From Saccharospirillum sp. (GTDB lineage Bacteria; Pseudomonadota; Gammaproteobacteria; Pseudomonadales; Natronospirillaceae), in assembly GCA_018402545.1 (NCBI GenBank), contig JAGYIL010000001.1, positions 2,170,001 through 2,234,000 of the forward strand: a DNA stretch of 64,000 nt. The letters are read 5' to 3'. Positions 1 to 64,000 of the stretch are shown here, one piece after another; the first letter of the stretch is position 1; each line of letters begins with the position of its first letter. Position numbers and translations under genes: made by a program. The notes beneath the pieces were generated by a model. That model was not told the origin of the DNA and did no database searches. It saw nothing but the letters and a program-made list of their open reading frames with translations.

Positions 1-584
1 AAGGCAGCTTTCAGGTTGTCGTACCCGGTCACTGCCGGAAACTGCGGAAACTCGGCAATCACATTAGCCGGTGCATTAAACAGAATGCCCGCGTCGGCTT
101 CGCCCAGCATGGTGGTGTCGTTGTAGGAGTCGCCAGCGGCAATGCACCGGAAATTCAGTCCATGAAACGCCTTGATTGAGGCTCGCTTCGGATCGGGCTG
201 ACGTAAGACGTAGTCCAGCACCTTGCCCTGACCGTCGACTTCAAGCCGATGACAGAACAACGTCGGGTAACCCAGCTGGCGCATCAGAGGGGCCGCGAAT
301 TCGTAAAAAGTGTCCGACAGAATAACAACCTGAAACCGCTCACGCAGCCAATCAACAAACTCCCTGGCTCCGGGAAGCGGCTCAAGCTCTGCGATCACCG
401 CCTGAATCTCGTTCAGACCCAGATTATGATCGTCCAGTATCTGCAAGCGTTGCTTCATCAGTACATCGTAATCCGGAATATCCCGGGTAGTGGCCTTCAG
501 GGCATCAATACCGGTTTTTTCCGCAAAGGCAATCCAGATTTCAGGGATCAGAACCCCTTCCAGGTCAAGGCAGGCTAATTCCAC
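1..584 (-). CDS. thrH: Phosphoserine phosphatase / homoserine phosphotransferase ThrH (3' end outside window)
   Basis: HAD-superfamily enzyme that dephosphorylates phosphoserine and, in Pseudomonas, can move phosphate to homoserine. The gene reads leftward and is cut by the window edge after about 194 codons; the family is about 205 residues, so only the extreme C-terminus is missing. Visible motifs are the N-terminal nucleophile block DLEGVL (residues 7-12), a LSDTFYEF segment in the middle and the metal-binding GDSYNDT. The start is GTG at 584, chosen because it gives the family N-terminus (MELACLDLEG) and has an AGGA-type ribosome site about ten bases upstream. It is divergent from cysH, as in the thrH-cysH-cysB order of P. 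aeruginosa. Confidence 0.93.
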   Translation of the reverse strand, partial: MELACLDLEGVLIPEIWIAFAEKTGIDALKATTRDIPDYDVLMKQRLQILDDHNLGLNEIQAVIAELEPLPGAREFVDWLRERFQVVILSDTFYEFAAPLMRQLGYPTLFCHRLEVDGQGKVLDYVLRQPDPKRASIKAFHGLNFRCIAAGDSYNDTTMLGEADAGILFNAPANVIAEFPQFPAVTGYDNLKAA

Positions 585-726
585 AGTTGGCTCATCCTAA
601 TGGTGGGAAACGTTGCAGCGGCTAACGGTACTGGGCTGGCAAAAAGAAGGCAACGCCATTAAGTGAATCGCAGTATTGCCAGATAGGCCACAGTAACTGA
701 CCTTTTTTACCAGCTGATCAAAAAGT

Positions 727-762
727 GTTCCACAGCGAACGCTCCACGTGGAACCGTTCCAC
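727..762. promoter_or_regulatory. Cluster of GTTCCAC repeats in the thrH/cysH divergent region
   Basis: The 312-base gap between the divergent thrH and cysH starts has no convincing gene. In its middle are GTTCCAC (727-733), the near-palindrome GCTCCACGTGGAAC (741-754) and GTTCCAC again (756-762), spaced 14-15 bases start to start. Phased repeats with a dyad suggest a multi-subunit operator for one or both flanking genes. I cannot name the protein; CysB sites are too degenerate to recognise by eye. The rest of the gap shows nothing I can support. Confidence 0.35.
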
Positions 763-896
763 GGAAACCCACGCAGCTGAAAACGCGCCGTCCCGGCGCA
801 AACAGCCATCTACATAACCTTATGATATGCGGTTATTTAACGAAACCCGTGCAAGCTGGTAGAGTCGCCGCTTCACCGTGACTGCCGTGCCTTATC

Positions 897-1628
897 ATGA
901 ATCTGACCGAACTGAATCTGGAACTTTCCGGGCTGTCGCCCCGCGACATCCTCAAACGTGCGCTCGACACACACGAACACATCGCCTTGTCGTTCAGCGG
1001 CGCGGAAGACGTTGTACTGGTTCACATGCTGAGCAAGCTGACCCAATCGCCCCGGGTATTTACCCTGGATACCGGCCGCCTGCATCCGGAGACCTATCGG
1101 TTTATTGATCAGGTCCGCAATCACTACGATCTGCCAATAGAGCTCTACTCACCGCAAGCAGAACCACTGCAAACCCTGGTGCGTGAAAAGGGCTTGTTCA
1201 GTTTCTATCAGGATGGCCACCAGGAGTGCTGCGGCATTCGGAAAATCGAGCCGCTGGAGCGCGCACTCAGTGGCCTGGATGCCTGGGTTACCGGGCAACG
1301 AAAAGACCAAAGCCCCAGCACCCGGGCTGAAGTCCCCAATGTACAGCGCGACGACCGCTTCACCGGCCGCGCCGAGCATCTGTACAAATACAATCCACTG
1401 GCAAACTGGACATCGGCGGAAGTCTGGAACTACATCAGAATGATGGAGATTCCCTTCAACAGCCTGCATGAACGCGGTTTTATCAGCATTGGTTGTGAGC
1501 CCTGCACACGCCCGGTACTGCCAGGACAGCACGAACGCGAAGGTCGCTGGTGGTGGGAGGAAGCCACCCAGAAAGAATGCGGATTGCACGCCGGCGGAAA
1601 ACCCGGTGCACTGCCTTTTACCGACTGA
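897..1628 (+). CDS. cysH: Thioredoxin-dependent APS reductase CysH (4Fe-4S type)
   Basis: Cytoplasmic reductase of assimilatory sulfate reduction, converting adenylyl sulfate to sulfite with thioredoxin. The 243 residues show the nucleotide loop SFSGAED (32-38), the cysteine pair CC (111-112), CEPC (200-203) and the C-terminal catalytic ECGLH (227-231). The CC plus CxxC cysteines ligate a 4Fe-4S cluster and, by family knowledge, mark the APS-specific form rather than the cluster-free PAPS form of E. coli. The length is a little short of the Pseudomonas enzyme (about 267) because the N-terminus is shorter. CysB, the sulfur regulator, lies convergently just downstream. Confidence 0.95.
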
Positions 1629-1654
1629 TCGACTGCGGCCGGTCGCTGAGCCGG

Positions 1655-2731
<1,077 letters not shown>

Positions 2732-2849
2732 TCACTACACACACTGCACAATTTCTATCAGGTTATATAAAGATGATCAATTATTCATTTTTAGCATAAT
2801 CTCTTTACCGGCCCTTTAGCAGGCAATCGCCAGCACGCCCGCCTGTACC

Positions 2850-3302
2850 TCACCCCCAGAACATATTCCCGTAGTTCTGCAACCGATACTCCAATATTAA
2901 GCGGTTAACTGCTGAAACATCGCACCGGGCATAGATGTCGTCGCGCTCCCGCCCCTCCAGGGTTAGATCCAGAAACACAGTGTGCACTTGCAAATCGGTG
3001 TTGTACCGGGAAGAGCGCTGGTCGAAGCTCGATTGCAGCAACTCACGGCCAAGTTGCCCCGCCACCCGTTGCCGGCAGATCTCCACAGCCAGCTGCACAC
3101 TGACCTGTGCCCGCCCGACGGGCACCGCTGGCTTACCTGTCAGTCGATCCCAGACAGTCCGCCGGTACTCACCCTCTCCGGCTGCCATCTCTTCCAGTGC
3201 AATCCCCATTGCCGCCGCAAATACAACAATGACGACGAAACCACCGAGCAATCCGGACCAGGGTTTTTGATTTTTCTTACTTTTTGAACGAGAGACCACC
3301 AA
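2850..3302 (-). CDS. Hypothetical single-span membrane protein
   Basis: I do not recognise this 150-residue protein. It starts with a lysine-rich stretch (RSKSKKNQK), then one hydrophobic segment (about residues 18-37), and the remainder is a polar, probably periplasmic domain with two cysteines. The topology suggests an inner-membrane-anchored protein. The start is TTG at 3302 or GTG at 3299; an AAGGA site lies 6-9 bases upstream of both. It sits between cysB and the DAHP synthase, divergent from the latter. Function unknown. Confidence 0.6.
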   Translation of the reverse strand: MVVSRSKSKKNQKPWSGLLGGFVVIVVFAAAMGIALEEMAAGEGEYRRTVWDRLTGKPAVPVGRAQVSVQLAVEICRQRVAGQLGRELLQSSFDQRSSRYNTDLQVHTVFLDLTLEGRERDDIYARCDVSAVNRLILEYRLQNYGNMFWG

Positions 3303-3451
3303 TCTGTATCCTTTTCTTTACGGGTTGTATTTTATTCTTTACTTACTTATCATTCCTGCAGGTTCAGGCCAACCCCGACGGGGCTTACAACCGTTAGCGG
3401 CCTGGCGACACCCAATATGAACGAGCCATTAACGAGAGCCCTAGCGTTATC

Positions 3452-4522
3452 ATGCAAGCATTAGCGAACTTAAACGTAGAAAGCCAGGAAATTCTGCTCA
3501 CGCCGGATGCCCTGAAAGCCGACATTCCGGTCACCGAAGAAGCCGCTGCCGTTATCAATGCCGGTCGCGATGCCGTACGCGCCATACTGGATAGAACCGA
3601 TCCGCGCATCATCGTGGTCATCGGTCCCTGCTCAATACACGATCCGGTGCTGGCCATTGACTACGCCAAACGCCTAAAGGCGTTAAGCGATGAAGTCAGC
3701 GAATCCATGCTGATTGTCATGCGGGTTTACTTCGAAAAACCCCGCACAACCACTGGCTGGAAAGGCCTGATCAACGACCCCTACCTGAACGACTCCTTTA
3801 AAATTGAAGACGGTCTTCACATTGGTCGCAAGTTGCTTATGGATATTGCCCACCTTGGCCTGCCGACAGCCACAGAAGCACTCGACCCGATTTCACCGCA
3901 GTACCTTCAAGACCTGATCAGCTGGTCTGCTGTAGGCGCGCGAACGACAGAAAGCCAGACACACCGTGAAATGGCCAGCGGCCTGTCTTCAGCCGTTGGT
4001 TTCAAGAACGGCACCGACGGCAGCCTTGATGTCGCCATCAATGCACTCAAGTCCGTGTCATCACCGCACCGGTTCCTGGGCATTAATCAGGAAGGCCAGG
4101 TTGCCATCATCCATACCAAGGGCAATGCCTACGGGCATGTTGTGCTGCGCGGCGGTAACGGCAAACCGAATTACGATTCAGTCAGCGTCGCCCAGTGTGA
4201 AGCCACGTTGCGCAAGGCGGGTGTACCGACCAACATCATGGTCGACTGCTCGCACGCAAACTCCAATAAAGACCATGCGCTTCAACCCCTGGTTGCCGAC
4301 AACGTTGCCAACCAGATTCTTGAGGGCAATCAGTCGATCATTGGCTTAATGATTGAAAGCAACCTGGAAGAGGGAAACCAGAGCATTCCGGACGACCTGT
4401 CACAGCTCAAGCCGGGTGTCTCCGTAACCGATGCCTGCATTGGCTGGTCTGCCACTGAGAACTTGCTCCGGTCCATGCATGCCAAACTGAAGGACGTGCT
4501 ACCGGGTCGCACGGGAGCCTGA
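3452..4522 (+). CDS. 3-deoxy-7-phosphoheptulonate synthase, class I (AroF/G/H type)
   Basis: First enzyme of the shikimate pathway, condensing phosphoenolpyruvate with erythrose 4-phosphate. The 356 residues are the usual class I length. Signatures are IGPCSIHDP with the metal-ligand cysteine at residue 60, the KPRTTTGWKGLINDP substrate loop and the HANSNKDH motif. The N-terminus (NVESQEILLTPDALK) resembles the Pseudomonas enzyme encoded near cysB. Which aromatic amino acid inhibits it cannot be read from the sequence, so I give no isozyme letter. A second shikimate gene, aroC, is far away at 51-52 kb. Confidence 0.93.
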   Translation: MQALANLNVESQEILLTPDALKADIPVTEEAAAVINAGRDAVRAILDRTDPRIIVVIGPCSIHDPVLAIDYAKRLKALSDEVSESMLIVMRVYFEKPRTTTGWKGLINDPYLNDSFKIEDGLHIGRKLLMDIAHLGLPTATEALDPISPQYLQDLISWSAVGARTTESQTHREMASGLSSAVGFKNGTDGSLDVAINALKSVSSPHRFLGINQEGQVAIIHTKGNAYGHVVLRGGNGKPNYDSVSVAQCEATLRKAGVPTNIMVDCSHANSNKDHALQPLVADNVANQILEGNQSIIGLMIESNLEEGNQSIPDDLSQLKPGVSVTDACIGWSATENLLRSMHAKLKDVLPGRTGA

Positions 4523-4592
4523 GGCGTGGCAGTCACCGAGGCCCGGGCTGATTGCAATCGAGCTCTGGTGACTGCGCAAACCAGCCGGTTCG

Positions 4593-5450
4593 TTACTGGG
4601 CTGTCGGCTTATGGGTGGGGCTGATCTTAGTCATCAAGGTCAGCCAGTCCCGGGCGCCAGCACCGGTGGTGATCCGTGACGGATCCAATCCCAGTCGCCT
4701 GAGCCCGAAATCCGTCTTTTGTGCCGAAAGAACCCAGTAGAGACGAGACTCCATTGCTTTTAACCGGGGTTTCATTAGCTCCCGATCGTAGCCGCGCCAG
4801 CGCCCAAACCAGCCCTGACGACGCAACAGATGCCGGAACAACGAAGCTGGCTCGATTTCTTCCCGCCCTTCCCTTCGATGCCAGCGCCGTAAACCAAGCC
4901 TGATTCTGTGCCAGGCCTTGACGCCCGGAATCCAGAATACCCGGCGCGGCCAGACCGGCGCTGCATTCAACAATACAACATTGGCCTTGTACTGTTTTAC
5001 AACGGCATGCTGCAACACCATTTCACAACCGTACCCCTGGCTGACCAGGGTAGGTAACTGTGACGTTTTCTCCTCTATAAACCGGATAACAGGCGGCAAA
5101 TCAAACTCAGCCATCGCATCGAGTGTATTGAGGCTTGGCCTCTGGTTGCGGGAAGACAGACCATGCCCGCGCCAGTCCATTAGCCAGACGTCGTACCCTG
5201 CGCGTACCAGGGCACCGGCAACACCACCGACTCCGTAATCGAGCCACTGCCAGTGGTTAGAGAAGGCATCATGCACCAGTAACACCGGGTGACCCCGCGA
5301 TACCTGTTCCGAATGCAACCGAACCAGCGCAATCTCCACCGTATTGTCGGTACTGGTATTGGGTTTCAGCGAATAGACATCTTCATAAATGCCTTCTTTG
5401 TACTCCGCGCTCAACAGAGCAACCGGAAAGTATTGACTGCTACTTTTCAA
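4593..5450 (-). CDS. Alpha/beta-hydrolase-fold protein lacking the nucleophile serine
   Basis: The 285 residues have the fold's landmarks: a PVLLVHD strand-turn (56-61), MDWRGHGLSS (91-100) and the nucleophile-elbow position at 137-142. The elbow reads S-Q-G-Y-G-C, so the residue normally Ser (in GHSxG) is glycine 139. It is therefore probably not a classical serine hydrolase and may be a binding or scaffold protein. The start is TTG at 5450, supported by AAGGA nine bases upstream; there is no in-frame ATG nearby. It is divergent from lexA with only 73 bases between starts, so the two LexA boxes there could also control it (inference). Confidence 0.8.
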   Translation of the reverse strand: MKSSSQYFPVALLSAEYKEGIYEDVYSLKPNTSTDNTVEIALVRLHSEQVSRGHPVLLVHDAFSNHWQWLDYGVGGVAGALVRAGYDVWLMDWRGHGLSSRNQRPSLNTLDAMAEFDLPPVIRFIEEKTSQLPTLVSQGYGCEMVLQHAVVKQYKANVVLLNAAPVWPRRVFWIPGVKAWHRIRLGLRRWHRREGREEIEPASLFRHLLRRQGWFGRWRGYDRELMKPRLKAMESRLYWVLSAQKTDFGLRRLGLDPSRITTGAGARDWLTLMTKISPTHKPTAQ

Positions 5451-5462
5451 ACCAGAGAATCC

Positions 5463-5490
5463 TTTACAGCGACCACAGGCTGTATATAAT
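5463..5490 (+). promoter_or_regulatory. lexA promoter
   Basis: TTTACA (5463-5468) and TATAAT (5485-5490) are separated by 16 bases, a good sigma-70 promoter. The -10 element lies inside the first LexA box, which would let LexA block RNA polymerase directly, as in classical lexA autoregulation. Confidence 0.75.
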
Positions 5491-5495
5491 CACAG
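5480..5495. promoter_or_regulatory. LexA (SOS) box 1
   Basis: CTGTATATAATCACAG fits the gammaproteobacterial LexA consensus CTG-N10-CAG with an AT-rich centre. It overlaps the lexA -10 element and lies 29 bases before the lexA start. Confidence 0.9.
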
Positions 5496-5498
5496 CTA

Positions 5499-5514
5499 CT
5501 GTATATAAAAACAG
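5499..5514. promoter_or_regulatory. LexA (SOS) box 2
   Basis: CTGTATATAAAAACAG is a second perfect CTG-N10-CAG site, 19 bases from box 1 and 9 bases before the lexA ATG. Tandem boxes in front of lexA are also found in E. coli and give tight autoregulation. Confidence 0.93.
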
Positions 5515-5523
5515 GGCGACATT

Positions 5524-6129
5524 ATGTTTAAACTGACGGCTCGTCAACAACAAGTTCTCGACCTCGTAAAAGACCACATGCTGGAAACGGGTTACCCCCC
5601 TACCCGTGCGGAAATCGCCAGCCAACTGGGCTTCCGTTCCCCTAATGCGGCTGAGGAACACCTCAAGGCGCTGGCCCGCAAGGGCGCCATCGAGATCATC
5701 CCCGGCGCATCGCGCGGCATTCGCCTTCCCGAGGAACCCGAGTCCGGCTTGCCGGTTGTCGGCCGGGTTGCCGCAGGCGAACCCATACTGGCACAGGAAC
5801 AGATAGAAGAATTCCTGAGCCTTCCCTCTACCCTGTTCAGCCCCAAGGCAGATTTTTTGTTGCAGGTTCAGGGGTTGAGCATGAAGAACATGGGCATTCT
5901 GGAAGACGATCTCATCGCGGTTCACAAAACCGATCAGGTCCGTAATGGCGATGTTGTCGTGGCCCGCGTAGGCGATGAAGTCACCGTCAAACGCTATGAA
6001 CGTGATGGACAGACTGTCACGCTCTACCCGGAAAATGAAGACTTCGAACCCATCCGGGTTGATCTAACCCAGCAGGATTTCGCCATTGAAGGCCTCTACG
6101 TAGGCGTGATCCGGCGTTCCCTGCACTGA
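5524..6129 (+). CDS. lexA: SOS repressor LexA
   Basis: Represses DNA-damage genes and self-cleaves when RecA filaments form. The 201 residues have the N-terminal winged helix domain (about 1-65, with [14 protein letters not shown]) and the S24 peptidase domain. The cleavage site Ala84-Gly85 lies in GRVAAGEP, and the catalytic Ser119 (in QGLSMKNMG) and Lys156 (in DEVTVKRYE) fall at the same numbers as in E. coli. Two LexA boxes precede it. In Pseudomonas sulA follows lexA; here dnaQ follows convergently instead and no sulA is visible. Confidence 0.98.
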
Positions 6130-6147
6130 GCAAACCCGGCGGTAAAG

Positions 6148-6183
6148 AACTGGCCAACCCTTAGTCACCAGGGGTTGCCAGTT
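6148..6183 (-). terminator. Hairpin terminator for dnaQ, overlapping its stop
   Basis: AACTGGC(C)AACCC and GGGTTGCCAGTT form a 12-13 bp stem with one bulged base around a ten-base loop. On the minus strand the stem is followed by TTCTTT, so it should terminate dnaQ. The hairpin includes the dnaQ stop codon. It may also slow transcripts arriving from lexA. Confidence 0.6.
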
Positions 6184-6898
6184 CAAGCCACAAAGGTGCC
6201 TTGCCTGCTGCTTTCTCTATAACTGCCATCATCTCGCGGTGAGCCATCTGCTCTTCAGGTGTTGGTTGAACGCGCTTGAGAGGCTGGTTAGAGGCAATGA
6301 CGGCACTGGCGTCAAAACTGACCTGCTCCGAACTCTTCTCTTCTTCGTCGTCCAGAATCAAGGCGGTCTGACCGCCTGTCATCAGCAAATAGACGTCGGC
6401 CAGAATTTCCGAATCGAGCAAGGCGCCGTGCAAAGTACGGTGTGAATTGTCAATGCCATAGCGTTTGCACAAGGCATCCAGTGACGCCTTGGCACCCGGG
6501 TGTTTTTCGCGTGCCAGCTTCAGCGTATCGAGTACGCCACAGACGGCATTAAGTTGCCCAAACTGAGAGAAACCTTCATCGGCAAGCCGGTTGAACTCCA
6601 TCTGCAGAAAGCCCATGTCGAAGGCTGAATTGTGAATGACCAGCTCGGCACCGTGAACGTAATCCCAGAATTCCTGGGCAATGTCACGAAATTTGGGCGC
6701 ATCCTTTACTTTATCGTTATCGATACCGTGTACCGCAACCACCTCGTCGGGAATGTCACGTTCGGGGTTGATGTAGTAATGAAAATGGCGACCGGTCAGC
6801 TTGCGATCCACTAGTTCTACGCACCCGACTTCCACGATGCGATCGCCTTTATTGGGGCTTAAACCCGTGGTTTCCGTATCCAGTACAATCTGTCTCAT
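6161..6898 (-). CDS. dnaQ: DNA polymerase III epsilon subunit (proofreading exonuclease) DnaQ
   Basis: The 3'-5' proofreading exonuclease of the replicative polymerase core. The 245 residues show Exo I (DTETTGL, with Asp7 and Glu9), Exo II (VIHNSAFDMGFLQ) and Exo III (HGALLDSEILADVYL). A clamp-binding-like QTALIL follows the exonuclease domain, and the C-terminal tail would hold the polymerase-binding region. It follows rnhA on the same strand, the usual partner in gammaproteobacteria, with 62 bases between them. Confidence 0.96.
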   Translation of the reverse strand: MRQIVLDTETTGLSPNKGDRIVEVGCVELVDRKLTGRHFHYYINPERDIPDEVVAVHGIDNDKVKDAPKFRDIAQEFWDYVHGAELVIHNSAFDMGFLQMEFNRLADEGFSQFGQLNAVCGVLDTLKLAREKHPGAKASLDALCKRYGIDNSHRTLHGALLDSEILADVYLLMTGGQTALILDDEEEKSSEQVSFDASAVIASNQPLKRVQPTPEEQMAHREMMAVIEKAAGKAPLWLELATPGD

Positions 6899-6960
6899 GC
6901 TGTCAAAATTCTCATCGTCAAATAGGTTGAATCACACTACCCGCCGCGTTGCAGCCTCAC

Positions 6961-7425
6961 TCAGGCACGTACACTGCGATCGTCAATCCCCAGATTGGCC
7001 AATGCGTCGGCCCGCTCGTTACCCGGGTGACCCGCATGACCCTTTACCCAGTGCCAGTTGACCCGGTGGCGGGCGATACTGTCGTCCAGCCGTTGCCATA
7101 AATCCCGGTTCTTGACGTCTTTTTTGGCCGATGTCTTCCAGCCATTCTTCTTCCAGCCATGTATCCATTCGGTAATGCCTTTGCGCACGTACTGGGAGTC
7201 GGTGTAAATGTCGACCTGGCAAGTGCGTTTGAGGGCTTCCAGCCCGGCAATGGCAGCCATCAGTTCCATTCGGTTATTGGTTGTCTGATCTTCACCGCCG
7301 TAGAGCTCCTTGCGTTTTTGTCCGTATTGCATCAATACACCCCAGCCACCCGGGCCAGGGTTACCCCGGCACGCACCGTCGGTGTAGAGCACGACGGCCT
7401 GGCCAGCTTGTTCATTATTGCTCAT
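6961..7425 (-). CDS. rnhA: Ribonuclease HI
   Basis: Degrades RNA in RNA-DNA hybrids (R-loops, primers). The 154 residues carry the D-E-D-D catalytic set: [16 protein letters not shown], the Glu in [18 protein letters not shown] and NERADALAN. Start ATG at 7425 is preceded by AGGA; the longer in-frame reading upstream lies within the neighbouring methyltransferase gene and is not expected to be translated. The gene overlaps the end of that methyltransferase by 11 bases, indicating coupling. Confidence 0.96.
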
Positions 7426-8209
7426 GTTGTTTCCTGATGGTTCGGCCGGCCAACCCGGATTCGAGTATGGGTTTTGCGCGCCAGCGGGCACGGCCATTAA
7501 TTCGTCCCGGTACCTGTTTGCATCCGACCAGTAAATAGACCGAGCCAGTGACGGGCAATAGAGATTTTTGCAGCCGGCCAAAAAACCTCAGCTTCGAGAG
7601 CCAGGCCGGCCGGGAGAAGGGTGACATAAATCCGTGTTTTTCGGAGCGCTCCAGTTCAAAGTTCAGCAACTGCATCCAGTCCGAAACCCGATTACTGCTG
7701 ATGAACCGGCTGCGCCAGAGGCCGGAGCGGGCACGGCTGAACAAGGCACGAAGGCCCCAGGTGGAATAAGGGTTAAAACCGACAATCACCAGTATGCCAC
7801 CAGGCCTCAATGTCTGAGCCGCTTCACGTACTGCCTGATAGGGGTTATCGCACTGATCCAGGGTGTGATGCATGATCAGTGCATCAAGGCTTTCCGGTTC
7901 AAACGGCAAAGCTTCAGCATCGCCCCGAACACTCGGGCAAGGCGCTCGATTATCGAGTTGCGTCATTAATACACCGCACCCATACAGCCGGGGCTCAAAC
8001 AACGGCTTGTGATAGCCGGAGTCCAGCTGCACCAGGTGCGTGCCGAAGCGGCCAGCCAGAGCACGGGCGACCAACTGTCGCTCGACCTCGATCAAACGCC
8101 CACCCATAGGGGTGTTGTACCAGTCGTGCAGGGCTGATTCCTGGACGGCCACGGACGGAGGCCCTGCTCGAAGCCACTGTTTGAATCTGAAACCTATCCG
8201 TTTAGCCAA
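7415..8209 (-). CDS. Class I SAM-dependent methyltransferase upstream of rnhA
   Basis: The 264-residue protein has a methyltransferase-11-type core: a post-motif I acidic segment ([33 protein letters not shown] region, about 95-125) and a motif III block [16 protein letters not shown]. The usual glycine-rich motif I is degenerate ([12 protein letters not shown]), so SAM binding is inferred from the remaining motifs. The start is TTG at 8209 with GAGGG four bases upstream; there is no usable ATG. An equivalent gene sits between gloB and rnhA in Pseudomonas. The substrate is unknown. Confidence 0.8.
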
Positions 8210-8404
8210 AATGCCCTCATTAAAGTCAGCGCACGTCAGAATACGTCATAAAGCGCCGTAATAGGATCCCCTGACTGATGCTCAGTGTCACAAAGCGGCT
8301 TGGTCACTTCGCCCTTACTATGCCTTAACTTGCCCCTGCACCCCATAGCAACATAGAATTATCGCTCAACTGGAATCCAGCATCAAAAAAGAAACGACTC
8401 ATAC

Positions 8405-10162
8405 ATGGCATCCAAACGACTATTGATACCGCTGGCCGTCGCAGGCCTTGTCACCAGCGGATGCAGTACTTTGCCTGCACTCTCGTCTTTTTCCCAGACC
8501 ACAGCTGAGCCGAATCCGGAGGCCAGCGCTGACGTCAGCGAGCAGGTTCTGGTTGAAAGCGAACTGGACACCGCCCTGGATGAAGCCGCTAAACCCGAAA
8601 CCGAAGCCGTTTTTGATCCGCTGCTCGCCGACCTGGCCGCAACCGATTATCTGTTTGATACAGCGCCGGACCTGAACGCTGAAACCCAGCGCGCTCGCGC
8701 GGTTTACGACCCCTATGCCCATTACCCGGAAGACCTGTATCAAACGCTGCGTCGCGGCTTTGAATTCGACCTGACACTGGAAGACCCGCGAATCACCTCG
8801 CAATTGCGCTGGTATGCCAGCCACCAGAGTTACTTCGACCGCGTCAGTGAACGCGCGGGTCGCTACATGTTCCACATTGTTGCGGAACTCCAGGCTCGGG
8901 ATATGCCGCTCGACCTGGCCTTGTTGCCTATTGTTGAAAGCGCGTTCGATCCGTTCGCCTACTCTCACGGTAGCGCCGCTGGCATGTGGCAGTTCATACC
9001 TTCGACCGGGCGCATGTTCGGACTCAAGCAGGACTGGTGGTATGACGGACGGCGCGATGTGGTCGAGTCGACCCGGGCTGCCATGGAATACCTCGATCAA
9101 CTCAACGACATGTTTGATGGTGACTGGCTGTTGGCACTTGCCGCCTACAATTCAGGTCCGGGCACGGTGATGCGCGCCATGCGTCGCAACCGGGCCGAAG
9201 GCAAACCAACGGATTTCTGGAACCTGGACCTACCCCGGGAAACCGAGGCCTATGTCCCCAAGATGTTCGCACTGGCCAAACTTATTCACTCGCCGGAAAC
9301 CTATGGAATTGAACTGCCCCTGCTCGATACCGAGCCATTCTTTGAGGTTGTGGACGTCGGCAGCCAGATCGACCTTGCACAAGCTGCAACCATGGCCGAT
9401 ATGGACCTGAGCGATTTGTACTTGCTGAATCCCGGTTTCAACCAGTGGGCAACCAACCCTGAAGGGCCGCACCGGCTCCTGGTACATGCCGATAAAGCCG
9501 CCGGTTTCCGGGAACGTCTGGCCGACCTGCCGCTCGACTCACGCATGGCCTGGCAGCGCTACACCATCGAACCCGGTGATTCATTGCTGACCATTGCCCG
9601 TGACTTCGGGGTGACTGTAGCCATTATCCAGGAAGCGAATGATTTAAACGGCAGTATGATTCGCGCAGGCGACGCGCTGATGATTCCCACCGCCTCGGCC
9701 AGCAGCAATGCCTATTCGATGAGTGCGGGTCAGCGACTCGAGCGGCGACAAAATGCCTCAGGCAGCTCAGACACCCGACGAGTCGACTACGTGGTTCAGC
9801 CAGGAGACAGTTTCTGGGACATTTCCAGAGAGTTTGGCGTCACGGTTCAAAGCCTCGCCCGCTGGAACAACATGGCACCGCGGGACGTTATTCGCCCGGG
9901 GCAAACACTGGCCGTGTGGGTCAGCAATGATGCCACGCCATCAACCAGTGCGTCAGCCAGTTCTTCGTCATCGGTCAGGAACGGACGTGAAGTCGTGCGT
10001 AAAGTTGGTTATGTCGTGCGGGCAGGCGACTCGTTATACCGCATCGCCAATCGCTTTAACGTGCGCATTGCCGATATTCAAAGCTGGAACACCATCGGTC
10101 AGGAATATCTGCAGCCCGGCCAGCGCCTGACGCTCTATGTCGACGTCACCCGGCTTCAATAA
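8405..10162 (+). CDS. mltD: Membrane-bound lytic murein transglycosylase D (MltD)
   Basis: Cleaves peptidoglycan glycan strands, releasing anhydro-muropeptides. The 585 residues begin with a lipoprotein-like signal (TSGC, Cys20), then a family 1 transglycosylase domain with catalytic Glu178 in IVESAFDP, AAGMWQFIPSTGR and LALAAYNSGPG. Three LysM repeats for glycan binding follow at about 383-430, 455-500 and 535-580, separated by Ser-rich linkers. It is divergent from the methyltransferase; the gap contains no gloB, which lies between these genes in Pseudomonas. Confidence 0.95.
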   Translation: MASKRLLIPLAVAGLVTSGCSTLPALSSFSQTTAEPNPEASADVSEQVLVESELDTALDEAAKPETEAVFDPLLADLAATDYLFDTAPDLNAETQRARAVYDPYAHYPEDLYQTLRRGFEFDLTLEDPRITSQLRWYASHQSYFDRVSERAGRYMFHIVAELQARDMPLDLALLPIVESAFDPFAYSHGSAAGMWQFIPSTGRMFGLKQDWWYDGRRDVVESTRAAMEYLDQLNDMFDGDWLLALAAYNSGPGTVMRAMRRNRAEGKPTDFWNLDLPRETEAYVPKMFALAKLIHSPETYGIELPLLDTEPFFEVVDVGSQIDLAQAATMADMDLSDLYLLNPGFNQWATNPEGPHRLLVHADKAAGFRERLADLPLDSRMAWQRYTIEPGDSLLTIARDFGVTVAIIQEANDLNGSMIRAGDALMIPTASASSNAYSMSAGQRLERRQNASGSSDTRRVDYVVQPGDSFWDISREFGVTVQSLARWNNMAPRDVIRPGQTLAVWVSNDATPSTSASASSSSSVRNGREVVRKVGYVVRAGDSLYRIANRFNVRIADIQSWNTIGQEYLQPGQRLTLYVDVTRLQ

Positions 10163-10189
10163 CCGATAGCGCTGTTGTTCCCAGCCCCC

Positions 10190-10217
10190 GAGGGCAGAGC
10201 CGACCGGCTCTGCCCTC
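10190..10217. terminator. Strong hairpin between convergent mltD and sohB
   Basis: A perfect 12-bp GC-rich stem (GAGGGCAGAGCC / GGCTCTGCCCTC) with loop GACC lies between the two convergent stops. Neither strand has a T-run, so it may act as a Rho-assisted or 3'-protecting structure rather than a textbook intrinsic terminator. Confidence 0.55.
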
Positions 10218-10257
10218 CCGCCTCACCACCCCAAGACCATCACCTGCCATTAATAGC

Positions 10258-11265
10258 TCAGGGGATATACCGCTGGGACAATGACTCGATAGCCCCCTGA
10301 AGAGACGAGGAAAACGCCTTTTTCAGACGCTGATCCACCCCCACCTGAGGCACCCAGGTAACTGAGACCACTTCAGCACTCTTTGCTTTGGCCAGCAGAT
10401 AGGCATCGCTGGTTTCAAGTTGATCGACCAATCCCAGTTCGCGCGCGTCTTCCGCCAACCAGAAATCGCCTTCAGTGACTGCGGCCAGATCCAGCTGCGG
10501 ACGGTAGCGCCCTACCAGCTCCTTGAAACGTTCATGTATGGCCTTGAGGTCGTCCAGCAGTTTCTGACGGCCCTCCTCCGTTTTTTCACCCATCAGAGTC
10601 ATCGGCGCCTTGTGTTTACCCGCCGTTAACACCTCTACATCAACCTGATGTCGTTGCAACAGTTTATGAATGTTGGGCACCTGTGCCAGCACGCCTATGG
10701 AGCCGACGACCGCAAAGGGAGCCGCTATAATCCGGTCTGCGATGCACGCCATCATGTAACCGCCGCTGGCGGCCACTTTGTCGACACACACCGTTAGAGA
10801 CAGCCCGGCGTCCTTCAGACGCACCAGCTGCGATGCCGCCAGGCCGTAGCCAGACACGGCACCCCCCGGGCTTTCGAGCACTACCACCACTTCATCACGG
10901 GCGCTGGCCACCTGAATAATCGCCGTGACTTCGCGGCGCAAGTTGTCTACCTGAGACGCCTGCATATCGCCTTTGAAACGCAGCACCCAGACCTGATCGG
11001 TCGCTTTCCCGGCAGTAGCCTTCTGGTCGGCCTTTTGAGCTTTCTGCTGTGCCTTGTAGGCTTTCTTTGACATGACCACCTGTCGAACGCGATCGGCGCC
11101 TGCCGCCAAGCGGTCGTTAAGTTTTTCGACCTGCAAACGACCCCCGGATTTCTTGGATCCACCGCTGTTTCCCTGCGATGCGCGAGCTACCGCGATCAGA
11201 CCAATCACCAGAATAACGACCAGGGTGATGGTTTTTAATACAAATGCACCGTATTCAGCCCACAC
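10258..11265 (-). CDS. sohB: Inner-membrane S49 protease SohB
   Basis: Predicted periplasm-facing signal-peptide-peptidase-like protease. The 335 residues have one N-terminal transmembrane segment (about 8-30), a Lys-rich linker (63-90) and the ClpP-like S49 domain. The catalytic dyad is Ser167 in VAASGGYMMA and Lys219 in AGKHKAPMTLMGE, aligning with the E. coli SohB pair. The start is GTG at 11265 with GGAGAG upstream. It is divergent from the small SCP2-domain gene. Confidence 0.92.
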   Translation of the reverse strand: MWAEYGAFVLKTITLVVILVIGLIAVARASQGNSGGSKKSGGRLQVEKLNDRLAAGADRVRQVVMSKKAYKAQQKAQKADQKATAGKATDQVWVLRFKGDMQASQVDNLRREVTAIIQVASARDEVVVVLESPGGAVSGYGLAASQLVRLKDAGLSLTVCVDKVAASGGYMMACIADRIIAAPFAVVGSIGVLAQVPNIHKLLQRHQVDVEVLTAGKHKAPMTLMGEKTEEGRQKLLDDLKAIHERFKELVGRYRPQLDLAAVTEGDFWLAEDARELGLVDQLETSDAYLLAKAKSAEVVSVTWVPQVGVDQRLKKAFSSSLQGAIESLSQRYIP

Positions 11266-11382
11266 AATTCTCTCCTTCTCATCAGTTAAACTTACGTTTC
11301 AAACAATCGTTTGATTTTGAACCTTCAGCTCTCTACAATCCAGACACTGACTATTCAGCCACCCTTTACCGGAGAGCAGACC

Positions 11383-11697
11383 ATGGCTTCGACCGCAGAC
11401 ATGTTCAACAACATCGAATCCCAATTCAACGCCGACGCCGCCTCGGGCCTGGATGTTGTGTTTCAATTCAACATCAACGACAGCGACACCTATCACCTGA
11501 TCGTGAAAGACAGCCAGTGCAAACTGGTATCCGGTGAACATGAGGACCCATCCGTCACTCTGATCATGGATGAAGATACGTTGAAAGAAATCGTTTCAGG
11601 CGATTTGAATGGCATGCAGGCATTTATGGCAGGTCGGTTGCGTACTGAAGGCGACATGATGCTGGCAACTCGCCTGTCGGACCTGTTCTCTCTGTAA
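11383..11697 (+). CDS. SCP2 sterol-carrier-domain protein
   Basis: A free-standing 104-residue SCP2-family protein, a fold that binds lipids or acyl chains in a hydrophobic tunnel. The pattern FNINDSDTYHLIVKD, then DPSVTLIMDEDTL, then GRLRTEGDMMLATRL is typical of bacterial single-domain members. ATG at 11383 is preferred over the upstream in-frame start because GGAGAG precedes it. In other bacteria such proteins are often found near ubiquinone or lipid genes; here the neighbours (sohB, an unknown membrane protein) give no clear role. Confidence 0.85.
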   Translation: MASTADMFNNIESQFNADAASGLDVVFQFNINDSDTYHLIVKDSQCKLVSGEHEDPSVTLIMDEDTLKEIVSGDLNGMQAFMAGRLRTEGDMMLATRLSDLFSL

Positions 11698-11718
11698 TTC
11701 GACGCAACTCAGTGGTGT

Positions 11719-12375
11719 TCAGTCAGAAAACCACTGCCCCAGCGCATCGCGAGCCGGTTCATTGACCGGTCTCGCGACCAGCCCCTGAGCACCGAGCACA
11801 ACTTCAAACAGGCCGTTATCTACCATGGGCAGATACACACTGCTGCCAAACCGTGCGTTGATCCAGGGCAACCAATCGCTGACCTCACTCGCCGACCAGA
11901 GTGCATCTGCACGCAAATCGATAACGGTTCTTGGCGCGTTCAACTCCCGTTCCACGGTCTGATAACGCCCGCTGATCCGGTCCAGCCGATACACCGGCTC
12001 CATACCCAACACCACCAGCGGCCCCGACCAGGTAAGCACTCTGGCATCCAGCTGCCATTCATCGCCATACAACATAAGGGTGCGTTGTTGCTGGTCCTGA
12101 TTGGTCTCCAGATTGACCTCATAGCTCTGCTCGCCCTGCTGACTGAACGACAGGGTTGCAATGACCATTTCCCGGGTAAAGGCGCGATAAGCCGCCAGAT
12201 CAACAATAAAAAGGCCGATGATCACCAGGCCGACCAGACAGGCAACACCCAGGGTGCCTCGAACAAAACCCCGCACCCAGCCACGGCGCACCAGCAGACG
12301 CAAGGCAATGTAAGCCAGCACCAGGCCAGGCAGCACCAGCATGGCAAACAGCGGCCATTGCGTCATCAGTTTCAT
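11719..12375 (-). CDS. Conserved membrane protein of unknown function
   Basis: The 218-residue protein has two N-terminal transmembrane segments (about 8-28 and 38-60) joined by an Arg-rich turn (RLLVRRGWVRGFVR), followed by a roughly 150-residue soluble domain. I recall similar proteins labelled as efflux pumps, but two spans and a large soluble domain do not support transport. It lies 9 bases downstream of the fimL-like gene on the same strand, so the two are probably co-transcribed, which hints at a motility or envelope link (inference). Confidence 0.7.
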   Translation of the reverse strand: MKLMTQWPLFAMLVLPGLVLAYIALRLLVRRGWVRGFVRGTLGVACLVGLVIIGLFIVDLAAYRAFTREMVIATLSFSQQGEQSYEVNLETNQDQQQRTLMLYGDEWQLDARVLTWSGPLVVLGMEPVYRLDRISGRYQTVERELNAPRTVIDLRADALWSASEVSDWLPWINARFGSSVYLPMVDNGLFEVVLGAQGLVARPVNEPARDALGQWFSD

Positions 12376-12384
12376 GATATTGAA

Positions 12385-14040
12385 TTACACCGACAGCGCA
12401 GCCAGGCTGTGTTTGGCGAGCTTGAGGATATCTTCATTGGCCGAATCGCTGAGCAAGCCCTCTAGGAAGAACTCCAGACTCGACAAGGCATCGGCCAGTG
12501 ACTCCAGCTGCCCCGGATCGACCATGGTGCCGGATTCTTCAAGATCCCGGCTGATGTAGTTAATGGCACGCTGAATCAGGTTGGCAGCGGTCATACTGTT
12601 CAGGAAGACAAAGGCCCCTTTTACGCCATGGAGCGTCGGCACGACATTTGACAAGTGCAGTCGGTCACCCTGGGAGTCCATGTAAGCGGTAATGGCTCTT
12701 TTGGCCAGAGCCAGGCCAGCCTCTGCTTCATCGATCAGAACAACCCGTGCATCGTGCAACTGCGCCAGCGCGGCCTTGTTCTCGCCACTGCCTTCCAACT
12801 GACGCTGACCCTGCAAAATGCGCGACAAAGCGCTTTCCGCGTACAAGACCGCATCGGCAATGGTCAGCAACTGCTCGTTGGAGGGGGCTGCATTGTCAGC
12901 CCAGCCTGCAATCACCTTCGCTTGCTGTTTGAGCACATTCGCCGGACTTTGCAGGCCCAGCATAACGTACACATCGGCCACCTTGGTCATGCGCTCCTGC
13001 AAGGTACGCGCTGAAAAGCCGCTATCACCGCGCGCAGCCTGATCGACGGTGTCTTTAATGACCGATATGTCCTCTTTCAGGGCGTCGGATACACTCGACA
13101 GGACACTTCGGCCGGGGCTGAACAGGATTTGACGCTGCTCTTCAAGCATGTCATCACTCTGCCCCAGGGTGGGCAGGTTGTAGAATTTGGCGACCTGGCG
13201 CGCTCTCAGGCTTTCGGCCGGATTCATGGCGAGCAGAAACAGAAACTCTTTCATCAGCGCGAGCGAAGGCTGCTTGCTCAGCGACTTTGGGGCGTGGCTG
13301 ATCAGGTCTTTCAGATGGCGATCGAGCTGGGCAAACAGCATCTTGCGAGGTCCGGTCATCAGTGCACTGCGATTGGCCATGGATTCCAGAGCGCCTGAGG
13401 CGACCCACCACAGCGGCGCGCAGGGAGCGTTGGCCAGCAGCTGATCAATCCGGTTTAACGCCAGACCCATGTACTTGAAGGCACCCACGGTGCGCTCGCC
13501 CCGCAACAGGTGCAACAAGCCGGCCTGGTACATATGACGGAACTTCTTGAGCTGACGAACCTTCTGAGGTGAAAACTCGAAAACTTTGTTGTCTGACGGT
13601 TTGCCGGGTTTGAACGAGAACTGAAAGAAATGCCCCTCTCCCAGCAAAGTCACACCCCGGGCGCGCCGAAGCTGATTGATGGTAGGCAACAGTACTGCTG
13701 GTATGGCTTTCTGGCCGAGGCTTAAAAACTCCAGATAACGGCTTAGTACGACCAGTCCGCCACTCATAGCATCCAGTTTGACGCGTACATCGTCGCTATC
13801 GACTGAATCGCCGGTGGGAATGGCGTTAATCAGTGCATTAAACTCGTCACACAGGGCGATGGCGCCCTCTTCTTCCAGAACCTGGAAGATGCCCCGCATT
13901 TGTCCAATCAGATCCTGTGATTGTTGTAATTGCACCAGATCGCTCGTGTCAGAGCTAAAACTCTCAAGTGCAGACTGCGCTTGCTGCAGCGTGGCTTCAA
14001 GCTCGGTCTTGATCGCTTCCTTAGATGTGGCTGTACTCAT
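12385..14040 (-). CDS. fimL: FimL-like protein (ChpA N-terminal-domain homologue)
   Basis: The 551-residue helical protein matches the architecture of Pseudomonas FimL (about 556 residues), which resembles the N-terminal part of the chemotaxis kinase ChpA and affects twitching motility and cAMP/Vfr signalling. There is no kinase, CheW or receiver domain. A C-terminal HPt-like segment contains LHGVKGAFVFLN, with His471, Lys474 and Gly475 in the HxxKG arrangement of phosphotransfer domains. Known FimL is, as I recall, not thought to be phosphorylated, so this His deserves attention. The match is from memory of family features, not an alignment. Confidence 0.7.
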   Translation of the reverse strand: MSTATSKEAIKTELEATLQQAQSALESFSSDTSDLVQLQQSQDLIGQMRGIFQVLEEEGAIALCDEFNALINAIPTGDSVDSDDVRVKLDAMSGGLVVLSRYLEFLSLGQKAIPAVLLPTINQLRRARGVTLLGEGHFFQFSFKPGKPSDNKVFEFSPQKVRQLKKFRHMYQAGLLHLLRGERTVGAFKYMGLALNRIDQLLANAPCAPLWWVASGALESMANRSALMTGPRKMLFAQLDRHLKDLISHAPKSLSKQPSLALMKEFLFLLAMNPAESLRARQVAKFYNLPTLGQSDDMLEEQRQILFSPGRSVLSSVSDALKEDISVIKDTVDQAARGDSGFSARTLQERMTKVADVYVMLGLQSPANVLKQQAKVIAGWADNAAPSNEQLLTIADAVLYAESALSRILQGQRQLEGSGENKAALAQLHDARVVLIDEAEAGLALAKRAITAYMDSQGDRLHLSNVVPTLHGVKGAFVFLNSMTAANLIQRAINYISRDLEESGTMVDPGQLESLADALSSLEFFLEGLLSDSANEDILKLAKHSLAALSV

Positions 14041-14602
14041 CGTTCACTAACCTTGTTGCGGGACTCACGTACGGGACGTGATCAACAACCGCCTGCTGCC
14101 TTGGCGGCGACTCCGGTGGGTGGCGTTACTGTTCGCCGACTCTGGCCAATCATCATACCGGTGATCAGCCCGATTGCGCAGTGAACCGGCAAACAACGCA
14201 TCCCTTCTGCCAGTATACCCAGCAACCACCCATTGCATCAGTGTTCCACACTCAATTTGTTAATAAAAGCACATATTTAGCGCCGATTTCTTAGGGATCC
14301 TCTGAATAACGCCTCCTGGGCTCTGACTTATCAGAGGAACGTTGCCATAAGGCGGACTCATGCAGGAATGTCCAGACCGTTCAAATGCGTCAAACGTAGT
14401 GGCAGCGTTCCTCGGACAGCCGGCATGCCACACCATCCGGAGGGCGTTCCTAAACGTTTTGCCCCGGCGTAGCACTCCCCTATGCCGTAGTTATGGCGAC
14501 TTTTGGTTATATTGGCGTCACATATTGGCTATGATGCGCACCTGAATGTTCTGGCAGGCGGTGCCCGGAGTGCCGCCAGCCTGTCTGATGCTGCCACCGG
14601 AG
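14041..14602. other. Gene-free interval with competing hairpins, upstream of dusA
   Basis: About 560 bases between the divergent fimL-like gene and dusA carry no convincing gene; the small reading frames have no codon bias, ribosome site or recognisable motif. CTCTGA occurs at 14300-14305 and 14321-14326, and both copies can pair with TCAGAG at 14331-14336, giving two mutually exclusive stems; the longer extends to CCTCTG(A)ATAA/TTATCAGAGG (14299-14337). GGAACGTTGCC (14336-14346) and GGCAGCGTTCC (14401-14411) form another imperfect inverted pair. It may be a leader or small RNA, or the decayed remains of a repeat. TATGAT at 14530-14535 is a possible dusA -10. Confidence 0.35.
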
Positions 14603-15607
14603 ATGAACTTGAGCTACCCACATCGCTTCAGCGTAGCCCCCATGATGGACTGGACGACCAGTGAGTGCCGTCAGTTTCACCGGCTGCTGACACGTCGTGC
14701 CCTGCTTTATACCGAAATGGTTACGACGGGCGCGCTCATTCATGGTCAGCGCGACCGTTTTCTGGCCTATACCGAATCTGAGCACCCGCTGGCCCTGCAA
14801 CTGGGCGGTTCCGATGCACGAGATCTGGCCACCTGCGCCAAAATGGCGGAACAATGGGGCTATGATGAGGTCAATCTGAACGCAGGCTGCCCTTCCGACC
14901 GGGTCCAGAATGGCATGATTGGCGCGATACTCATGGCGCACGGCGCCCTGGTCCGCGACGGCCTCAAAGCCATGCGCGACGCGGTATCCCTGCCCATCAC
15001 ACTGAAGCATCGCATTGGTATTGACGATTACGACAGCTACGAATTCCTGCGCGACTTTGTCGGCATCACCGCCGAGTCCGGCTGCGACACCTACATAGTC
15101 CATGCACGCAAGGCTATTCTCAGCGGCCTCAGCCCCAAGGAAAACCGGGAGATACCGCCGCTCGACTACGATCGGGTCAGGCAGTTGAAGGCTGATTTCC
15201 CTGCCCTGAACATCATTATCAACGGCGGGCTCAAGGATCATGCCGCCTGCCTCTCACTGCTCGATGAAGGCCTCGATGGTGTCATGCTCGGACGCGAGGC
15301 CTACCAGAACCCATTGATTCTGCAATCGGTGGACCCAACCTACTATGGTCAGGCTCCGGCCCTGAAATCCCAGTCAGCGCTGGTCTCTGCGTATGTTCAA
15401 TGGGTTGACCAACACCTGCAGCAAGGCAAACCTTTGAAATATGCCCTGAGACATACTCTGGGTTTATTTCAGGGACAGCCGGGTGCACGGCGTTTCCGCC
15501 GCGTATTGAGTGAAGGCATGCATAAACCCGGTGCCAGCCTGGAATTGCTGGAGCGGGCACTGTCAGAAGTTGAATTGCTTGATGCTGAACCCCTGGAACA
15601 CGCCTGA
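14603..15607 (+). CDS. dusA: tRNA-dihydrouridine synthase A
   Basis: FMN enzyme that reduces uridine in the tRNA D-loop (U20/U20a). It shows the TIM-barrel start [11 protein letters not shown], the catalytic Cys96 in [14 protein letters not shown] and [22 protein letters not shown]. The start is uncertain. ATG at 14603 is directly abutted by GGAG, too close to serve as its ribosome site, whereas TTG at 14609 is ideally spaced from the same GGAG and gives [13 protein letters not shown]. ATGs at 14588 and 14546 lack a site. The enzyme call does not depend on the start. talB follows 67 bases later, the same pairing as in Pseudomonas. Confidence 0.92.
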
Positions 15608-15674
15608 CGGGGGGCACCAGCACTTATCCCAGCCACCATCACTGGCCCCCGGGGTCAGCAAAAAGAGAGTCGAC

Positions 15675-16601
15675 ATGAGCAAACTTGAACAGCTGAAAGA
15701 ATACACCGTCATCGTCGCAGATACCGGCGAACTCGAGTCCATCAAGAAGTTCAAACCCCAGGACGCGACCACCAACCCCTCGCTGGTTTTAAAAGCCGTG
15801 GAAAGCGGGCTCTACGACGATCTGATCAAGCGTTGCATGGCTAACGCCAGCAATTTTGACGATGGTATCGACCGGCTGATCACCTCGATCGGTCAGGAAA
15901 TCCTTCAGGAAGTACCTGGCTACGTATCCACAGAAGTGGATGCGCGCCTGTCGTTCGATACCGAGGCCACCCTCGCCAAAGCCCATCGACTGATTGAATT
16001 GTACGAAGAAGCAGGCTGGAGCCGCGACCGCATTCTGATCAAGATCGCCAGTACCTGGGAAGGCATTCAGGCCGCCCGCGTCCTGGAAAAAGAAGGTATT
16101 CATTGCAACATGACCCTCTTGTTCAGCATGGAACAGGCCCAGGCGTGCGCCGATGCTGGCGCAACCCTGATTTCTCCTTTTGTCGGCCGCATTATGGACT
16201 GGTACAAAAAAGACACAGGCCAGACCTACACCGGTGAAAACGACCCCGGCGTCATCAGTGTTCGCGAGATCTTCAAGCACTACAAAGAACACGGCTACCC
16301 AACCATTGTGATGGGTGCCAGCTTCCGCAACACCGGAGAAATTGAAGCCCTGGCCGGTTGCGATCGCCTGACCATCAGCCCCGCCCTGCTGGAAGAGTTG
16401 AGTAACGACAGCGGTGAACTGAAACAGGCTCTGGTCGCACCAGCGGCGACGGGCAAGCAACCGGAAGCGATCAGTGAATCTGATTTCCGCCTGGGCATGA
16501 ACAATAACCCGATGGCGACCGAGAAACTCGCGGAAGGTATTCGCAAGTTCATAGAAGACCAAATTAAGATGGAAGGCATCATCAAGGCCCATTCGGCCTG
16601 A
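15675..16601 (+). CDS. tal: Transaldolase
   Basis: Pentose-phosphate enzyme moving a dihydroxyacetone unit between sugar phosphates through a Schiff base. The 308 residues show TVVAD-like [32 protein letters not shown] and the Schiff-base Lys123 in [13 protein letters not shown] at 15675 is preceded by AGAGAG; the longer in-frame reading upstream overlaps dusA and is not needed. A strong terminator follows at once, so dusA-tal is likely a transcription unit that ends here. Confidence 0.96.
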
Positions 16602-16609
16602 AAACACCT

Positions 16610-16636
16610 GCGGGCCCTATCGGGCCCGCTTTCTTA
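16610..16636 (+). terminator. Intrinsic terminator of tal
   Basis: A perfect 8-bp stem GCGGGCCC / GGGCCCGC with loop TATC is followed by TTTCTT on the plus strand, eight bases after the tal stop. Confidence 0.88.
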
Positions 16637-16728
16637 CCCTGCAAAGACCCGTCCTGCGCCACCTATCCCCGCCTGTCTGCCCTGCAATGAATACCTTGGC
16701 AACTCCAGCCACATCCACTATGCTGAAG

Positions 16729-16746
16729 ACCATGCTGTAGATAACG
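16729..16746 (+). promoter_or_regulatory. Candidate Ter (replication-arrest) site before the tus-like gene
   Basis: ACCATGCTGTAGATAACG matches the E. coli TerB core AGTATGTTGTAACTAAAG at 12 of 18 positions by eye, including ATG-TGTA and the TAA. It lies 9 bases before the start of the Tus-like gene, just where TerB lies before E. coli tus and mediates autorepression. Bases outside the core differ, and Ter consensus outside enterics is unknown to me, so this is inference. Confidence 0.35.
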
Positions 16747-16754
16747 GTATAAGT

Positions 16755-17612
16755 ATGAGTGAAAAACAACTCTTTGATGAGTTCGAGCGATTACGACGCT
16801 CAATTTCTGCATTTTCCCGTTCGGTTCATCAGTACGACAGCGCGCATTGGATTGCACCCTGGAACGGAGCCGTGCGGGCGCCCGACCTAGAGGATTTGCT
16901 ACTGGATCTCTGGTATCAGGACGACCAGGACGGTCGGGAAACCCGGGTCTACCCGGGGCTGATTGCCCTGAACCGAGAACAGATAACGCTCGCGGCTGAA
17001 GTGAATATCGCCAAAGACCGGTTTCGCAACCGGGTACAAGCGATAAAAACAGCCGATTCCGTTCACTGGCGTGAGCTCCAGGGCCAACTGGCACGACGTT
17101 ATAAGGGGCTTAACGAAGCCCTGGGCCGGGAAGGCATGACCCGCTTGCACCTGAAGCAGGTTTTCCGGCACATTCCTCTGGTGGTTAAACGTCCCGATCG
17201 AGTTGGCTTTAGTTGGTACACCAGCGGACGTTCCATCCAGAAAATCACCAAAAAAGAGGCCTGGGAGCGGTTGATCAAACTCAATACCGAATCGGCACAC
17301 ATCCGCATCCAGATGGAGCGCCTGGCTTCATTGCCAGATTCCGAACCCCTGGCCCGTGTGCAGAAACAGGCGCCGGTACTGCGTGCCAACCTTGTCTTTG
17401 CCGATGGACGTCGTAAATCACTGAATGTCTCGCTGCCGCTATTGTTTCCCAGTCAGGGCATCAACGAACTGCCCGACTTCTCAATCCCCACAGCCACCCC
17501 TCCCGGTGAACGACAGCGGCTGGTTCGCAGCGACAACCGGCTGGAAGACGACGCCTTTTTGCCTTCCATTCGTGTTCATCGCTACGTGCAGCCCAAAAGA
17601 GGGGTTTACTGA
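16755..17612 (+). CDS. tus: Tus-like DNA replication terminus site-binding protein
   Basis: Tus binds Ter sites and blocks replication forks from one side near the terminus. This 285-residue protein (E. coli Tus 309) aligns with Tus by eye over most of its length: a RVYPGLIALN segment (64-73) against Tus RLPGVLCYQ, a basic helix around 83-97, GFSWYTSGRSIQKITKKEA (151-169) against the Tus RFGWANKHIIKNL region, and a C-terminal IRVHRYVQ against the final LHLYVAD strand. It is basic, as a DNA-binding protein should be. It sits alone between the tal terminator and a bidirectional terminator. The name rests on remembered sequence, not a search. Confidence 0.78.
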   Translation: MSEKQLFDEFERLRRSISAFSRSVHQYDSAHWIAPWNGAVRAPDLEDLLLDLWYQDDQDGRETRVYPGLIALNREQITLAAEVNIAKDRFRNRVQAIKTADSVHWRELQGQLARRYKGLNEALGREGMTRLHLKQVFRHIPLVVKRPDRVGFSWYTSGRSIQKITKKEAWERLIKLNTESAHIRIQMERLASLPDSEPLARVQKQAPVLRANLVFADGRRKSLNVSLPLLFPSQGINELPDFSIPTATPPGERQRLVRSDNRLEDDAFLPSIRVHRYVQPKRGVY

Positions 17613-17626
17613 TTACAGAAACAAAA

Positions 17627-17648
17627 AAAGCAGCCCTGAGGCTGCTTT
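17627..17648. terminator. Bidirectional terminator between tus and sthA
   Basis: AAAGCAGCC-CTGA-GGCTGCTTT is a perfect 9-bp stem with a run of A on the left and T on the right, so it can end both the plus-strand tus gene and the minus-strand sthA gene. Confidence 0.88.
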
Positions 17649-17676
17649 ATAAACCGATAAGACAGGGTAACCTGCG

Positions 17677-19071
17677 TCAAAAAATACGGTTCAAGCCGTT
17701 CAGCGCCGCCACCCGATAAGCTTCGGCCATAGTCGGATAATTGAACGTATGTTCGATGAAGTACTGAATGTTATTGCCACCATTCTTTTGCGCCATAATG
17801 GCCTGCCCAATGTGCAGAATTTCCGCGGCCTGGTCGCCGAAACAATGGATCCCCAGCAGCTCGAGCGTATCCCGGTGGAACAATAACTTCAGCATCCCAA
17901 CGTCTTCGCCGGTGATTTGGGCCCGGGCCGTGTCTTTGAAATAGGCTTTGCCCACTTCATAGGGCACTTTTGCCTGCGTCAGTTCGCGTTCGGTTTTACC
18001 CACCGACGAAATTTCCGGAATGGTATAAATGCCAGTGGGCACATCGTTAATGTGCCGGTAGGTATTGTTATCGACGATCACGCCAGAAGCACTGCGGCCC
18101 TGATCGTAGGCTGCACTGGCCAGACTCGGCCAGCCAATGACATCACCAACGGCATAAATGTGCGACACCGAGGTCCGGTAAAATTCATCCACCTCCAGTT
18201 GCCCCCGCCTATTGGCGGTCAGGCCCGCAGCGGCCATGTTAAGCTTGTCGGTGTTACCGGAACGCCCGTTGGCCCACATGAAGGCATCGGCCTTGATCTT
18301 TTTGCCGGAAGCAAGTGTCAGCACAATATGGTCATCGAAACCATCTACGCTGACAAATTCCTCATTGTGCCGCACCAGTACACCGTGACCACGAAGGTGG
18401 TAACTCAGGCCATCGGAAATTTCATCGTCCATAAAGGCCAGCAGGCGGTCACCAGGGTTGATCAGATCCACCTTACAACCCAGACCGTTGAAAATCGACG
18501 CATACTCACTGCCGATAACGCCGGCGCCATAAATCACCAGATGCCTGGGTGTTTCTGTGGAATCAAGAATGGTATCGCTGTCGAACAGCCGGGGATGGTT
18601 AAAATCAACTTCAGGTGGCCGGTACGGCCGAGAACCGGTGGCTACGATGATCTCATGGGCTGACAGAATATCGGCCTGATCGTCTGAGCGGTCTACCTTG
18701 ATGGTATGCGGATCGATAAAGCTGGCAACACCGTAATACAAATCAACGCCATTACGGCTATAGAAACGGGCTCGCATTGACACTTGTTTGTCAATTACCC
18801 GGTGTGCCGATTCCCGCACCTGACTGTACGACAACCATTTCTGTTCGGATATATGCCGGAACATCGGGCTGCGATTAAACTGCATGACCTGGTTAACCGC
18901 ATGGCGCAGTGCCTTGGAGGGTATCGTGCCCTGATGCGTGCAGTTGCCACCCACCAGATGACGCAGGTCGACAACGGCCACCTTTTTACCCGCTTTTGCG
19001 GCGTTCATGGCCGCGCTCTCACCGGCAGGTCCACTGCCGATGATCACCAGATCGTATTGTGCTTCCGACAT
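17677..19071 (-). CDS. sthA: Soluble pyridine nucleotide transhydrogenase
   Basis: Flavoprotein that equilibrates NADPH and NADH in the cytoplasm. The 464 residues have the FAD dinucleotide fold [19 protein letters not shown] near the N-terminus, [17 protein letters not shown] in place of the redox disulfide of lipoamide dehydrogenases, a second NAD(P) fold ([16 protein letters not shown]) and the C-terminal dimerisation domain. AAGGAG precedes the ATG. It lies directly downstream of the nqr genes on the same strand, as in Pseudomonas, so NADH supply and use are encoded together. Confidence 0.95.
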
Positions 19072-19120
19072 GCTTACTCCTTAGAAACTGTCTGAGCAGG
19101 GTGATAACCGATCACCCTCA

Positions 19121-19363
19121 TTACCGGGTTGCGTCTACACCCAGATCAGACAGGGCTTTTTGCCGGGCCGCTTTTCGGGCGGACTTGATTTCAGTATCGC
19201 ACTTGCCTTTATCGCCCCCGCAAACGTCACACTCGGCTTCCATACCCACGGCAGCCATGCCGCCACAAGAGCCTTTAATTGGCTGACGCCCGAAGATCAC
19301 GCCCACCGCCATTGCTGCAATCACCAGCAGCATGAATACAAACACAGCGAAAAAGGTCGCCAT
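19121..19363 (-). CDS. nqrM: Na+-NQR maturation factor NqrM
   Basis: Small membrane protein needed to assemble Na+-translocating NADH:quinone reductase, thought to deliver iron for the Fe site between NqrD and NqrE. The 80 residues have one transmembrane helix (about 4-24) followed by a Cys-rich domain with Cys33, Cys45, Cys48 and Cys55 and a basic tail. ATG at 19363 is the start because GGAGG sits five bases upstream; the TTG twelve bases earlier overlaps that ribosome site. It follows apbE in the nqr operon. Confidence 0.92.
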   Translation of the reverse strand: MATFFAVFVFMLLVIAAMAVGVIFGRQPIKGSCGGMAAVGMEAECDVCGGDKGKCDTEIKSARKAARQKALSDLGVDATR

Positions 19364-19442
19364 AAGCACCTCCAATTAGGCCGGTACCGGTTGTCGGTTA
19401 AAAATTCGAACCAGATCCGGTACAGGCCAGGTTTACTGCAGT

Positions 19443-20471
19443 TTAGTTGCTTTGCTCAAACAGTGCCTCGAATCGCTCGGACAGGGTTTCCGTATCCCCC
19501 TCCCCGTTACGCTGAATCAGGTAGACAGCCAGATCCTGATCGCTGGCTAGTGTCATCGCTGCTTCGGCGCCCAGCACCATAAAGGCGGTAGCGTAGGCAT
19601 CGCTCAATACACTGCGGTCACCAATAACGGTCGCGGAAACCAGATCATGCCGAATAGGATACCCCGTCTGCGGATCCAGGGTGTGAGAGTAGCGCATCCC
19701 GTCCTGCTCGAAAAAATTCCGGTAATCTCCGCTGGTTGCCATGGAGCCATCGGAGACTTCCAGTATTTTATAAGCAGAGCGGCGTTCGCTGTCGGGCGAT
19801 TCTATGGCTACACGCCAGGCTTCACCTTCTGGCTTGGTGCCGGCAAAACGCATCTCACCACCGATTTCCACCAGATAATTATTGATGCCTCTGGCTTCCA
19901 GCATGTCGGCCACCTGATCAACTGCATAGCCCTTGGCGATCGCCGATAAATCCAGTTCGCGTGGTTCCGATTTACGCAACTTGTTGGCGGTATTGTCGAC
20001 TTCAATGGCTTGCCAGCCGACCATGGCCAATGCTGCTTCAATCTCGTCTTCAGTCGGCACCTGATCCGTGGTTTCCTTGGGACCAAAGCCCCACAGATCA
20101 ACCAGAGGCCCTATGGTCGGATCAAAGGCACCGTTACTGGCTTCAGCAACCTCCAGTGCCAGACTGACCACTTCGGCCGTCATGGGGGAGACGGCAATCC
20201 AGCCGTCGACTGGCGATTCATTAAACCGGGATACGTCAGAACGTGGCAAGTAGGTGGACATCGCCAGGTTTACATCTTCAATGACCGTTCTTACTTCCCC
20301 GTCCAGCGCCCGGGCTTCAGACTCCTTGGCGACAATACTGACGGTGTAACTGGTTCCCATGGAGTAGCCGCTGAGTTTGTGAACCTCGGCAGCGCCCCAA
20401 CCAGAACAGCCCGAGAGTAGCCATGCCACCAGGCACAGCCACACTGCAGGCTTTTTCAAGGCATAAAACAT
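19443..20471 (-). CDS. apbE: FAD:protein FMN transferase ApbE (Na+-NQR flavinylation)
   Basis: Periplasmic lipoprotein that transfers FMN from FAD onto Thr of NqrB and NqrC. The 342 residues start with a lipoprotein signal (LLSGC, Cys22), then GYSMGTSYTVSIV and the flavin/metal-binding block DLSAIAKGYAVDQVAD, with SHTLDPQTGYPI near the C-terminus. ATG at 20471 has GGAGA at proper distance, whereas a longer frame would run into nqrF. The gene is 25 bases after nqrF. A second ApbE paralogue lies at 35.5-36.4 kb. Confidence 0.94.
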   Translation of the reverse strand: MFYALKKPAVWLCLVAWLLSGCSGWGAAEVHKLSGYSMGTSYTVSIVAKESEARALDGEVRTVIEDVNLAMSTYLPRSDVSRFNESPVDGWIAVSPMTAEVVSLALEVAEASNGAFDPTIGPLVDLWGFGPKETTDQVPTEDEIEAALAMVGWQAIEVDNTANKLRKSEPRELDLSAIAKGYAVDQVADMLEARGINNYLVEIGGEMRFAGTKPEGEAWRVAIESPDSERRSAYKILEVSDGSMATSGDYRNFFEQDGMRYSHTLDPQTGYPIRHDLVSATVIGDRSVLSDAYATAFMVLGAEAAMTLASDQDLAVYLIQRNGEGDTETLSERFEALFEQSN

Positions 20472-20496
20472 CAATTCTCCAATTGCAGAGCGTGGT

Positions 20497-21723
20497 TTAG
20501 CCGCCAAAGTCGTCAAGCAGGATGTTGTCGCGCTCTACACCCAGATCTTCAAGCATCTTGATGCAAGCGGCGTTCATCATCGGAGGACCACACATGTAGT
20601 ACTCGACATCTTCTGGCGCCTCATGGTCTTTCAGGTACTGCTCATAGAGAACGTTGTGGATAAAGCCCGTATGGCCGGTCCAGTTGTCTTCCGGCAGCGC
20701 ATCCGATAAGGCCAGGTGCCACTCGAAATTGTCGTTCTCTTCGGCAAGTTTATCGTACTCTTCCGAATAGAAGGTTTCGCGCAAGCTGCGGGCCCCGTAC
20801 CAGAAGCTGATCTTGCGCTTTGAATTCAAACGCTTCAGCTGGTCGAAAATATGGGACCGCATGGGTGCCATACCAGCACCACCACCAATGAACACCATTT
20901 CCGCATCGGTATCCTTGGCGAAAAACTCGCCAAACGGTCCAAACACGGTGATCTTGTCACCCGGCTTCAGACTGAAAACGTATGAAGACATTATGCCCGG
21001 CGGATAATTCGTTCCCGGCGGGGGAGAAGCGATCCGGATATTGAACTTGACGATACCCTTCTCTTCCGGGTAATTCGCCATCGAGTAGGCCCGGATGGTG
21101 GTCTCGTTCACCTTGGAAGAGTACTGCCAGACATTGAACTTGTCCCAGTCTGAATGGAACCGTTCTTCAATGTCGAAGTCCTTGTAGTGCACTTCATGTG
21201 GCGGCGCTTCCAGCTGGACGTAACCGCCAGCACGGAAATCGACATTTTCCCCTTCCGGCAGGCGCAGCGTGAGCTCTTTAATGAAGGTGGCCACGTTCGG
21301 ATTGGATTCAACCGTACACTCCCAACGCTTTACACCGAAGAACTCGGGCTCGACTTCAATTTTCATGTCCTGCTTGACGGCTACCTGGCAAGCCAGGCGC
21401 CATCCTTCGCGCAATTCACCCTTGGTGAAGTGCTGCTCTTCCGTTGGCAGGGCAGCGCCGCCGCCATCGAGAACTTTACACTTGCACTGAGCGCAGGTAC
21501 CGCCGCCGCCGCAGGCTGAAGACAGGAAGATACCGTCATTCGCCAACGTACCCAGCAACTTGCTTCCTGCCGGCACGGTAATGGCCTTGTCGGCATCTTC
21601 GTTAATTTCGATGGTTACATCACCACTGCTCACCAGCTTGGAGCGGGCCGACAGAATAACGCCGACCAGCAACAGCACGATTACGGTGAACAGAACAACA
21701 CCGAGTATAATTTCTGTAGTCAT
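20497..21723 (-). CDS. nqrF: Na+-NQR subunit F (NADH dehydrogenase)
   Basis: Electron-input subunit: accepts hydride from NADH on FAD and passes electrons to a 2Fe-2S centre. The 408 residues have one N-terminal transmembrane helix (about 5-25), a ferredoxin domain with Cys71, Cys77, Cys80 and Cys112, and a ferredoxin-reductase module with RAYSMANYP for FAD and [12 protein letters not shown] for NADH. Cysteine positions match the Vibrio enzyme to within one residue. Last subunit of the operon, followed by apbE. Confidence 0.97.
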
Positions 21724-21741
21724 CTGTTCATTCCTTACCGG

Positions 21742-22350
21742 TTACAGGGAAACGCCCGAAAACGACATAAAGCCCAGGGACATCAGACCAACGGTGACGA
21801 AGGTGATACCCAGACCACGCAAACCCGCTGGCACATCGCTGTACTTGAGTTTTTCCCGAATGCCCGCCAGTGCCAGAATCGCAAGCGCCCAGCCCACACC
21901 GGCTCCAATGCCATAGACGACCGATTCACTGAAGGTGTAGTCACGCTCAACCATGAACAGGGAAGCACCCAGAATGGCGCAGTTCACGGTAATCAGAGGC
22001 AAAAACACGCCCAGGGCGTTGTACAGTGCCGGAAAATATTTATCGAGTACCATTTCCAGAATCTGAACAATGGCGGCAATCACGCCGATATAGCTCAGGT
22101 AGCCCAGGAAACTCAGGTCTGCATCCGGAAAGCCAGCCCAGGCCAGCGCACCTTCACGTAACACGAAGTTAAACAACAGGTTGTTGACCGGCACGGTAAT
22201 GGTTTGTACCACAATAACCGCAATACCGAGGCCAATCGCCGCAGACACTTTCTTGGACAAGGCCAGGAAAGTACACATACCCAGAAAGAACGCCAGGGCC
22301 ATGTTTTCAACAAAAACTGCGCGAATAAAGAGGCTGATTAATGCTTCCAT
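21742..22350 (-). CDS. nqrE: Na+-NQR subunit E
   Basis: Integral membrane subunit with about six helices across 202 residues. Together with NqrD it forms the Na+ path and holds an iron centre between Cys residues; [11 protein letters not shown] and [11 protein letters not shown] carry the conserved Cys. It starts one base before nqrD ends (ATG overlapping the stop), a sign of translational coupling. Confidence 0.97.
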
Positions 22351-23009
22351 TACATGGCCTCCTTCTTGACGTGTGCTTTCATGGTAAAGTCATTTTCCTC
22401 AACCTGGTCCTTGTAAACCGTACGCAGGATCCAGATAAAACCACCAATAATGAAGAAGGCACTGGGCGGCAGCAGCAGCAAGCCGTTTGGAATGTACCAG
22501 CCACCGTTATTGACCGTCGCCAGAATTTCCACACCGAACAGGCTGCCAGCACCGAGAAATTCACGAATGACCGCAACAAACAGCAGCACAACGCTGTAGC
22601 CCAGCCCGTTGCCAACACCATCAATGAAACTCATGCCCGGCGGGTTCTGCATGGCAAAGGCTTCTGCACGTCCCATCACAATGCAGTTGGTGATGATCAG
22701 ACCGATGAAGACGGACAACTGCTTCGACATTTCGAACGCATAAGCCTTCAAAATCTGATCAACCACGATAACCAGCGAAGCAATAATGGTCATCTGCACA
22801 ATGATCCGGATGCTGCTCGGAATCTGATTGCGAATCATCGAGATAAAGAGGTTTGAAAACGCCGTGACCGACGTCAGTGCAATACACATCACAATGGTGA
22901 CGTTCACACTGGTGGTGACCGCGAGTGCAGAGCAAATCCCGAGGATTTGCAGCGCAATGGGATTGTTGGCAAAAATAGGTGCCAGTAATACCTTCCGTGT
23001 CTCAGACAT
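22350..23009 (-). CDS. nqrD: Na+-NQR subunit D
   Basis: Integral membrane subunit of 219 residues with about six helices, homologous to NqrE and forming an inverted pair with it. The conserved cysteines lie in [13 protein letters not shown] and [14 protein letters not shown]. It follows nqrC after two bases. Confidence 0.97.
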
Positions 23010-23011
23010 GA

Positions 23012-23794
23012 TCAGGCTTCTCCCGCTTCAAGTTTGGTAAGAAATGGCTTGAACCCACGCTCGCCCAGCCAGTATTGAATCAGGCTGGTGACGCCGCGGC
23101 TGGTCAGCGTTGCGCCGCTCAGACCGTCGACCATGTGCGTCGCTTCCATATCATTGCTGCGATTGACCGAGCCTTTCTTAACGGCTAACTCAACGCTGCC
23201 CTGATCGCCATAAACCTCTTTGCCGATGAACTGCTCTTTCCAGTTGGGGTTATCAACTTCGCCACCCAGCCCCGGTGTTTCAGCATGTTCATAAAACCCG
23301 AAACCACGCACCGTATTGAGATCGCTGTCCAGGGCGATAAAGCCCCACAAGGTCGACCACAGGCCATAGCCCCTAACAGGCAGAATCAGGGTTTGCAATT
23401 GCCCTTCACTGTCGTTGATCAGATACACCTCGGTGTATTGTTCACGACGCTTGATGCCGGCAATGTCTTCAGAGGCCGGAATCGATTCGGACAAAGCCGG
23501 GTCCCGAATGGCATCACGTGGCTCGTAGGTCTCGGTATCGAATTCGTCTGAGAACTCACCGGTTTCCAGATTGATCAGACGGGTGTCTACCTGTTCGAAT
23601 TGTTCCTGAACCGATACCCCATCCTGCAGCAAACCAGCCGCTGCCAGAATGTTGCGACGCAAGTCCAACTGACGGTTTTCCTGCTGTATCGGTCTTAACA
23701 CTACAGCAGCAGTAGAAACGACGATTGCGCAGGCCAGACATACCAGCAGGGCAACCTTGAGTACATTGGTGATGGAGTCTTTGTTACTGGACAC
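23012..23794 (-). CDS. nqrC: Na+-NQR subunit C (covalent FMN carrier)
   Basis: Periplasmic FMN-bearing subunit anchored by one transmembrane helix (about 11-33). FMN is attached by ApbE to Thr229 in the motif [10 protein letters not shown] (223-232), equivalent to Thr225 in Vibrio. The start is GTG at 23794, not the in-frame ATG further upstream: GGAGG sits seven bases ahead and the resulting [16 protein letters not shown] is the usual N-terminus. The 260-residue gene overlaps the end of nqrB by 11 bases. Confidence 0.95.
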
Positions 23795-24986
23795 GAGCAA
23801 GCCTCCGTTTAATGTTTCGCTCAACCACGAAATAGTCGATGGTCGGTGCAAAAATATTGGCGAACAAGATGGCCAGCATAATGCCTTCCGGGAAGGCCGG
23901 GTTAACGACGCGAATCAATACCGTCATTACGCCGATCAGAATGCCGAACCAGATTTTACCGGTATTGGTCATAGAGCTTGAAACCGGGTCGGTGGCCATG
24001 AACATCATGCCGAAGGCAAAACCGCCAATGACCAGGTGCCAGTACCAGGGCAGACCGAACATGGGGTTGGAGTCAGACCCGATCAGATTGAACAGGCTCG
24101 ACAACAAGATCATGCCCACAAGCGTACCCAGCACAATCCGCCAGCTGGCAATACCCATTATCAGCAATACCGCGCCACCAAGCAGAATCATCAGCGTAGA
24201 CACTTCACCAACTGAGCCCTGCTGAATACCCAGGAAAGCGTCCAGCCAGGTCAGGCTGCCCAGCATGCCGTCTACCAGGCCGTCGCTGAACGCGAAGCTC
24301 AGCGCCGTTGCGCCCGAGAAGCCATCAACGGCTGTCCATACCGCATCGCCCGACATACTTGCCGGGTAGGCAAAGTACAGAAAGGCGCGTCCTGTCAGTG
24401 CCGGGTTAAGGAAGTTCTTACCCGTGCCGCCAAAAATTTCCTTGCCGACCACTACGCCGAAGGTGATACCCAGCGCAACCGCCCATAATGGCAGTGTTGG
24501 CGGGCAGATCAGCGCGAACAGCACCGATGTCACGAAGAAGCCTTCGTTGACTTCGTGACCACGCACCATGGCGAAGGTCACTTCCCAGAAACCGCCCACT
24601 ATGAACGTAACCGCATAGATGGGAACAAAATACGCTGCCCCGTAAATCAGGTTATCCCAGATGCTCGAGGGATCGTGACCGGCAAAGAGGCTGATCAGCG
24701 CTTCGCGCCAGCCGTCATTGACGGCCATGCCTGCTTCAATGGCGGTATTGGCCTGGAAGCCTAGGTTCCACATCCCCCAGATCATGGCTGGAAAGGTGCA
24801 CAGCCATACTGTGATCATAATGCGCTTCAGGTCCATACCATCACGCACGTGAGCCGTGGTGCGGGTAACGGAGTTGGGCATATAGAAAATGGTATCTACC
24901 GCTTCATAAAGCGCATACCACTTTTCATACTTGCCGCCTTTTTCAAACAGCGGCGCCATATTGTCTAGCGTTGTACGTAAACCCAT
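23784..24986 (-). CDS. nqrB: Na+-NQR subunit B (covalent FMN and riboflavin subunit)
   Basis: Main membrane subunit, 400 residues with about ten helices, carrying Na+ and quinone sites. Covalent FMN is predicted on Thr227 in [10 protein letters not shown] (221-230), installed by Apb[12 protein letters not shown] just before it is also conserved. nqrA ends three bases upstream and nqrC starts inside its 3' end, so the operon is compact. Confidence 0.97.
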
Positions 24987-24989
24987 GCC

Positions 24990-26327
24990 TTACCCCTCCA
25001 GCTCGATGCGAGTCAGATTTTCCCGCAGGATCGGGCCATATTCATACTTGCCGGCACACACATAGGTGCACAGCGCCAGATCTTCTTCATCCAGCTCCAG
25101 TGCGCCCAGCTTTTCCGCCGAATCCAGATCGCCCACAATCAGCGCACGCAGCAGCTGAGTCGGCAGAATATCCAGAGGCATCACCTTCTCATACTGCCCC
25201 ACCGGAACCATTGCGCGTTCAGAGCCGTTGGTGGTGGTATTGAAATCGAAGGTTTTTCCGCGCATCAGTTTGGACAAATAAATGTTCAGTATCGAATGGC
25301 GGTTTTTACCGGCATGCAGGTAATGCAAAATCGGGCGTGCACGGCCTTCGGCCAACACACTGACCTGAGCGTGATAACGACCGAGATAGGCCGCTTCTTC
25401 AAGCCCACCACGCCCTCCAAATACCGAGCCGGAAATAAGACGGTTCTCACCCTCTTTCAGCTCGTCACGGGTCAATTCGACCAGAGACGCACCCAGACGT
25501 GTCCGAACCAGACGGGGCTCCTTCACCTGAGGGCCGGCCAGTGCGACGATGCGGTCGGTTGGCAGAACACCGGTGACAATCAGCTTGGCCAGGGCAATCA
25601 CATCCTGATAACCAATAGTCCAAACGACTTTGCCAGCGTGCACGGGTTCGAGAAAATGGATATGGGTGCCGGCATTGCCAGCCGGGTGGACACCGCCGAA
25701 TTCTTCAACGGAAACACCCTCAGCCGTAGGAATCTGGCTGCCCGGCGCCTTGCACACCCAAACCTTGCCCTGAGTGAGCTTGGTCAGCAGTGTCAGACCC
25801 TGCGTAAAGGCCTCAGTGTCGGTAGCGATCACTGCAGCCGGATCAGCCGCCAGCGGATTGGTATCCATCGCCTGTACAAAAATGGCCACCGGCTCGGAAT
25901 CGATTGCGGGCACCTTGGAATAGGGGCGCGTCCGAAAAGCAGTCCAGGCACCTGACTTTACCAGGGTTTCACGCAACGCTTCGGTGCTCAGCGAACTGAA
26001 CTGGTCTGCCGGTGTTGCCTCGAATTGCTCATGGTCGTCACCATCCAACTCGATGACCAGAGACTGGAACAGACGGCGCGCGCCGCGATTGATGGCCTTG
26101 ACCAGGCCGGAAGCCGGAGCTGTGTAGACAACCCCTTCGTTTTTCTTGTCGGTGAAGACGGCCTGACCCAGCTTGACCCGGTCACCCTCCTTTACCAACA
26201 TGGTCGGTTTCATCCCGTTGTAGTCGTAACCGACCAAAGCCACTGTGTTGACCGGCTGACCATCCGAAATTTCCTGACGCGGAGCGCCGGAAATGGGCAA
26301 GTCGAGCCCTTTCTTGATCGTTATCAT
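24990..26327 (-). CDS. nqrA: Na+-NQR subunit A
   Basis: Cytoplasmic peripheral subunit of 445 residues that helps form the ubiquinone/inhibitor site; first gene of nqrABCDEF. The conserved N-terminus [16 protein letters not shown] fixes the ATG at 26327; a longer upstream reading is not family-like. The lipoyl-like [14 protein letters not shown] segment and the C-terminal [20 protein letters not shown] are visible. Confidence 0.97.
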
Positions 26328-26662
26328 AGTGTGCTCTGTCCAATGACCTGCGCCGTCATTCCGGGTCCGCACGGCACCCGGACAACGACGCAAACCAAAT
26401 ATTGCTTTCAGGCTGGCCAAATCCGAACCGATTTATGCCTAAAACGACACAATGTCGGCACGACGGCAAACCCACCCCAAAAAATCGTGCGTAAGTATAA
26501 AGATCAGTGGTTTGGATGGCTACCATAGTATGAGATTCCTTTTTGCCGACTTCCCGTAAAACCGGGCCTGAGAGGCTGATTGGCTCGCCACAGCGCTGGG
26601 CGCTGCCAGCCAAGTCTGCTAGCATTCGCGCCCTGTTCCGACTGACTTGATAACTCTAGCCC
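26328..26662. promoter_or_regulatory. Divergent nqrA / mfd promoter region
   Basis: The 335 bases hold no gene. For nqr, TATACT on the minus strand (26494-26499) is a possible -10 without a clear -35. For mfd, TGCTAGCAT around 26617-26625 resembles an extended -10. CAGCGC-TGG-GCGCTG near 26593-26607 is a short perfect hairpin in the mfd leader. None of these is certain. Confidence 0.35.
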
Positions 26663-29600
26663 ATGCACAACCCTTCGCTGAATATCCCCCTGCAGCCCGG
26701 TGATCACCGTCACATCGGCCAGATCAACGGTGCCGCCACGGGCTGGTACCTTGCTCACGTCATGAAGCACCACGACGGCACCCTGTTGCTCATTGCCGAT
26801 ACACCGGCCGATGTTGACCGGCTTGCACAGGAGCTGACGGTATTCAAAGGAACAGACACCTGGGACATTCTGGTATTCCCAGACTGGGAAACCCTGCCTT
26901 ACGATAACTTTTCACCGCACGAAGACATCATTTCGGATCGACTCAGCGTGCTCAATGCGCTGGCAAAGAACCCCAGGGTGATCTGCATCGCCAGTGCCGC
27001 CAACCTCAGTCACCGCTTGGCGCCCAAAGAAGCCATCATCGGTACCGCCTTTGACTGGCACATTGGCCAGACCATCGACATCGCCCAGCAGCGCCGGCAA
27101 CTGGAATCGGCCGGTTACCGGGCCACCGACACTGTGTATCAGCACGGCGAATTTGCAGTCAGGGGCTCAATTCTCGACATTTTCCCGATGGGTTCCGAGC
27201 AACCGGTTCGCGTCGACCTGTTCGATGAAGACATCGAGTCGATCCGGTACTTCGATCCGGAAACGCAGCGTTCCGGCGAGCCCATCCAACGCATCACCCT
27301 GCTGCCGGGCCGGGAAGTGCCGCTGACAGAGACCGGCATTGCCCGGTTCCGGCAAGCTTTCAGGGAACGCTTTGCAGCCGATTTCTCCCGCTGCCGCACC
27401 TACACCGAGGTCAGTGAAGGCATCGCGCCGGGTGGCATCGAATATTTCCTGCCCCTGTTTTATGAGCGTACCGATTCTTTTTGGGATTACCTGCCCGAGC
27501 ACGCTCTTGTTGCCCACCAGACAACCCTGGTCAGCCAACTGGACCACTTCTGGCAGGAAGTTGAAAGCCGATACGAAAACCGCCGCCACGACATTACCCA
27601 GCCCATTCTGACACCAAGGGAGCTGTTTACGCCGAGTGACGAAGTCTTCACCCGGCTCAACCAGTTCCGACGGCTGTCGCTCAGTACGGCGCCCGTCCGC
27701 GAACAACACGGACACCTGAACCTGAGCACTGAACCGCCAGCTGACTTTCCGGTGGATCACCGGGCACAGGAACCCTTGAACCGTCTTGAGTGCTTTCTCA
27801 AGGAAACCGGTCACAGAGTGCTGTTCTGTGCCGAATCACTGGGCAGGCGTGAAGCGCTTAAAGAGCTGCTCGGGCGCATCCGGATCAGACCGGAACCCTT
27901 TGACACGGTATCCGGATTTCTGGATCAGTCCGACGCCGCCATAGGCCTGACCGTCGCACCGCTGGGCCAGGGCCTGGTGCTGGCGGATGCTGGCATCACC
28001 CTGATCAGCGAGCCCCAGTTATTCGGCGACTACGTCGTTCAGAGAAAGCGCAGAGACCGCGCTCAATCCGATCAATCCGACCAGGTTATCCGCAACCTGA
28101 CCGAACTGAACCCGGGCAGCGCCGTCGTTCACCTCGATCACGGCGTTGGCCGCTACCAGGGCCTGGAAACTCTCGAGCTGGATGGGCAAGCCCAGGAATT
28201 TCTGAAGCTCAGTTATGCCGAAGGCAGCCATCTCTACGTGCCGGTGAGCAACCTGCACATGATCAGCCGCTATTCCGGGGCGGATACCGACAGCGCACCC
28301 CTGCACAAGCTGGGGCATGACCGCTGGAGCAAAACCAAGCACAAGGCCGCTGAAAAGATTCGCGATACGGCCGCAGAACTATTGGCCCTTTACGCCACGC
28401 GCGAAGCCCGCCGGGGGCATGCCTTCCCGTTTGACGAAACTGAGTACGCCCAGTTCAGCGCTGGCTTCGGGTTTGAACCGACAGACGATCAGGCCGACGC
28501 CATCGACGCCGTCATCAAAGACATGCGTCGCCCCCAGCCGATGGACCGGCTGGTCTGCGGCGATGTCGGCTTCGGCAAGACCGAAGTCGCCATGCGCGCA
28601 GCCTTCATTGCCGCCAACGCCGGTCGCCAGGTAGCCATACTGGTGCCAACCACCCTGCTCGCCCAGCAACATTATGAGAACTTCAACGATCGCTTTGCCA
28701 ACTGGCCGGTGCGGGTCGAAGTACTCAGCCGCTTTCGCAACACGGGCGATACCAAATCGGTCATAGATGGCATCACAGACGGCAAGGTCGACGTTGTTGT
28801 CGGCACCCACAAATTGCTGCAAAAAGACATTCGCTTCAAAGACCTGGGGTTGCTGATCATCGATGAAGAACACCGCTTTGGTGTCACCCAGAAAGAGCGC
28901 ATCAAAGCCCTGCGGGCTAACGTCGACATTCTGACCCTGACGGCAACCCCGATTCCGCGCACCCTGAATATGTCGATGTCCGGCGTACGGGATCTGAGCA
29001 TCATTGCCACCCCCCCGGCACGTCGCCTGTCGGTAAAAACGTTCGTGCGCGAGCGCGATGATGCCCAGGTCAAGGAAGCCTTATTGCGCGAAATACTCCG
29101 CGGTGGCCAGGTTTATTACCTGTACAATGAAGTCAGCACCATTGAGCGAACCGCCCAGGCGTTGCGTGAGCTGGTGCCGGAAGCCCGGATTGTGACCGCT
29201 CATGGTCAGATGCCGGAACGCCAGCTTGAACGCATCATGTCAGACTTTTACCACAAACGGTTCAACGTTCTGCTGTGTACCACCATTATTGAAACCGGCA
29301 TCGATGTACCCACCGCCAACACCATTCTGATCGAGCGGGCCGACCGGTTCGGCCTGGCTCAGCTGCATCAGTTGCGGGGTCGGGTTGGCCGGTCGCACCA
29401 CCAGGCCTATGCCTACATGATGACCCCACCCTGGAAAACGCTGACCAAGGATGCCCAGAAACGGCTGGAAGCCATTGGCGAAGCCCAGGATCTGGGTGCC
29501 GGCTTTACACTGGCCACCCATGATTTGGAAATTCGCGGTGCCGGTGAATTGCTGGGCGAGGAACAAAGTGGCCATATTGAAGGCATCGGCTTTTCGCTAT

Positions 29601-30121
29601 ACATGGACATGCTGAACAAGGCCGTCAAGGCCATCCAGAGAGGCGAGACATTCAACCCGGAAGATCTGGACAACCCCGGTGTCGAAGTCAACCTGCGCAT
29701 ACCGGCACTGATCCCGGCCGATTACATTGGCGACATCAATACTCGCCTCACCCTCTACAAACGCATCGCGTCCAGTGAAGATGCCGAGCAGCTGCGCGAT
29801 TTGCAGGTCGAGATGATCGACCGTTTCGGCTTGTTGCCGGAACCGGTGAACCACCTCTTTAAAGTAACTGAGCTGCGTCAGAAGCTCGAACCACTGGGTG
29901 TCCAACGTATAGATATCGGCTTGTCCGGTGGCACCATTGAGTTCAGCAAAAACACCACGATTGATCCATTCACCCTGGTCCAGCTGATTCAGTCGCAGCC
30001 ACACCGCTTCAAATTGAAAAATGGCACCATGCTGCATGTCATTACCGACAGCCCAACGCCGGCGTCAAGGTTTGACACGGTTGAAGAAATCATCACACTG
30101 GTCAGCAGGAAACCCCAATGA
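26663..30121 (+). CDS. mfd: Transcription-repair coupling factor Mfd
   Basis: Translocase that removes RNA polymerase stalled at DNA damage and recruits UvrAB. The 1152 residues show the UvrB-homology N-terminal region, the RNA-polymerase-interaction/CarD-like domain (LNPGSAVVHLDHGVGRYQGL, about 480-500), then the RecG-like motor: Walker A CGDVGFGKTEVAMRA (about 631-645), IIDEEHRFG (about 733), TATPIPRTLNMS, TTIIETGIDVP and QLRGRVGRS, and the C-terminal TRCF domain. Length is normal. csiV is coupled to its stop. Confidence 0.98.
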   Translation: MHNPSLNIPLQPGDHRHIGQINGAATGWYLAHVMKHHDGTLLLIADTPADVDRLAQELTVFKGTDTWDILVFPDWETLPYDNFSPHEDIISDRLSVLNALAKNPRVICIASAANLSHRLAPKEAIIGTAFDWHIGQTIDIAQQRRQLESAGYRATDTVYQHGEFAVRGSILDIFPMGSEQPVRVDLFDEDIESIRYFDPETQRSGEPIQRITLLPGREVPLTETGIARFRQAFRERFAADFSRCRTYTEVSEGIAPGGIEYFLPLFYERTDSFWDYLPEHALVAHQTTLVSQLDHFWQEVESRYENRRHDITQPILTPRELFTPSDEVFTRLNQFRRLSLSTAPVREQHGHLNLSTEPPADFPVDHRAQEPLNRLECFLKETGHRVLFCAESLGRREALKELLGRIRIRPEPFDTVSGFLDQSDAAIGLTVAPLGQGLVLADAGITLISEPQLFGDYVVQRKRRDRAQSDQSDQVIRNLTELNPGSAVVHLDHGVGRYQGLETLELDGQAQEFLKLSYAEGSHLYVPVSNLHMISRYSGADTDSAPLHKLGHDRWSKTKHKAAEKIRDTAAELLALYATREARRGHAFPFDETEYAQFSAGFGFEPTDDQADAIDAVIKDMRRPQPMDRLVCGDVGFGKTEVAMRAAFIAANAGRQVAILVPTTLLAQQHYENFNDRFANWPVRVEVLSRFRNTGDTKSVIDGITDGKVDVVVGTHKLLQKDIRFKDLGLLIIDEEHRFGVTQKERIKALRANVDILTLTATPIPRTLNMSMSGVRDLSIIATPPARRLSVKTFVRERDDAQVKEALLREILRGGQVYYLYNEVSTIERTAQALRELVPEARIVTAHGQMPERQLERIMSDFYHKRFNVLLCTTIIETGIDVPTANTILIERADRFGLAQLHQLRGRVGRSHHQAYAYMMTPPWKTLTKDAQKRLEAIGEAQDLGAGFTLATHDLEIRGAGELLGEEQSGHIEGIGFSLYMDMLNKAVKAIQRGETFNPEDLDNPGVEVNLRIPALIPADYIGDINTRLTLYKRIASSEDAEQLRDLQVEMIDRFGLLPEPVNHLFKVTELRQKLEPLGVQRIDIGLSGGTIEFSKNTTIDPFTLVQLIQSQPHRFKLKNGTMLHVITDSPTPASRFDTVEEIITLVSRKPQ

Positions 30122-30939
30122 GACACGTCATGACGTTCCGAAAGACTTGCATTACCTTGCTGGCCGGGCTGATGTCGCTGCCCGCCGCTGCTGAATTTGA
30201 GGGCAGTTGGTTTCAGGTTGAAGTGCTGATTTTCGAACACACGGGCAGTCGCCCGGAAAACCCGGAACGCTGGCCTACCTACCCCAGTCTGGAGCGGCGT
30301 TCGCCGGCCGTGGCAATCACCGACAGTAACACTCAAACGGATGGCTCCGGCAGCACAGGCAGCAATGCTGAACAATTACCCATTCCGTTCAAGCCACTGA
30401 GCGAAGCCGAATGGACCCTGGCAGAGGAAAAAGCAGCCCTGGAAAACAGCCGTGGTTACCGGGTGCTGTATCACCAGAGCTGGGTGCAGCCGGTTCCGGG
30501 CCGAAACGACATTGTCCCGATTCGCATTGACGCTGGCGATGTCTACGGCAGCCAGCACGAGCTTCAGGGCTATCTGGACCTTTACGTTGAACGCTACCTG
30601 CATCTCAATACCGACCTGCAACTGATCCGGTACGCCCAGACCGACAACCCGTTTCGACTCATCGACGAAAATGCCAACACTGGCCCAAGTGATGAGTCGA
30701 TGCCCTTCATGGGGTTGAGTCTCGACCAGGAAGCCAGCGCCCTGGGTAGCAACGTCTTCGAAACTGACATCATTACCTCAAACAATAATCAGTATTATGT
30801 TGCCACCGAAAGCATCGAGATGAAGCAGCGCCGGCGCATGCGCAGTTCCGAATTGCACTACATCGACAACCCGGAGCTGGGCCTGCTAATCTACATTGTG
30901 CCGCTCGAATTCGACGCGCCGGAAGGCGAAGCACCCTGA
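30118..30939 (+). CDS. csiV: CsiV-family exported protein
   Basis: Begins in the stop codon of mfd (ATGA overlap). The 273 residues have a signal peptide (about 1-26, ending SLPAAA-E), the family opening WFQVEVLIFEH, a variable Gly/Ser/Thr-rich centre, and LDLYVERYLHLNTDLQL followed by RRMRSSELHYIDNPELGLLIYIVP near the C-terminus. CsiV-family proteins are described as peptidoglycan-binding, cell-shape-related envelope proteins in marine gammaproteobacteria; the gene follows mfd in Pseudomonas too. A second possible start is ATG at 30130. Confidence 0.85.
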   Translation: MRHVMTFRKTCITLLAGLMSLPAAAEFEGSWFQVEVLIFEHTGSRPENPERWPTYPSLERRSPAVAITDSNTQTDGSGSTGSNAEQLPIPFKPLSEAEWTLAEEKAALENSRGYRVLYHQSWVQPVPGRNDIVPIRIDAGDVYGSQHELQGYLDLYVERYLHLNTDLQLIRYAQTDNPFRLIDENANTGPSDESMPFMGLSLDQEASALGSNVFETDIITSNNNQYYVATESIEMKQRRRMRSSELHYIDNPELGLLIYIVPLEFDAPEGEAP

Positions 30940-30958
30940 CCATCGCGCTTCTACCCGG

Positions 30959-31010
30959 GAACATCGCATAAAAAAAGCCAGCAATTGCTGGCTTTTTTTA
31001 TGCGATGTTC
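30959..31010. terminator. Perfect 52-bp palindrome, bidirectional terminator of csiV and mtnP
   Basis: Two exact 26-base arms meet at AATT with no spacer. The core GCCAGCAATTGCTGGC is flanked by seven A and seven T, giving a U-run in both directions, and the arms continue outward through CATCGCAT/ATGCGATG. It lies between the convergent csiV and mtnP stops. Confidence 0.93.
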
Positions 31011-31040
31011 AATCCACTTACCGGCTGAGCAGACGCCGAG

Positions 31041-31796
<756 letters not shown>

Positions 31797-31919
31797 CTAC
31801 CTCGTTTCCATTGACTGAAGCCGCTGACTGCGCCGGGTTACCGGTGTGACCAGACGGACTGGGCGATTCAGAGGGTGGTATCGACCGGATGGTATGAACC
31901 CGCTCCTCATCAATAATCC

Positions 31920-31995
31920 TGGTCTCCCCGCCTGGACTCGAACCAGGATTTAAGCCTTAGGAGGGCCTCGTTCTATCCAGTTGAACTACGGGGAG
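31920..31995 (-). tRNA. tRNA-Arg (anticodon CCT)
   Basis: A complete cloverleaf reads on the minus strand: acceptor CTCCCCG/CGGGGAG, D-stem GTTC/GAAC, anticodon loop CTCCTAA (anticodon CCT, decoding AGG), T-arm CCTGG-TTCGAGT-CCAGG, discriminator A and encoded CCA. Length is 76 bases. It stands alone between mtnP and the UPF0149 gene, with no sign of an integrated element at its 3' end. Confidence 0.96.
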
Positions 31996-32005
31996 AATCC
32001 GGGCC

Positions 32006-32034
32006 ATTGTAACGGCCCTCGCCAAACATGGAAA
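32006..32034 (-). promoter_or_regulatory. Promoter of the tRNA-Arg gene
   Basis: On the minus strand TTTCCA (32029-32034) and TACAAT (32006-32011) are 17 bases apart, followed by a GC-rich GGCCCGG discriminator of the kind seen at stable-RNA promoters. Confidence 0.6.
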
Positions 32035-32141
32035 CCCGTTTGCGAACAGAGACTTACCGCTGTTCACCGACCACCGGTGCATATTCAACCGGGCCACTAA
32101 CCCGGTATACTCCGTGCATTCAACTCAACGGAGCCTGACCA

Positions 32142-32687
32142 ATGACCTCAGAGACCGATCTGGATGCCCTGGCCGACTGGCTGGAAGATGATCACCGCAG
32201 TGAGGACTGTCTCGACATTCACGGCCTGCACGGTTATCTGACTGCGCTGGTCATCGCTCAGGAACCTCTGTCAGACGACTGGCTCAACGACACCCTCGGC
32301 CAGCCTCTGACCGACTTGCCTGAAGCCGAAGCGCAGCAGTTTGCTGACAGCTGCGTATCGCTCTATCGGGAAATCTCAGACGAGCTCTATTCTGACGATC
32401 AGGTCGCACTCAGTTTCGAGCCGGACACAGAATGGGAAGACTCGGACATGCAGGCCTGGGCTGTGGGTTTTATGGAAGTGGTCTTTGCCCTCCCCGACCG
32501 GTTTACTCACACCAGTGAAGACGATCTGGCAACCTTGCTGTTACCCATTGAAGTGGCGTCAGGACTCTTTGCCGACGAAGCCGACTACCGGCCGTTGTAC
32601 CGCAACAAGGCCCTGCTCAGCCAGATGTTCAACGACATACCGGACATTTTGACCGACCTGTACCTGCTGTTGAACAGCCCGGCCTAG
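32142..32687 (+). CDS. UPF0149 (YgfB/YecA) family protein
   Basis: An acidic 181-residue protein with the family features: an N-terminal LHGYLTALVIAQEPL helix and the conserved WAVGFMEVVFALP segment in the middle. It lacks the C-terminal SEC-C zinc motif found in longer YecA proteins. The biochemical role is not settled; YgfB has been linked to transcriptional control in Pseudomonas. It sits between the tRNA and bolA, converging on bolA with four bases between stops. Confidence 0.82.
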   Translation: MTSETDLDALADWLEDDHRSEDCLDIHGLHGYLTALVIAQEPLSDDWLNDTLGQPLTDLPEAEAQQFADSCVSLYREISDELYSDDQVALSFEPDTEWEDSDMQAWAVGFMEVVFALPDRFTHTSEDDLATLLLPIEVASGLFADEADYRPLYRNKALLSQMFNDIPDILTDLYLLLNSPA

Positions 32688-32691
32688 TCAG

Positions 32692-32997
32692 TCAGTCGCT
32701 GCGGCTACCGCCCTGGCAGTCGGGAGACGCTGGGGCTTCACCCTGCCACTCATCAGGCGCATAGGCATGAATCGCCAGCGCGTGAACAGGCCCGGCCAGT
32801 TCTTCCTGGAGCAACTGGTAGACCTTCTGATGACGCTGAACCGCCCGTACCCCTGCAAACGCCTCACTGACGATCTCTACCCGGAAATGGGTTTCGCTGT
32901 TTTCGGGCACCGAATGTTTATGACTCTCGTTATCGACGCTCAGGTGACGGGGCGACAGCGCCGCCAGTTTATTCTTGATCGCAACTGCAACAGACAT
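32692..32997 (-). CDS. BolA-family protein
   Basis: A 101-residue BolA/IbaG-type protein; partners monothiol glutaredoxins in Fe-S handling and, in E. coli, influences morphology genes. The class II KH-like fold shows ETHFRVEIVSEAFAGVRAVQRHQKVYQLLQEEL with the FxGxxxxxRHxxVY-type signature, and the helix ending HALAIHAYAPDEW. ATG at 32997 gives the usual short N-terminus. The C-terminal tail (QGEAPASPDCQGGSRSD) is poorly conserved. It follows the exonuclease gene on the same strand. Confidence 0.9.
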   Translation of the reverse strand: MSVAVAIKNKLAALSPRHLSVDNESHKHSVPENSETHFRVEIVSEAFAGVRAVQRHQKVYQLLQEELAGPVHALAIHAYAPDEWQGEAPASPDCQGGSRSD

Positions 32998-33094
32998 GAT
33001 CGGTCTCGCTTGGATTGGCGTATAAAACAGTATGTGTTGAAGACAAGATCGGGATGAAATAGACGGATTCAAGAGGCCCGGCAGTGAGTCAAAC

Positions 33095-33607
33095 TCAAGA
33101 GCGTTTCAACTGGGCCTGATATTCCATCAGCGCCGTGGCTTCATAAGTCATCTGCAACAAACGGGCGTCCTCACCAGCCCGATGATGGCTGAGCGCATGC
33201 TCGGACCTAATGCGTAGCTTGGTGTCATCCCACACCGAGAGCTGGTACTCGGTGAGTATGCGCGGCAGGGTTTCCAGCCGGAACGTCATGGTCCGGCGGG
33301 CACAATAATACAACAGTGCCAACCAGCCGGAATCGAAACCCCAGCCATCGCTGTACAAAATCTGACCTTCCAGCATTTCATTCAGATGATCGGCGATGCT
33401 ATCGACACCTAAACCGTCCCGAACCAGTTGTTCCCGGGTAATCCCATGCAATTGGGCTGCCTTGTCGTCCCAGTGATCCCAGTCAGACTCGGGTCTTACC
33501 AGCCAGGACATCGCTTCGCCGGATTCCGTTGCCACCCCTATTTCGATCGGATAACTGCCCCGCCCAAATCCGGAGGCTTCAATGTCGATAATGCCTGGCA
33601 ATAACAT
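33095..33607 (-). CDS. DnaQ-like 3'-5' exonuclease domain protein
   Basis: A 170-residue single-domain DEDDh exonuclease. Motifs are IIDIEASGFG (Asp8 and Glu10), SDGWGFDSGWLALL as the Exo II region, and SHHRAGEDARLLQ with the Exo III His and Asp. It is distinct from DnaQ at 6-7 kb. Similar small proteins are widespread as transcript- or DNA-trimming enzymes of unknown substrate. It lies 115 bases downstream of dsbD on the same strand. Confidence 0.82.
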   Translation of the reverse strand: MLLPGIIDIEASGFGRGSYPIEIGVATESGEAMSWLVRPESDWDHWDDKAAQLHGITREQLVRDGLGVDSIADHLNEMLEGQILYSDGWGFDSGWLALLYYCARRTMTFRLETLPRILTEYQLSVWDDTKLRIRSEHALSHHRAGEDARLLQMTYEATALMEYQAQLKRS

Positions 33608-33722
33608 CGGTGTGGGTATCTCTCTCCGTACGATGGCGTTGGGGCTTGCCGGGCAAACCCCTGTTGCGAGTGGATCCTGGCATCATCAGATGCGGACAGC
33701 ACGCGCCCGGAACGGGCGACCG

Positions 33723-35444
33723 TCAGGATGCGGAAAAAGTGCGCTCAATCAACCCAGGCGTTAACACCTGGGGTAACAGCTGCACCGGTCCACCGTCACC
33801 GGGAAAGTAAGCATAGAGAGGAACGCCCTGGCGGTCAAAGCGTTCGATCAGCGCATCGACTTCAGGCGAGGGGTTGGTCCAGTCGGCTTTCATCAGCTGA
33901 ACCCCCTGTTGTTTGACCAGCGTTTCGAACCGGTCGCCCGACAAAGCCACGCGCTCGTTTGCTTTGCAGGTGATGCACCAGGCCGCCGTAACATCCAGAA
34001 AGACGGGCTGGCCGAGCATCTGGTAACTGTCGAGCATGGCGGCATCGTAAGGCTGCCAGATATCAACCTGCTGGCGCTGGTCGAAGACCATCACAAAGGC
34101 AATCGCCACAAATGCAACCCGAAGGCCGCGTTTTAGGAAGCGAGCAACCAGCCCGTTGCCAGAGGTCACAGCCAGCGCTGGCCAAATTGCCATGGTCAGC
34201 AGAATCAGGCCGATACCCACCGACAACAGCACCGTAGTCCCCTGAATTTCAATCAATACCCAAAGCAGCCAGAGCACCGTGGCGAACAAGGGAAACGCCA
34301 TTAGCTGACGAAAAACGTTCATCCAGGCACCGGGCTTCGGCAGTCGGCGTGCCAGGCCCGGCAAGTAGGTAATTGCCAGTATGGGCAAGGCCATACCAAA
34401 ACCCATGGTCGCGAAAATCAGTAACCCCACGGCGGGCGGTTGCAGCAGGGCAAAGCCGATTGCCGACCCCATAAACGGGGCGGTGCACGGTGTGGCCACC
34501 AGCGTTGCCAGAACGCCGGTAAAGAAGGTACCGGAGGCACCGGGTTTTTGCGTCAGGGTTTGACCGGCACCCATTAACCGCTGGCCTACCTCAACGTAAC
34601 CGGCCATGGCCAGTGCCAGGACATAGAACAGCATGATCAGGCCGGCAACAAAAATCGGCGACTGTAGCTGAAAGCCCCAGCCTACCCAGGTTCCAAACTG
34701 CCGCAACAGCAACAATACAGCCGCAACCGCCATAAAACTGAGCACCACGCCCAGGGTGTAGATCCAGCCATGCAGCCGCGAATGATGGGTGTCTTGCCCC
34801 CACTGGGCCAGGTGCATTGCCTTGAGCGACAGCACCGGAAACACGCAGGGCATGAGATTGAGAACCATGCCACCAAGCAGCGCAAATACCAGTGCCAGCG
34901 CCAGCGACAGACTGGCTACATCGGAGCCTGCCTGCCCTTCGGTATCAAAGGCGCTGCGAGCGGGGGCAGAACCAGCTGCGGTGGTGGCTGCGGTGCCTGA
35001 TACCGGTGTGGCCATGGCCTCGCCATTAATATCAAACACCCGGGTCTGGGGCGGGTAACACAAACCGGCATCGGCGCAACCCTGATAGACAACTTCAATA
35101 ACACCCTGATCGGCCAATACCGCGTAGTCTGCGGTCATGGTGTTGTAATAGACCGGCATGATTTCCTTGAACGTATCGTCGTACTTTTCCAATACATTGA
35201 AAGACAGCTGGCCTTCACCGACTTCAGCACCGTCACGGGTATTTACCCGGTGCTGATCCCGGTACAGGTAGTATTCATCGGCGATGTCCCAGTGCAAATT
35301 CAACTGGTCGCCGTTGCGCTCAACGGTTAACTCGAAGGCTTCGTCCACCGGTAAAAACTCCGATGCAACGGCATTGCCCAGTGTTGCCATGCTTAACAGC
35401 ATGACAGTACAGAGCATTGAAATTCTGGTCAGGTGCTTAATCAT
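33723..35444 (-). CDS. dsbD: Thiol:disulfide interchange protein DsbD
   Basis: Carries reducing electrons from cytoplasmic thioredoxin across the inner membrane to periplasmic acceptors. The 573 residues have a signal peptide, an N-terminal periplasmic domain with its Cys pair in GCADAGLCYPP, eight hydrophobic segments (about 175-430) with membrane cysteines in NLMPCVFPVLSLK and ATPCTAPFMGS, and a C-terminal thioredoxin domain with CITC. It is the last gene of the same-strand run 33.7-42.1 kb, 38 bases after the apbE paralogue, so it probably serves that system in addition to or instead of general disulfide and cytochrome work (inference). Confidence 0.94.
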   Translation of the reverse strand: MIKHLTRISMLCTVMLLSMATLGNAVASEFLPVDEAFELTVERNGDQLNLHWDIADEYYLYRDQHRVNTRDGAEVGEGQLSFNVLEKYDDTFKEIMPVYYNTMTADYAVLADQGVIEVVYQGCADAGLCYPPQTRVFDINGEAMATPVSGTAATTAAGSAPARSAFDTEGQAGSDVASLSLALALVFALLGGMVLNLMPCVFPVLSLKAMHLAQWGQDTHHSRLHGWIYTLGVVLSFMAVAAVLLLLRQFGTWVGWGFQLQSPIFVAGLIMLFYVLALAMAGYVEVGQRLMGAGQTLTQKPGASGTFFTGVLATLVATPCTAPFMGSAIGFALLQPPAVGLLIFATMGFGMALPILAITYLPGLARRLPKPGAWMNVFRQLMAFPLFATVLWLLWVLIEIQGTTVLLSVGIGLILLTMAIWPALAVTSGNGLVARFLKRGLRVAFVAIAFVMVFDQRQQVDIWQPYDAAMLDSYQMLGQPVFLDVTAAWCITCKANERVALSGDRFETLVKQQGVQLMKADWTNPSPEVDALIERFDRQGVPLYAYFPGDGGPVQLLPQVLTPGLIERTFSAS

Positions 35445-35482
35445 CGGGTAGTAACCTTGAGCCTTTTTGCAGTAAACAGTGT

Positions 35483-36376
35483 TTAAGGAGTGACCAGCGT
35501 ACCAGACACATTCATAGCCGCATCACATAGTAAAAAAGGTACTTCCAGCTTCACCAGCCAGCTTTCGGCATCTTTACCTTTGAGCATGGCAATGGTGGCA
35601 AGGCTGCCGGCCATAATACAGTGGTCGGCAATTACGGTTACGGCGCGCGGTGCATCCGTAACAGGCCAACCGGTGTGCGGGTTCAGAATATGACTGTAAC
35701 GCACACCCTTGTGGGTAAACCCCCGCTCGTAATCCCCGCTGCTGGCCAAGCCACCCTGGGTCAGCGCAACGCTGGCCATGGCCTGACCGGTACCTCGCGG
35801 GTCTCTTACACCCAACATCCAGGGGCGGCCATCTGGCCGTGCTCCGGTTACTGCAATGTCGCCAGCCAGGTTGGCCATGCCGCGACATCCGGCTTCAGCC
35901 ATCAGCGCCACCAGGCGGTCGGCAGCAAACTCTTTCACGATGCCACCGAAGTCGAGCTCCATGCCGGGTTCCAGTCGCAACTGCTCTCCGTCCCATTCAA
36001 CCCGCTCCCAACCAACAGCGGCCAGAGCCGCTGTTATCTCGGCCGGGTCGGGGATGCGTTGCTGCCTGAAATCCCAGGCCCGCCGCAGAGCACCTGCCGT
36101 AACATCAAAAACGCCGTCGCTGAGCCGATAGCAATGGTCGGCATAATTCAGTAACCCTGCACACTCTGCATCGACAGACTGAACGATACCCGCCTTCCGG
36201 TTAATAACACTGACCAGGCTGTCTGGCCGGTAACGGGAATAACGCTGTTCCAGCCGGACGACTTCGTCTTTCAGGCGCTGCAGCAAGCTATCCGGAGCAC
36301 CAAAAACGGCCAGGTCACAGGGGCCACCCATGGCCTCGAAATGGTACTGTCGGGGCTTGGGATCAGGTTCAGTCAT
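35483..36376 (-). CDS. Second ApbE-family FAD:protein FMN transferase
   Basis: A 297-residue ApbE paralogue distinct from the nqr-linked one. It shows the opening FEAMGGPCDLAVFG, DVTAGALRRAWDF, the block ELDFGGIVKEFAADRLVALM and SHILNPHTGWPVTDAP, so the flavin and metal sites look intact. Unlike the nqr-linked copy it has no signal peptide or lipobox, which implies a cytoplasmic location or an unannotated export route. Start: ATG at 36376, with two GTG codons just upstream as alternatives. No partner in this run carries the usual S-G-A-T flavinylation motif, so its target is unknown. Confidence 0.88.
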   Translation of the reverse strand: MTEPDPKPRQYHFEAMGGPCDLAVFGAPDSLLQRLKDEVVRLEQRYSRYRPDSLVSVINRKAGIVQSVDAECAGLLNYADHCYRLSDGVFDVTAGALRRAWDFRQQRIPDPAEITAALAAVGWERVEWDGEQLRLEPGMELDFGGIVKEFAADRLVALMAEAGCRGMANLAGDIAVTGARPDGRPWMLGVRDPRGTGQAMASVALTQGGLASSGDYERGFTHKGVRYSHILNPHTGWPVTDAPRAVTVIADHCIMAGSLATIAMLKGKDAESWLVKLEVPFLLCDAAMNVSGTLVTP

Positions 36377-36452
36377 CACCACATGCCTGTGATCATTGCT
36401 TCAGCCGACGAGTTGCCATGCCACCCTCCCCTGACATCCAGGCACGCTCCGG

Positions 36453-37697
36453 TCAAAAACGGAAATCCAGACCCGTTGTCAGTCGCCAAAAGGCTGGCAA
36501 ACCCGGCGTTTCATCATCGAAGTTAAACCCGTATGAGGGGTTTGCAACATAACGCTCGCCGGTGATGGTCCAGGAGTAGTTTCTAAAATCAGTTTTTAGT
36601 GCCAGCCCCATGCTCAGCGCCCCATAATTCGACAGCCGGGGATCACTGGAATAATAGGTGGTTGTGTCGGCCGTGTAGTAAGGGTCTGCGACACCATGAT
36701 CGGGAATCTCGTAAAAATAGGCCTGAGTCTGCTGGTAATAACGCAACGAAGGTATCAGCTGAAAATCAACTTCATTGCGTACGAACCAATCCCACCCGGG
36801 TGCGTAGTTCTGGTACCAGGACAGATCAGTTGTTGTCGACCAGATATCCCAACTATCGGCCAGAAAACGGAAATCCAGATGCAAGGCGCCATCGATGCCC
36901 GGGAAATACTTGCGACCACCCGCCGAGAGCGTTACCAGGGTTCGGCTGTCCGGACGAATGTCGTAAGGCACCTCGGCCCCCGCCCGCTCGCGGTAAGGAT
37001 CCGACATGTAGCCGGAACGATGGGTCACACTGACACCCGCCTGAACCACGGTATTCATATCAATGATCTGGCTGATGCCTTCAAAGATGGAGGCCTGCCA
37101 TTTGGTCTGGTCTTTGGCGGCAAAACGCCCCGGTGTGTTGGCCTGCTGATCGGCCGGATCGGAATAATCCTGAGTCGGATCCAGGAAATCATACCCCAGC
37201 GTCGCCCCGCCGCTAAGCGTGGTCATCTGATCATTGATTTGCAGCGACCCATCGATGCCGGAACTCAGCGCCAGATAATCCTGTTCAACGGATATACCAG
37301 CCTGTGCGCCAATATCAGCTTGCGACCAGTAATAACGGCCTGTCCCATACAAATCGAAACGGCGCTCAATGGATGCGCCAGCCATATACACCCGGGTGAC
37401 GTCTTCGTCATCCAGGTAGGTGTATACCGGAGAGGCACCCGACATGGTTTCGAAGCTGCCTTCGACATCCCAGCTCATGTTGGAACCATAAGGCATCATC
37501 AGATAAAACTGATGCACCTGAATGGTGTAACGTTCCTGAGCGCCACCGTCGGTTCGGCTTTCCGGGGAATCATCTTCGGTGTAATAAGTGTACTGATACC
37601 CTGCTTCGGACTCTGCCGGGGCGGCCGCCTGTGCCATTGAAACCAGCCCGGGAATGGCCAGTGCACTGCGGGCCAACTGCTTTACTGCTTCAGACAT
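36453..37697 (-). CDS. DUF3570 outer-membrane beta-barrel-like protein
   Basis: The 414 residues begin with a signal-like segment ending near MAQAAA, then many alternating aromatic/polar strands rich in Tyr, Trp and Asp, and finish with the terminal phenylalanine GLDFRF typical of outer-membrane barrels. I recognise it as the DUF3570 family, usually encoded next to DUF4266 and ApbE proteins. GAGG precedes the ATG by seven bases. A channel or docking barrel for the adjacent lipoproteins is plausible but inferred; no biochemical function is known to me. Confidence 0.82.
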   Translation of the reverse strand: MSEAVKQLARSALAIPGLVSMAQAAAPAESEAGYQYTYYTEDDSPESRTDGGAQERYTIQVHQFYLMMPYGSNMSWDVEGSFETMSGASPVYTYLDDEDVTRVYMAGASIERRFDLYGTGRYYWSQADIGAQAGISVEQDYLALSSGIDGSLQINDQMTTLSGGATLGYDFLDPTQDYSDPADQQANTPGRFAAKDQTKWQASIFEGISQIIDMNTVVQAGVSVTHRSGYMSDPYRERAGAEVPYDIRPDSRTLVTLSAGGRKYFPGIDGALHLDFRFLADSWDIWSTTTDLSWYQNYAPGWDWFVRNEVDFQLIPSLRYYQQTQAYFYEIPDHGVADPYYTADTTTYYSSDPRLSNYGALSMGLALKTDFRNYSWTITGERYVANPSYGFNFDDETPGLPAFWRLTTGLDFRF

Positions 37698-37720
37698 CCG
37701 TTATCCTCAATGCTTAACCT

Positions 37721-37957
37721 TTAATTGCATCCGCAACCACCACCAGCAGCGGCACCGCCACCCGATGACGCTTCTTTGGAAAAATAAACATGGCCGTTCA
37801 GTGTCGATTCAAGCCGGTTCGGAGACCAGCTCATTTCCTCTTTGGCCAGTACACCCCGTTCCCAGGGTTGCACTGTCGTACAGCCGCCCAGCGCAACGAG
37901 GCAGAGCATGGTCAACCCGCTCGCTTTTGCTGCCTTTACCAGTGTTGTGTATGTCAT
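37721..37957 (-). CDS. DUF4266 small lipoprotein with C-terminal CGC tail
   Basis: A 78-residue protein with a lipoprotein signal (ALGGC, Cys26) and the DUF4266 core PWERGVLAKEEM. It ends in a flexible Gly/Ala-rich tail, SSGGGAAAGGGCGCN, whose Cys75 and Cys77 are the only cysteines besides the lipidated one. The tail could bind metal, form a vicinal-type disulfide or be modified; none of this is proven. Start ATG at 37957; GTG six bases earlier is possible. It lies 23 bases before the DUF3570 gene and next to apbE and dsbD, so thiol redox is a reasonable theme. Confidence 0.85.
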   Translation of the reverse strand: MTYTTLVKAAKASGLTMLCLVALGGCTTVQPWERGVLAKEEMSWSPNRLESTLNGHVYFSKEASSGGGAAAGGGCGCN

Positions 37958-38016
37958 CTGCACTATCCGTTTACCGCAGGCAGTGCGCCCCGGGGCACAC
38001 TGCCAAAGGATTGTTG

Positions 38017-39645
38017 TTAACCGAGTATCGGGAGATCTGCGTCAACGTCAATGGGAAAACGTTGTGAAAAGGCATGGTTCTGAATATTACCGGCTGCCCG
38101 TAATTGCCGGTGCAGGTGAGCAGGCGTCATCCGGATACCGCTGCTGTTCGAAGCCGTTGGCACAAGCCGGCCACCCTGAACCTGAACATTTCGCGGCCCG
38201 ACCAGTGCATCCGTCGCATTGACTACGCTGCCGCCAGCCACATCACGCCCCAGCAACACATAGCTGGTAACAGCCCAGTGATCTTTGCCATTACCGCCGT
38301 TGAACCAGGGCGTACGACCGAAGTCCGAACCCAGAATAACCGTTGTCTTATCTGTAATATTGTAGACATCCATCGCCTGCCACAGGTAATGCAAGTCGAC
38401 CAGGACATCTCGAATTCTCGGGAACTGATTGTTGTCATGGTTGTTGTGCGTATCGAACCCACCAAACCCGATCTGCATGGATGAGGCCATGCCCGCGTCC
38501 ATCGCAGCAGCGCCGATGCGCATCTGGCGTTGGCGGCTATTACGGGCCCGGTCATCCAGGGCTTTCTGGGGAGTACCCTCTGGAGGCGAGGCCAACTGGG
38601 CGGCAACACCGGAGAAAGCAACGCCTTCATCGCGCACCATATACAACTGGCTCTTCAAACGCACCCGTCTGGGCAGTGTTTCTTTCTCGGCCAGCAATTG
38701 TCGGCGCTGATCTTTCGCCTGTTCGATCAGTGAGTCCAGGCCGTTTTGCAGGTAATTGCCTTCCGGGTTGGCCAGTGCATTAAATACCCCCACGTCACTG
38801 GCGCTGGACCGTGCAACCAGGCCAGCCGTTTCGTTATTGCCACCGCCATTGGTGATGTAGGCCAGAGGCATTTCCGCCCCCTTGGCCGCTGCATACAAAG
38901 CACTGAAATCAGGGTATGACGTATCCATGCTGCCGGTGTCCGCAAAGCGGGTGCCGGTATCGTGGCCGTTGGTGCGATTATCTACCCCGTTCAACACGCG
39001 AACGTGCTGGGCATACAGGCAGTAAAAGGCATCATAAACAAATAAGTTGGCAGCCATATTGGTATCGTTACGGACCAGGCCGTTGAACAACTCGGGGGAA
39101 TCGGCAACCAGGGTGTCAAAATTGATGGTATTGACCGATCCTTCCAGAATGGCGGCGGCGTTGCTACGTATGGTTGCCGCATTGGTGGATTTTTGCGTTG
39201 CCCAACTAAAGCCACCTTCAATGTTCGCGGTCAGCACATCGCCCGCTATGGTACCGGCTAGCATCCGCTGAATCATCTCGATAGGCAGGCCTGAATTCTC
39301 GGTGCCCTGATCACCACTATTAAAGGTGCCAAGGTAAGGCGCATAGCGCATATCTTCATCGATACCCGTTTCCAGCGCGACATCGACAGCGCGCCGAACG
39401 GAACCTTCGCTGTAACGATTGACGGGCGAGCCACCTTCCCTTGCACCCGGGTCGATGGCCTGGCGCAACCGGTTACCTTTAGGGTCACAGAGGGAGGTCG
39501 GATCCCAGCCTCCTCCCAGATGCAGGAATACGAAATACCGATTCACGGGCGTCGATTCAGCATAAGCCCGTTGCGTCATGACCATGGGACTGCATACGGC
39601 CATTCCGGTTGCACTGAGTGTTTTAATAAAATCACGGCGTTTCAT
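38017..39645 (-). CDS. DUF1501 family protein with Tat signal
   Basis: The 542-residue protein opens with a twin-arginine signal, KRRDFIKTLSATGMAV, ending near QRAYA, so it is exported folded, usually meaning a bound cofactor or metal. The body resembles DUF1501, distantly related to the alkaline phosphatase/sulfatase fold: FLHLGGGWDPTSLCDP near the start and VILGSDFGRTPWFNGGNGKDHW near the end, a likely metal-site region. It starts 11 bases after the DUF1588-type cytochrome gene, the common pairing for this family. Substrate unknown. Confidence 0.85.
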   Translation of the reverse strand: MKRRDFIKTLSATGMAVCSPMVMTQRAYAESTPVNRYFVFLHLGGGWDPTSLCDPKGNRLRQAIDPGAREGGSPVNRYSEGSVRRAVDVALETGIDEDMRYAPYLGTFNSGDQGTENSGLPIEMIQRMLAGTIAGDVLTANIEGGFSWATQKSTNAATIRSNAAAILEGSVNTINFDTLVADSPELFNGLVRNDTNMAANLFVYDAFYCLYAQHVRVLNGVDNRTNGHDTGTRFADTGSMDTSYPDFSALYAAAKGAEMPLAYITNGGGNNETAGLVARSSASDVGVFNALANPEGNYLQNGLDSLIEQAKDQRRQLLAEKETLPRRVRLKSQLYMVRDEGVAFSGVAAQLASPPEGTPQKALDDRARNSRQRQMRIGAAAMDAGMASSMQIGFGGFDTHNNHDNNQFPRIRDVLVDLHYLWQAMDVYNITDKTTVILGSDFGRTPWFNGGNGKDHWAVTSYVLLGRDVAGGSVVNATDALVGPRNVQVQGGRLVPTASNSSGIRMTPAHLHRQLRAAGNIQNHAFSQRFPIDVDADLPILG

Positions 39646-39656
39646 CTGTGTGACCC

Positions 39657-42101
39657 TTATCCGTAAATAAAGCGATAGTCGTTCATCAGATACACCAGCA
39701 CTGCAAACCAGGCGTGTTCTGCATTACTCGATACACTACAACCGGACTGAATACCTTCGGTTACTACCGTGCTGAATAGCTCGAATGCGATATCCACATC
39801 TTCACTGCTCAGCTCAACTTCTTCGTGTAGCAATGCCAGATAGAGCGACTGAATCGTCGTGCGGACAGCCAGTGCTTCTGCTCTGCGGTTTATTCCGGAT
39901 TCGCTTTCAAGGTCTGTCGAGGTTTCTACCAGGCGGAACAAATGACGTTCATTGCGTGGCATTCTAAACTCGTTTCGCACAACATCGCAGGACTCTTCCA
40001 CGGCCATGGCTTGCGTCAGTGTTGCAATAATACCACTGGCCGATTCGGCGTCTTCAAGCACTTCGCGTGAATCTTTACCGCCCATAAAACGACGACCGGT
40101 GCGGGAATAGAGGTTCACCGTGCCGTTGTTCCGCCAGCCTCCCGAATTAATGGCACGCAGTTTTTGATTCAGCAAATGCGCCGGAATCAGACGCGCAGTA
40201 CCCAGGCTGTCGTATTCATCAGACATACCCGGCTGATACAAACCACGGGCCCGGTAATAACCACTCTTGGTAATGGCATACACCAGCTCTTTGATGTCAT
40301 AGCCGGCCGCCGAGAACTCGGATGCAGCATTGGTAATCAACCGGGCTTGTTGGGCGTAGGCATCACGATAGGACTGAGGTGAATCCGGGTTCGGAGCACC
40401 CATTATTGGCTGACCGATCAAACCCCTGACTACAATCTGGCTAATGCCCCGGGCATAGGCGGCATCTTGCGCAATGGTTTCACCCAACCACTGAACTTCG
40501 CGACCGTTGTAGTTGTTGCTGGTACTGAATTGATCGAAACCGGCGTTCAATTGCGACCAGCCAACTTCAACACCGGGTGTCAGAGGAACATCCCCCTGCC
40601 TCAGCACCTGCAGCTCTTCATCGGTCTGATACACACCATCGAGGCGAAAGTGGCTAAACGCCTCCGCAACCGGGTCCATGATCTTATGACAAACCACACA
40701 ATCTGCATTGGTTCGCGTCGGGTCGCTTACCCCAACCGAAGAGTTGGATGCTTCATCCAGTTCCAGCGCAGCAACGTCACGATTGCCTTCTATGGCCAGC
40801 AGATCCTTGCCTCCGAAGAACCAGTAGACCATGCGCGCACGATGGCGATGACGGTTGGTATCCATCGCCGTGAACTTGTTCAGAAAAACCAGATCCGTCA
40901 GTACACCTGAGTGCGGAATACCGGAATTCTTAACATTGCCACCCACATCGTTGTAGTAAAGCTGTACCGCCCGAATATCACGCGGATCATAGGGGAAGGC
41001 TTCCATAACGTACTGGGCTGTGAGATTGCCATTGGTGCGCGTTGAGTTACCGTTGGTATCACGCCCAACCAGATCAGCGACATCCAGATAGTTGTTCAGC
41101 GATTCGACATTTGGCCAGGTTTCCCATTCAGGTTCCGGCAAAACCGGCAACGCGCCATTGCTGGCACTGGCATCGGGGTTAACTGCCCGGACGTTCGGCC
41201 GGTCGGTATCTCCGGCAAAGGCATGCCAGGAGAAGGCGTTGGCGACGGTGTATTTGCCGCTGACCAGTTCACGGAAATCCCGGTTGTTGCGTGCCAGATA
41301 TTCGACGAACATTAGGGGTTTGCGTGACAGGGCTTCATCTGAGAAATGGCGCAGATAGGCGGAGCTTAGCGGAAAATCGGCCATATCGTCGTTGTCGGGA
41401 TCAAGCACCCGGTCATACCAGTCCATTGCATCAAAAATGTCCTGGTTGTCGTTTTCGTTCACATCCCGGTTGTAGACTTCACCCGGGTTACCCCCATTGG
41501 AGCGACGGTACTGATCGGTCTGGAAGCTGTCGTTGAACACGTCTTTCAACCGTTCATAGAAGTAATCTTCCTCCATGAAGCCAGCCACCACTTCCCGCTC
41601 GCCTTCCAGACTTTCTGTAAAACGGGTGACTTCTTCAGGTTCAGGCAAGCGACCAGCCAGCTCAAACGCCAGCTTGTAGACCGCCTCGCGCGGCGTCAGA
41701 GTCGCAACACCGGGAATTGCCCGGTCAACACTGCCTCTGGTGGATTCATTGAAAGCTACATATATAAATTCGGCGACGTCCTGTGCATTTTGGCCGCGCA
41801 ACGGATTGGACGCACTGGGCATGTCCTTTTTAATCTTGGCAATCAGCGACTCGGTACTGCCGCAGGAGGCACAGCCGACCAGTGGGCCGCCAGAGCCGCC
41901 CGCGCCACTGCCACCATGACAGGAGGCACATTCTTTGGCATAGAGTGACTTGCCGGCCTCGTTCAGGGAACGGGCTGCGGTATCATCACCGTCGAAATCC
42001 TGGGCACAGCCGACCAGCATGGTCAGCAGACCGGCCAGTGCCAGTCCACCCAATCGCCGGACCCACCCGGAAACATCACTGTTTGATTGCTGCAATTCCA
42101 T
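39657..42101 (-). CDS. DUF1592/DUF1588-type cytochrome c lipoprotein
   Basis: An 814-residue exported protein with a lipoprotein signal (MLVGC, Cys32) and two c-type haem motifs: CASCH (58-62), in a Gly-rich loop, and CVVCH (468-472), followed by KIMDP as in the DUF1588 family. The architecture recalls the planctomycete-type cytochrome proteins that pair with DUF1501 or DUF1552 partners. CASCG at 77-81 lacks the His and is not a haem site. ATG at 42101 has GGAGCG seven bases upstream. First gene of the run; likely a periplasmic electron carrier or oxidoreductase. Domain naming is from memory. Confidence 0.8.
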   Translation of the reverse strand: MELQQSNSDVSGWVRRLGGLALAGLLTMLVGCAQDFDGDDTAARSLNEAGKSLYAKECASCHGGSGAGGSGGPLVGCASCGSTESLIAKIKKDMPSASNPLRGQNAQDVAEFIYVAFNESTRGSVDRAIPGVATLTPREAVYKLAFELAGRLPEPEEVTRFTESLEGEREVVAGFMEEDYFYERLKDVFNDSFQTDQYRRSNGGNPGEVYNRDVNENDNQDIFDAMDWYDRVLDPDNDDMADFPLSSAYLRHFSDEALSRKPLMFVEYLARNNRDFRELVSGKYTVANAFSWHAFAGDTDRPNVRAVNPDASASNGALPVLPEPEWETWPNVESLNNYLDVADLVGRDTNGNSTRTNGNLTAQYVMEAFPYDPRDIRAVQLYYNDVGGNVKNSGIPHSGVLTDLVFLNKFTAMDTNRHRHRARMVYWFFGGKDLLAIEGNRDVAALELDEASNSSVGVSDPTRTNADCVVCHKIMDPVAEAFSHFRLDGVYQTDEELQVLRQGDVPLTPGVEVGWSQLNAGFDQFSTSNNYNGREVQWLGETIAQDAAYARGISQIVVRGLIGQPIMGAPNPDSPQSYRDAYAQQARLITNAASEFSAAGYDIKELVYAITKSGYYRARGLYQPGMSDEYDSLGTARLIPAHLLNQKLRAINSGGWRNNGTVNLYSRTGRRFMGGKDSREVLEDAESASGIIATLTQAMAVEESCDVVRNEFRMPRNERHLFRLVETSTDLESESGINRRAEALAVRTTIQSLYLALLHEEVELSSEDVDIAFELFSTVVTEGIQSGCSVSSNAEHAWFAVLVYLMNDYRFIYG

Positions 42102-42210
42102 AGTTGTTCGCTCCACCCAGCCGAGGGCTATTGGTAATTTGGCGAACATAGCAATAAAGGCGAAGACGCAAGCGGAACGACTTCACACTCTCTTTACAAA
42201 TTGCAGTAAA

Positions 42211-42226
42211 TGTGACCTCCGTCACA
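42211..42226. promoter_or_regulatory. Perfect CRP/Vfr-type binding site
   Basis: TGTGACCTCCGTCACA is an exact TGTGA-N6-TCACA palindrome. It lies in the 275-base divergent gap between the cytochrome/DUF cluster (start 42101) and the fatty-acid desaturase (start 42377), centred about 117 and 158 bases from the two start codons. CRP/Vfr with cAMP is the likely ligand; which gene it controls is not clear from position. The rest of the gap shows no gene. Confidence 0.75.
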
Positions 42227-42376
42227 CCGATAAATTTGATCCCCTTCCGCAAGAGTGACCCTGTACGTCGCTTATTGCCGCGCACCCGTCATTAGTCGGA
42301 GTCCTAAGGGCAAACCGGGTTGGAGGTGAGCCCGGCCCGACCTATACTGAATGCTGAAATTCAAGAGGAAACACGA

Positions 42377-43573
42377 ATGTCTCTGGCAACCGGCCTGCTG
42401 CAGTGGCAGTGGTGGCACCCACTGGTTTATACGCTGATTCTGACTCACATCACGATTATTGCTGTTACCGTCTTTCTGCACCGGCATTCAGCCCACAGAG
42501 CACTGCAATTGCACCCGACCGTGAAACACGCTTTCCGGTTCTGGCTGTGGCTGACCACCTCAATCAAAACAAAGGAGTGGACGGCTATTCACCGGCGACA
42601 TCACTCGACCTGTGAAACCGAACAGGACCCTCACAGCCCGCAAGTGCTGGGCATAAAAAAAGTGTTGCTGGAAGGCTCTGAACTCTACAAGCAAGCCGCC
42701 GACCCGGCGACGCTGTCGCGCTATGGTAATGGCACCCCGGACGACTGGCTGGAGCGCAAGGTATACAGCCACCCGGTGGGCAATTATTTGGGCATCGCCC
42801 TGATGGCTGGCATCAATATCGCCCTGTTCGGCCCCATCGGCCTGACCATCTGGGCTGTGCAAATGCTGTGGATTCCGATCTGGGCTGCGGGTGTTATCAA
42901 TGGCCTGGCGCACTACTGGGGTTACCGGAATTTTGAAAGCCCCGATGCCGCGCGCAATCTGGTGCCCATCGCCGCCTTCATTGGTGGTGAAGAGTTGCAC
43001 AACAATCACCACACCTACCCCAACTCCGCCCGGCTCTCTTCGCGCTGGTATGAATTCGACATAGGCTGGTTTTACATCCGAACCCTTCAGTTGATGGGCC
43101 TGGCGTGGGACATTCGCCGTGGCCCGGTGGTGCACAGGGTAGCCAGCAAATCCCTGATCGACGCCGATACCGCTCTGGCAGCGGCCAACGACCGTTTTCG
43201 CATCATGGCCCAGTTCAAGCGGCAGGTACTGCGACGCACCATTCGAAGTGACCGCCGCATCAAAGCATCGGCCGGGGCGCATTATCGTCGACTGGTCCTG
43301 TGGCTGTCGCAAAATCAGGAGCACTGGGACGATGCCCGCCATGATTGGATGAACACTTTCTTCGAAAAACATCCGGAACTGCGCACGCTGCACAGCCTGA
43401 AAGAAGAGCTCAATCACATCTGGTCGCTGCGCACCCGCTCGAAAGAGGAATTGATGGCGGCGTTCAAAGCCTGGTGCGAAAAAGCCGATGCAGCTGGTGT
43501 AGAGGCGCTCTCGGAGTTCTCCGCCATGCTGCGTCAATACACCCTGAAGCCAGCCGCGATTGGCGCCCGATGA
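42377..43573 (+). CDS. Fatty-acid (acyl-chain) desaturase, DesA/delta-9 type
   Basis: Membrane di-iron desaturase introducing a double bond into acyl chains. The 398 residues carry the three histidine boxes HRHSAHR, HRRHH and HNNHH and hydrophobic helices between them. A C-terminal helical extension of about 110 residues (from about 290) follows the catalytic part, as in Pseudomonas DesA; it looks charged and cytoplasmic. ATG at 42377 follows AGAGGAA; a TTG further upstream is less likely. The next gene overlaps its stop. Confidence 0.88.
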   Translation: MSLATGLLQWQWWHPLVYTLILTHITIIAVTVFLHRHSAHRALQLHPTVKHAFRFWLWLTTSIKTKEWTAIHRRHHSTCETEQDPHSPQVLGIKKVLLEGSELYKQAADPATLSRYGNGTPDDWLERKVYSHPVGNYLGIALMAGINIALFGPIGLTIWAVQMLWIPIWAAGVINGLAHYWGYRNFESPDAARNLVPIAAFIGGEELHNNHHTYPNSARLSSRWYEFDIGWFYIRTLQLMGLAWDIRRGPVVHRVASKSLIDADTALAAANDRFRIMAQFKRQVLRRTIRSDRRIKASAGAHYRRLVLWLSQNQEHWDDARHDWMNTFFEKHPELRTLHSLKEELNHIWSLRTRSKEELMAAFKAWCEKADAAGVEALSEFSAMLRQYTLKPAAIGAR

Positions 43574-43914
43574 CCGATACTAACGCCCTGTTGCATGTAC
43601 TGGAAGGCTTGCGCTTGCGCAGCATGACAGCCACCTACAAGGCTGTGGCCGACGCCATTGGCCTCACCCCGCCCGGGCAAATTCAGGCGCTGGCGGCCTT
43701 GCTCGAAGCGATACAGGAAGACGATGCCCGCCTTGGGCGGCCGCAGCGGGCCTCTCTGGTGATACAGAACGGCAAAGATCCGATTCCACGCCCGGGGTTT
43801 TTCCAACAGCTCACGGCCCTCGGCGTTTACCAGGGCAGTGACCGGGGCGCAGAAGCGGCCATGTGGCATCAGAATGAAATTGAGCGCTTGTACGAGTCTG
43901 GACCAGAGGGCTAA
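43570..43914 (+). CDS. Hypothetical protein coupled to the desaturase
   Basis: A 114-residue protein I do not recognise. Its ATG overlaps the desaturase stop (ATGA), so it is translationally coupled. Predicted mostly helical, with a short alternating region around SLVIQNGKDPIPRPGFF; no cysteines, signal peptide or membrane span. The helix-turn layout faintly recalls winged-helix domains of the alkyltransferase-like family, but no signature supports that. It overlaps the convergent acetyltransferase gene by four bases at the stops. Confidence 0.6.
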   Translation: MTDTNALLHVLEGLRLRSMTATYKAVADAIGLTPPGQIQALAALLEAIQEDDARLGRPQRASLVIQNGKDPIPRPGFFQQLTALGVYQGSDRGAEAAMWHQNEIERLYESGPEG

Positions 43915-44459
43915 GCCGGCAAGTCCTTCACCCAACGGGCCGGGTTACCCGCAACCAGGGTGTAAGCTGGCACCGATTCCCTAACCACCGAGCCGGCCGC
44001 CACTACCGCGCCATCGCCCAGGGTGGCGCCCGGCAAAATGATCGTCTGACCACCCACCCACACGTTTCGCCCCAGGGTAATGGGGCGTGCAAATTCATCG
44101 CCGCGAGCGCGTTGTTCTGCATCGAGCGGATGCGACACGGTATAAAGGTGGACGCCGGGCCCGACCAGGCTGCCTTCGCCAATATCGATCCAGGCGCTGT
44201 CGAGCAGCACGCACCCGAAATTCAGATACACCCGGTCTGCCAGTCGTATCTGTGTGCCATAATCGACCTGTATGCCCGGTTCGATAAAGGTGTGTTGACC
44301 GCAGGCATCGAACAGGGCCGTCAGTCGTTTCAGGTTGCCAGAGGTGGGCGCATGGGCAAACCGGGCGCAACGCTCCCTGGCCTGAAAGCGTAACTGTCGC
44401 AATTCAGGATCAAGCGGGTTAAATACTGCACCGCTGCGCATCGTATCCAGTTCAGTCAT
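43911..44459 (-). CDS. Maltose/galactoside O-acetyltransferase-like hexapeptide protein
   Basis: A 182-residue left-handed beta-helix acetyltransferase of the LacA/Maa/NodL group. The N-terminal helical region (RCARFAHAPTSGNLKRLTALF) is followed by hexapeptide repeats, the catalytic His in TVSHPLDAEQRARGDEFARPI, and the coil end GAVVAAGSVVRESVPAYTLVAGNPARW. Acetyl-CoA is the donor; the acceptor sugar is not predictable. GGAG precedes the ATG. Confidence 0.9.
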   Translation of the reverse strand: MTELDTMRSGAVFNPLDPELRQLRFQARERCARFAHAPTSGNLKRLTALFDACGQHTFIEPGIQVDYGTQIRLADRVYLNFGCVLLDSAWIDIGEGSLVGPGVHLYTVSHPLDAEQRARGDEFARPITLGRNVWVGGQTIILPGATLGDGAVVAAGSVVRESVPAYTLVAGNPARWVKDLPA

Positions 44460-44600
44460 TGGGTCTCCTTGAGCACGGTGGTGTCACTCTGCTGCGTTAC
44501 TCATTACAATCCCCGCAGATCTTTCACCCTGTTTCCTCATTCAAGTACCCGAGGGTCCGGGCCAGAATCGCCTTTCAAGTTGACTGACAGGATATCCGCC

Positions 44601-44948
44601 ATGACCACCTCCGTCTTGTATCACAATCCGCGTTGTTCCAAATCCCGCGAAGCCAAAGCCTTGCTTGACGACGCGGGCATCGATTACCGGGTCAGACTGT
44701 ATCTCACCGACCCCCTGTCGGTCGCGGAACTAAAAACCCTGCTTGAACAACTGGGTCTCTCAGCTGCCAATATATTGCGTCACAAGGAAGCCGACGCCAA
44801 GACGGCCGGACTAGACAGCAACAGCAGCGATGCACAAATACTGGACGCCATGGCCCGGTTCCCCAAATTGCTGGAGCGACCCATACTGGTGACCGGTAAA
44901 GGGGCGCGTATTGGCCGCCCGCCCGAAGCCATTCGGGAGATTCTGTAA
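44601..44948 (+). CDS. arsC: ArsC-family reductase
   Basis: A 115-residue thioredoxin-fold ArsC/Spx-type protein with the catalytic Cys12 in YHNPRCSKSREA and ERPILVTGKGARIGRPPE near the C-terminus. Likely a glutaredoxin-linked arsenate reductase, though members of this group near wrbA have not all been shown to reduce arsenate. ATG at 44601 has AGGA upstream. Its stop is directly followed by the GTG start of the wrbA-like gene, forming the arsC-wrbA-DUF2069 set also seen in Pseudomonas. Confidence 0.88.
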   Translation: MTTSVLYHNPRCSKSREAKALLDDAGIDYRVRLYLTDPLSVAELKTLLEQLGLSAANILRHKEADAKTAGLDSNSSDAQILDAMARFPKLLERPILVTGKGARIGRPPEAIREIL

Positions 44949-45548
44949 GTGCCCTATTTGCTGATTCTGTATTACAGCCGCCATGGCAGCCTGGCGCAAC
45001 TGGCTGAAGCCATCGCCTCGGGCGTCGATGAAGTGGCTGGCATCGAGTCGCGACTGCGCACCGTGCCGGCGGTACGCGCCGACCATGAAGTAACAGGCAG
45101 CGACATTCCCGACGATGGCCCCCTGTTTTGTACACTCGACGATCTCGCCGGCTGTCACGGTCTAGCACTCGGCTCACCCGGTCGCTTTGGCAATATGGCC
45201 GCATCGCTGAAATATTTTCTCGAACAAAGCTCCTCACTCTGGGTATCGGGCAAACTGGTGGGCAAACCCGCCGGGGTGTTTACCAGCACCACGACCCCAC
45301 ATGGCGGTCAGGAGTCTACCCTGTTGTCGATGATGATCCCCCTGTTGCATCATGGCATGATCATCACCGGCCTGCCGTTCACCGAAAAGTCCCTGCACGA
45401 CGGCTTTCAGGGTGGCACACCCTATGGTAGCTCTCATGTAGCCGGGCCCTCACACCGGCCATTAACCGATGAGGTTCGACAACTGGCCAGACACCAGGGC
45501 AAACGACTGGCTCAACTTGCACTGAAGGTAAGCTCTAATGACGAATGA
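44949..45548 (+). CDS. wrbA: WrbA-type NAD(P)H:quinone oxidoreductase
   Basis: Flavodoxin-like enzyme that reduces quinones by two electrons using FMN. The 199 residues show the FMN phosphate loop YYSRHGSLAQLAEAI, GSPGRFGNMAASLKYFLE and TSTTTPHGGQESTLLSM. The start is GTG at 44949, immediately after the arsC stop, with GGGAG nine bases upstream. It overlaps the next gene by 11 bases. Confidence 0.93.
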   Translation: MPYLLILYYSRHGSLAQLAEAIASGVDEVAGIESRLRTVPAVRADHEVTGSDIPDDGPLFCTLDDLAGCHGLALGSPGRFGNMAASLKYFLEQSSSLWVSGKLVGKPAGVFTSTTTPHGGQESTLLSMMIPLLHHGMIITGLPFTEKSLHDGFQGGTPYGSSHVAGPSHRPLTDEVRQLARHQGKRLAQLALKVSSNDE

Positions 45549-45951
45549 CACAGGCCAGACGGTTAATCTGAACCGTCGATTGCGCAACAGCTATTGGCTG
45601 ATGTTACTGAGCATCTACGCCGGCGCTTTTCTGTACGGGCCTGCCTTCGGCAGCATGCCGGTGGGCGAATGGATCGCCTCCTGCCTGGTGGTCGGCTTTT
45701 TTGTCAGTCTGCCCTTGTTGCTGGTTATACTGCTCGCATTGCGCCCTACTCCGAGCGGTGTCAGCTGGATAAGCTTTTTGCTGTTGGGTTACCTTATCTA
45801 CGGCATCCTACTGATCTTTTCACCGCGCGGCCTGCTGGGCGGTCTACTGCTGACCGGCACCACGCTCACTACCTTCATCTATGCCGTCGCCTGGTTACGC
45901 CCCCATAAAAAAGCCGCCAAAGCACGCGCTAAAAGCAACCCGACGAGCTAA
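45538..45951 (+). CDS. DUF2069 membrane protein
   Basis: A 137-residue protein with four hydrophobic segments and a basic C-terminal tail (HKKAAKARAKS). I assign it to DUF2069 from its layout and its place after wrbA, where Pseudomonas has the same gene. Function unknown. Its stop overlaps by four bases that of the convergent GlxA-type regulator. Confidence 0.8.
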   Translation: MTNDTGQTVNLNRRLRNSYWLMLLSIYAGAFLYGPAFGSMPVGEWIASCLVVGFFVSLPLLLVILLALRPTPSGVSWISFLLLGYLIYGILLIFSPRGLLGGLLLTGTTLTTFIYAVAWLRPHKKAAKARAKSNPTS

Positions 45952-46922
45952 CCGGCAGCAAACACCTTGCTGCGCACTACTTTGCGATACGCGCCCGGTG
46001 TCAGCGACAGTTTTTGCCGGAAAATCTTGCCGAAATAAGCCGGGTTGCGATAACCACTTAGCTCAGCCACTTCGGCTACGGTCAGGTTGCTGTCACGCAG
46101 TAATTCCCGGGCGTGCTCCAGCCGCAGACGTTGCACATACTCCATTGGGCTCTCGCCGGTCGCCTGGGTGAAGCGGCGGCTGAAATTTCGCACCGACTGA
46201 TCGAGCAGGCCCGCAAGAGAATCAACGGTAATCTCCTCCGCCAAATGCTGGCGAACCCAGGCCTGCACCAGACTAACCCCTTCATCGTGATGAATGGCCC
46301 CGCCCGGTTCAAAATACGGCGTTGAAAAGGTGCGTTTCAGCTCATGCATGAACTGTCGTTCCACCAGGGCCAGCGCTTCCTCGCCGAAGGTCTGTTCAAT
46401 CAGAAACAGTACCAGGTCAGTCTGGGCATTGATCGAGCCAGCACAATAGATCCCGTCTTCATGGGTTACGAAATGGTGCCCCTCGAAGCGGATAGCCGGA
46501 TAACGGCGAGCAAAGCGTTCCAGGTAATACCAGTGCGTTGTCGCCACACGCCCAGCCAGCAACCCGGCTTCGGCCAAATGTCCGACGCCGGTTCCGGTCG
46601 CCGCCAGTCGCGCCCCAGCCTGATATTGTTTAGCCAGCCAGCGCTGTAGCGGATGACTGTCCTGCAGCACTGGCCAGGGGGTTCCCCATAAGGGGGGCAC
46701 AAACACCAGGTCAGCCTGGTCGGCCTGTTCAAAGTCGGTATCCGGCACGATGCGCAGGCCACCGGTCAGTACCGTTGTCGTCGCCTCACCCACCACTTGC
46801 AGCGTCAGGTCTTCCTGGCGCCGGTGGCGAACCCGGTGGCGACTGGCGGCGTAAAACATCTCCAACGGCAGTGCCAGCCCCGTCATTAAGGCTTGTTCGC
46901 AAACGGCAAAGGCTATTTTCAT
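45948..46922 (-). CDS. GlxA-family AraC-type transcriptional regulator
   Basis: A 324-residue protein with an N-terminal DJ-1/PfpI-like domain (about 1-190) and a C-terminal AraC helix-turn-helix pair (about 215-320; ESPMEYVQRLRLEHARELL and VAEVAELSGYRNPAYFGKIFRQKLSLTPGAYR). The position of the DJ-1 nucleophile cysteine reads ATGTGVGHL, so it is likely a ligand-binding rather than enzymatic domain. ATG at 46922 is preferred; GTG twelve bases upstream is possible. It is divergent from fabY; its target is unknown. Confidence 0.88.
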   Translation of the reverse strand: MKIAFAVCEQALMTGLALPLEMFYAASRHRVRHRRQEDLTLQVVGEATTTVLTGGLRIVPDTDFEQADQADLVFVPPLWGTPWPVLQDSHPLQRWLAKQYQAGARLAATGTGVGHLAEAGLLAGRVATTHWYYLERFARRYPAIRFEGHHFVTHEDGIYCAGSINAQTDLVLFLIEQTFGEEALALVERQFMHELKRTFSTPYFEPGGAIHHDEGVSLVQAWVRQHLAEEITVDSLAGLLDQSVRNFSRRFTQATGESPMEYVQRLRLEHARELLRDSNLTVAEVAELSGYRNPAYFGKIFRQKLSLTPGAYRKVVRSKVFAAG

Positions 46923-47028
46923 GGGCAACGGCACTCAATACGCGAATAATGGCTTATAAGTTACATCATTCGGCATAATTGTAATACCTCAGCACTGAAA
47001 CAGGCACTATAGTCATGCGCACTGACTT

Positions 47029-47055
47029 TTAAGTGAACGAATCACAGGCACTTAA
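47029..47055. promoter_or_regulatory. Inverted repeat in the fabY leader
   Basis: TTAAGTG (47029-47035) and CACTTAA (47049-47055) are exact inverted arms 13 bases apart, ending two bases before the fabY ATG. CAGGCACT also occurs earlier in the same leader (near 47001) and again here. It could be an operator for a lipid-responsive repressor or a hairpin masking the ribosome site; it is not identified. Confidence 0.35.
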
Positions 47056-47057
47056 CC

Positions 47058-48899
47058 ATGAGAAAACTTCCCGTCATCACCGGATTTGGAGGCATCAACC
47101 CTGCAGGGCGGGTCTCCCTTCATCACGCTTATCGTCGCATGGTGCACGAAGCACTCGATGACCAGAAGATGGCGGCCACCTGGCAGGACCTGTCGCGTCT
47201 GATGAAGCTCGATCCGGCCAGTACCGATCATCAGGCATTGCTCGACGGCACCCTGATCCGTCGCATCAATCCGGCCAGTCACTTCGACCCGGATGCCGTG
47301 CCCACGCACCGCAAAGCCAACCTGAAGCACCCCGATGGCCTGCACTTTCAGCTCAAGCGATCCCAATTGCCGAAGCCACTGCCGGCTGGCTGGCAGGTTA
47401 CCGATGCCAGTGCCGACCCGGTTGAGGTTCAGGTCGATCAGTCGATGTCGGTGTTGCTGCCGGAGACCTACCAGTCCAAAGTCTCGTCGGCAGGCACACT
47501 GCCTGAGGGCTTTAACCCGGCTGACTATTACAACGCGGCGCACCACCCGCGCGGGCTGCAAATGGCGGTTTATGGTGCGTCCGATGCAATACGGTCGCTG
47601 GGCATGCCCTGGCAGTCGGTGCTCGACCGGATTCGACCGGATCAGGTCTCGGTGTACGCCGGGTCCTCGATTTCGCAAATGGACCAGGCCGGTCTGAAAG
47701 GCCTGTATCAGTCGCCGCTGACCGGCAATCGCATCACCTCCAAAATGATGCCACTGTCGATGCCGGAAATGACTGCCGACTTCATCAACAGCTACATACT
47801 CAACAGTGTTGGCAATACCGGTTCCAACGCCGGTGCCTGCGCGACCTTTTTATACAACCTGCGCCAGGGTATCGCCGACATCGAAGCGGGCAAGTGCCGC
47901 GTTGCCATCGTGGGCAATTCAGAGGCACCGGTCGTCCCCGAAATCATGGAGGGTTTCCGAGTCATGGGCGCCCTGGCCGAAGACGAACAGCTGCGGCAGC
48001 TCGACAACAGCGATGTCACCGACAACCGCCGAGCCTGCCGGCCGTTCTCATCCAACGCCGGCTTTACCATGGCCGAATCCAGCCAGTTCGTGGTGCTGAT
48101 GGACGATGAGCTGGCACTCGAAACCGGTGCCACCGTCTATGGCAGCGTCGCCGATGTCTTCGTCAACGCCGATGCCAACAAGAAGTCCATTTCCGGGCCC
48201 GGCGTCGGCAACTACATCACATTGGCCAAAGCCACCTCCCTGGCCCGCGCCATACTCGGTGATGCCGGGCTACAGCGCACCTTTGTGATGGCACACGGCA
48301 CCGGTACGCCCCAAAACCGCGTCACCGAATCGCATATCTTTAACGAAGTCGCCAAAACCTTCGGTATCGAACACTGGGCCGTCTCGGCCATCAAATCCTA
48401 CGTTGGCCATTCACTGGGCCCGGCGGCCGGTGATCAGCTCACCGCCGCACTGGGTGTCTGGGCGGAAGGCTGGATACCCGGCATTCGAACCATCGATCAC
48501 ATTGCAGACGACGTGAATCAGTCGCATCTGAATATTCTGATGAACCACCATTACGCCGGTCACCAGGGCGCCGACATGCTGGGCACACTGATCAACTCAA
48601 AAGGCTTTGGCGGCAACAATGCCAGCGCGCTTATTCTGTCACCCGCAAGCACCCTGTCGCTGATGAAAGAACGCAATGGCGAACGGGCCGTTACCGAATG
48701 GCAACACCGCAACGAAGCGGTGAGCGAGGCACAGCAACAGTACGATGCCGACACCCGGGAACATGGCTTGAAAGTGATGTATTCGTTCGGAGAGTCGGTC
48801 ATGTCCGACAAGGACCTCTCATTCGGTCGCGACAGCCTGACACTGAGCCAGTTCAAAAACGCGATTGAATTGCCCACGACAAATCCCTTCACCCGATAA
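47058..48899 (+). CDS. fabY: FabY-type beta-ketoacyl-ACP synthase (fatty-acid initiation)
   Basis: Condenses acetyl-CoA with malonyl-ACP to start fatty-acid synthesis, replacing FabH as the main initiator in Pseudomonas. The 613 residues (P. aeruginosa about 634) contain the thiolase fold with the active-site Cys261 in SNAGACATFLYNL and the histidines in AHGTGTPQNR and VGHSLGPAAGDQ. The N-terminal half is far longer than FabB/FabF, as FabY requires. No other fab genes are nearby; the desaturase and gpsA in this window also feed membrane lipids. Confidence 0.93.
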   Translation: MRKLPVITGFGGINPAGRVSLHHAYRRMVHEALDDQKMAATWQDLSRLMKLDPASTDHQALLDGTLIRRINPASHFDPDAVPTHRKANLKHPDGLHFQLKRSQLPKPLPAGWQVTDASADPVEVQVDQSMSVLLPETYQSKVSSAGTLPEGFNPADYYNAAHHPRGLQMAVYGASDAIRSLGMPWQSVLDRIRPDQVSVYAGSSISQMDQAGLKGLYQSPLTGNRITSKMMPLSMPEMTADFINSYILNSVGNTGSNAGACATFLYNLRQGIADIEAGKCRVAIVGNSEAPVVPEIMEGFRVMGALAEDEQLRQLDNSDVTDNRRACRPFSSNAGFTMAESSQFVVLMDDELALETGATVYGSVADVFVNADANKKSISGPGVGNYITLAKATSLARAILGDAGLQRTFVMAHGTGTPQNRVTESHIFNEVAKTFGIEHWAVSAIKSYVGHSLGPAAGDQLTAALGVWAEGWIPGIRTIDHIADDVNQSHLNILMNHHYAGHQGADMLGTLINSKGFGGNNASALILSPASTLSLMKERNGERAVTEWQHRNEAVSEAQQQYDADTREHGLKVMYSFGESVMSDKDLSFGRDSLTLSQFKNAIELPTTNPFTR

Positions 48900-48911
48900 A
48901 CCAGAGCCCCT

Positions 48912-48943
48912 GAGCGCTGCCAGCCTAACCGGCTGCAGCGCTC
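48912..48943 (+). terminator. Hairpin after fabY
   Basis: GAGCGCTGC(C)AGCC pairs with GGCTGCAGCGCTC with one bulged base, 13 bases after the fabY stop. There is no T-run, so termination is possible but not assured. Confidence 0.45.
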
Positions 48944-49043
48944 AAATACCCCGCGAGACTGAGGTATACTGCGCGCCGAATTTAGCCAGCCCCGGTTTAA
49001 TACCCTATGTTCCTAGTTTCGCAATAGTGACTAGCAGTGGATG

Positions 49044-49136
49044 CCGGGGCTGCCCCTGTGGGGGAGTCCGCAGCATGGATGCTGCGGCCTAGGCTCCATG
49101 GACGGATCCACGCCGACCCCATAGGGGTAGCCCCGG
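49044..49136. repeat. REP-like palindromic element upstream of trmH
   Basis: Outer arms CCGGGGCTGCCCCTGTGGGG (49044-49063) and its inverted partner (49117-49136) match at 18 of 20 positions, and the loop holds a perfect hairpin CCGCAGCAT-GG-ATGCTGCGG (49068-49087) plus the palindrome TCCATGGA (49095-49102). The layered structure, and my recollection of similar GCATGGATGCTGCGG repeats in other marine gammaproteobacteria, suggest a dispersed REP/MITE-type element. It occupies most of the 295-base gap between fabY and trmH, which has no gene. Confidence 0.7.
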
Positions 49137-49194
49137 TAGCCGCTGCGGACAAATGCCTATAAAACAATTCGAACACCGAAATTGAGCTAACACC

Positions 49195-49872
49195 ATGAGC
49201 CGTTCCCGTTTCGACAAATTCAAGACCGTCCTGCAACAGCGCCAGCCCGATATGGCGCTGGTGACCGACCAGGTGCACAAGGCGCAAAACATCTCTGCCA
49301 TGCTGCGCACCGCCGATGCCGTCGGCATCACCACCGTGCACATGGTGCAACCGGCCCGGGGCCGGCTGGTTTATCATCATACCGCCGGCGGCAGTTCCCG
49401 CTTTGTCACCTCAATTGGCCACCCCAGCATTGAAGCGGCACTGCAGGCTGCCCGCGACCAGGGCTTAAAACTCTATGCTGCCCAGTGGTCTGAGCGAGCC
49501 ATCAGCTACCGGGACGCCGATTACACCCAGCCTTTCGCACTGGTCATGGGTGCCGAAAAATACGGACTGAGCGAGACCGCCAGCGCTGCCGCTGACGTGC
49601 ACCTGACCATACCAATGATGGGCATGGTGGAAAGCTACAATGTGTCAGTCGCGGCCGCTATCATCCTTCTGGAGGCGCTGCACCAGCGCCAGGCAGCAGG
49701 CCACTACCGGCGCCCGGTGGCTGAAGATGAAGACTATCACCGCACCCTGTTTCGCTGGGCTCAACCCAAAATGGCGCGCTATTGTGACCAGAGAGGGTTA
49801 CCCTACCCGGAACTGGATGAAGACGGCGACATGATCCCGCCTACCGATGCAGCCTACCGGGGACGCGCATGA
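49195..49872 (+). CDS. trmH: tRNA (guanosine(18)-2'-O)-methyltransferase TrmH
   Basis: SPOUT (knotted) methyltransferase modifying G18 in the tRNA D-loop. The 225 residues show motif 1 NISAMLRTADAVG, motif 2 ALVMGAEKYGLSE and motif 3 MVESYNVSVAAAIIL. The Arg and Asn residues in the first motif are those needed for catalysis. The CDF transporter gene starts inside its stop (ATGA). Confidence 0.95.
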   Translation: MSRSRFDKFKTVLQQRQPDMALVTDQVHKAQNISAMLRTADAVGITTVHMVQPARGRLVYHHTAGGSSRFVTSIGHPSIEAALQAARDQGLKLYAAQWSERAISYRDADYTQPFALVMGAEKYGLSETASAAADVHLTIPMMGMVESYNVSVAAAIILLEALHQRQAAGHYRRPVAEDEDYHRTLFRWAQPKMARYCDQRGLPYPELDEDGDMIPPTDAAYRGRA

Positions 49873-51029
49873 CCACGAGCAACGACCAACCTGTTCTTAG
49901 CCGCGAAACACGCAAAAAAGTGATCGACCGCACCAACTGGATTTGCGTTGCCGTCGATGCCATCGCCTTCGTGATCAAGATCGTGGTCGGTGTCAGCGTC
50001 AAGTCACCTGCCCTGATTGCCGACGCCATGCATAGCCTCAGTGACCTGGCCGCCGACGTGCCGCTAATTATTCTAGCCAAGGTGTCCCATCACGATGCCG
50101 ATGCCGAGCACCCCTATGGGCACGCCCGGTTCGAAACACTGGGTACCGTTATGCTCGGCGGCTTATTGTTGGCGGTGGCCGCTGGCATCGCCTACGAAAG
50201 CATCCATTTGTTTTTTGAAGATAGCCGTCCGGAACCAAGCCTCGCCGCTCTGGTGACTATTCTGATTGCTCTGGCACTCAAGGAAGGCCTGTTTCATTAC
50301 GCTCTGTTTCAGTCGCGCCGGGCACGCTCGCCGTTGCTTGAGGCCAACGCCTGGCATGCCCGATCCGACAGTCTTTCCTCGCTGGTGGTACTGGTAGGCG
50401 TTGTTGCCACAATGCTGGGTTACCCAACTGTGGAAATCATTGCCGCTGTTGTCGTCGCCGGTCTGATTGGGCATATGGGCATCAGTCTTACCTGGAATGC
50501 CCTTCAGGAACTGGTCGACCGGGGCGTCGAACCGGAGCAGCAACAGGCCTTCCAGCAAGTGCTGGCCTCGGTGCCCGGGGTGAAGGACGTTCATATGCTG
50601 CGTACCCGAATGATGGGGCCGAGCGTATTCATTGACGCCCATATTCAAGTAGGCGGGTATTTGAGTGTGTCGGAGGGGCATCAGATTAACGAGTGGGCCT
50701 TGCGTTCCATTAAGGAACAGTTCAGCAATGTCACTGACGTTACCCTGCACATTGACCATGAGCAGGACTTACCCGATGCAACGCCTGCGCCGCTTGCTCC
50801 CTTGCGCCCGGCGATCGAGAACCTGTTGTTCGAGCGCGGTATCCGCGGTTATGAACAGCTGAACATTCACTATCACCAGCAAAAAACAACGCTGGAACTG
50901 ACGGTATTACCCGGTCAGCCCACCGACGGATGGCAGGCGACATTTGACGCCATCGTACGGGAAGTCCCCTGGGTGGATGCCATAACCCTCAGCACACGGA
51001 TCTATGCTATCGATCATTCAGAACGCTGA
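49869..51029 (+). CDS. Cation diffusion facilitator (CDF) metal transporter with extended C-terminus
   Basis: Proton-driven exporter of divalent metals. The 386 residues have the CDF transmembrane domain with the metal-site HxxxD motifs (His55/Asp59 in DAMHSLSDL, and NAWHARSDS) and GHARFETLG in the loop, then the cytoplasmic dimerisation domain (about 213-292, with its conserved HxxHIDHE). A further segment of about 90 residues follows, which ordinary FieF-like proteins of about 300 residues lack. Zn, Fe or Mn cannot be distinguished by eye. Its end overlaps the convergent DUF2914 gene by 23 bases. Confidence 0.88.
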   Translation: MTTSNDQPVLSRETRKKVIDRTNWICVAVDAIAFVIKIVVGVSVKSPALIADAMHSLSDLAADVPLIILAKVSHHDADAEHPYGHARFETLGTVMLGGLLLAVAAGIAYESIHLFFEDSRPEPSLAALVTILIALALKEGLFHYALFQSRRARSPLLEANAWHARSDSLSSLVVLVGVVATMLGYPTVEIIAAVVVAGLIGHMGISLTWNALQELVDRGVEPEQQQAFQQVLASVPGVKDVHMLRTRMMGPSVFIDAHIQVGGYLSVSEGHQINEWALRSIKEQFSNVTDVTLHIDHEQDLPDATPAPLAPLRPAIENLLFERGIRGYEQLNIHYHQQKTTLELTVLPGQPTDGWQATFDAIVREVPWVDAITLSTRIYAIDHSER

Positions 51030-51390
51030 TGCTACTGCGGGTCAGAGTGTTACCCTGGGGCCCGAGCACCTCAACCGTCCATAGGCCATTCCATTCGGGT
51101 AGCAGTTCCTTGCTGGAATAGACACGCCAGCGCGGTCCCTCTACCTGAAAGGTAACATCCGCCATTATCTGCCCCTCGAACCGCCAGCGGTGCGTCACTT
51201 CGGTTCCGGTCATGTCCACCAGTTCGGTGAAGAAAAACAGCGGGTTGATGTTGCTGGCGGTCGTAAGATGATCGACCGGTTCACGGTCCGTAATGCCCCG
51301 GGTGAAATGGCTTCGGGCGACATCGGCGATGGCCGTGCCGGCGATTCCCAATGCCAGCACCGCGACCATCAACTTTTTAGTTATTCTCAT
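51007..51390 (-). CDS. DUF2914 periplasmic protein
   Basis: A 127-residue protein with a signal peptide (about 1-22, ending GTAIA) and the DUF2914 pattern: FTRGITDREPVD near the start, FFFTELVDMTGTEVTHRW and ADVTFQVEGPRWRVYSSKEL. The family is an immunoglobulin-like extracytoplasmic domain of unknown role. ATG at 51390 has GGAG at a good distance; the ATG 24 bases upstream does not. It probably lies downstream of aroC (46 bases). Confidence 0.82.
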   Translation of the reverse strand: MRITKKLMVAVLALGIAGTAIADVARSHFTRGITDREPVDHLTTASNINPLFFFTELVDMTGTEVTHRWRFEGQIMADVTFQVEGPRWRVYSSKELLPEWNGLWTVEVLGPQGNTLTRSSISVLNDR

Positions 51391-51436
51391 TCCCAACTCC
51401 CGCTTCGTCGTCACTGGATAAGCACCTCAGTGTCAG

Positions 51437-52540
51437 TCATTTACCTTCAACCTGCCCCGCTATGGGCGGCAACGGCGGCACCACCTCTGCATTCTGCGCC
51501 CGGTGGCGCAACAGATGGTCCATCAGCACAATGGCCATCATGGCCTCAGCGATGGGCACGGCGCGTATGCCCACACAGGGATCATGCCGCCCCTTGGTAA
51601 TCATTTCAATTGGCTCGCCACTGCGGGTTATGCTTTTGCCGGGTACGGTAATGCTTGATGTCGGTTTGAGCGCAATGTGGGCCTCAATCGCCTGCCCGGT
51701 CGAGATACCGCCGACAATGCCGCCCGCGTGGTTGCTCAGAAACCCTTGCGGCGACAATTCATCGCGATGATGACTGCCTTTCTGGTTAACCACCTCAAAA
51801 CCATCACCGATCTCGACGCCTTTTACCGCATTGATGCTCATCAGGGCGTGGGCAAGATCTGCATCGAGTCGATCAAAAATGGGTTCACCCAGCCCGGGCA
51901 TCATGCCGGTAGCACGCACGCTGATGCGCGCACCAATGGAATCCCCCTCTTTGCGCAGGGCCTGCATGTAGGCTTCCATTTCCGGCACTTTATCCGGGTC
52001 CGGACAGAAAAAGGGGTTGGTTTCAACCGCGTCCCAGTCGATCCGCTCTGCCCGGATCGGGCCGAGCTGGCTCAGATAGCCCTGAATCTGTATACCTCGT
52101 AATGCCAGATACTGCTTGGCAATGGCACCGGCGGCAACGCGCATGGCCGTCTCACGCGCCGAGCTGCGACCACCGCCGCGATAATCCCGAAAGCCGTATT
52201 TCTGGTCATACCCATAGTCGGCATGGGCCGGCCGGTAGGTGTTCATGATGTCGCTGTAATCGTTGCTGCGCTGATTGGTGTTTTCAATCATCAGGCCGAT
52301 GGGCGTTCCCGTGGTACGGCCTTCAAAAACACCGCTTAGAATGCGCACTGCATCGTCTTCCCGTCGCTGGGTGGTGTAGCGACTGGTGCCCGGCTTGCGC
52401 CGATCCAGATCGCGTTGCAATACGGCTTCATTTAGCTCCAGCCCGGGCGGGCAGCCATCGACAATGGCGCCCAGAGCCGGGCCATGGCTTTCACCAAAGG
52501 TCGTGACGGTAAAGAGGGTGCCAAAGGTATTTCCAGACAT
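51437..52540 (-). CDS. aroC: Chorismate synthase
   Basis: Last step of the shikimate pathway, converting 5-enolpyruvylshikimate 3-phosphate to chorismate with reduced FMN. The 367 residues start [22 protein letters not shown] and include [20 protein letters not shown]-like [15 protein letters not shown], and GGISTGQAI near the centre. Normal length. Separate from the DAHP synthase gene at 3.4 kb. Confidence 0.97.
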
Positions 52541-52672
52541 GAGCGTCTATCACTCCATTAAAACAGGCTCGTTTCCGGGCCATAAAAAAGGTGGGGCTGC
52601 ATTTGCTGGCAACGGGACCCGAGGTCACAGTCATGCTGGCTTGCACCCGGGTGTCTTATTTGCCGGCAGCGA

Positions 52673-53614
52673 TCAAGCAAAATGCAATTTGAGTTCAGCT
52701 GCCGAAACCAGAAAAACACCGTGCCCGCCCCGCTCAAAATCGGGCCAGTGCAGGTCCATATCCGGGTAGGCGGTCGTCAGGGCGCCAAAGCTGTTGCCGA
52801 CCTCACAGACCAGCCAGCCATCGTCAGTCAGGTATTTCGGCGCTTCGCGCAGAATGCGGTGCACCAGTTCCAGGCCATCATGGCCGGCCGCCAAGCCGAG
52901 TCGCGGCTCGTGATGAAACTCGGCCGGCATGGTGGCGAGATCTTCTTCATCGACATAAGGCGGGTTGGCGACGATCAAATCGTATTGCTGGTCATCCAGT
53001 GTGGCAAACAGATCGCCCTGAAGTACCCGAACCTGATACCCCAGGTCTTTTTGATCGACGTTGTCGACGGCAATGGAGACGGCCGCATCACTGAGATCAC
53101 TCAGGTCAACACTGGCATCGGGGAAAGCCCGTGCCATCGCAATACCAATACAACCACTGCCGGTGCACAGATCCAGAATCCGGCTTGGTGACTGCTGTAA
53201 CCAGGGCGAAAAGCGAGCCTCTATCAGCTCGGCAATGGGCGACCGGGGAATCAGCACATCGGGTGTAACCCGGAACGGTTCGCCGCAAAACCAGGCCTCT
53301 TCCAGCAGATAGGCCGTTGGCATGCGTTCCAGACAGCGCCGTCCTATCAGAGTCCAGAGCCGCCGGCGCTCTCGTGGCAACAGAGCTGCCGACAACACAG
53401 CGGGCGGAGCATCCCAGTCGAGATCAAGGGCGCGCAAACACAGAAATACGGCTTCATCCCAGCCAGACTCGAAGCCATGCCCGAAAAAGACCTGGTGGGC
53501 GTCCATGGCGCTGGCGGCAAACCGCACCCAGTCACCCAGGCGGGTAAAGTGTTCGATGCACTCGGTTTGATCGTCGGTGCTGGATAAATTGACCGCGCTG
53601 TCGGTTAAAGCCAT
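52673..53614 (-). CDS. prmB: Ribosomal protein uL3 glutamine methyltransferase PrmB
   Basis: HemK-family N5-glutamine methyltransferase for ribosomal protein L3. The 313 residues show the helical N-terminal domain (GDWVRFAASAMDAHQVFFGHGF), motif I ILDLCTGSGCIGIAMA and the catalytic ANPPYVDEEDL. The start is uncertain between ATG 53614 and ATG 53641; a minus-strand -10 TATACT at 53650-53655 would make a start at 53641 leaderless, so 53614 is used. aroC is downstream, the usual prmB-aroC order. Confidence 0.93.
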   Translation of the reverse strand: MALTDSAVNLSSTDDQTECIEHFTRLGDWVRFAASAMDAHQVFFGHGFESGWDEAVFLCLRALDLDWDAPPAVLSAALLPRERRRLWTLIGRRCLERMPTAYLLEEAWFCGEPFRVTPDVLIPRSPIAELIEARFSPWLQQSPSRILDLCTGSGCIGIAMARAFPDASVDLSDLSDAAVSIAVDNVDQKDLGYQVRVLQGDLFATLDDQQYDLIVANPPYVDEEDLATMPAEFHHEPRLGLAAGHDGLELVHRILREAPKYLTDDGWLVCEVGNSFGALTTAYPDMDLHWPDFERGGHGVFLVSAAELKLHFA

Positions 53615-53720
53615 TGAAATAGAGATTCCGAACGGTGACATGTACGCACAGTATACCCCGAGCCGGCAGATAACTTTAACCGGTCTTCAACATTGGTTTA
53701 CCGGATGTCGGCAGATTCTG

Positions 53721-54350
53721 TCAGGCTGGCAATGAGAAAGTGGCTGTCTGGGTAGGCGCTCCGAGCTCAGGGTCAGCCTCGCCGATGCCGGCGAAACGCA
53801 CGACATAGCCGTTTCGAGCCGCCACCCCGCGTGACCACTGCATGAACTTTTGCCGGTCCCATTCAAACTTGTGGTCAGGCTCCCGAAACTCCCCGGGTGC
53901 CAGGCCCAGCAAGGGGTTGTACTCCCGGTTTGGTGTGGTCATGATCAGGCGGTGCGGCCGCATCTGCCCAAACACTGCCTGCTCGACCCTGGACAGATCG
54001 TTCGGTTTAACGTGCTCAATGGTTTCCACCATGGCCGCCATGTCAAAACCGGTCAGTGCCGGGTGCGGCTCTGCATAGGAGCCTGCGACCAGCTTAAGCC
54101 GGCCACTGGCCAGGGTGTCGGTGAACATATTTCGCGCGACCGCCAATCCCACGCCGGAGGATTCCAGGCCGACAATGTGTGAAAACTGCGGATCGTTGAT
54201 CAACCGGACCAGCAATGAACCGGAACCGCACCCCAGATCCAGCACTCGCCGCGCACCGCTTTGCCGGATGCGCTGATAGACGCTGTCGAGGCGTTCTTCA
54301 TGCAAGGGCGAGGTTCCGGGAACTGCGCTGGAAAGGCCGGCTAACTTCAC
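53721..54350 (-). CDS. Hen1-type RNA 3'-terminal 2'-O-methyltransferase domain protein
   Basis: A 209-residue methyltransferase resembling the C-terminal catalytic half of bacterial Hen1, which methylates the terminal ribose of RNA, usually with Pnkp in RNA repair. SAM motif I is VLDLGCGSGSLL (36-47). The metal-site residues of Hen1 are all present: Glu109, Glu112 and His113 in VETIEHVKP and His160 in EPDHKFEW. TTPNREYNPLL and a final GAPTQTATF are also Hen1-like. The start is GTG with GGAG about ten bases upstream. No N-terminal Hen1 half and no Pnkp gene are present here, so its partner and RNA are unknown. Confidence 0.82.
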   Translation of the reverse strand: MKLAGLSSAVPGTSPLHEERLDSVYQRIRQSGARRVLDLGCGSGSLLVRLINDPQFSHIVGLESSGVGLAVARNMFTDTLASGRLKLVAGSYAEPHPALTGFDMAAMVETIEHVKPNDLSRVEQAVFGQMRPHRLIMTTPNREYNPLLGLAPGEFREPDHKFEWDRQKFMQWSRGVAARNGYVVRFAGIGEADPELGAPTQTATFSLPA

Positions 54351-54428
54351 GTTTAACTTACTCCCGGAGGTTCAGTCTAATGGGCGCCTGATGGCGCGAT
54401 GCCAGGCTCCAGGCTTGGGACAATAGGA

Positions 54429-55250
54429 CTACAGACGCGAACGCACCCAACTGGCCAACGGTTGCGGGGCCTCCATGTGCGCATGATGCCCGCCGGGAAA
54501 CCGAGCCACACTGAGGTTCGGTACGCAAGCCAGCCGGTCGTCAAGCACTGACCCTGCCGCACCAAGCGGGCTGTCATCGAACAGGGCCAGATCCAGCGGG
54601 CATTCTATACGACGCAACAGCGCCTGTACCTGATTTTCCGTCATGCGCCAGGCACTGTCCTGACGCAGCCGCCGATCATACCGATGGAACCAGCCGCGGT
54701 CATTCAATCCCACGCCCCGGCTCGACAGAACCCGCGCACTGGCCGGTGACAGGGGAAACCGGCCACCAACCCGTACCTGCCACAGGGCATCGGTTGTCTT
54801 ATAATAGCGACGTCCGCCCGGGCTATCCTGACGTTGCTTATAGCTGCGCTGCATCCGGTCCAGATTGCCTTCATCGGTCTCGGTCAGGGGGCCGAGCGCA
54901 TCCAGGCAGATCAGTCGCTCAATACGGGGATCCACCACCGCCAGCATTTGCGCCAGAATGGCCCCCAGCGAATGCCCGAGCAGTGTATAGGAGTCCCAGT
55001 TCAGATCATCCATGACACGCCCCAGCACCGGCAACCACTGGGTAATGGACCACCCCTCGGCCATGGCAAGAGCTGCCGAGTTGCCATGGCCGGGCAGGTC
55101 CAGCGCCCAGATTTCGACATCCGGCATGGCTGCCGACAGAGGTTTGAAACTGAAAGCGTTATCCAGGAAGCCGTGCAACGCCAGCACAGGTTGCCCCTGC
55201 CCCATCACGACACCCTGAACCTGCCCGCCCAGCAGGGAAAAGGATTTCAT
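54429..55250 (-). CDS. Alpha/beta hydrolase
   Basis: A 273-residue serine-hydrolase-type protein. It shows VLALHGFLDN (oxyanion region), the nucleophile Ser94 in LGHSLGAILA, and a C-terminal FPGGHHAHM containing the likely catalytic His. Substrate not predictable; esterases and acyl-hydrolases are common in this group. ATG at 55250 lies one base after the stop of the other alpha/beta hydrolase gene, so the pair is an operon. Confidence 0.88.
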   Translation of the reverse strand: MKSFSLLGGQVQGVVMGQGQPVLALHGFLDNAFSFKPLSAAMPDVEIWALDLPGHGNSAALAMAEGWSITQWLPVLGRVMDDLNWDSYTLLGHSLGAILAQMLAVVDPRIERLICLDALGPLTETDEGNLDRMQRSYKQRQDSPGGRRYYKTTDALWQVRVGGRFPLSPASARVLSSRGVGLNDRGWFHRYDRRLRQDSAWRMTENQVQALLRRIECPLDLALFDDSPLGAAGSVLDDRLACVPNLSVARFPGGHHAHMEAPQPLASWVRSRL

Positions 55251-55251
55251 A

Positions 55252-56055
55252 TCAGGCAGCCTGGTGCGAATGCAATCGATGAATAAGCGACAGCACCTCG
55301 GCTGCGGTTTCATCCGGGTGTTCCAGCGGGAACATATGACTGCCCGGCAAACGCGATCCGACCAGATTCAACTTATGCTTCATGCGCAGATACTGATGTT
55401 TGCGCACGGTATCGGTATCCCGACCAAGAATAACGCCACCGGGCACCTGCAACTGTCCGGGCTGCACCCAGAGGGTGTGCGGGACGGTCCGGAAAATGGC
55501 CAGCTCAACCGGCACTTCGTAAGACAATTCTACGCTTCCATCGGCCCCGGTACGGGTCGCACAGGCCAGATAGTCCCGGATGCAGTCTGGGTGAAACTGC
55601 CGGAACAGCCCACGAGACTGGAAGTAAGCCAGGGCGTCATCAGCACTGGGCCAGGTGCGCCGCCGATGTTTTGACCGGCCGGCCGGCGTCAGGTTGTCAA
55701 TCAGACCCAGCGCCTTGACGCTGCGCACCACCCAGCTTTCGAACCGGCTGAACAGCGGCACGTCGAGCATGATGATGCTGGAGAACAAGTCGGGGCGCTC
55801 CAGCGCCGCCATGATGGTCAGTCCACCTCCAAGAGAATGGCCGAGACCAATTACCGGCCGGTCGCACTGCCGCTCGATGCTGTCGATCAGTTGCCGCTTC
55901 AGATGTGGCCAGTTGTTGGTCACCGGATACTCCGGGTGGTGACCGATCAGCGGCAGCGTCTTCAGCTCGACATGAGGCGCCAGGCCATCGAGCATGCGAC
56001 GGTAACTTGCTGAAGGAAAGCCATTGGCGTGTGCAAAATGGAGTTGGGTTTTCAT
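55252..56055 (-). CDS. Alpha/beta hydrolase (MhpC-like)
   Basis: A 267-residue hydrolase with an unusual N-terminus, FAHANGFPSASYRRML (the HANGFP-type oxyanion turn of one lipase-like subgroup), the nucleophile Ser74 in GLGHSLGGGLT and GSHMFPLEHP near the C-terminus as the catalytic His region. It is transcribed with the next hydrolase. The two are not close copies of each other. Substrate unknown. Confidence 0.88.
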   Translation of the reverse strand: MKTQLHFAHANGFPSASYRRMLDGLAPHVELKTLPLIGHHPEYPVTNNWPHLKRQLIDSIERQCDRPVIGLGHSLGGGLTIMAALERPDLFSSIIMLDVPLFSRFESWVVRSVKALGLIDNLTPAGRSKHRRRTWPSADDALAYFQSRGLFRQFHPDCIRDYLACATRTGADGSVELSYEVPVELAIFRTVPHTLWVQPGQLQVPGGVILGRDTDTVRKHQYLRMKHKLNLVGSRLPGSHMFPLEHPDETAAEVLSLIHRLHSHQAA

Positions 56056-56129
56056 AGCAACCAGGGATCAACAGACCAGCGAACAATCTACCCGAGTCAT
56101 CCGGCAAATTCAAACGCTCGTTTGAACCC

Positions 56130-56570
56130 TTACTTTACCCAGAGCAGTTCAGCGCCTCCGGGCAGGAAATCGGATACATCCAGACAGGCCAGATTGGCCG
56201 TGCTTAGCGCCACGCCGCCCGGCAAACCGGTCAGCTGGCTTGCCAGTGAACTGAGCAAGGGGTTATGCGCGACCAGCAATAGCCGCTCTGGTTTTATCGT
56301 GTCCAGCCAGGCCATAAGTGCCGGTACTGAGCTGTCGGGCGTCAGCCCGTCATACAGGTGGTAAGCCTGCTGACCGGTCGCCGACAACACCAGTTCCGCC
56401 GTTTGGCGAGCCCGAAGATAGGGGCTGCAGTACACCGCATCAACCGGCGCCAGTTCCGCGGCAACCCGTTTAACGGCTTTGGTTCCGGCCGACACCAGGG
56501 CTCGTGATACATCGTCAGATGCCCGACCATAGGGTTCAGCTTCTCCGTGGCGCAGTAAATAAAGAATCAT
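56130..56570 (-). CDS. sixA: Phosphohistidine phosphatase SixA
   Basis: Histidine-acid-phosphatase-fold protein of 146 residues that removes phosphate from HPt or other phosphohistidines. The catalytic RHGEAEP contains His8; YCSPYLRARQTAEL and LLVAHNPLLSSLA supply the second Arg and His. It overlaps the DUF4389 gene by four bases (ATGA), in the gpsA-DUF4389-sixA order of Pseudomonas. Confidence 0.94.
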   Translation of the reverse strand: MILYLLRHGEAEPYGRASDDVSRALVSAGTKAVKRVAAELAPVDAVYCSPYLRARQTAELVLSATGQQAYHLYDGLTPDSSVPALMAWLDTIKPERLLLVAHNPLLSSLASQLTGLPGGVALSTANLACLDVSDFLPGGAELLWVK

Positions 56571-56863
56571 GCAGCCTCGTCGAACTCGCTTTGCGGGTCA
56601 TCCGGCCAGTCCCGAAACGGAAAGGGTTTGTCATTGCTGATGAAGGTGAGGTAATCGAGCAACTGCTTCTGGTATAGCGCCAGACGGCGACAAAACTTCG
56701 CCAGTTGCGGATTGGGGTCGTCTTCAAACCAGGCCAGCACCCACTGCACAATGGCCAGCACTCCGGTAACCAGCAGGCTGATACGCAGGACGATCCAGAA
56801 CAGAATCATGCACAGCGCCCGGATAACCTGGTGTTCCTTTCCTTCCCGATTCAACGATGCCAT
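56567..56863 (-). CDS. DUF4389 membrane protein
   Basis: A 98-residue protein with one or two hydrophobic segments (about 14-45) and the conserved FCRRLALYQKQLLDYLTFISNDKPFPF region of DUF4389. Function unknown. It is coupled at both ends: its ATG shares a base with the gpsA stop (TGATG) and its stop overlaps sixA. Confidence 0.88.
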   Translation of the reverse strand: MASLNREGKEHQVIRALCMILFWIVLRISLLVTGVLAIVQWVLAWFEDDPNPQLAKFCRRLALYQKQLLDYLTFISNDKPFPFRDWPDDPQSEFDEAA

Positions 56864-57900
56864 CAGATACCCGCTCCCATGAATTCAACGTCCTGCGCCA
56901 GATCACCCGCCATCAGCTGGCCCGCGACCGCGGCTATCGGTTTGTCTTCATAAATAATTGCATAAAGCCCGCTGGCCAGCGGCATGTAGATCCCCATTTC
57001 ACCGGCTTTTTCATGCACCATGCGCAGGGTGTTAATGCCCTCGGCGGTCTCGCCCACTCGCTTAATCGCCTGCTTCAGCGAGTCACCCTCGCCAATATAG
57101 TAGCCGACCCGATAATTGCGACTGAGCTTGGAACTGCAGGTAACTATAAGATCACCGACACCGGCCAGACCCAGAAAGGTCATCGGGTTGGCACCCAGGC
57201 GCACCGCGAAACGCGACATTTCGGCCAGCGACCGGGTGATGATGGCGGCCCGGGTGTTTTCAGCCATCCCCAGCGCTGACGCCAGGCCAGTAATGATCGC
57301 ATAGATGTTTTTTAGCGCACCGGCCAGCTCGACACCGTAGATGTCGGGGTTACCGTATACCCGGAAATACTGGCTGCTCAGCATGGTTTGAACCCGGGCG
57401 CGCAGCGGTTGGCTATAGGAAGCAATTACGGTCGCGGATATCTGGTGATCGGCAATTTCCTTGGCAAGATTGGGCCCACTGATGCAACCGATATCGTGCG
57501 CCGGCGCCAGATCATGCAGGATCTGACTCATCAGCCGGAAGCTGCCGGGCTCGATGCCCTTGGTTAAACTGACCAGAGCTGTATGTGGCTGCAACAACGG
57601 AACAGCCTGTTCAACCACTGAGCGAAAAGCTTTGCTGGGTACCGCAACAAAAACACAGTCGGCATCGGATACGGCCTCGTTCAAATCCAGCACCGGGGTC
57701 AGGTTGGCACTGAGCGCATACCCCGGCAAGTAACGGCTGTTCTCTCCCTGGGTGCGGATATCCTCCGCCTGTTTCTCACTGCGCATCCACAACCGGACGC
57801 GGTGGCCATTGGTTGCGGCAATGTTGGCAATGGCGGTGCCAAAACTGCCACCGCCGAGAACGGCGATCGTCAGTGGTGACCCTTCGTTGGCGTGTGTCAC
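56863..57900 (-). CDS. gpsA: Glycerol-3-phosphate dehydrogenase [NAD(P)+]
   Basis: Makes sn-glycerol 3-phosphate, the backbone of phospholipids. The 345 residues show the nucleotide fold [35 protein letters not shown] and the catalytic Lys region [12 protein letters not shown]. The start is GTG at 57900, giving [18 protein letters not shown], with GGGAGA upstream. Normal length. Confidence 0.96.
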
Positions 57901-57991
57901 AAAAATGGTTCTCCCTAAACAAAGACGCGCAACGGGTTAGCGTCGCGCGTTCAAGACCTTTTGTACACCGCTGACCAACCGTTACCGGTGA

Positions 57992-58486
57992 TCAGTGCGG
58001 CTGATTTTCCATACACTCAACCAGTTCCCGGAAGGTTTGCCGGTTCTGGTCGTTCAGTGACATCAGAATTTTATGCGCTTCCAGCACCCGTTCGTGGGCT
58101 GACCACTCATCGAGCGGTTCCTGGCTTTGTTCGCTCAGGGCATCCTGAGCTTCAACATCGGCATTGGGAACTATCACGAACACTCTGTCGCGGAACCCCA
58201 TGGTATCGACGATCCGGGTGATGTCGGCTTTGCTGGAAATGAGCGTTGGCACATGCCCCATCACCGGCGTTGCCAGACGGGAAATTTTTGCCAGAAGTCC
58301 GAGACTGGTGCTGTCGATGCCTTCGGCATCGCTGAGATCAACAATCACAGAGGTAAAGGCGGGATCTTCAACCATATTTTTCAGGCAGGCATCGAGTGTC
58401 GTGCACAACGTCATGCGCACGTCTCCTGTCAATTTAATGACATAAGAGCCCGACTTGTTCGCCATTAAAACGCGACCGGTACTCAT
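57992..58486 (-). CDS. STAS-domain anti-sigma-factor-antagonist-like protein
   Basis: A 164-residue protein with an N-terminal STAS domain (about 12-110); the usual phosphorylation site is in EGIDSTSLGLLAK (Ser59 or Ser61). A charged C-terminal helix of about 50 residues (ALSEQSQEPLDEWSAHE) follows. By family knowledge its Ser is phosphorylated by a kinase and dephosphorylated by the PP2C regulator encoded next door. The corresponding Pseudomonas pair is PA2797/PA2798. No anti-sigma kinase gene is visible in the window. Confidence 0.88.
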   Translation of the reverse strand: MSTGRVLMANKSGSYVIKLTGDVRMTLCTTLDACLKNMVEDPAFTSVIVDLSDAEGIDSTSLGLLAKISRLATPVMGHVPTLISSKADITRIVDTMGFRDRVFVIVPNADVEAQDALSEQSQEPLDEWSAHERVLEAHKILMSLNDQNRQTFRELVECMENQPH

Positions 58487-58498
58487 CTATTATCCGAC

Positions 58499-59683
58499 CT
58501 ACTTAACCCTTTCAACGGTAAGGACTGTAATGTCGTCTGAGGCAGACCGGGTTTTCCCCTCGCTCGTCATCTGCGTCAAAACGTGCTGCATAGTATGGGT
58601 TGGGTCTGCGCCTAACTCAAGCAAATGCGCCTCCTTTTCTTGCAAAGATACGTCAGCCAGCAACTCCAGAAAGCCATCGGATACGACAGAAAGTCGCTCG
58701 AATCCGTCCAGTTTCTGACGCCTGTTTTCAAACATCGCATCGTCGAACAGGCCCACCGCCAGACTTTCCGGTTCAATGGCCCTGCAGACCTCACGGGTAC
58801 AGAGTACCGGCGCCGGGAAATGCGCCGCCGAGGCGTAATCGAGGGTGTTATCTTCCGTATCAATCACCCCATAGAACATGGTGGCATGCTTGCCGGTCTG
58901 GGTGCGAATCAACTCAAGATTGATCTGTCGCAGAACCTGGGCTGGAATCAGCACCACGTCGGACGCATCGTTTTCCATTTCATCACGCAGCCGATCTATC
59001 TGATTTTTGATCAACAGGGTGATCAGGGCAGAACTGGCGCCATGTCCCGACACGTCGGCCATGTAAAACACCAGCTTACCGGGGATGACCTGAAAATAAT
59101 CGACCAGGTCGCCACTCAAGTAGTTGGAAGGCACCATCTGGTGGCTGATGCGATAGTGATCGTGAGTCAGGGCAAATTCAGGCAGCAGCCGCTGCTGCAC
59201 TGCTCTGCCCGCCTGCAGATCGAGCTTGAGCCGATCCACATGGTCTTGCAATTCCTGATTGCGGGATTCCAGCTCTACCCGGTAGCGGTAATTCTCCTTA
59301 ACCAGAAAGGAGCGCTCCAGCGCCCGTTCAACCGAATGCTCAAGCACACCCAGATCGACAATGGGCTTCATCAGGTAATCGCTGGCGCCGAGGCGCAGTG
59401 CCTCGACTACGTCGGTCATTACACCGGCACCGGATACAACAATGACCGGCACTTCATCGGTCAGCTCCATAATGCGGCGTAACAGTGACAGGCCATCCAT
59501 AACCGGCATGCGCAGGTCACAGATGATCAGATCCGGCGACTTCTTCTCGTACAAGGCCAGCGCTTGCTGGCCGTTTTCGGCTTCCAGCACGTTATAGCCG
59601 CTGTCTTCCAGGTAGGCGACAATCGAGTCCCGGATGGCTTGTTCGTCATCAACAACCAAAAGTGTGGCATCTGTGAGTGGCAT
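58499..59683 (-). CDS. Response regulator with PP2C-type phosphatase output
   Basis: A 394-residue two-domain protein: receiver domain (about 6-120) with acid pocket VVDDEQ, phosphoacceptor Asp56 in LIICDLRMP and the conserved Lys in DYLMKPI, a coiled-coil linker (about 130-165), then a SpoIIE/RsbU-like phosphatase domain with YFQVIPGKLVFYMADVSGHGASSALIT and VSDGFLELL. It should dephosphorylate the neighbouring STAS protein in response to an unknown sensor. 12 bases separate the two genes. Confidence 0.92.
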   Translation of the reverse strand: MPLTDATLLVVDDEQAIRDSIVAYLEDSGYNVLEAENGQQALALYEKKSPDLIICDLRMPVMDGLSLLRRIMELTDEVPVIVVSGAGVMTDVVEALRLGASDYLMKPIVDLGVLEHSVERALERSFLVKENYRYRVELESRNQELQDHVDRLKLDLQAGRAVQQRLLPEFALTHDHYRISHQMVPSNYLSGDLVDYFQVIPGKLVFYMADVSGHGASSALITLLIKNQIDRLRDEMENDASDVVLIPAQVLRQINLELIRTQTGKHATMFYGVIDTEDNTLDYASAAHFPAPVLCTREVCRAIEPESLAVGLFDDAMFENRRQKLDGFERLSVVSDGFLELLADVSLQEKEAHLLELGADPTHTMQHVLTQMTSEGKTRSASDDITVLTVERVK

Positions 59684-59816
59684 CTTGTTGACTTCCCCAG
59701 GGTAGTGCAGGCAACTTAACGGGGTGGGTCAGCGAACGCAACCACTGAATGGTGTCGTGATCCCGAAACAGCTTGTCCAAACCGACGCACGACCCGAACG
59801 GGACAGAGAGGTGACC

Positions 59817-60122
59817 ATGAGCACAGCGGACAAAGACTACGGTGAAAAGCGCGACTTCATACGCATGACCCTAAACACGGAAGCCCTGATACACCTGGCC
59901 GATCAAACCCCGCCCCTGACCGCCCAGTGCACCGATCTGAGCGCCACCGGCATCAGCCTGGTGGCGGCACAGCCGCTGGCAAAGGGAACCGAGGTGGGGG
60001 TAACGATCGAATCACCCAACGAGCAGTTTCGCTCTCTGGATGCCAGGGCCCGGGTACTGCGATGCGATGCCAGGGATGATCAGACCTATCAGCTGGGCAT
60101 GGAGATACTCAGCCTGCGGTAA
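59817..60122 (+). CDS. PilZ-domain c-di-GMP-binding protein
   Basis: A 101-residue stand-alone PilZ domain. The c-di-GMP signature is intact: RDFIR (Arg12 and Arg16, an RxxxR) and DLSATGISL (the D/NxSxxG box). ATG at 59817 is chosen over the longer reading because GAGAGGTGACC precedes it. It is divergent from the response regulator; the set with MlaA matches Pseudomonas PA2797-PA2800. Likely links c-di-GMP to envelope or motility output (inference). Confidence 0.9.
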   Translation: MSTADKDYGEKRDFIRMTLNTEALIHLADQTPPLTAQCTDLSATGISLVAAQPLAKGTEVGVTIESPNEQFRSLDARARVLRCDARDDQTYQLGMEILSLR

Positions 60123-60147
60123 CCGCTAATGGTACTTTCGGGGCAGC

Positions 60148-60942
60148 TCAAAACGACTCGTCAATAAAGGCGTCGTCCGGGTCTTCTGCTTCCCCGAAAC
60201 CACCCTCGTCAACAAAGTCACCGTCTGAAGTGGATGAGCCAACCGGGCCATCCAAAAAACTGTCGGATACGTTTTTGCCATCAGACACATCGTAATTGCG
60301 TTTCGACAAATAAGCCTCGCGCAGTACCAGATACCCGTCTCCGCTCATCAGCCGATCGGACCCCAGCAAGTCGGCACGGGTCTGCAGGCCGTCCAGCGTT
60401 GCCAGACCGCTGCGCTCAACCAGGTTGAAATCGGAGTACTGCAGCGGGCTTAGCCAGATATCGCCCAGGAAGCCGGAACTGTCGCGAACGCTGGACGGTC
60501 CGAGCAGGGGTAATACCAGGTAGGGCCCGGGGCCCAGGCCCCAGACACCCAGCGTTTGCCCGAAGTCTTCGACTTTTCGTTCGATCCCGATGTGACGCGC
60601 GACATCGAACACCCCGAGCAAGCCCACCGTGGAGTTAATCAGGAAACGTCCCGTTGAGGAGCCGGTGGCACGCCATTTACCCTGCAACAGGTTGTTGGTC
60701 GCATTACGTACTTCGCCAATGTTCTGAAAGAAATTGCGCACACCGCGCTCCATCGGATCGGGTGTGACGGTCTGGTAGGTTACCGACAACGGTCTCAATA
60801 CGGCCTGGTCCAGGCCGTCGTTGACCCGGTAAATAACCCGATTGGTCGATTCAAAGGGGTCATGACTCTGAGCCGCAGCCAGCGGTGTCAATGCCACAAG
60901 GGAGAGGCTGGCAGCGATTCGAATAGCCTGGATCAGAGTCAA
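60148..60942 (-). CDS. mlaA: MlaA (VacJ)-family outer-membrane lipid-asymmetry protein, no lipobox
   Basis: MlaA removes misplaced phospholipids from the outer leaflet of the outer membrane and passes them to MlaC. The 264 residues include DPFESTNRVIYRVNDGLD, PDPMERGVRNFFQNI and DFGQTLGVWGLGPGPYLVLPLLGPSS. Unlike E. coli MlaA there is no lipobox cysteine: the signal peptide ends ALAAA-Q-type, and the protein contains no cysteine at all. An acidic Asp/Glu/Gly tail (about 225-264) is unusual. The start is TTG with AAGGA six bases upstream. Confidence 0.92.
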   Translation of the reverse strand: MTLIQAIRIAASLSLVALTPLAAAQSHDPFESTNRVIYRVNDGLDQAVLRPLSVTYQTVTPDPMERGVRNFFQNIGEVRNATNNLLQGKWRATGSSTGRFLINSTVGLLGVFDVARHIGIERKVEDFGQTLGVWGLGPGPYLVLPLLGPSSVRDSSGFLGDIWLSPLQYSDFNLVERSGLATLDGLQTRADLLGSDRLMSGDGYLVLREAYLSKRNYDVSDGKNVSDSFLDGPVGSSTSDGDFVDEGGFGEAEDPDDAFIDESF

Positions 60943-60951
60943 GGGGTGTCC

Positions 60952-61374
60952 TTATGCTGTGTGTCGGGTGTCGCTCATCCATTGCGCCAGGGCTTGCTCC
61001 GCCCGGCTTTGTGAGCGCGCCGGGGCTGGCTTCTCAATCGGTGCCACCTTCGGCTGTGCCCTGGGGCGTTCTGCTTCGGGCGCGGGTTCGGGAGTTTTGG
61101 CAGATTGCATCAGCAATTGTTCAAACGGGCTGGGCTGGGTACGCAACTGTTTTTCCAGATGTTTTACCCGGTGACCCACACCAATGGCGCCCTGCCCCAT
61201 CATTTTGATTTCCTGGCGCAATGCCTGATGGCTCTGCCCCAGCTGTGCTTCCAGCTGACGCAGCTTCCGCCCGTGGCGCCAATGTACCAGAGCCAGCAGG
61301 ATGATCAAACCACCGATAACCAGTGTTGGCCCTAGCGAAAACCCCTGTGCGACCCAAAATTCTGTCATTGCCAT
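60952..61374 (-). CDS. DUF2802 membrane-anchored coiled-coil protein
   Basis: A 140-residue protein with one N-terminal transmembrane helix (about 10-30), a coiled coil (about 33-78) and a Pro/Ala-rich linker ending in AEQALAQWMSD. DUF2802 genes lie next to cheW at the end of flagellar/chemotaxis clusters in Pseudomonas. A role in polar array organisation is plausible but unproven. mlaA follows nine bases downstream. Confidence 0.85.
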   Translation of the reverse strand: MAMTEFWVAQGFSLGPTLVIGGLIILLALVHWRHGRKLRQLEAQLGQSHQALRQEIKMMGQGAIGVGHRVKHLEKQLRTQPSPFEQLLMQSAKTPEPAPEAERPRAQPKVAPIEKPAPARSQSRAEQALAQWMSDTRHTA

Positions 61375-61466
61375 GCGATGTTACCCCCTGTCCAGTCAGA
61401 CTCTTGACGTTTCAGAGGGTTATGCACAAGTTGCGCCATCGCGTCTGGTTGGTCTGCCGGCAATGC

Positions 61467-61946
61467 TCAGAGGTCGGCTATTTCTGCCCATTCGCGCTCG
61501 GTCAGCAATTTTTCAATTTCAATAAGAATCAGCAGTTCATCGTTCTTATGGCAGACGCCCTGTATGTAACGGGCACTCTCGTTACTGCCGACGTTGGGGG
61601 CGGTTTCGATTTCTGACTGACGCAGGTAGACCACTTCAGCCACCGCATCGACCATAATTCCGACCACCTGATCCTCCGATTCCAGAATCACAATGCGGGT
61701 GTTGTCGGTCACATCGGCCGGTGCCAGACCAAAGCGCTCACGGGTATCCACCACGGTGACCACGTTGCCGCGCAGGTTGATAATGCCGATCACATAACTG
61801 GGCGCGCCGGGCACCGGCGCAATTTCGGAGTAACGCAGCACTTCACGCACCTGCATCACGTTAATGCCGTATGTTTCCTCGCCCAGACGGAAGGTCACCC
61901 ATTGCAGAATCGGGTCGTTTCCGGTCTTCGCTGTTTGCGCTGTCAT
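61467..61946 (-). CDS. cheW: Chemotaxis coupling protein CheW
   Basis: Couples chemoreceptors to the kinase CheA. The 159 residues form a single CheW domain: VTFRLGEETYGINVMQVREVL, YVIGIINLRGNVVTVVDTRERFGL and GIMVDAVAEVVYL. AGGGTGAGCT precedes the ATG. It lies between parP and DUF2802, as in Pseudomonas PA1464. Confidence 0.96.
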   Translation of the reverse strand: MTAQTAKTGNDPILQWVTFRLGEETYGINVMQVREVLRYSEIAPVPGAPSYVIGIINLRGNVVTVVDTRERFGLAPADVTDNTRIVILESEDQVVGIMVDAVAEVVYLRQSEIETAPNVGSNESARYIQGVCHKNDELLILIEIEKLLTEREWAEIADL

Positions 61947-62050
61947 AGCTCACCCTCATAAATGCTGTTGCGACTGCGTTTCGTCACTATAGTGTACTCC
62001 AGTTGCCCGTCCAGCGCCTGATTCCGATTCACAGCAAGGGCCCGATCGGG

Positions 62051-62935
62051 TCAGGCACTGCGGGCCTTGAATGCGGTTCTGGCGAACTCGTGCAAATCCA
62101 CCAGAGCACACATCCGGTCAATGATGGTACCGGCTAGCCAAGGGCGGCTGGTGCGGGCACTGCGCCATTTGACGGCGTCGGGCTCCAGTGAAATGGAGCC
62201 CTCAATCTGATGACACCCAAAGGCCCAGTCCGAGCCATAGACGCCAACGCCAAAGGCCAGCTCTTCAACACTCTCCGGGCGATACCGCTCTGGCATTACC
62301 AGCCGCGCGGTATCCACCACCCTCAGGTTCCGACCGTTCTGCACCGGCAACAGCCCCAGAAACCACTCCGGCTGGTCAAACAACGGAGTCAGATCCCGAT
62401 CCAGAGGGTGAATATTGCCCAGCAAGATAAGTGGTACGGCCAGTTTCAGACCGTCGACCACAAATACCAGGCAATCAAACCGCTGCTGTGCCCAGGCCGG
62501 CCGGCCATTGTCGAGCCAGCGACTGAGGTCGTTTTCATCCGACACCGATTCCGGTGTGGTGATTGTCGCAGACGCAGGCTCCGCAATCTCAACTGAAGGG
62601 ATATCCTCAGTCAGGGGTTCAGCAGGTGTTGATTCCACCGTTGGCAGCGACGTTTCCCGGGTTTCCAACTCAGGGAGTTGAATGTCCACCTCTTCGGTTG
62701 CTGGCGCGGGGGTTACCAGCGGCGGTGCCACATCGACCGCGGGCGCTGTAACCGGTGGGTCAACGACCAGTGCTGGCTCTGCCGGTTTCGCCAGCGCCTC
62801 GGGTTCCGGGTCAAGGTCGGGCCAACGAGCGTCGTCTGCCTCTGTCGCGCTGTGCAACATGGCATCCAGATAATTGGCCAGAGCCACATCGGTAGCCGAT
62901 ACTTTTACGTCGGTCGTGCGCGTCGTCTTTACCAT
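62051..62935 (-). CDS. parP: ParP: CheW-domain protein for polar chemotaxis arrays
   Basis: A 294-residue protein with a Pro/Ala/Glu/Thr-rich disordered first half (about 45-150) and a C-terminal degenerate CheW domain (from about 150: FDCLVFVVDGLKLAVPL, EWFLGLLPVQNGRNLRVVDTARLV). In Vibrio ParP tethers CheA to arrays and interacts with ParC. Start ATG at 62935; GTG nine bases upstream is possible. The CDS order parC-parP-cheW is the usual one. Confidence 0.88.
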   Translation of the reverse strand: MVKTTRTTDVKVSATDVALANYLDAMLHSATEADDARWPDLDPEPEALAKPAEPALVVDPPVTAPAVDVAPPLVTPAPATEEVDIQLPELETRETSLPTVESTPAEPLTEDIPSVEIAEPASATITTPESVSDENDLSRWLDNGRPAWAQQRFDCLVFVVDGLKLAVPLILLGNIHPLDRDLTPLFDQPEWFLGLLPVQNGRNLRVVDTARLVMPERYRPESVEELAFGVGVYGSDWAFGCHQIEGSISLEPDAVKWRSARTSRPWLAGTIIDRMCALVDLHEFARTAFKARSA

Positions 62936-63016
62936 GCGAGGCACCCGTTACCCCAGGCTTTCAAGCCAGCAGTCGACACACGGCATTTGGCTGCATCAGA
63001 ACAGAAGCTCATCACC

Positions 63017-63787
63017 CTACCCCAACGCCATCAGCGACTTCAGCAAGGACTGATAGGCCCGGGCACCCCGGGAATCCGGCGCCAACTGGTTGATACCTAC
63101 CCCTTCCCGACTGGCATCGCGCAGCCGGGTATCCACCGGAATGGCGGATTGCCAGATATGCCCTTCGTGCTGCTCGCGCAGCGTCCGCAATGCCTTAAGC
63201 GATGCCTGGGTCCGTCGATCAAACATCGTCGGTATCACCAGGTAGTCGAGGGTTCGTTTTTGCGAAGCGGTGACCATGGCTATGGTATGCACCATGCGCT
63301 CCAGCCCCTTGATGGCCAGAAATTCGGTTTGCACCGGTACCAGCAAGCGTTTGCAAGCCGCCAGGGAGTTAATCAGCAAGACTCCGAGAATCGGCGGTGT
63401 ATCGATAATGGCGTAGTCAAAATCATCCCACAGGTGCGCCAGCGTCTTGGATACCACCAGGCCCATGCCATCTTGCTGGCTGACGTTACGCTCCAGGGTG
63501 GCCAGTGCGGTTGAGGCTGGCAGCAGGAATAAACCGGGTTGGGAGGTTTCCAGTAACAGCTGGCCAGGCAGGTCTTCGGGTACCTTGCCCTTGTTCGCAA
63601 ACAAGTTGAAGGCGCTGTTGTCCATATCGTCCGGGTTATGACCAAAATAGCTGGTCAGAGACCCCTGGGGATCCAGGTCAAATATCAGTACCCGCTTGCC
63701 TTTTTCGGCCAGCATGGCGCCCAGAGAAACCACTGTTGTGGTTTTTCCAACACCCCCTTTTTGATTGGCTACCGACCAAACGTGCAT
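63017..63787 (-). CDS. parC: ParC: ParA-family ATPase for polar chemotaxis arrays
   Basis: A 256-residue ParA/MinD-type ATPase that positions chemotaxis arrays at the cell pole. Walker A is KGGVGKTTT (10-18), with DLDPQGSLTSYFG and the Walker B-like YAIIDTPPILGVL. GAGGAG precedes the ATG. Downstream of the partial motD gene and upstream of parP on the same strand, matching Pseudomonas PA1460-PA1465, which supports the chemotaxis role over plasmid partition. Confidence 0.92.
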   Translation of the reverse strand: MHVWSVANQKGGVGKTTTVVSLGAMLAEKGKRVLIFDLDPQGSLTSYFGHNPDDMDNSAFNLFANKGKVPEDLPGQLLLETSQPGLFLLPASTALATLERNVSQQDGMGLVVSKTLAHLWDDFDYAIIDTPPILGVLLINSLAACKRLLVPVQTEFLAIKGLERMVHTIAMVTASQKRTLDYLVIPTMFDRRTQASLKALRTLREQHEGHIWQSAIPVDTRLRDASREGVGINQLAPDSRGARAYQSLLKSLMALG

Positions 63788-63822
63788 GACAACTCCTCAA
63801 CCTATCTGCTCAACCTGGCCTA

Positions 63823-64000
63823 TCAATTAGCCGGATCATCATTCACCGGTGCGGCGGTTGGCGGCACCAGAACATTGGGCGTGTTCAGCCGGGTTATAAC
63901 GATGCTCACCCGGCGATTTCGCTCTGCCCGCGCTGCATTGGTTTCATCAAAGCGCGGCTGATACTGGCCAAACCCCAGTGCTGACAACCGCTCCGGGGCA
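63823..64000 (-). CDS. motD: Flagellar motor protein MotD/MotB, C-terminal end (5' end outside window)
   Basis: Only the last 58 codons are visible. They translate to the tail of an OmpA-like peptidoglycan-binding domain: ERLSALGFGQYQPRFDETNA followed by ARAERNRRVSIVITRL, and a Pro-rich end finishing in DDPAN. The NxxxRxxNRRVxI pattern is typical of MotB-family stators, and position before parC points to MotD. Because the start is missing, a MotB or OmpA-family protein cannot be strictly excluded. Confidence 0.78.
   Translation of the reverse strand, partial: APERLSALGFGQYQPRFDETNAARAERNRRVSIVITRLNTPNVLVPPTAAPVNDDPAN

Follow-up and report, generated by a model that had tools for sequence, protein, structure and literature searches.

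Does a six-gene cluster in a Saccharospirillum genome, which places a haem lipoprotein and a DUF1501 protein directly before a set of flavin and thiol genes, encode a single extracytoplasmic redox system, or does it gather two units that work independently of each other? The genes occupy 42101-33723 on the minus strand of the window (the whole 64,000-nucleotide stretch that was analysed), in the order CytLP, DUF1501, DUF4266, DUF3570, ApbE and DsbD. A previous sequence-only reading had listed six same-strand genes in this order, and all of them were recovered on the minus strand with Pfam assignments. The intergenic gaps measure 11, 53, 23, 70 and 38 bases with longest-ORF starts, and the maximum of 77 bases given in that reading is approached when later start codons are chosen. 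The features are:

39657..42101, minus strand: CytLP, exported lipoprotein made up of a class I cytochrome c part at the N-terminus, a DUF1549-like part and a DUF1588/PSCyt3 part (Pfam, motifs)
41763..41960, minus strand: N-terminal haem domain of CytLP (Cytochrome_CBB3; residues 64-129 in the 830-aa reading; Pfam)
40620..40910, minus strand: DUF1588/PSCyt3 region of CytLP with the second haem motif, CVVCH (Pfam, alignment)
38017..39645, minus strand: DUF1501 with Tat-like start (MKRRDFIK); CytLP-partner subtype, long form (Pfam)
37721..37963, minus strand: DUF4266 small lipoprotein (Pfam, alignment)
37727-37735, minus strand: C-terminal CxC of DUF4266
36453..37697, minus strand: DUF3570, predicted 16-strand outer-membrane barrel of the ApbE substrate class (PMC8238504; Pfam, model)
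37431..37442, minus strand: DUF3570 flavinylation motif 1, SGAS (86-89), presumed acceptor Ser89 (alignment)
37371..37382, minus strand: DUF3570 flavinylation-like motif 2, AGAS (106-109), Ser109 (alignment)
35483..36382, minus strand: ApbE flavin transferase, no signal peptide by eye (Pfam)
33723..35444, minus strand: DsbD, with DsbD_N, DsbD_TM and a C-terminal thioredoxin-like domain (Pfam)
33801-34049, minus strand: thioredoxin-like domain of DsbD (Thioredoxin_7, PF13899; Pfam)

The Pfam assignments of the flavin genes are strong (DUF4266 4.6e-22, DUF3570 7.4e-47, ApbE 1.1e-70). DUF4266 carries a lipobox by eye (LGGC), and its C-terminal CxC lies in a GGCGC end that is found in 12/12 aligned members. 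The first flavinylation motif of DUF3570 is kept as SGAS, while the second is imperfect in the window protein (AGAS) and reads SGAS in L033, L035, L071, L072 and L076. The AlphaFold model of DUF3570 has 16 strands at a mean pLDDT of 67.7 and is weakest around the flavin sites (pLDDT < 50). A search of the PDB sequences with DUF3570 returned nothing up to E 1, and all 50 matches listed by Foldseek against the PDB are, as we read their names, outer-membrane barrels or complexes that contain such a barrel. The absence of a signal from ApbE was read by eye, a later start being taken wherever the longest ORF runs into the preceding gene; the automated signal-peptide rule is crude and was not the basis for any signal call. 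DsbD has cysteines at 123, 129, 200, 320, 490 and 493, of which we take 123/129, 200/320 and 490/493 to be the catalytic pairs by likeness to E. coli DsbD.

These four genes have company in the literature. DsbD-ApbE-DUF3570-DUF4266 has been described as a DsbD-type flavinylation system whose function its discoverers consider uncertain (Meheust et al. 2021, eLife, PMC8238504), so the earlier statement that no system of this composition was described does not hold for this part. The DUF3570 class is usually accompanied by DsbD, DUF4266 (with its CxC) and thioredoxin-like genes, and a Chlorobium DUF3570 has been experimentally shown to be an ApbE substrate at two motifs (PMC8238504). The window cluster resembles the described ones in having ApbE, DUF3570 with [S/T]GA[S/T]-like sites, the DUF4266 CxC, DsbD and a PF13899 domain in the same neighbourhood; it differs in its two leading genes, which encode the two-haem lipoprotein and a DUF1501 protein with Tat-like start, in holding its thioredoxin-like part within DsbD (as the C-terminal domain, the cluster having no separate thioredoxin gene), and in an ApbE that is signal-less by eye. 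The available main text of PMC8238504 mentions neither DUF1501 nor DUF1588, and the union of the flavinylation part with CytLP-DUF1501 is new as far as the literature was searched. Covalent flavins did not figure in the sequence-only reading.

CytLP starts at 42149 (longest ORF) or at 42101 (the start chosen previously), with a lipobox (LVGC) by eye. Pfam assigns Cytochrome_CBB3 and PSCyt3/DUF1588 (27.8 bits, just over the cut-off of 27), and DUF1549 weakly, below cut-off. Its CxxCH motifs lie at residues 74-78 (CASCH) and 484-488 (CVVCH; C, C and H invariant in a 10-row alignment), and an extra CxxC follows the first haem motif at residues 93-96 (DNA 41862-41873). Only the N-terminal part of CytLP matches PDB sequences, namely small or c-type cytochromes, and the structure model is too poor for a fold search (mean pLDDT 51.8). 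DUF1501 was assigned at 4.8e-20; its start is Tat-like by eye, with Pfam TAT_signal below cut-off (E 0.036), and its profile gave no credible match among PDB sequences (best E 0.12). The protein has a set of conserved Asp and His residues that may bind metal. CytLP adjoins DUF1501, with CytLP first, in the window and in all 40 loci retrieved from the G393 phylum.

The two parts are joined in several separate lineages. All nine loci of the window's family with the long DUF1501 form keep the six genes in order and strand, with ApbE adjoining DUF3570 in 9/9 as in the window, and the first five gene kinds stand together in four further loci (L037, L071, L072 and L083), one of which is from Sulfurimonas. 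The DUF1501 tree (71 rows) requires the joined state to have changed at least three times, and on the tree itself it changes four times; some of these changes may be losses. The CytLP-partner subtype was present in 1/150 genomes sampled from the Sulfurimonas phylum, the Sulfurimonas itself, which is therefore probably a case of a transferred cluster; the sample of the window's own phylum also gave a single genome (1/398), that of the window. On the DUF3570 tree, which included nine of the 13 joined loci, 8/9 joined rows belong to a single 15-row clade (FastTree support 99). A neighbour with at least two haem motifs lies within 6 kb at 7 of the nine loci counted from that clade vs 3/41 other core loci (Fisher 3.8e-5), a count that takes in loci chosen for being joined.

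The CytLP-DUF1501 pair nevertheless does not need the flavin part: flavin genes are missing beside all 40 pairs retrieved from another phylum and beside L075, the second such pair in the window's own genome. Short-form DUF1501 copies fetched from the family likewise occur as the pair alone, except in L083, and of the five distant records that turned up when plasmids were searched for DUF1501, the two fetched contain CytLP-DUF1501 without flavin genes. DUF3570 is widespread, being present in 95/369 sampled genomes of the window's class, and the pair accompanies it in only 5 of 100 annotated DUF3570 loci, two of these having been included because of it. DUF4266 is undercounted in the family clustering, as short ORFs are lost to overlapping ones. 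The earlier claim of one system is thus partly supported: the two parts make up a conserved cluster in the window's family and are joined in the four further loci, but the pair also occurs without flavin genes and most DUF3570 loci lack the pair; consistent splitting into independent units, the pattern named as contrary to the claim, is found in most lineages but not in the window's family.

Proximity of the two families is not confined to this kind of pair. Across 80 genomes, 12 of 45 DUF1501 places lie no more than 10 kb from DUF3570, against 0.41 expected, the 45 including several below the Pfam cut-off (among the twelve, only G212:C55), and nine of the twelve are of another DUF1501 type. 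None of six annotated loci of that other type has a multi-haem neighbour, so that a DUF1501 partner is no sign of haem. The second DUF1501 type is partnered by a 550-residue lipoprotein with no detectable relationship to CytLP (by a profile of three rows only), and such a pair adjoins DUF3570 in other genomes. In the class sample at E 1e-10, three of six strong DUF1501 loci (>300 bits) stood beside DUF3570; the remaining 29 rows, judged by eye, did not. The notion that only the CytLP-partner subtype couples to DUF3570 was overturned by the Pfam-model search, with its nine more DUF1501 genes within 10 kb.

A predicted haem/CxxC domain is common to both parts of the cluster, as it is fused in CytLP and occurs free before flavin genes. 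In L227 (G372, same family) a free 261-aa cytochrome with this CxxCH...CxxC domain precedes DUF4266-DUF3570-ApbE-DsbD, in the place of CytLP-DUF1501. Among CytLPs with the region present, the extra CxxC beside the first haem was found in 11/12 joined vs 2/53 unjoined proteins, a count that is not independent evidence because the carriers are mostly related and near-copies were counted. The CytLP of the joined locus L083 is without the extra CxxC, and two relatives (L080, L085) have it, yet are unjoined at the locus where they carry it.

In our tentative reading, to which we give somewhat less than an even chance, the cluster is a DsbD-DUF3570-DUF4266-ApbE flavinylation system of the described type, but a variant whose flavin carrier is connected to haem. 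At the level of sequence, its parts, their order, their conservation and their joining in several lineages are shown; the covalent flavins are likely electron carriers, and we infer the direction of the electrons, the substrate and the DUF1501 reaction. Cytosolic thioredoxin would reduce DsbD, whose periplasmic thiol domains would pass electrons to the CxC lipoprotein DUF4266 and from there to one or two ApbE-attached FMN on the outer-membrane barrel DUF3570. As ApbE is without a signal peptide, flavin attachment probably precedes export. The flavins, or the thiols directly, would then reduce the N-terminal haem of CytLP, where the extra CxxC may be the electron entry point, and the second haem and the exported DUF1501 would act on some periplasmic or cell-surface substrate. 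Where a lineage lacks the flavin genes, CytLP-DUF1501 would have to gain or donate electrons by another route. The electron-transfer role proposed in the sequence-only reading agrees with the published view of the DUF3570 part (PMC8238504) and with the haem/CxxC domain common to both parts.

Could the two parts instead be independent units in one operon, merely co-regulated, for example by oxygen or metal? Each is common alone, and G388 has a DUF4266-DUF3570-DsbD-exonuclease stretch without the pair (L230) while the pair, with its own DUF4266-DUF3570-ApbE, is on another contig (L083). All five gaps are free of terminator-like sites on the minus strand, and terminator-like (6 vs 9.2) and promoter-like (4 vs 5.5) sites were both rarer than in shuffled sequence. 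One minus-strand promoter-like site (9/12, at chance level) lies at 38051-38024, shortly before DUF4266, and could leave room for a second transcript. Co-regulation alone, however, does not call for the joined state at separate places of the DUF1501 tree, and the other lipoprotein-DUF1501 pair beside DUF3570 and the haem/CxxC domain that is both fused and free argue against it as well. We regard independent units as unlikely, if still a serious contender.

Three further explanations appear less probable. That DsbD and thioredoxin-like proteins keep the CytLP CxxCH or the DUF4266 CxC reduced for cofactor attachment would fit the presence of a c-type cytochrome and the reductant that DsbD-family and thioredoxin-like partners give to bacterial haem attachment (review PMC5526843). 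Such a maturation arm, which we think improbable, would not account for flavin and ApbE, and thioredoxin-like genes stand with DUF3570 in 37/47 core loci, while 38/41 core loci outside the clade have no multi-haem neighbour. Pfam showed no ccm or ccs gene in the cluster or in the four neighbouring genes that were scanned. To a similarly small degree we credit metal handling, with flavins reducing outer-membrane iron or copper, the DUF4266 CxC binding metal and CytLP-DUF1501 processing a metal-containing substrate; it draws on the VIT1 iron transporter in 25 DUF3570-type clusters and the ties of other flavinylation systems to iron uptake (PMC8238504), along with the constant GGCGC end, and against it the six genes include no transporter, receptor or regulator (the joined-locus flanks were judged by eye, a weak point). 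Reverse flow, with CytLP-DUF1501 oxidising a substrate, the flavin barrel as acceptor and DsbD serving thiols, is very improbable: flavin domains or cytochromes of published flavinylated systems can work with oxidases and not only with reductases (PMC8238504), and an oxidative enzyme, a flavocytochrome c sulfide dehydrogenase-like flavoprotein, is encoded after DUF1501 in L074, but DsbD, generally known as an outward electron mover, is present in all nine family clusters.

A more specific form of the haem-wired flavinylation system, which we think rather doubtful, is an outer-membrane relay of three carriers, from thiol to covalent flavin to haem, ending at a DUF1501 metalloenzyme. DsbD and the CxC lipoprotein would feed a doubly flavinylated barrel with its flavins on the extracellular side, the flavins having been attached in the cytoplasm and then carried through the Sec and Bam machineries, and the thiol/haem domain of a surface lipoprotein would hand electrons to the metalloenzyme. 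If so, covalent flavin would take the part at the outer membrane that multihaem conduits play elsewhere, and a function could be assigned to DUF3570 and to PSCyt/DUF1501 proteins. MtrCAB-type porin-cytochrome conduits combine an outer-membrane barrel with haem proteins, decahaem cytochromes; the window barrel, in contrast, is a DUF3570 with a 16-strand model and no MtrB match in Pfam, and the cluster has the two CytLP CxxCH and no decahaem proteins.

CytLP has a DUF1588 with CxxCH in common with the PSCyt (DUF1588/DUF1549) genes of Planctomycetes and Verrucomicrobia, but it begins with a CBB3-type cytochrome domain and stands together with a flavin module; we take DUF1501 to be one of the two families beside the verrucomicrobial genes. 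Verrucomicrobial PSCyt2 and PSCyt3 genes usually adjoin two gene families of unknown function, and for PSCyt proteins, an abundant kind, nothing is known of function, with carbohydrates suggested (PMC5615132). Plant and algal cytochrome c6A is alike in idea only, as a class I cytochrome c that carries two additional cysteines, whose disulfide has been proposed to swap electrons with the haem (PMC5526843). Unlike CytLP, it is a soluble thylakoid protein.

Our best reading of the joined clusters is that they would deliver electrons from thiol through flavin to haem at the outer membrane. Presumably the cysteine spacing of CytLP differs from that of cytochrome c6A. The joined clusters name the DUF3570 system and the PSCyt-type proteins as each other's candidate partners and make both functions testable in cultured relatives (Reinekea, Saccharospirillum) that are not known to be harmful, and joining in several separate lineages hints at the purpose of the flavin kit's electrons. 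Compared with S. impatiens, changes in all six genes are mostly silent (dN 0.03-0.16, dS 0.9-2.5, the latter near saturation).

The cluster occupies positions 42101-33723 of the window, which spans C1:2170001-2234000 of the 4.25-Mb genome, as six successive minus-strand genes with intergenic gaps of 11, 53, 23, 70 and 38 bases, and Pfam gave the same six family names that the sequence-only reading had assigned:

CytLP, minus strand, two-haem exported lipoprotein (Pfam: Cytochrome_CBB3 and PSCyt3/DUF1588)
DUF1501, minus strand, Tat-like protein by eye (Pfam: DUF1501)
DUF4266, minus strand (Pfam)
DUF3570, minus strand (Pfam)
ApbE, minus strand (Pfam)
DsbD, minus strand (Pfam: DsbD_N, DsbD_TM, Thioredoxin_7)

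The nearest named DUF1501 is that of S. impatiens (84% identical), and comparison with this species gave dN of 0.03-0.16 and dS of 0.9-2.5 for the six genes, all of which are under purifying selection. No terminator-like site was found on the minus strand in the five gaps, and the one promoter-like site, upstream of DUF4266, is at chance level. The cluster is real and conserved, its gene content, motifs, conservation and recurrence being direct observations, and it is joined (CytLP-DUF1501 pair plus flavin genes in one locus) in several lineages. On its flanks are a desaturase-like protein (by eye; 42320-43573, 417 residues), whose C-terminal residues 290-407 match the transposase family DDE_Tnp_ISL3 (3e-11), and, behind DsbD, an exonuclease-like gene (33095-33607; RNase_T, under the Pfam cut-off). 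The latter follows DsbD at every one of the nine loci with six genes (besides the window, four by search and four by eye), and locus L230 (genome G388) has DUF4266-DUF3570-DsbD and then the exonuclease-like gene, without the haem pair or ApbE.

The last four genes are a member of the DsbD-type flavinylation clusters described in the main text of Meheust et al. 2021 (PMC8238504), the one paper that our literature search found to name DUF3570 or DUF4266. There, 285 DsbD-containing clusters include 227 with DUF3570, 221 with DUF4266 and 183 with a PF13899 thioredoxin-like protein, and the ApbE of Chlorobium is shown to flavinylate its DUF3570 at two [S/T]GA[S/T] motifs. A term search of that main text returned neither DUF1501 nor DUF1588, our literature search found no paper naming these two together, and the whole six-gene combination appeared neither in the literature listings nor in the searched main text. 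The sequence-only reading, which knew of no described system of this composition, therefore holds for the full set as far as the literature was searched and fails for its larger part; the whole cluster is a variant of the described flavinylation system and not a new kind of system. The window's DUF3570 carries SGAS at 86-89 and AGAS at 106-109, and its AlphaFold model has 16 strands (mean pLDDT 67.7). Foldseek listed 50 matches to this model in the PDB, all 50 of which we take, from their names, to be outer-membrane barrels or complexes with one. The two motif serines sit on neighbouring strands 3 and 4 of the model and, assuming the usual barrel topology, might face the extracellular side, a guess for a region where model confidence is below 50. 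By eye, ApbE lacks a signal peptide in the window and in the 12 other joined loci (later starts taken where frames overlap); a JBC review (PMC12052999) reports a cytosolic ApbE from Klebsiella.

Within the family sample, the DUF1501 subtype occurs in 12 of 22 genomes, and the neighbourhood comparison that the sequence-only reading had proposed found all six genes together, in the same order and on one strand, at each of the nine loci with the long DUF1501 form (window, L032-L035, L076-L079); a further locus, L083 (G388), lacks DsbD but holds the other five. DUF3570 is present in 16 of the 22 genomes and is therefore also common without the pair. Outside the family the joined state recurs in L071 (G010) and L072 (G233), from orders sampled by 1 and 2 genomes, and in L037 (Sulfurimonas MAG313). 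Both L071 and L072 have a thioredoxin/redoxin-type gene between DUF1501 and DUF4266, and L071 has ApbE ahead of CytLP; in L037 a contig end cuts CytLP, and the intervening position is taken by a protein of 186 residues carrying two CxxCH (haem) motifs. In the tree built from 71 DUF1501 proteins, being joined requires four changes of state, at least three of them forced by well-supported branches, versus 12.2 with shuffled labels, and losses could account for some of the changes. In L072 (1738-4050, draft genome) two adjacent frames make up CytLP, split close to the second haem motif.

CytLP and DUF1501 are tightly paired. In the phylum of G393 the DUF1501 subtype occurs in 59 of 235 genomes, and at 40 of the listed places, fetched as stretches of 9-18 kb, CytLP stood directly before DUF1501 in 40/40 and DUF3570, DUF4266, ApbE or DsbD was found in 0/40. 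The window's own genome has a second pair (L075) without flavin genes. We take the DUF1501 family to belong to the alkaline phosphatase superfamily, and its invariant Asp/His set across ten aligned rows (D398, H400, D455, H456, H510, H512) would suit a candidate metal site. For PSCyt-type genes, a Verrucomicrobia paper (PMC5615132) states that nothing is known of their function and suggests carbohydrates. At L074 (G141; 8596-9891 and 11193-20000) a flavocytochrome c sulfide dehydrogenase-like flavoprotein is next after DUF1501, and the CytLP frame has at least 2935 residues and four CxxCH.

We annotated 100 DUF3570 loci. Each of the 95 genomes in the class sample that carry DUF3570 is represented by one of 95 stretches, by L071, by L072 or by the window, three of them appearing twice; L037 and L083 come from outside that sample. 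The 100 loci divide into 47 core loci, which have a thioredoxin-like gene, DUF4266, DUF3570 and in many cases ApbE (L222 is included although clustering found no DUF3570 there), 42 of a large type, five of the window's type and six of a second DUF1501 type. In this order, ApbE occurs in 32/47, 8/42, 5/5 and 6/6, and the strict flavinylation motif in 37/47, 11/42, 4/5 and 5/6. The large type (L137, L138, L140, L141, L143-L145 and 35 more loci) has DUF3570, a thioredoxin-like gene and often DUF4266 alongside SH3/OMP, OMP, coiled-coil and TPR genes in a larger cluster, and 25 of the 42 lack both ApbE and the strict motif. A lipoprotein of ~900 residues, nearly always with two or three CxxCH, is found in 34 of the 42, and the sole one scanned (L137) contains a domain resembling hydrazine synthase alpha (PF18582); judged by titles, the literature search returned no paper on such a cluster.

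A PF07394 search covering 80 of the 95 genomes with DUF3570 gave 46 rows, or 45 DUF1501 places (one gene is split). Of these places, 12 (each in a different genome) have a DUF3570 no more than 10 kb away, where random placement expects 0.41. Three of the twelve are of the CytLP type. Among the other nine, a haem-less lipoprotein of ~550 residues stands beside DUF1501 in five by clustering (L147, L148, L149, L178, L180) and in L231 and L233 by eye, and none was identified in L150 and L232. More broadly, a haem-less lipoprotein of ~540-620 residues and a distant DUF1501 lie beside DUF3570 in L147, L148, L149, L151, L178 and L180 (by eye also L229, L231, L233); the members scanned had no match in Pfam (L147, L149) or NCBIfam (L149).

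Joined CytLP proteins tend to carry an extra CxxC at most 28 residues after the first haem motif, in 11 of the 12 with the region present versus 2 of 53 unjoined, counts that are not independent because the carriers are for the most part related and include near-copies (joined L083 lacks the motif and L037 is cut; the unjoined carriers are L080 and L085, and five more unjoined lack the region). At L227 (G372, same family) a separate 261-residue cytochrome precedes DUF4266, DUF3570, ApbE and DsbD, and the 10 kb read there contains neither CytLP nor DUF1501. The first half of this cytochrome is the first haem domain of CytLP, extra CxxC included (phmmer against the L080 domain gave a full-sequence E of 6.5e-11, the search space being tiny). 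The haem/CxxC domain thus occurs both free and fused to CytLP ahead of the same flavin genes, and G372 has three CytLP-DUF1501 pairs elsewhere (L080-L082). On a tree of 104 DUF3570 proteins, eight of the nine joined rows given group in a single 15-member clade (FastTree support 99), the ninth, L037, being a long branch. A neighbour with at least two haem motifs lies within 6 kb in 7 of the 9 clade loci counted, which include loci found via DUF1501, versus 3 of 41 other core loci (Fisher P 3.8e-5); such a multi-haem neighbour occurs in 33/42 large-type loci and 0/6 of the second DUF1501 type.

DsbD chemistry has been established by others. For the cluster as a whole we tentatively favor, as the most likely route, one in which thioredoxin would pass electrons to DsbD, DsbD to DUF4266, and DUF4266 to a flavin on DUF3570, from which they may reach the CytLP haem and then the second haem and DUF1501. 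Here we infer the order of the carriers, the direction of flow, the location of the flavin, the role of the extra CxxC and the DUF1501 reaction.

Some DUF3570 loci differ in architecture. L146 (G052) has tandem DUF4266-DUF3570 copies on one short contig, whose end cuts the second copy; L002, L012 and L024 (G249, G174, G323) have DUF3570 open frames of ~900 residues, twice the usual length; and at L135 (G318; 2-3942) frames with 12 and 24 CxxCH adjoin DUF4266-DUF3570-ApbE.
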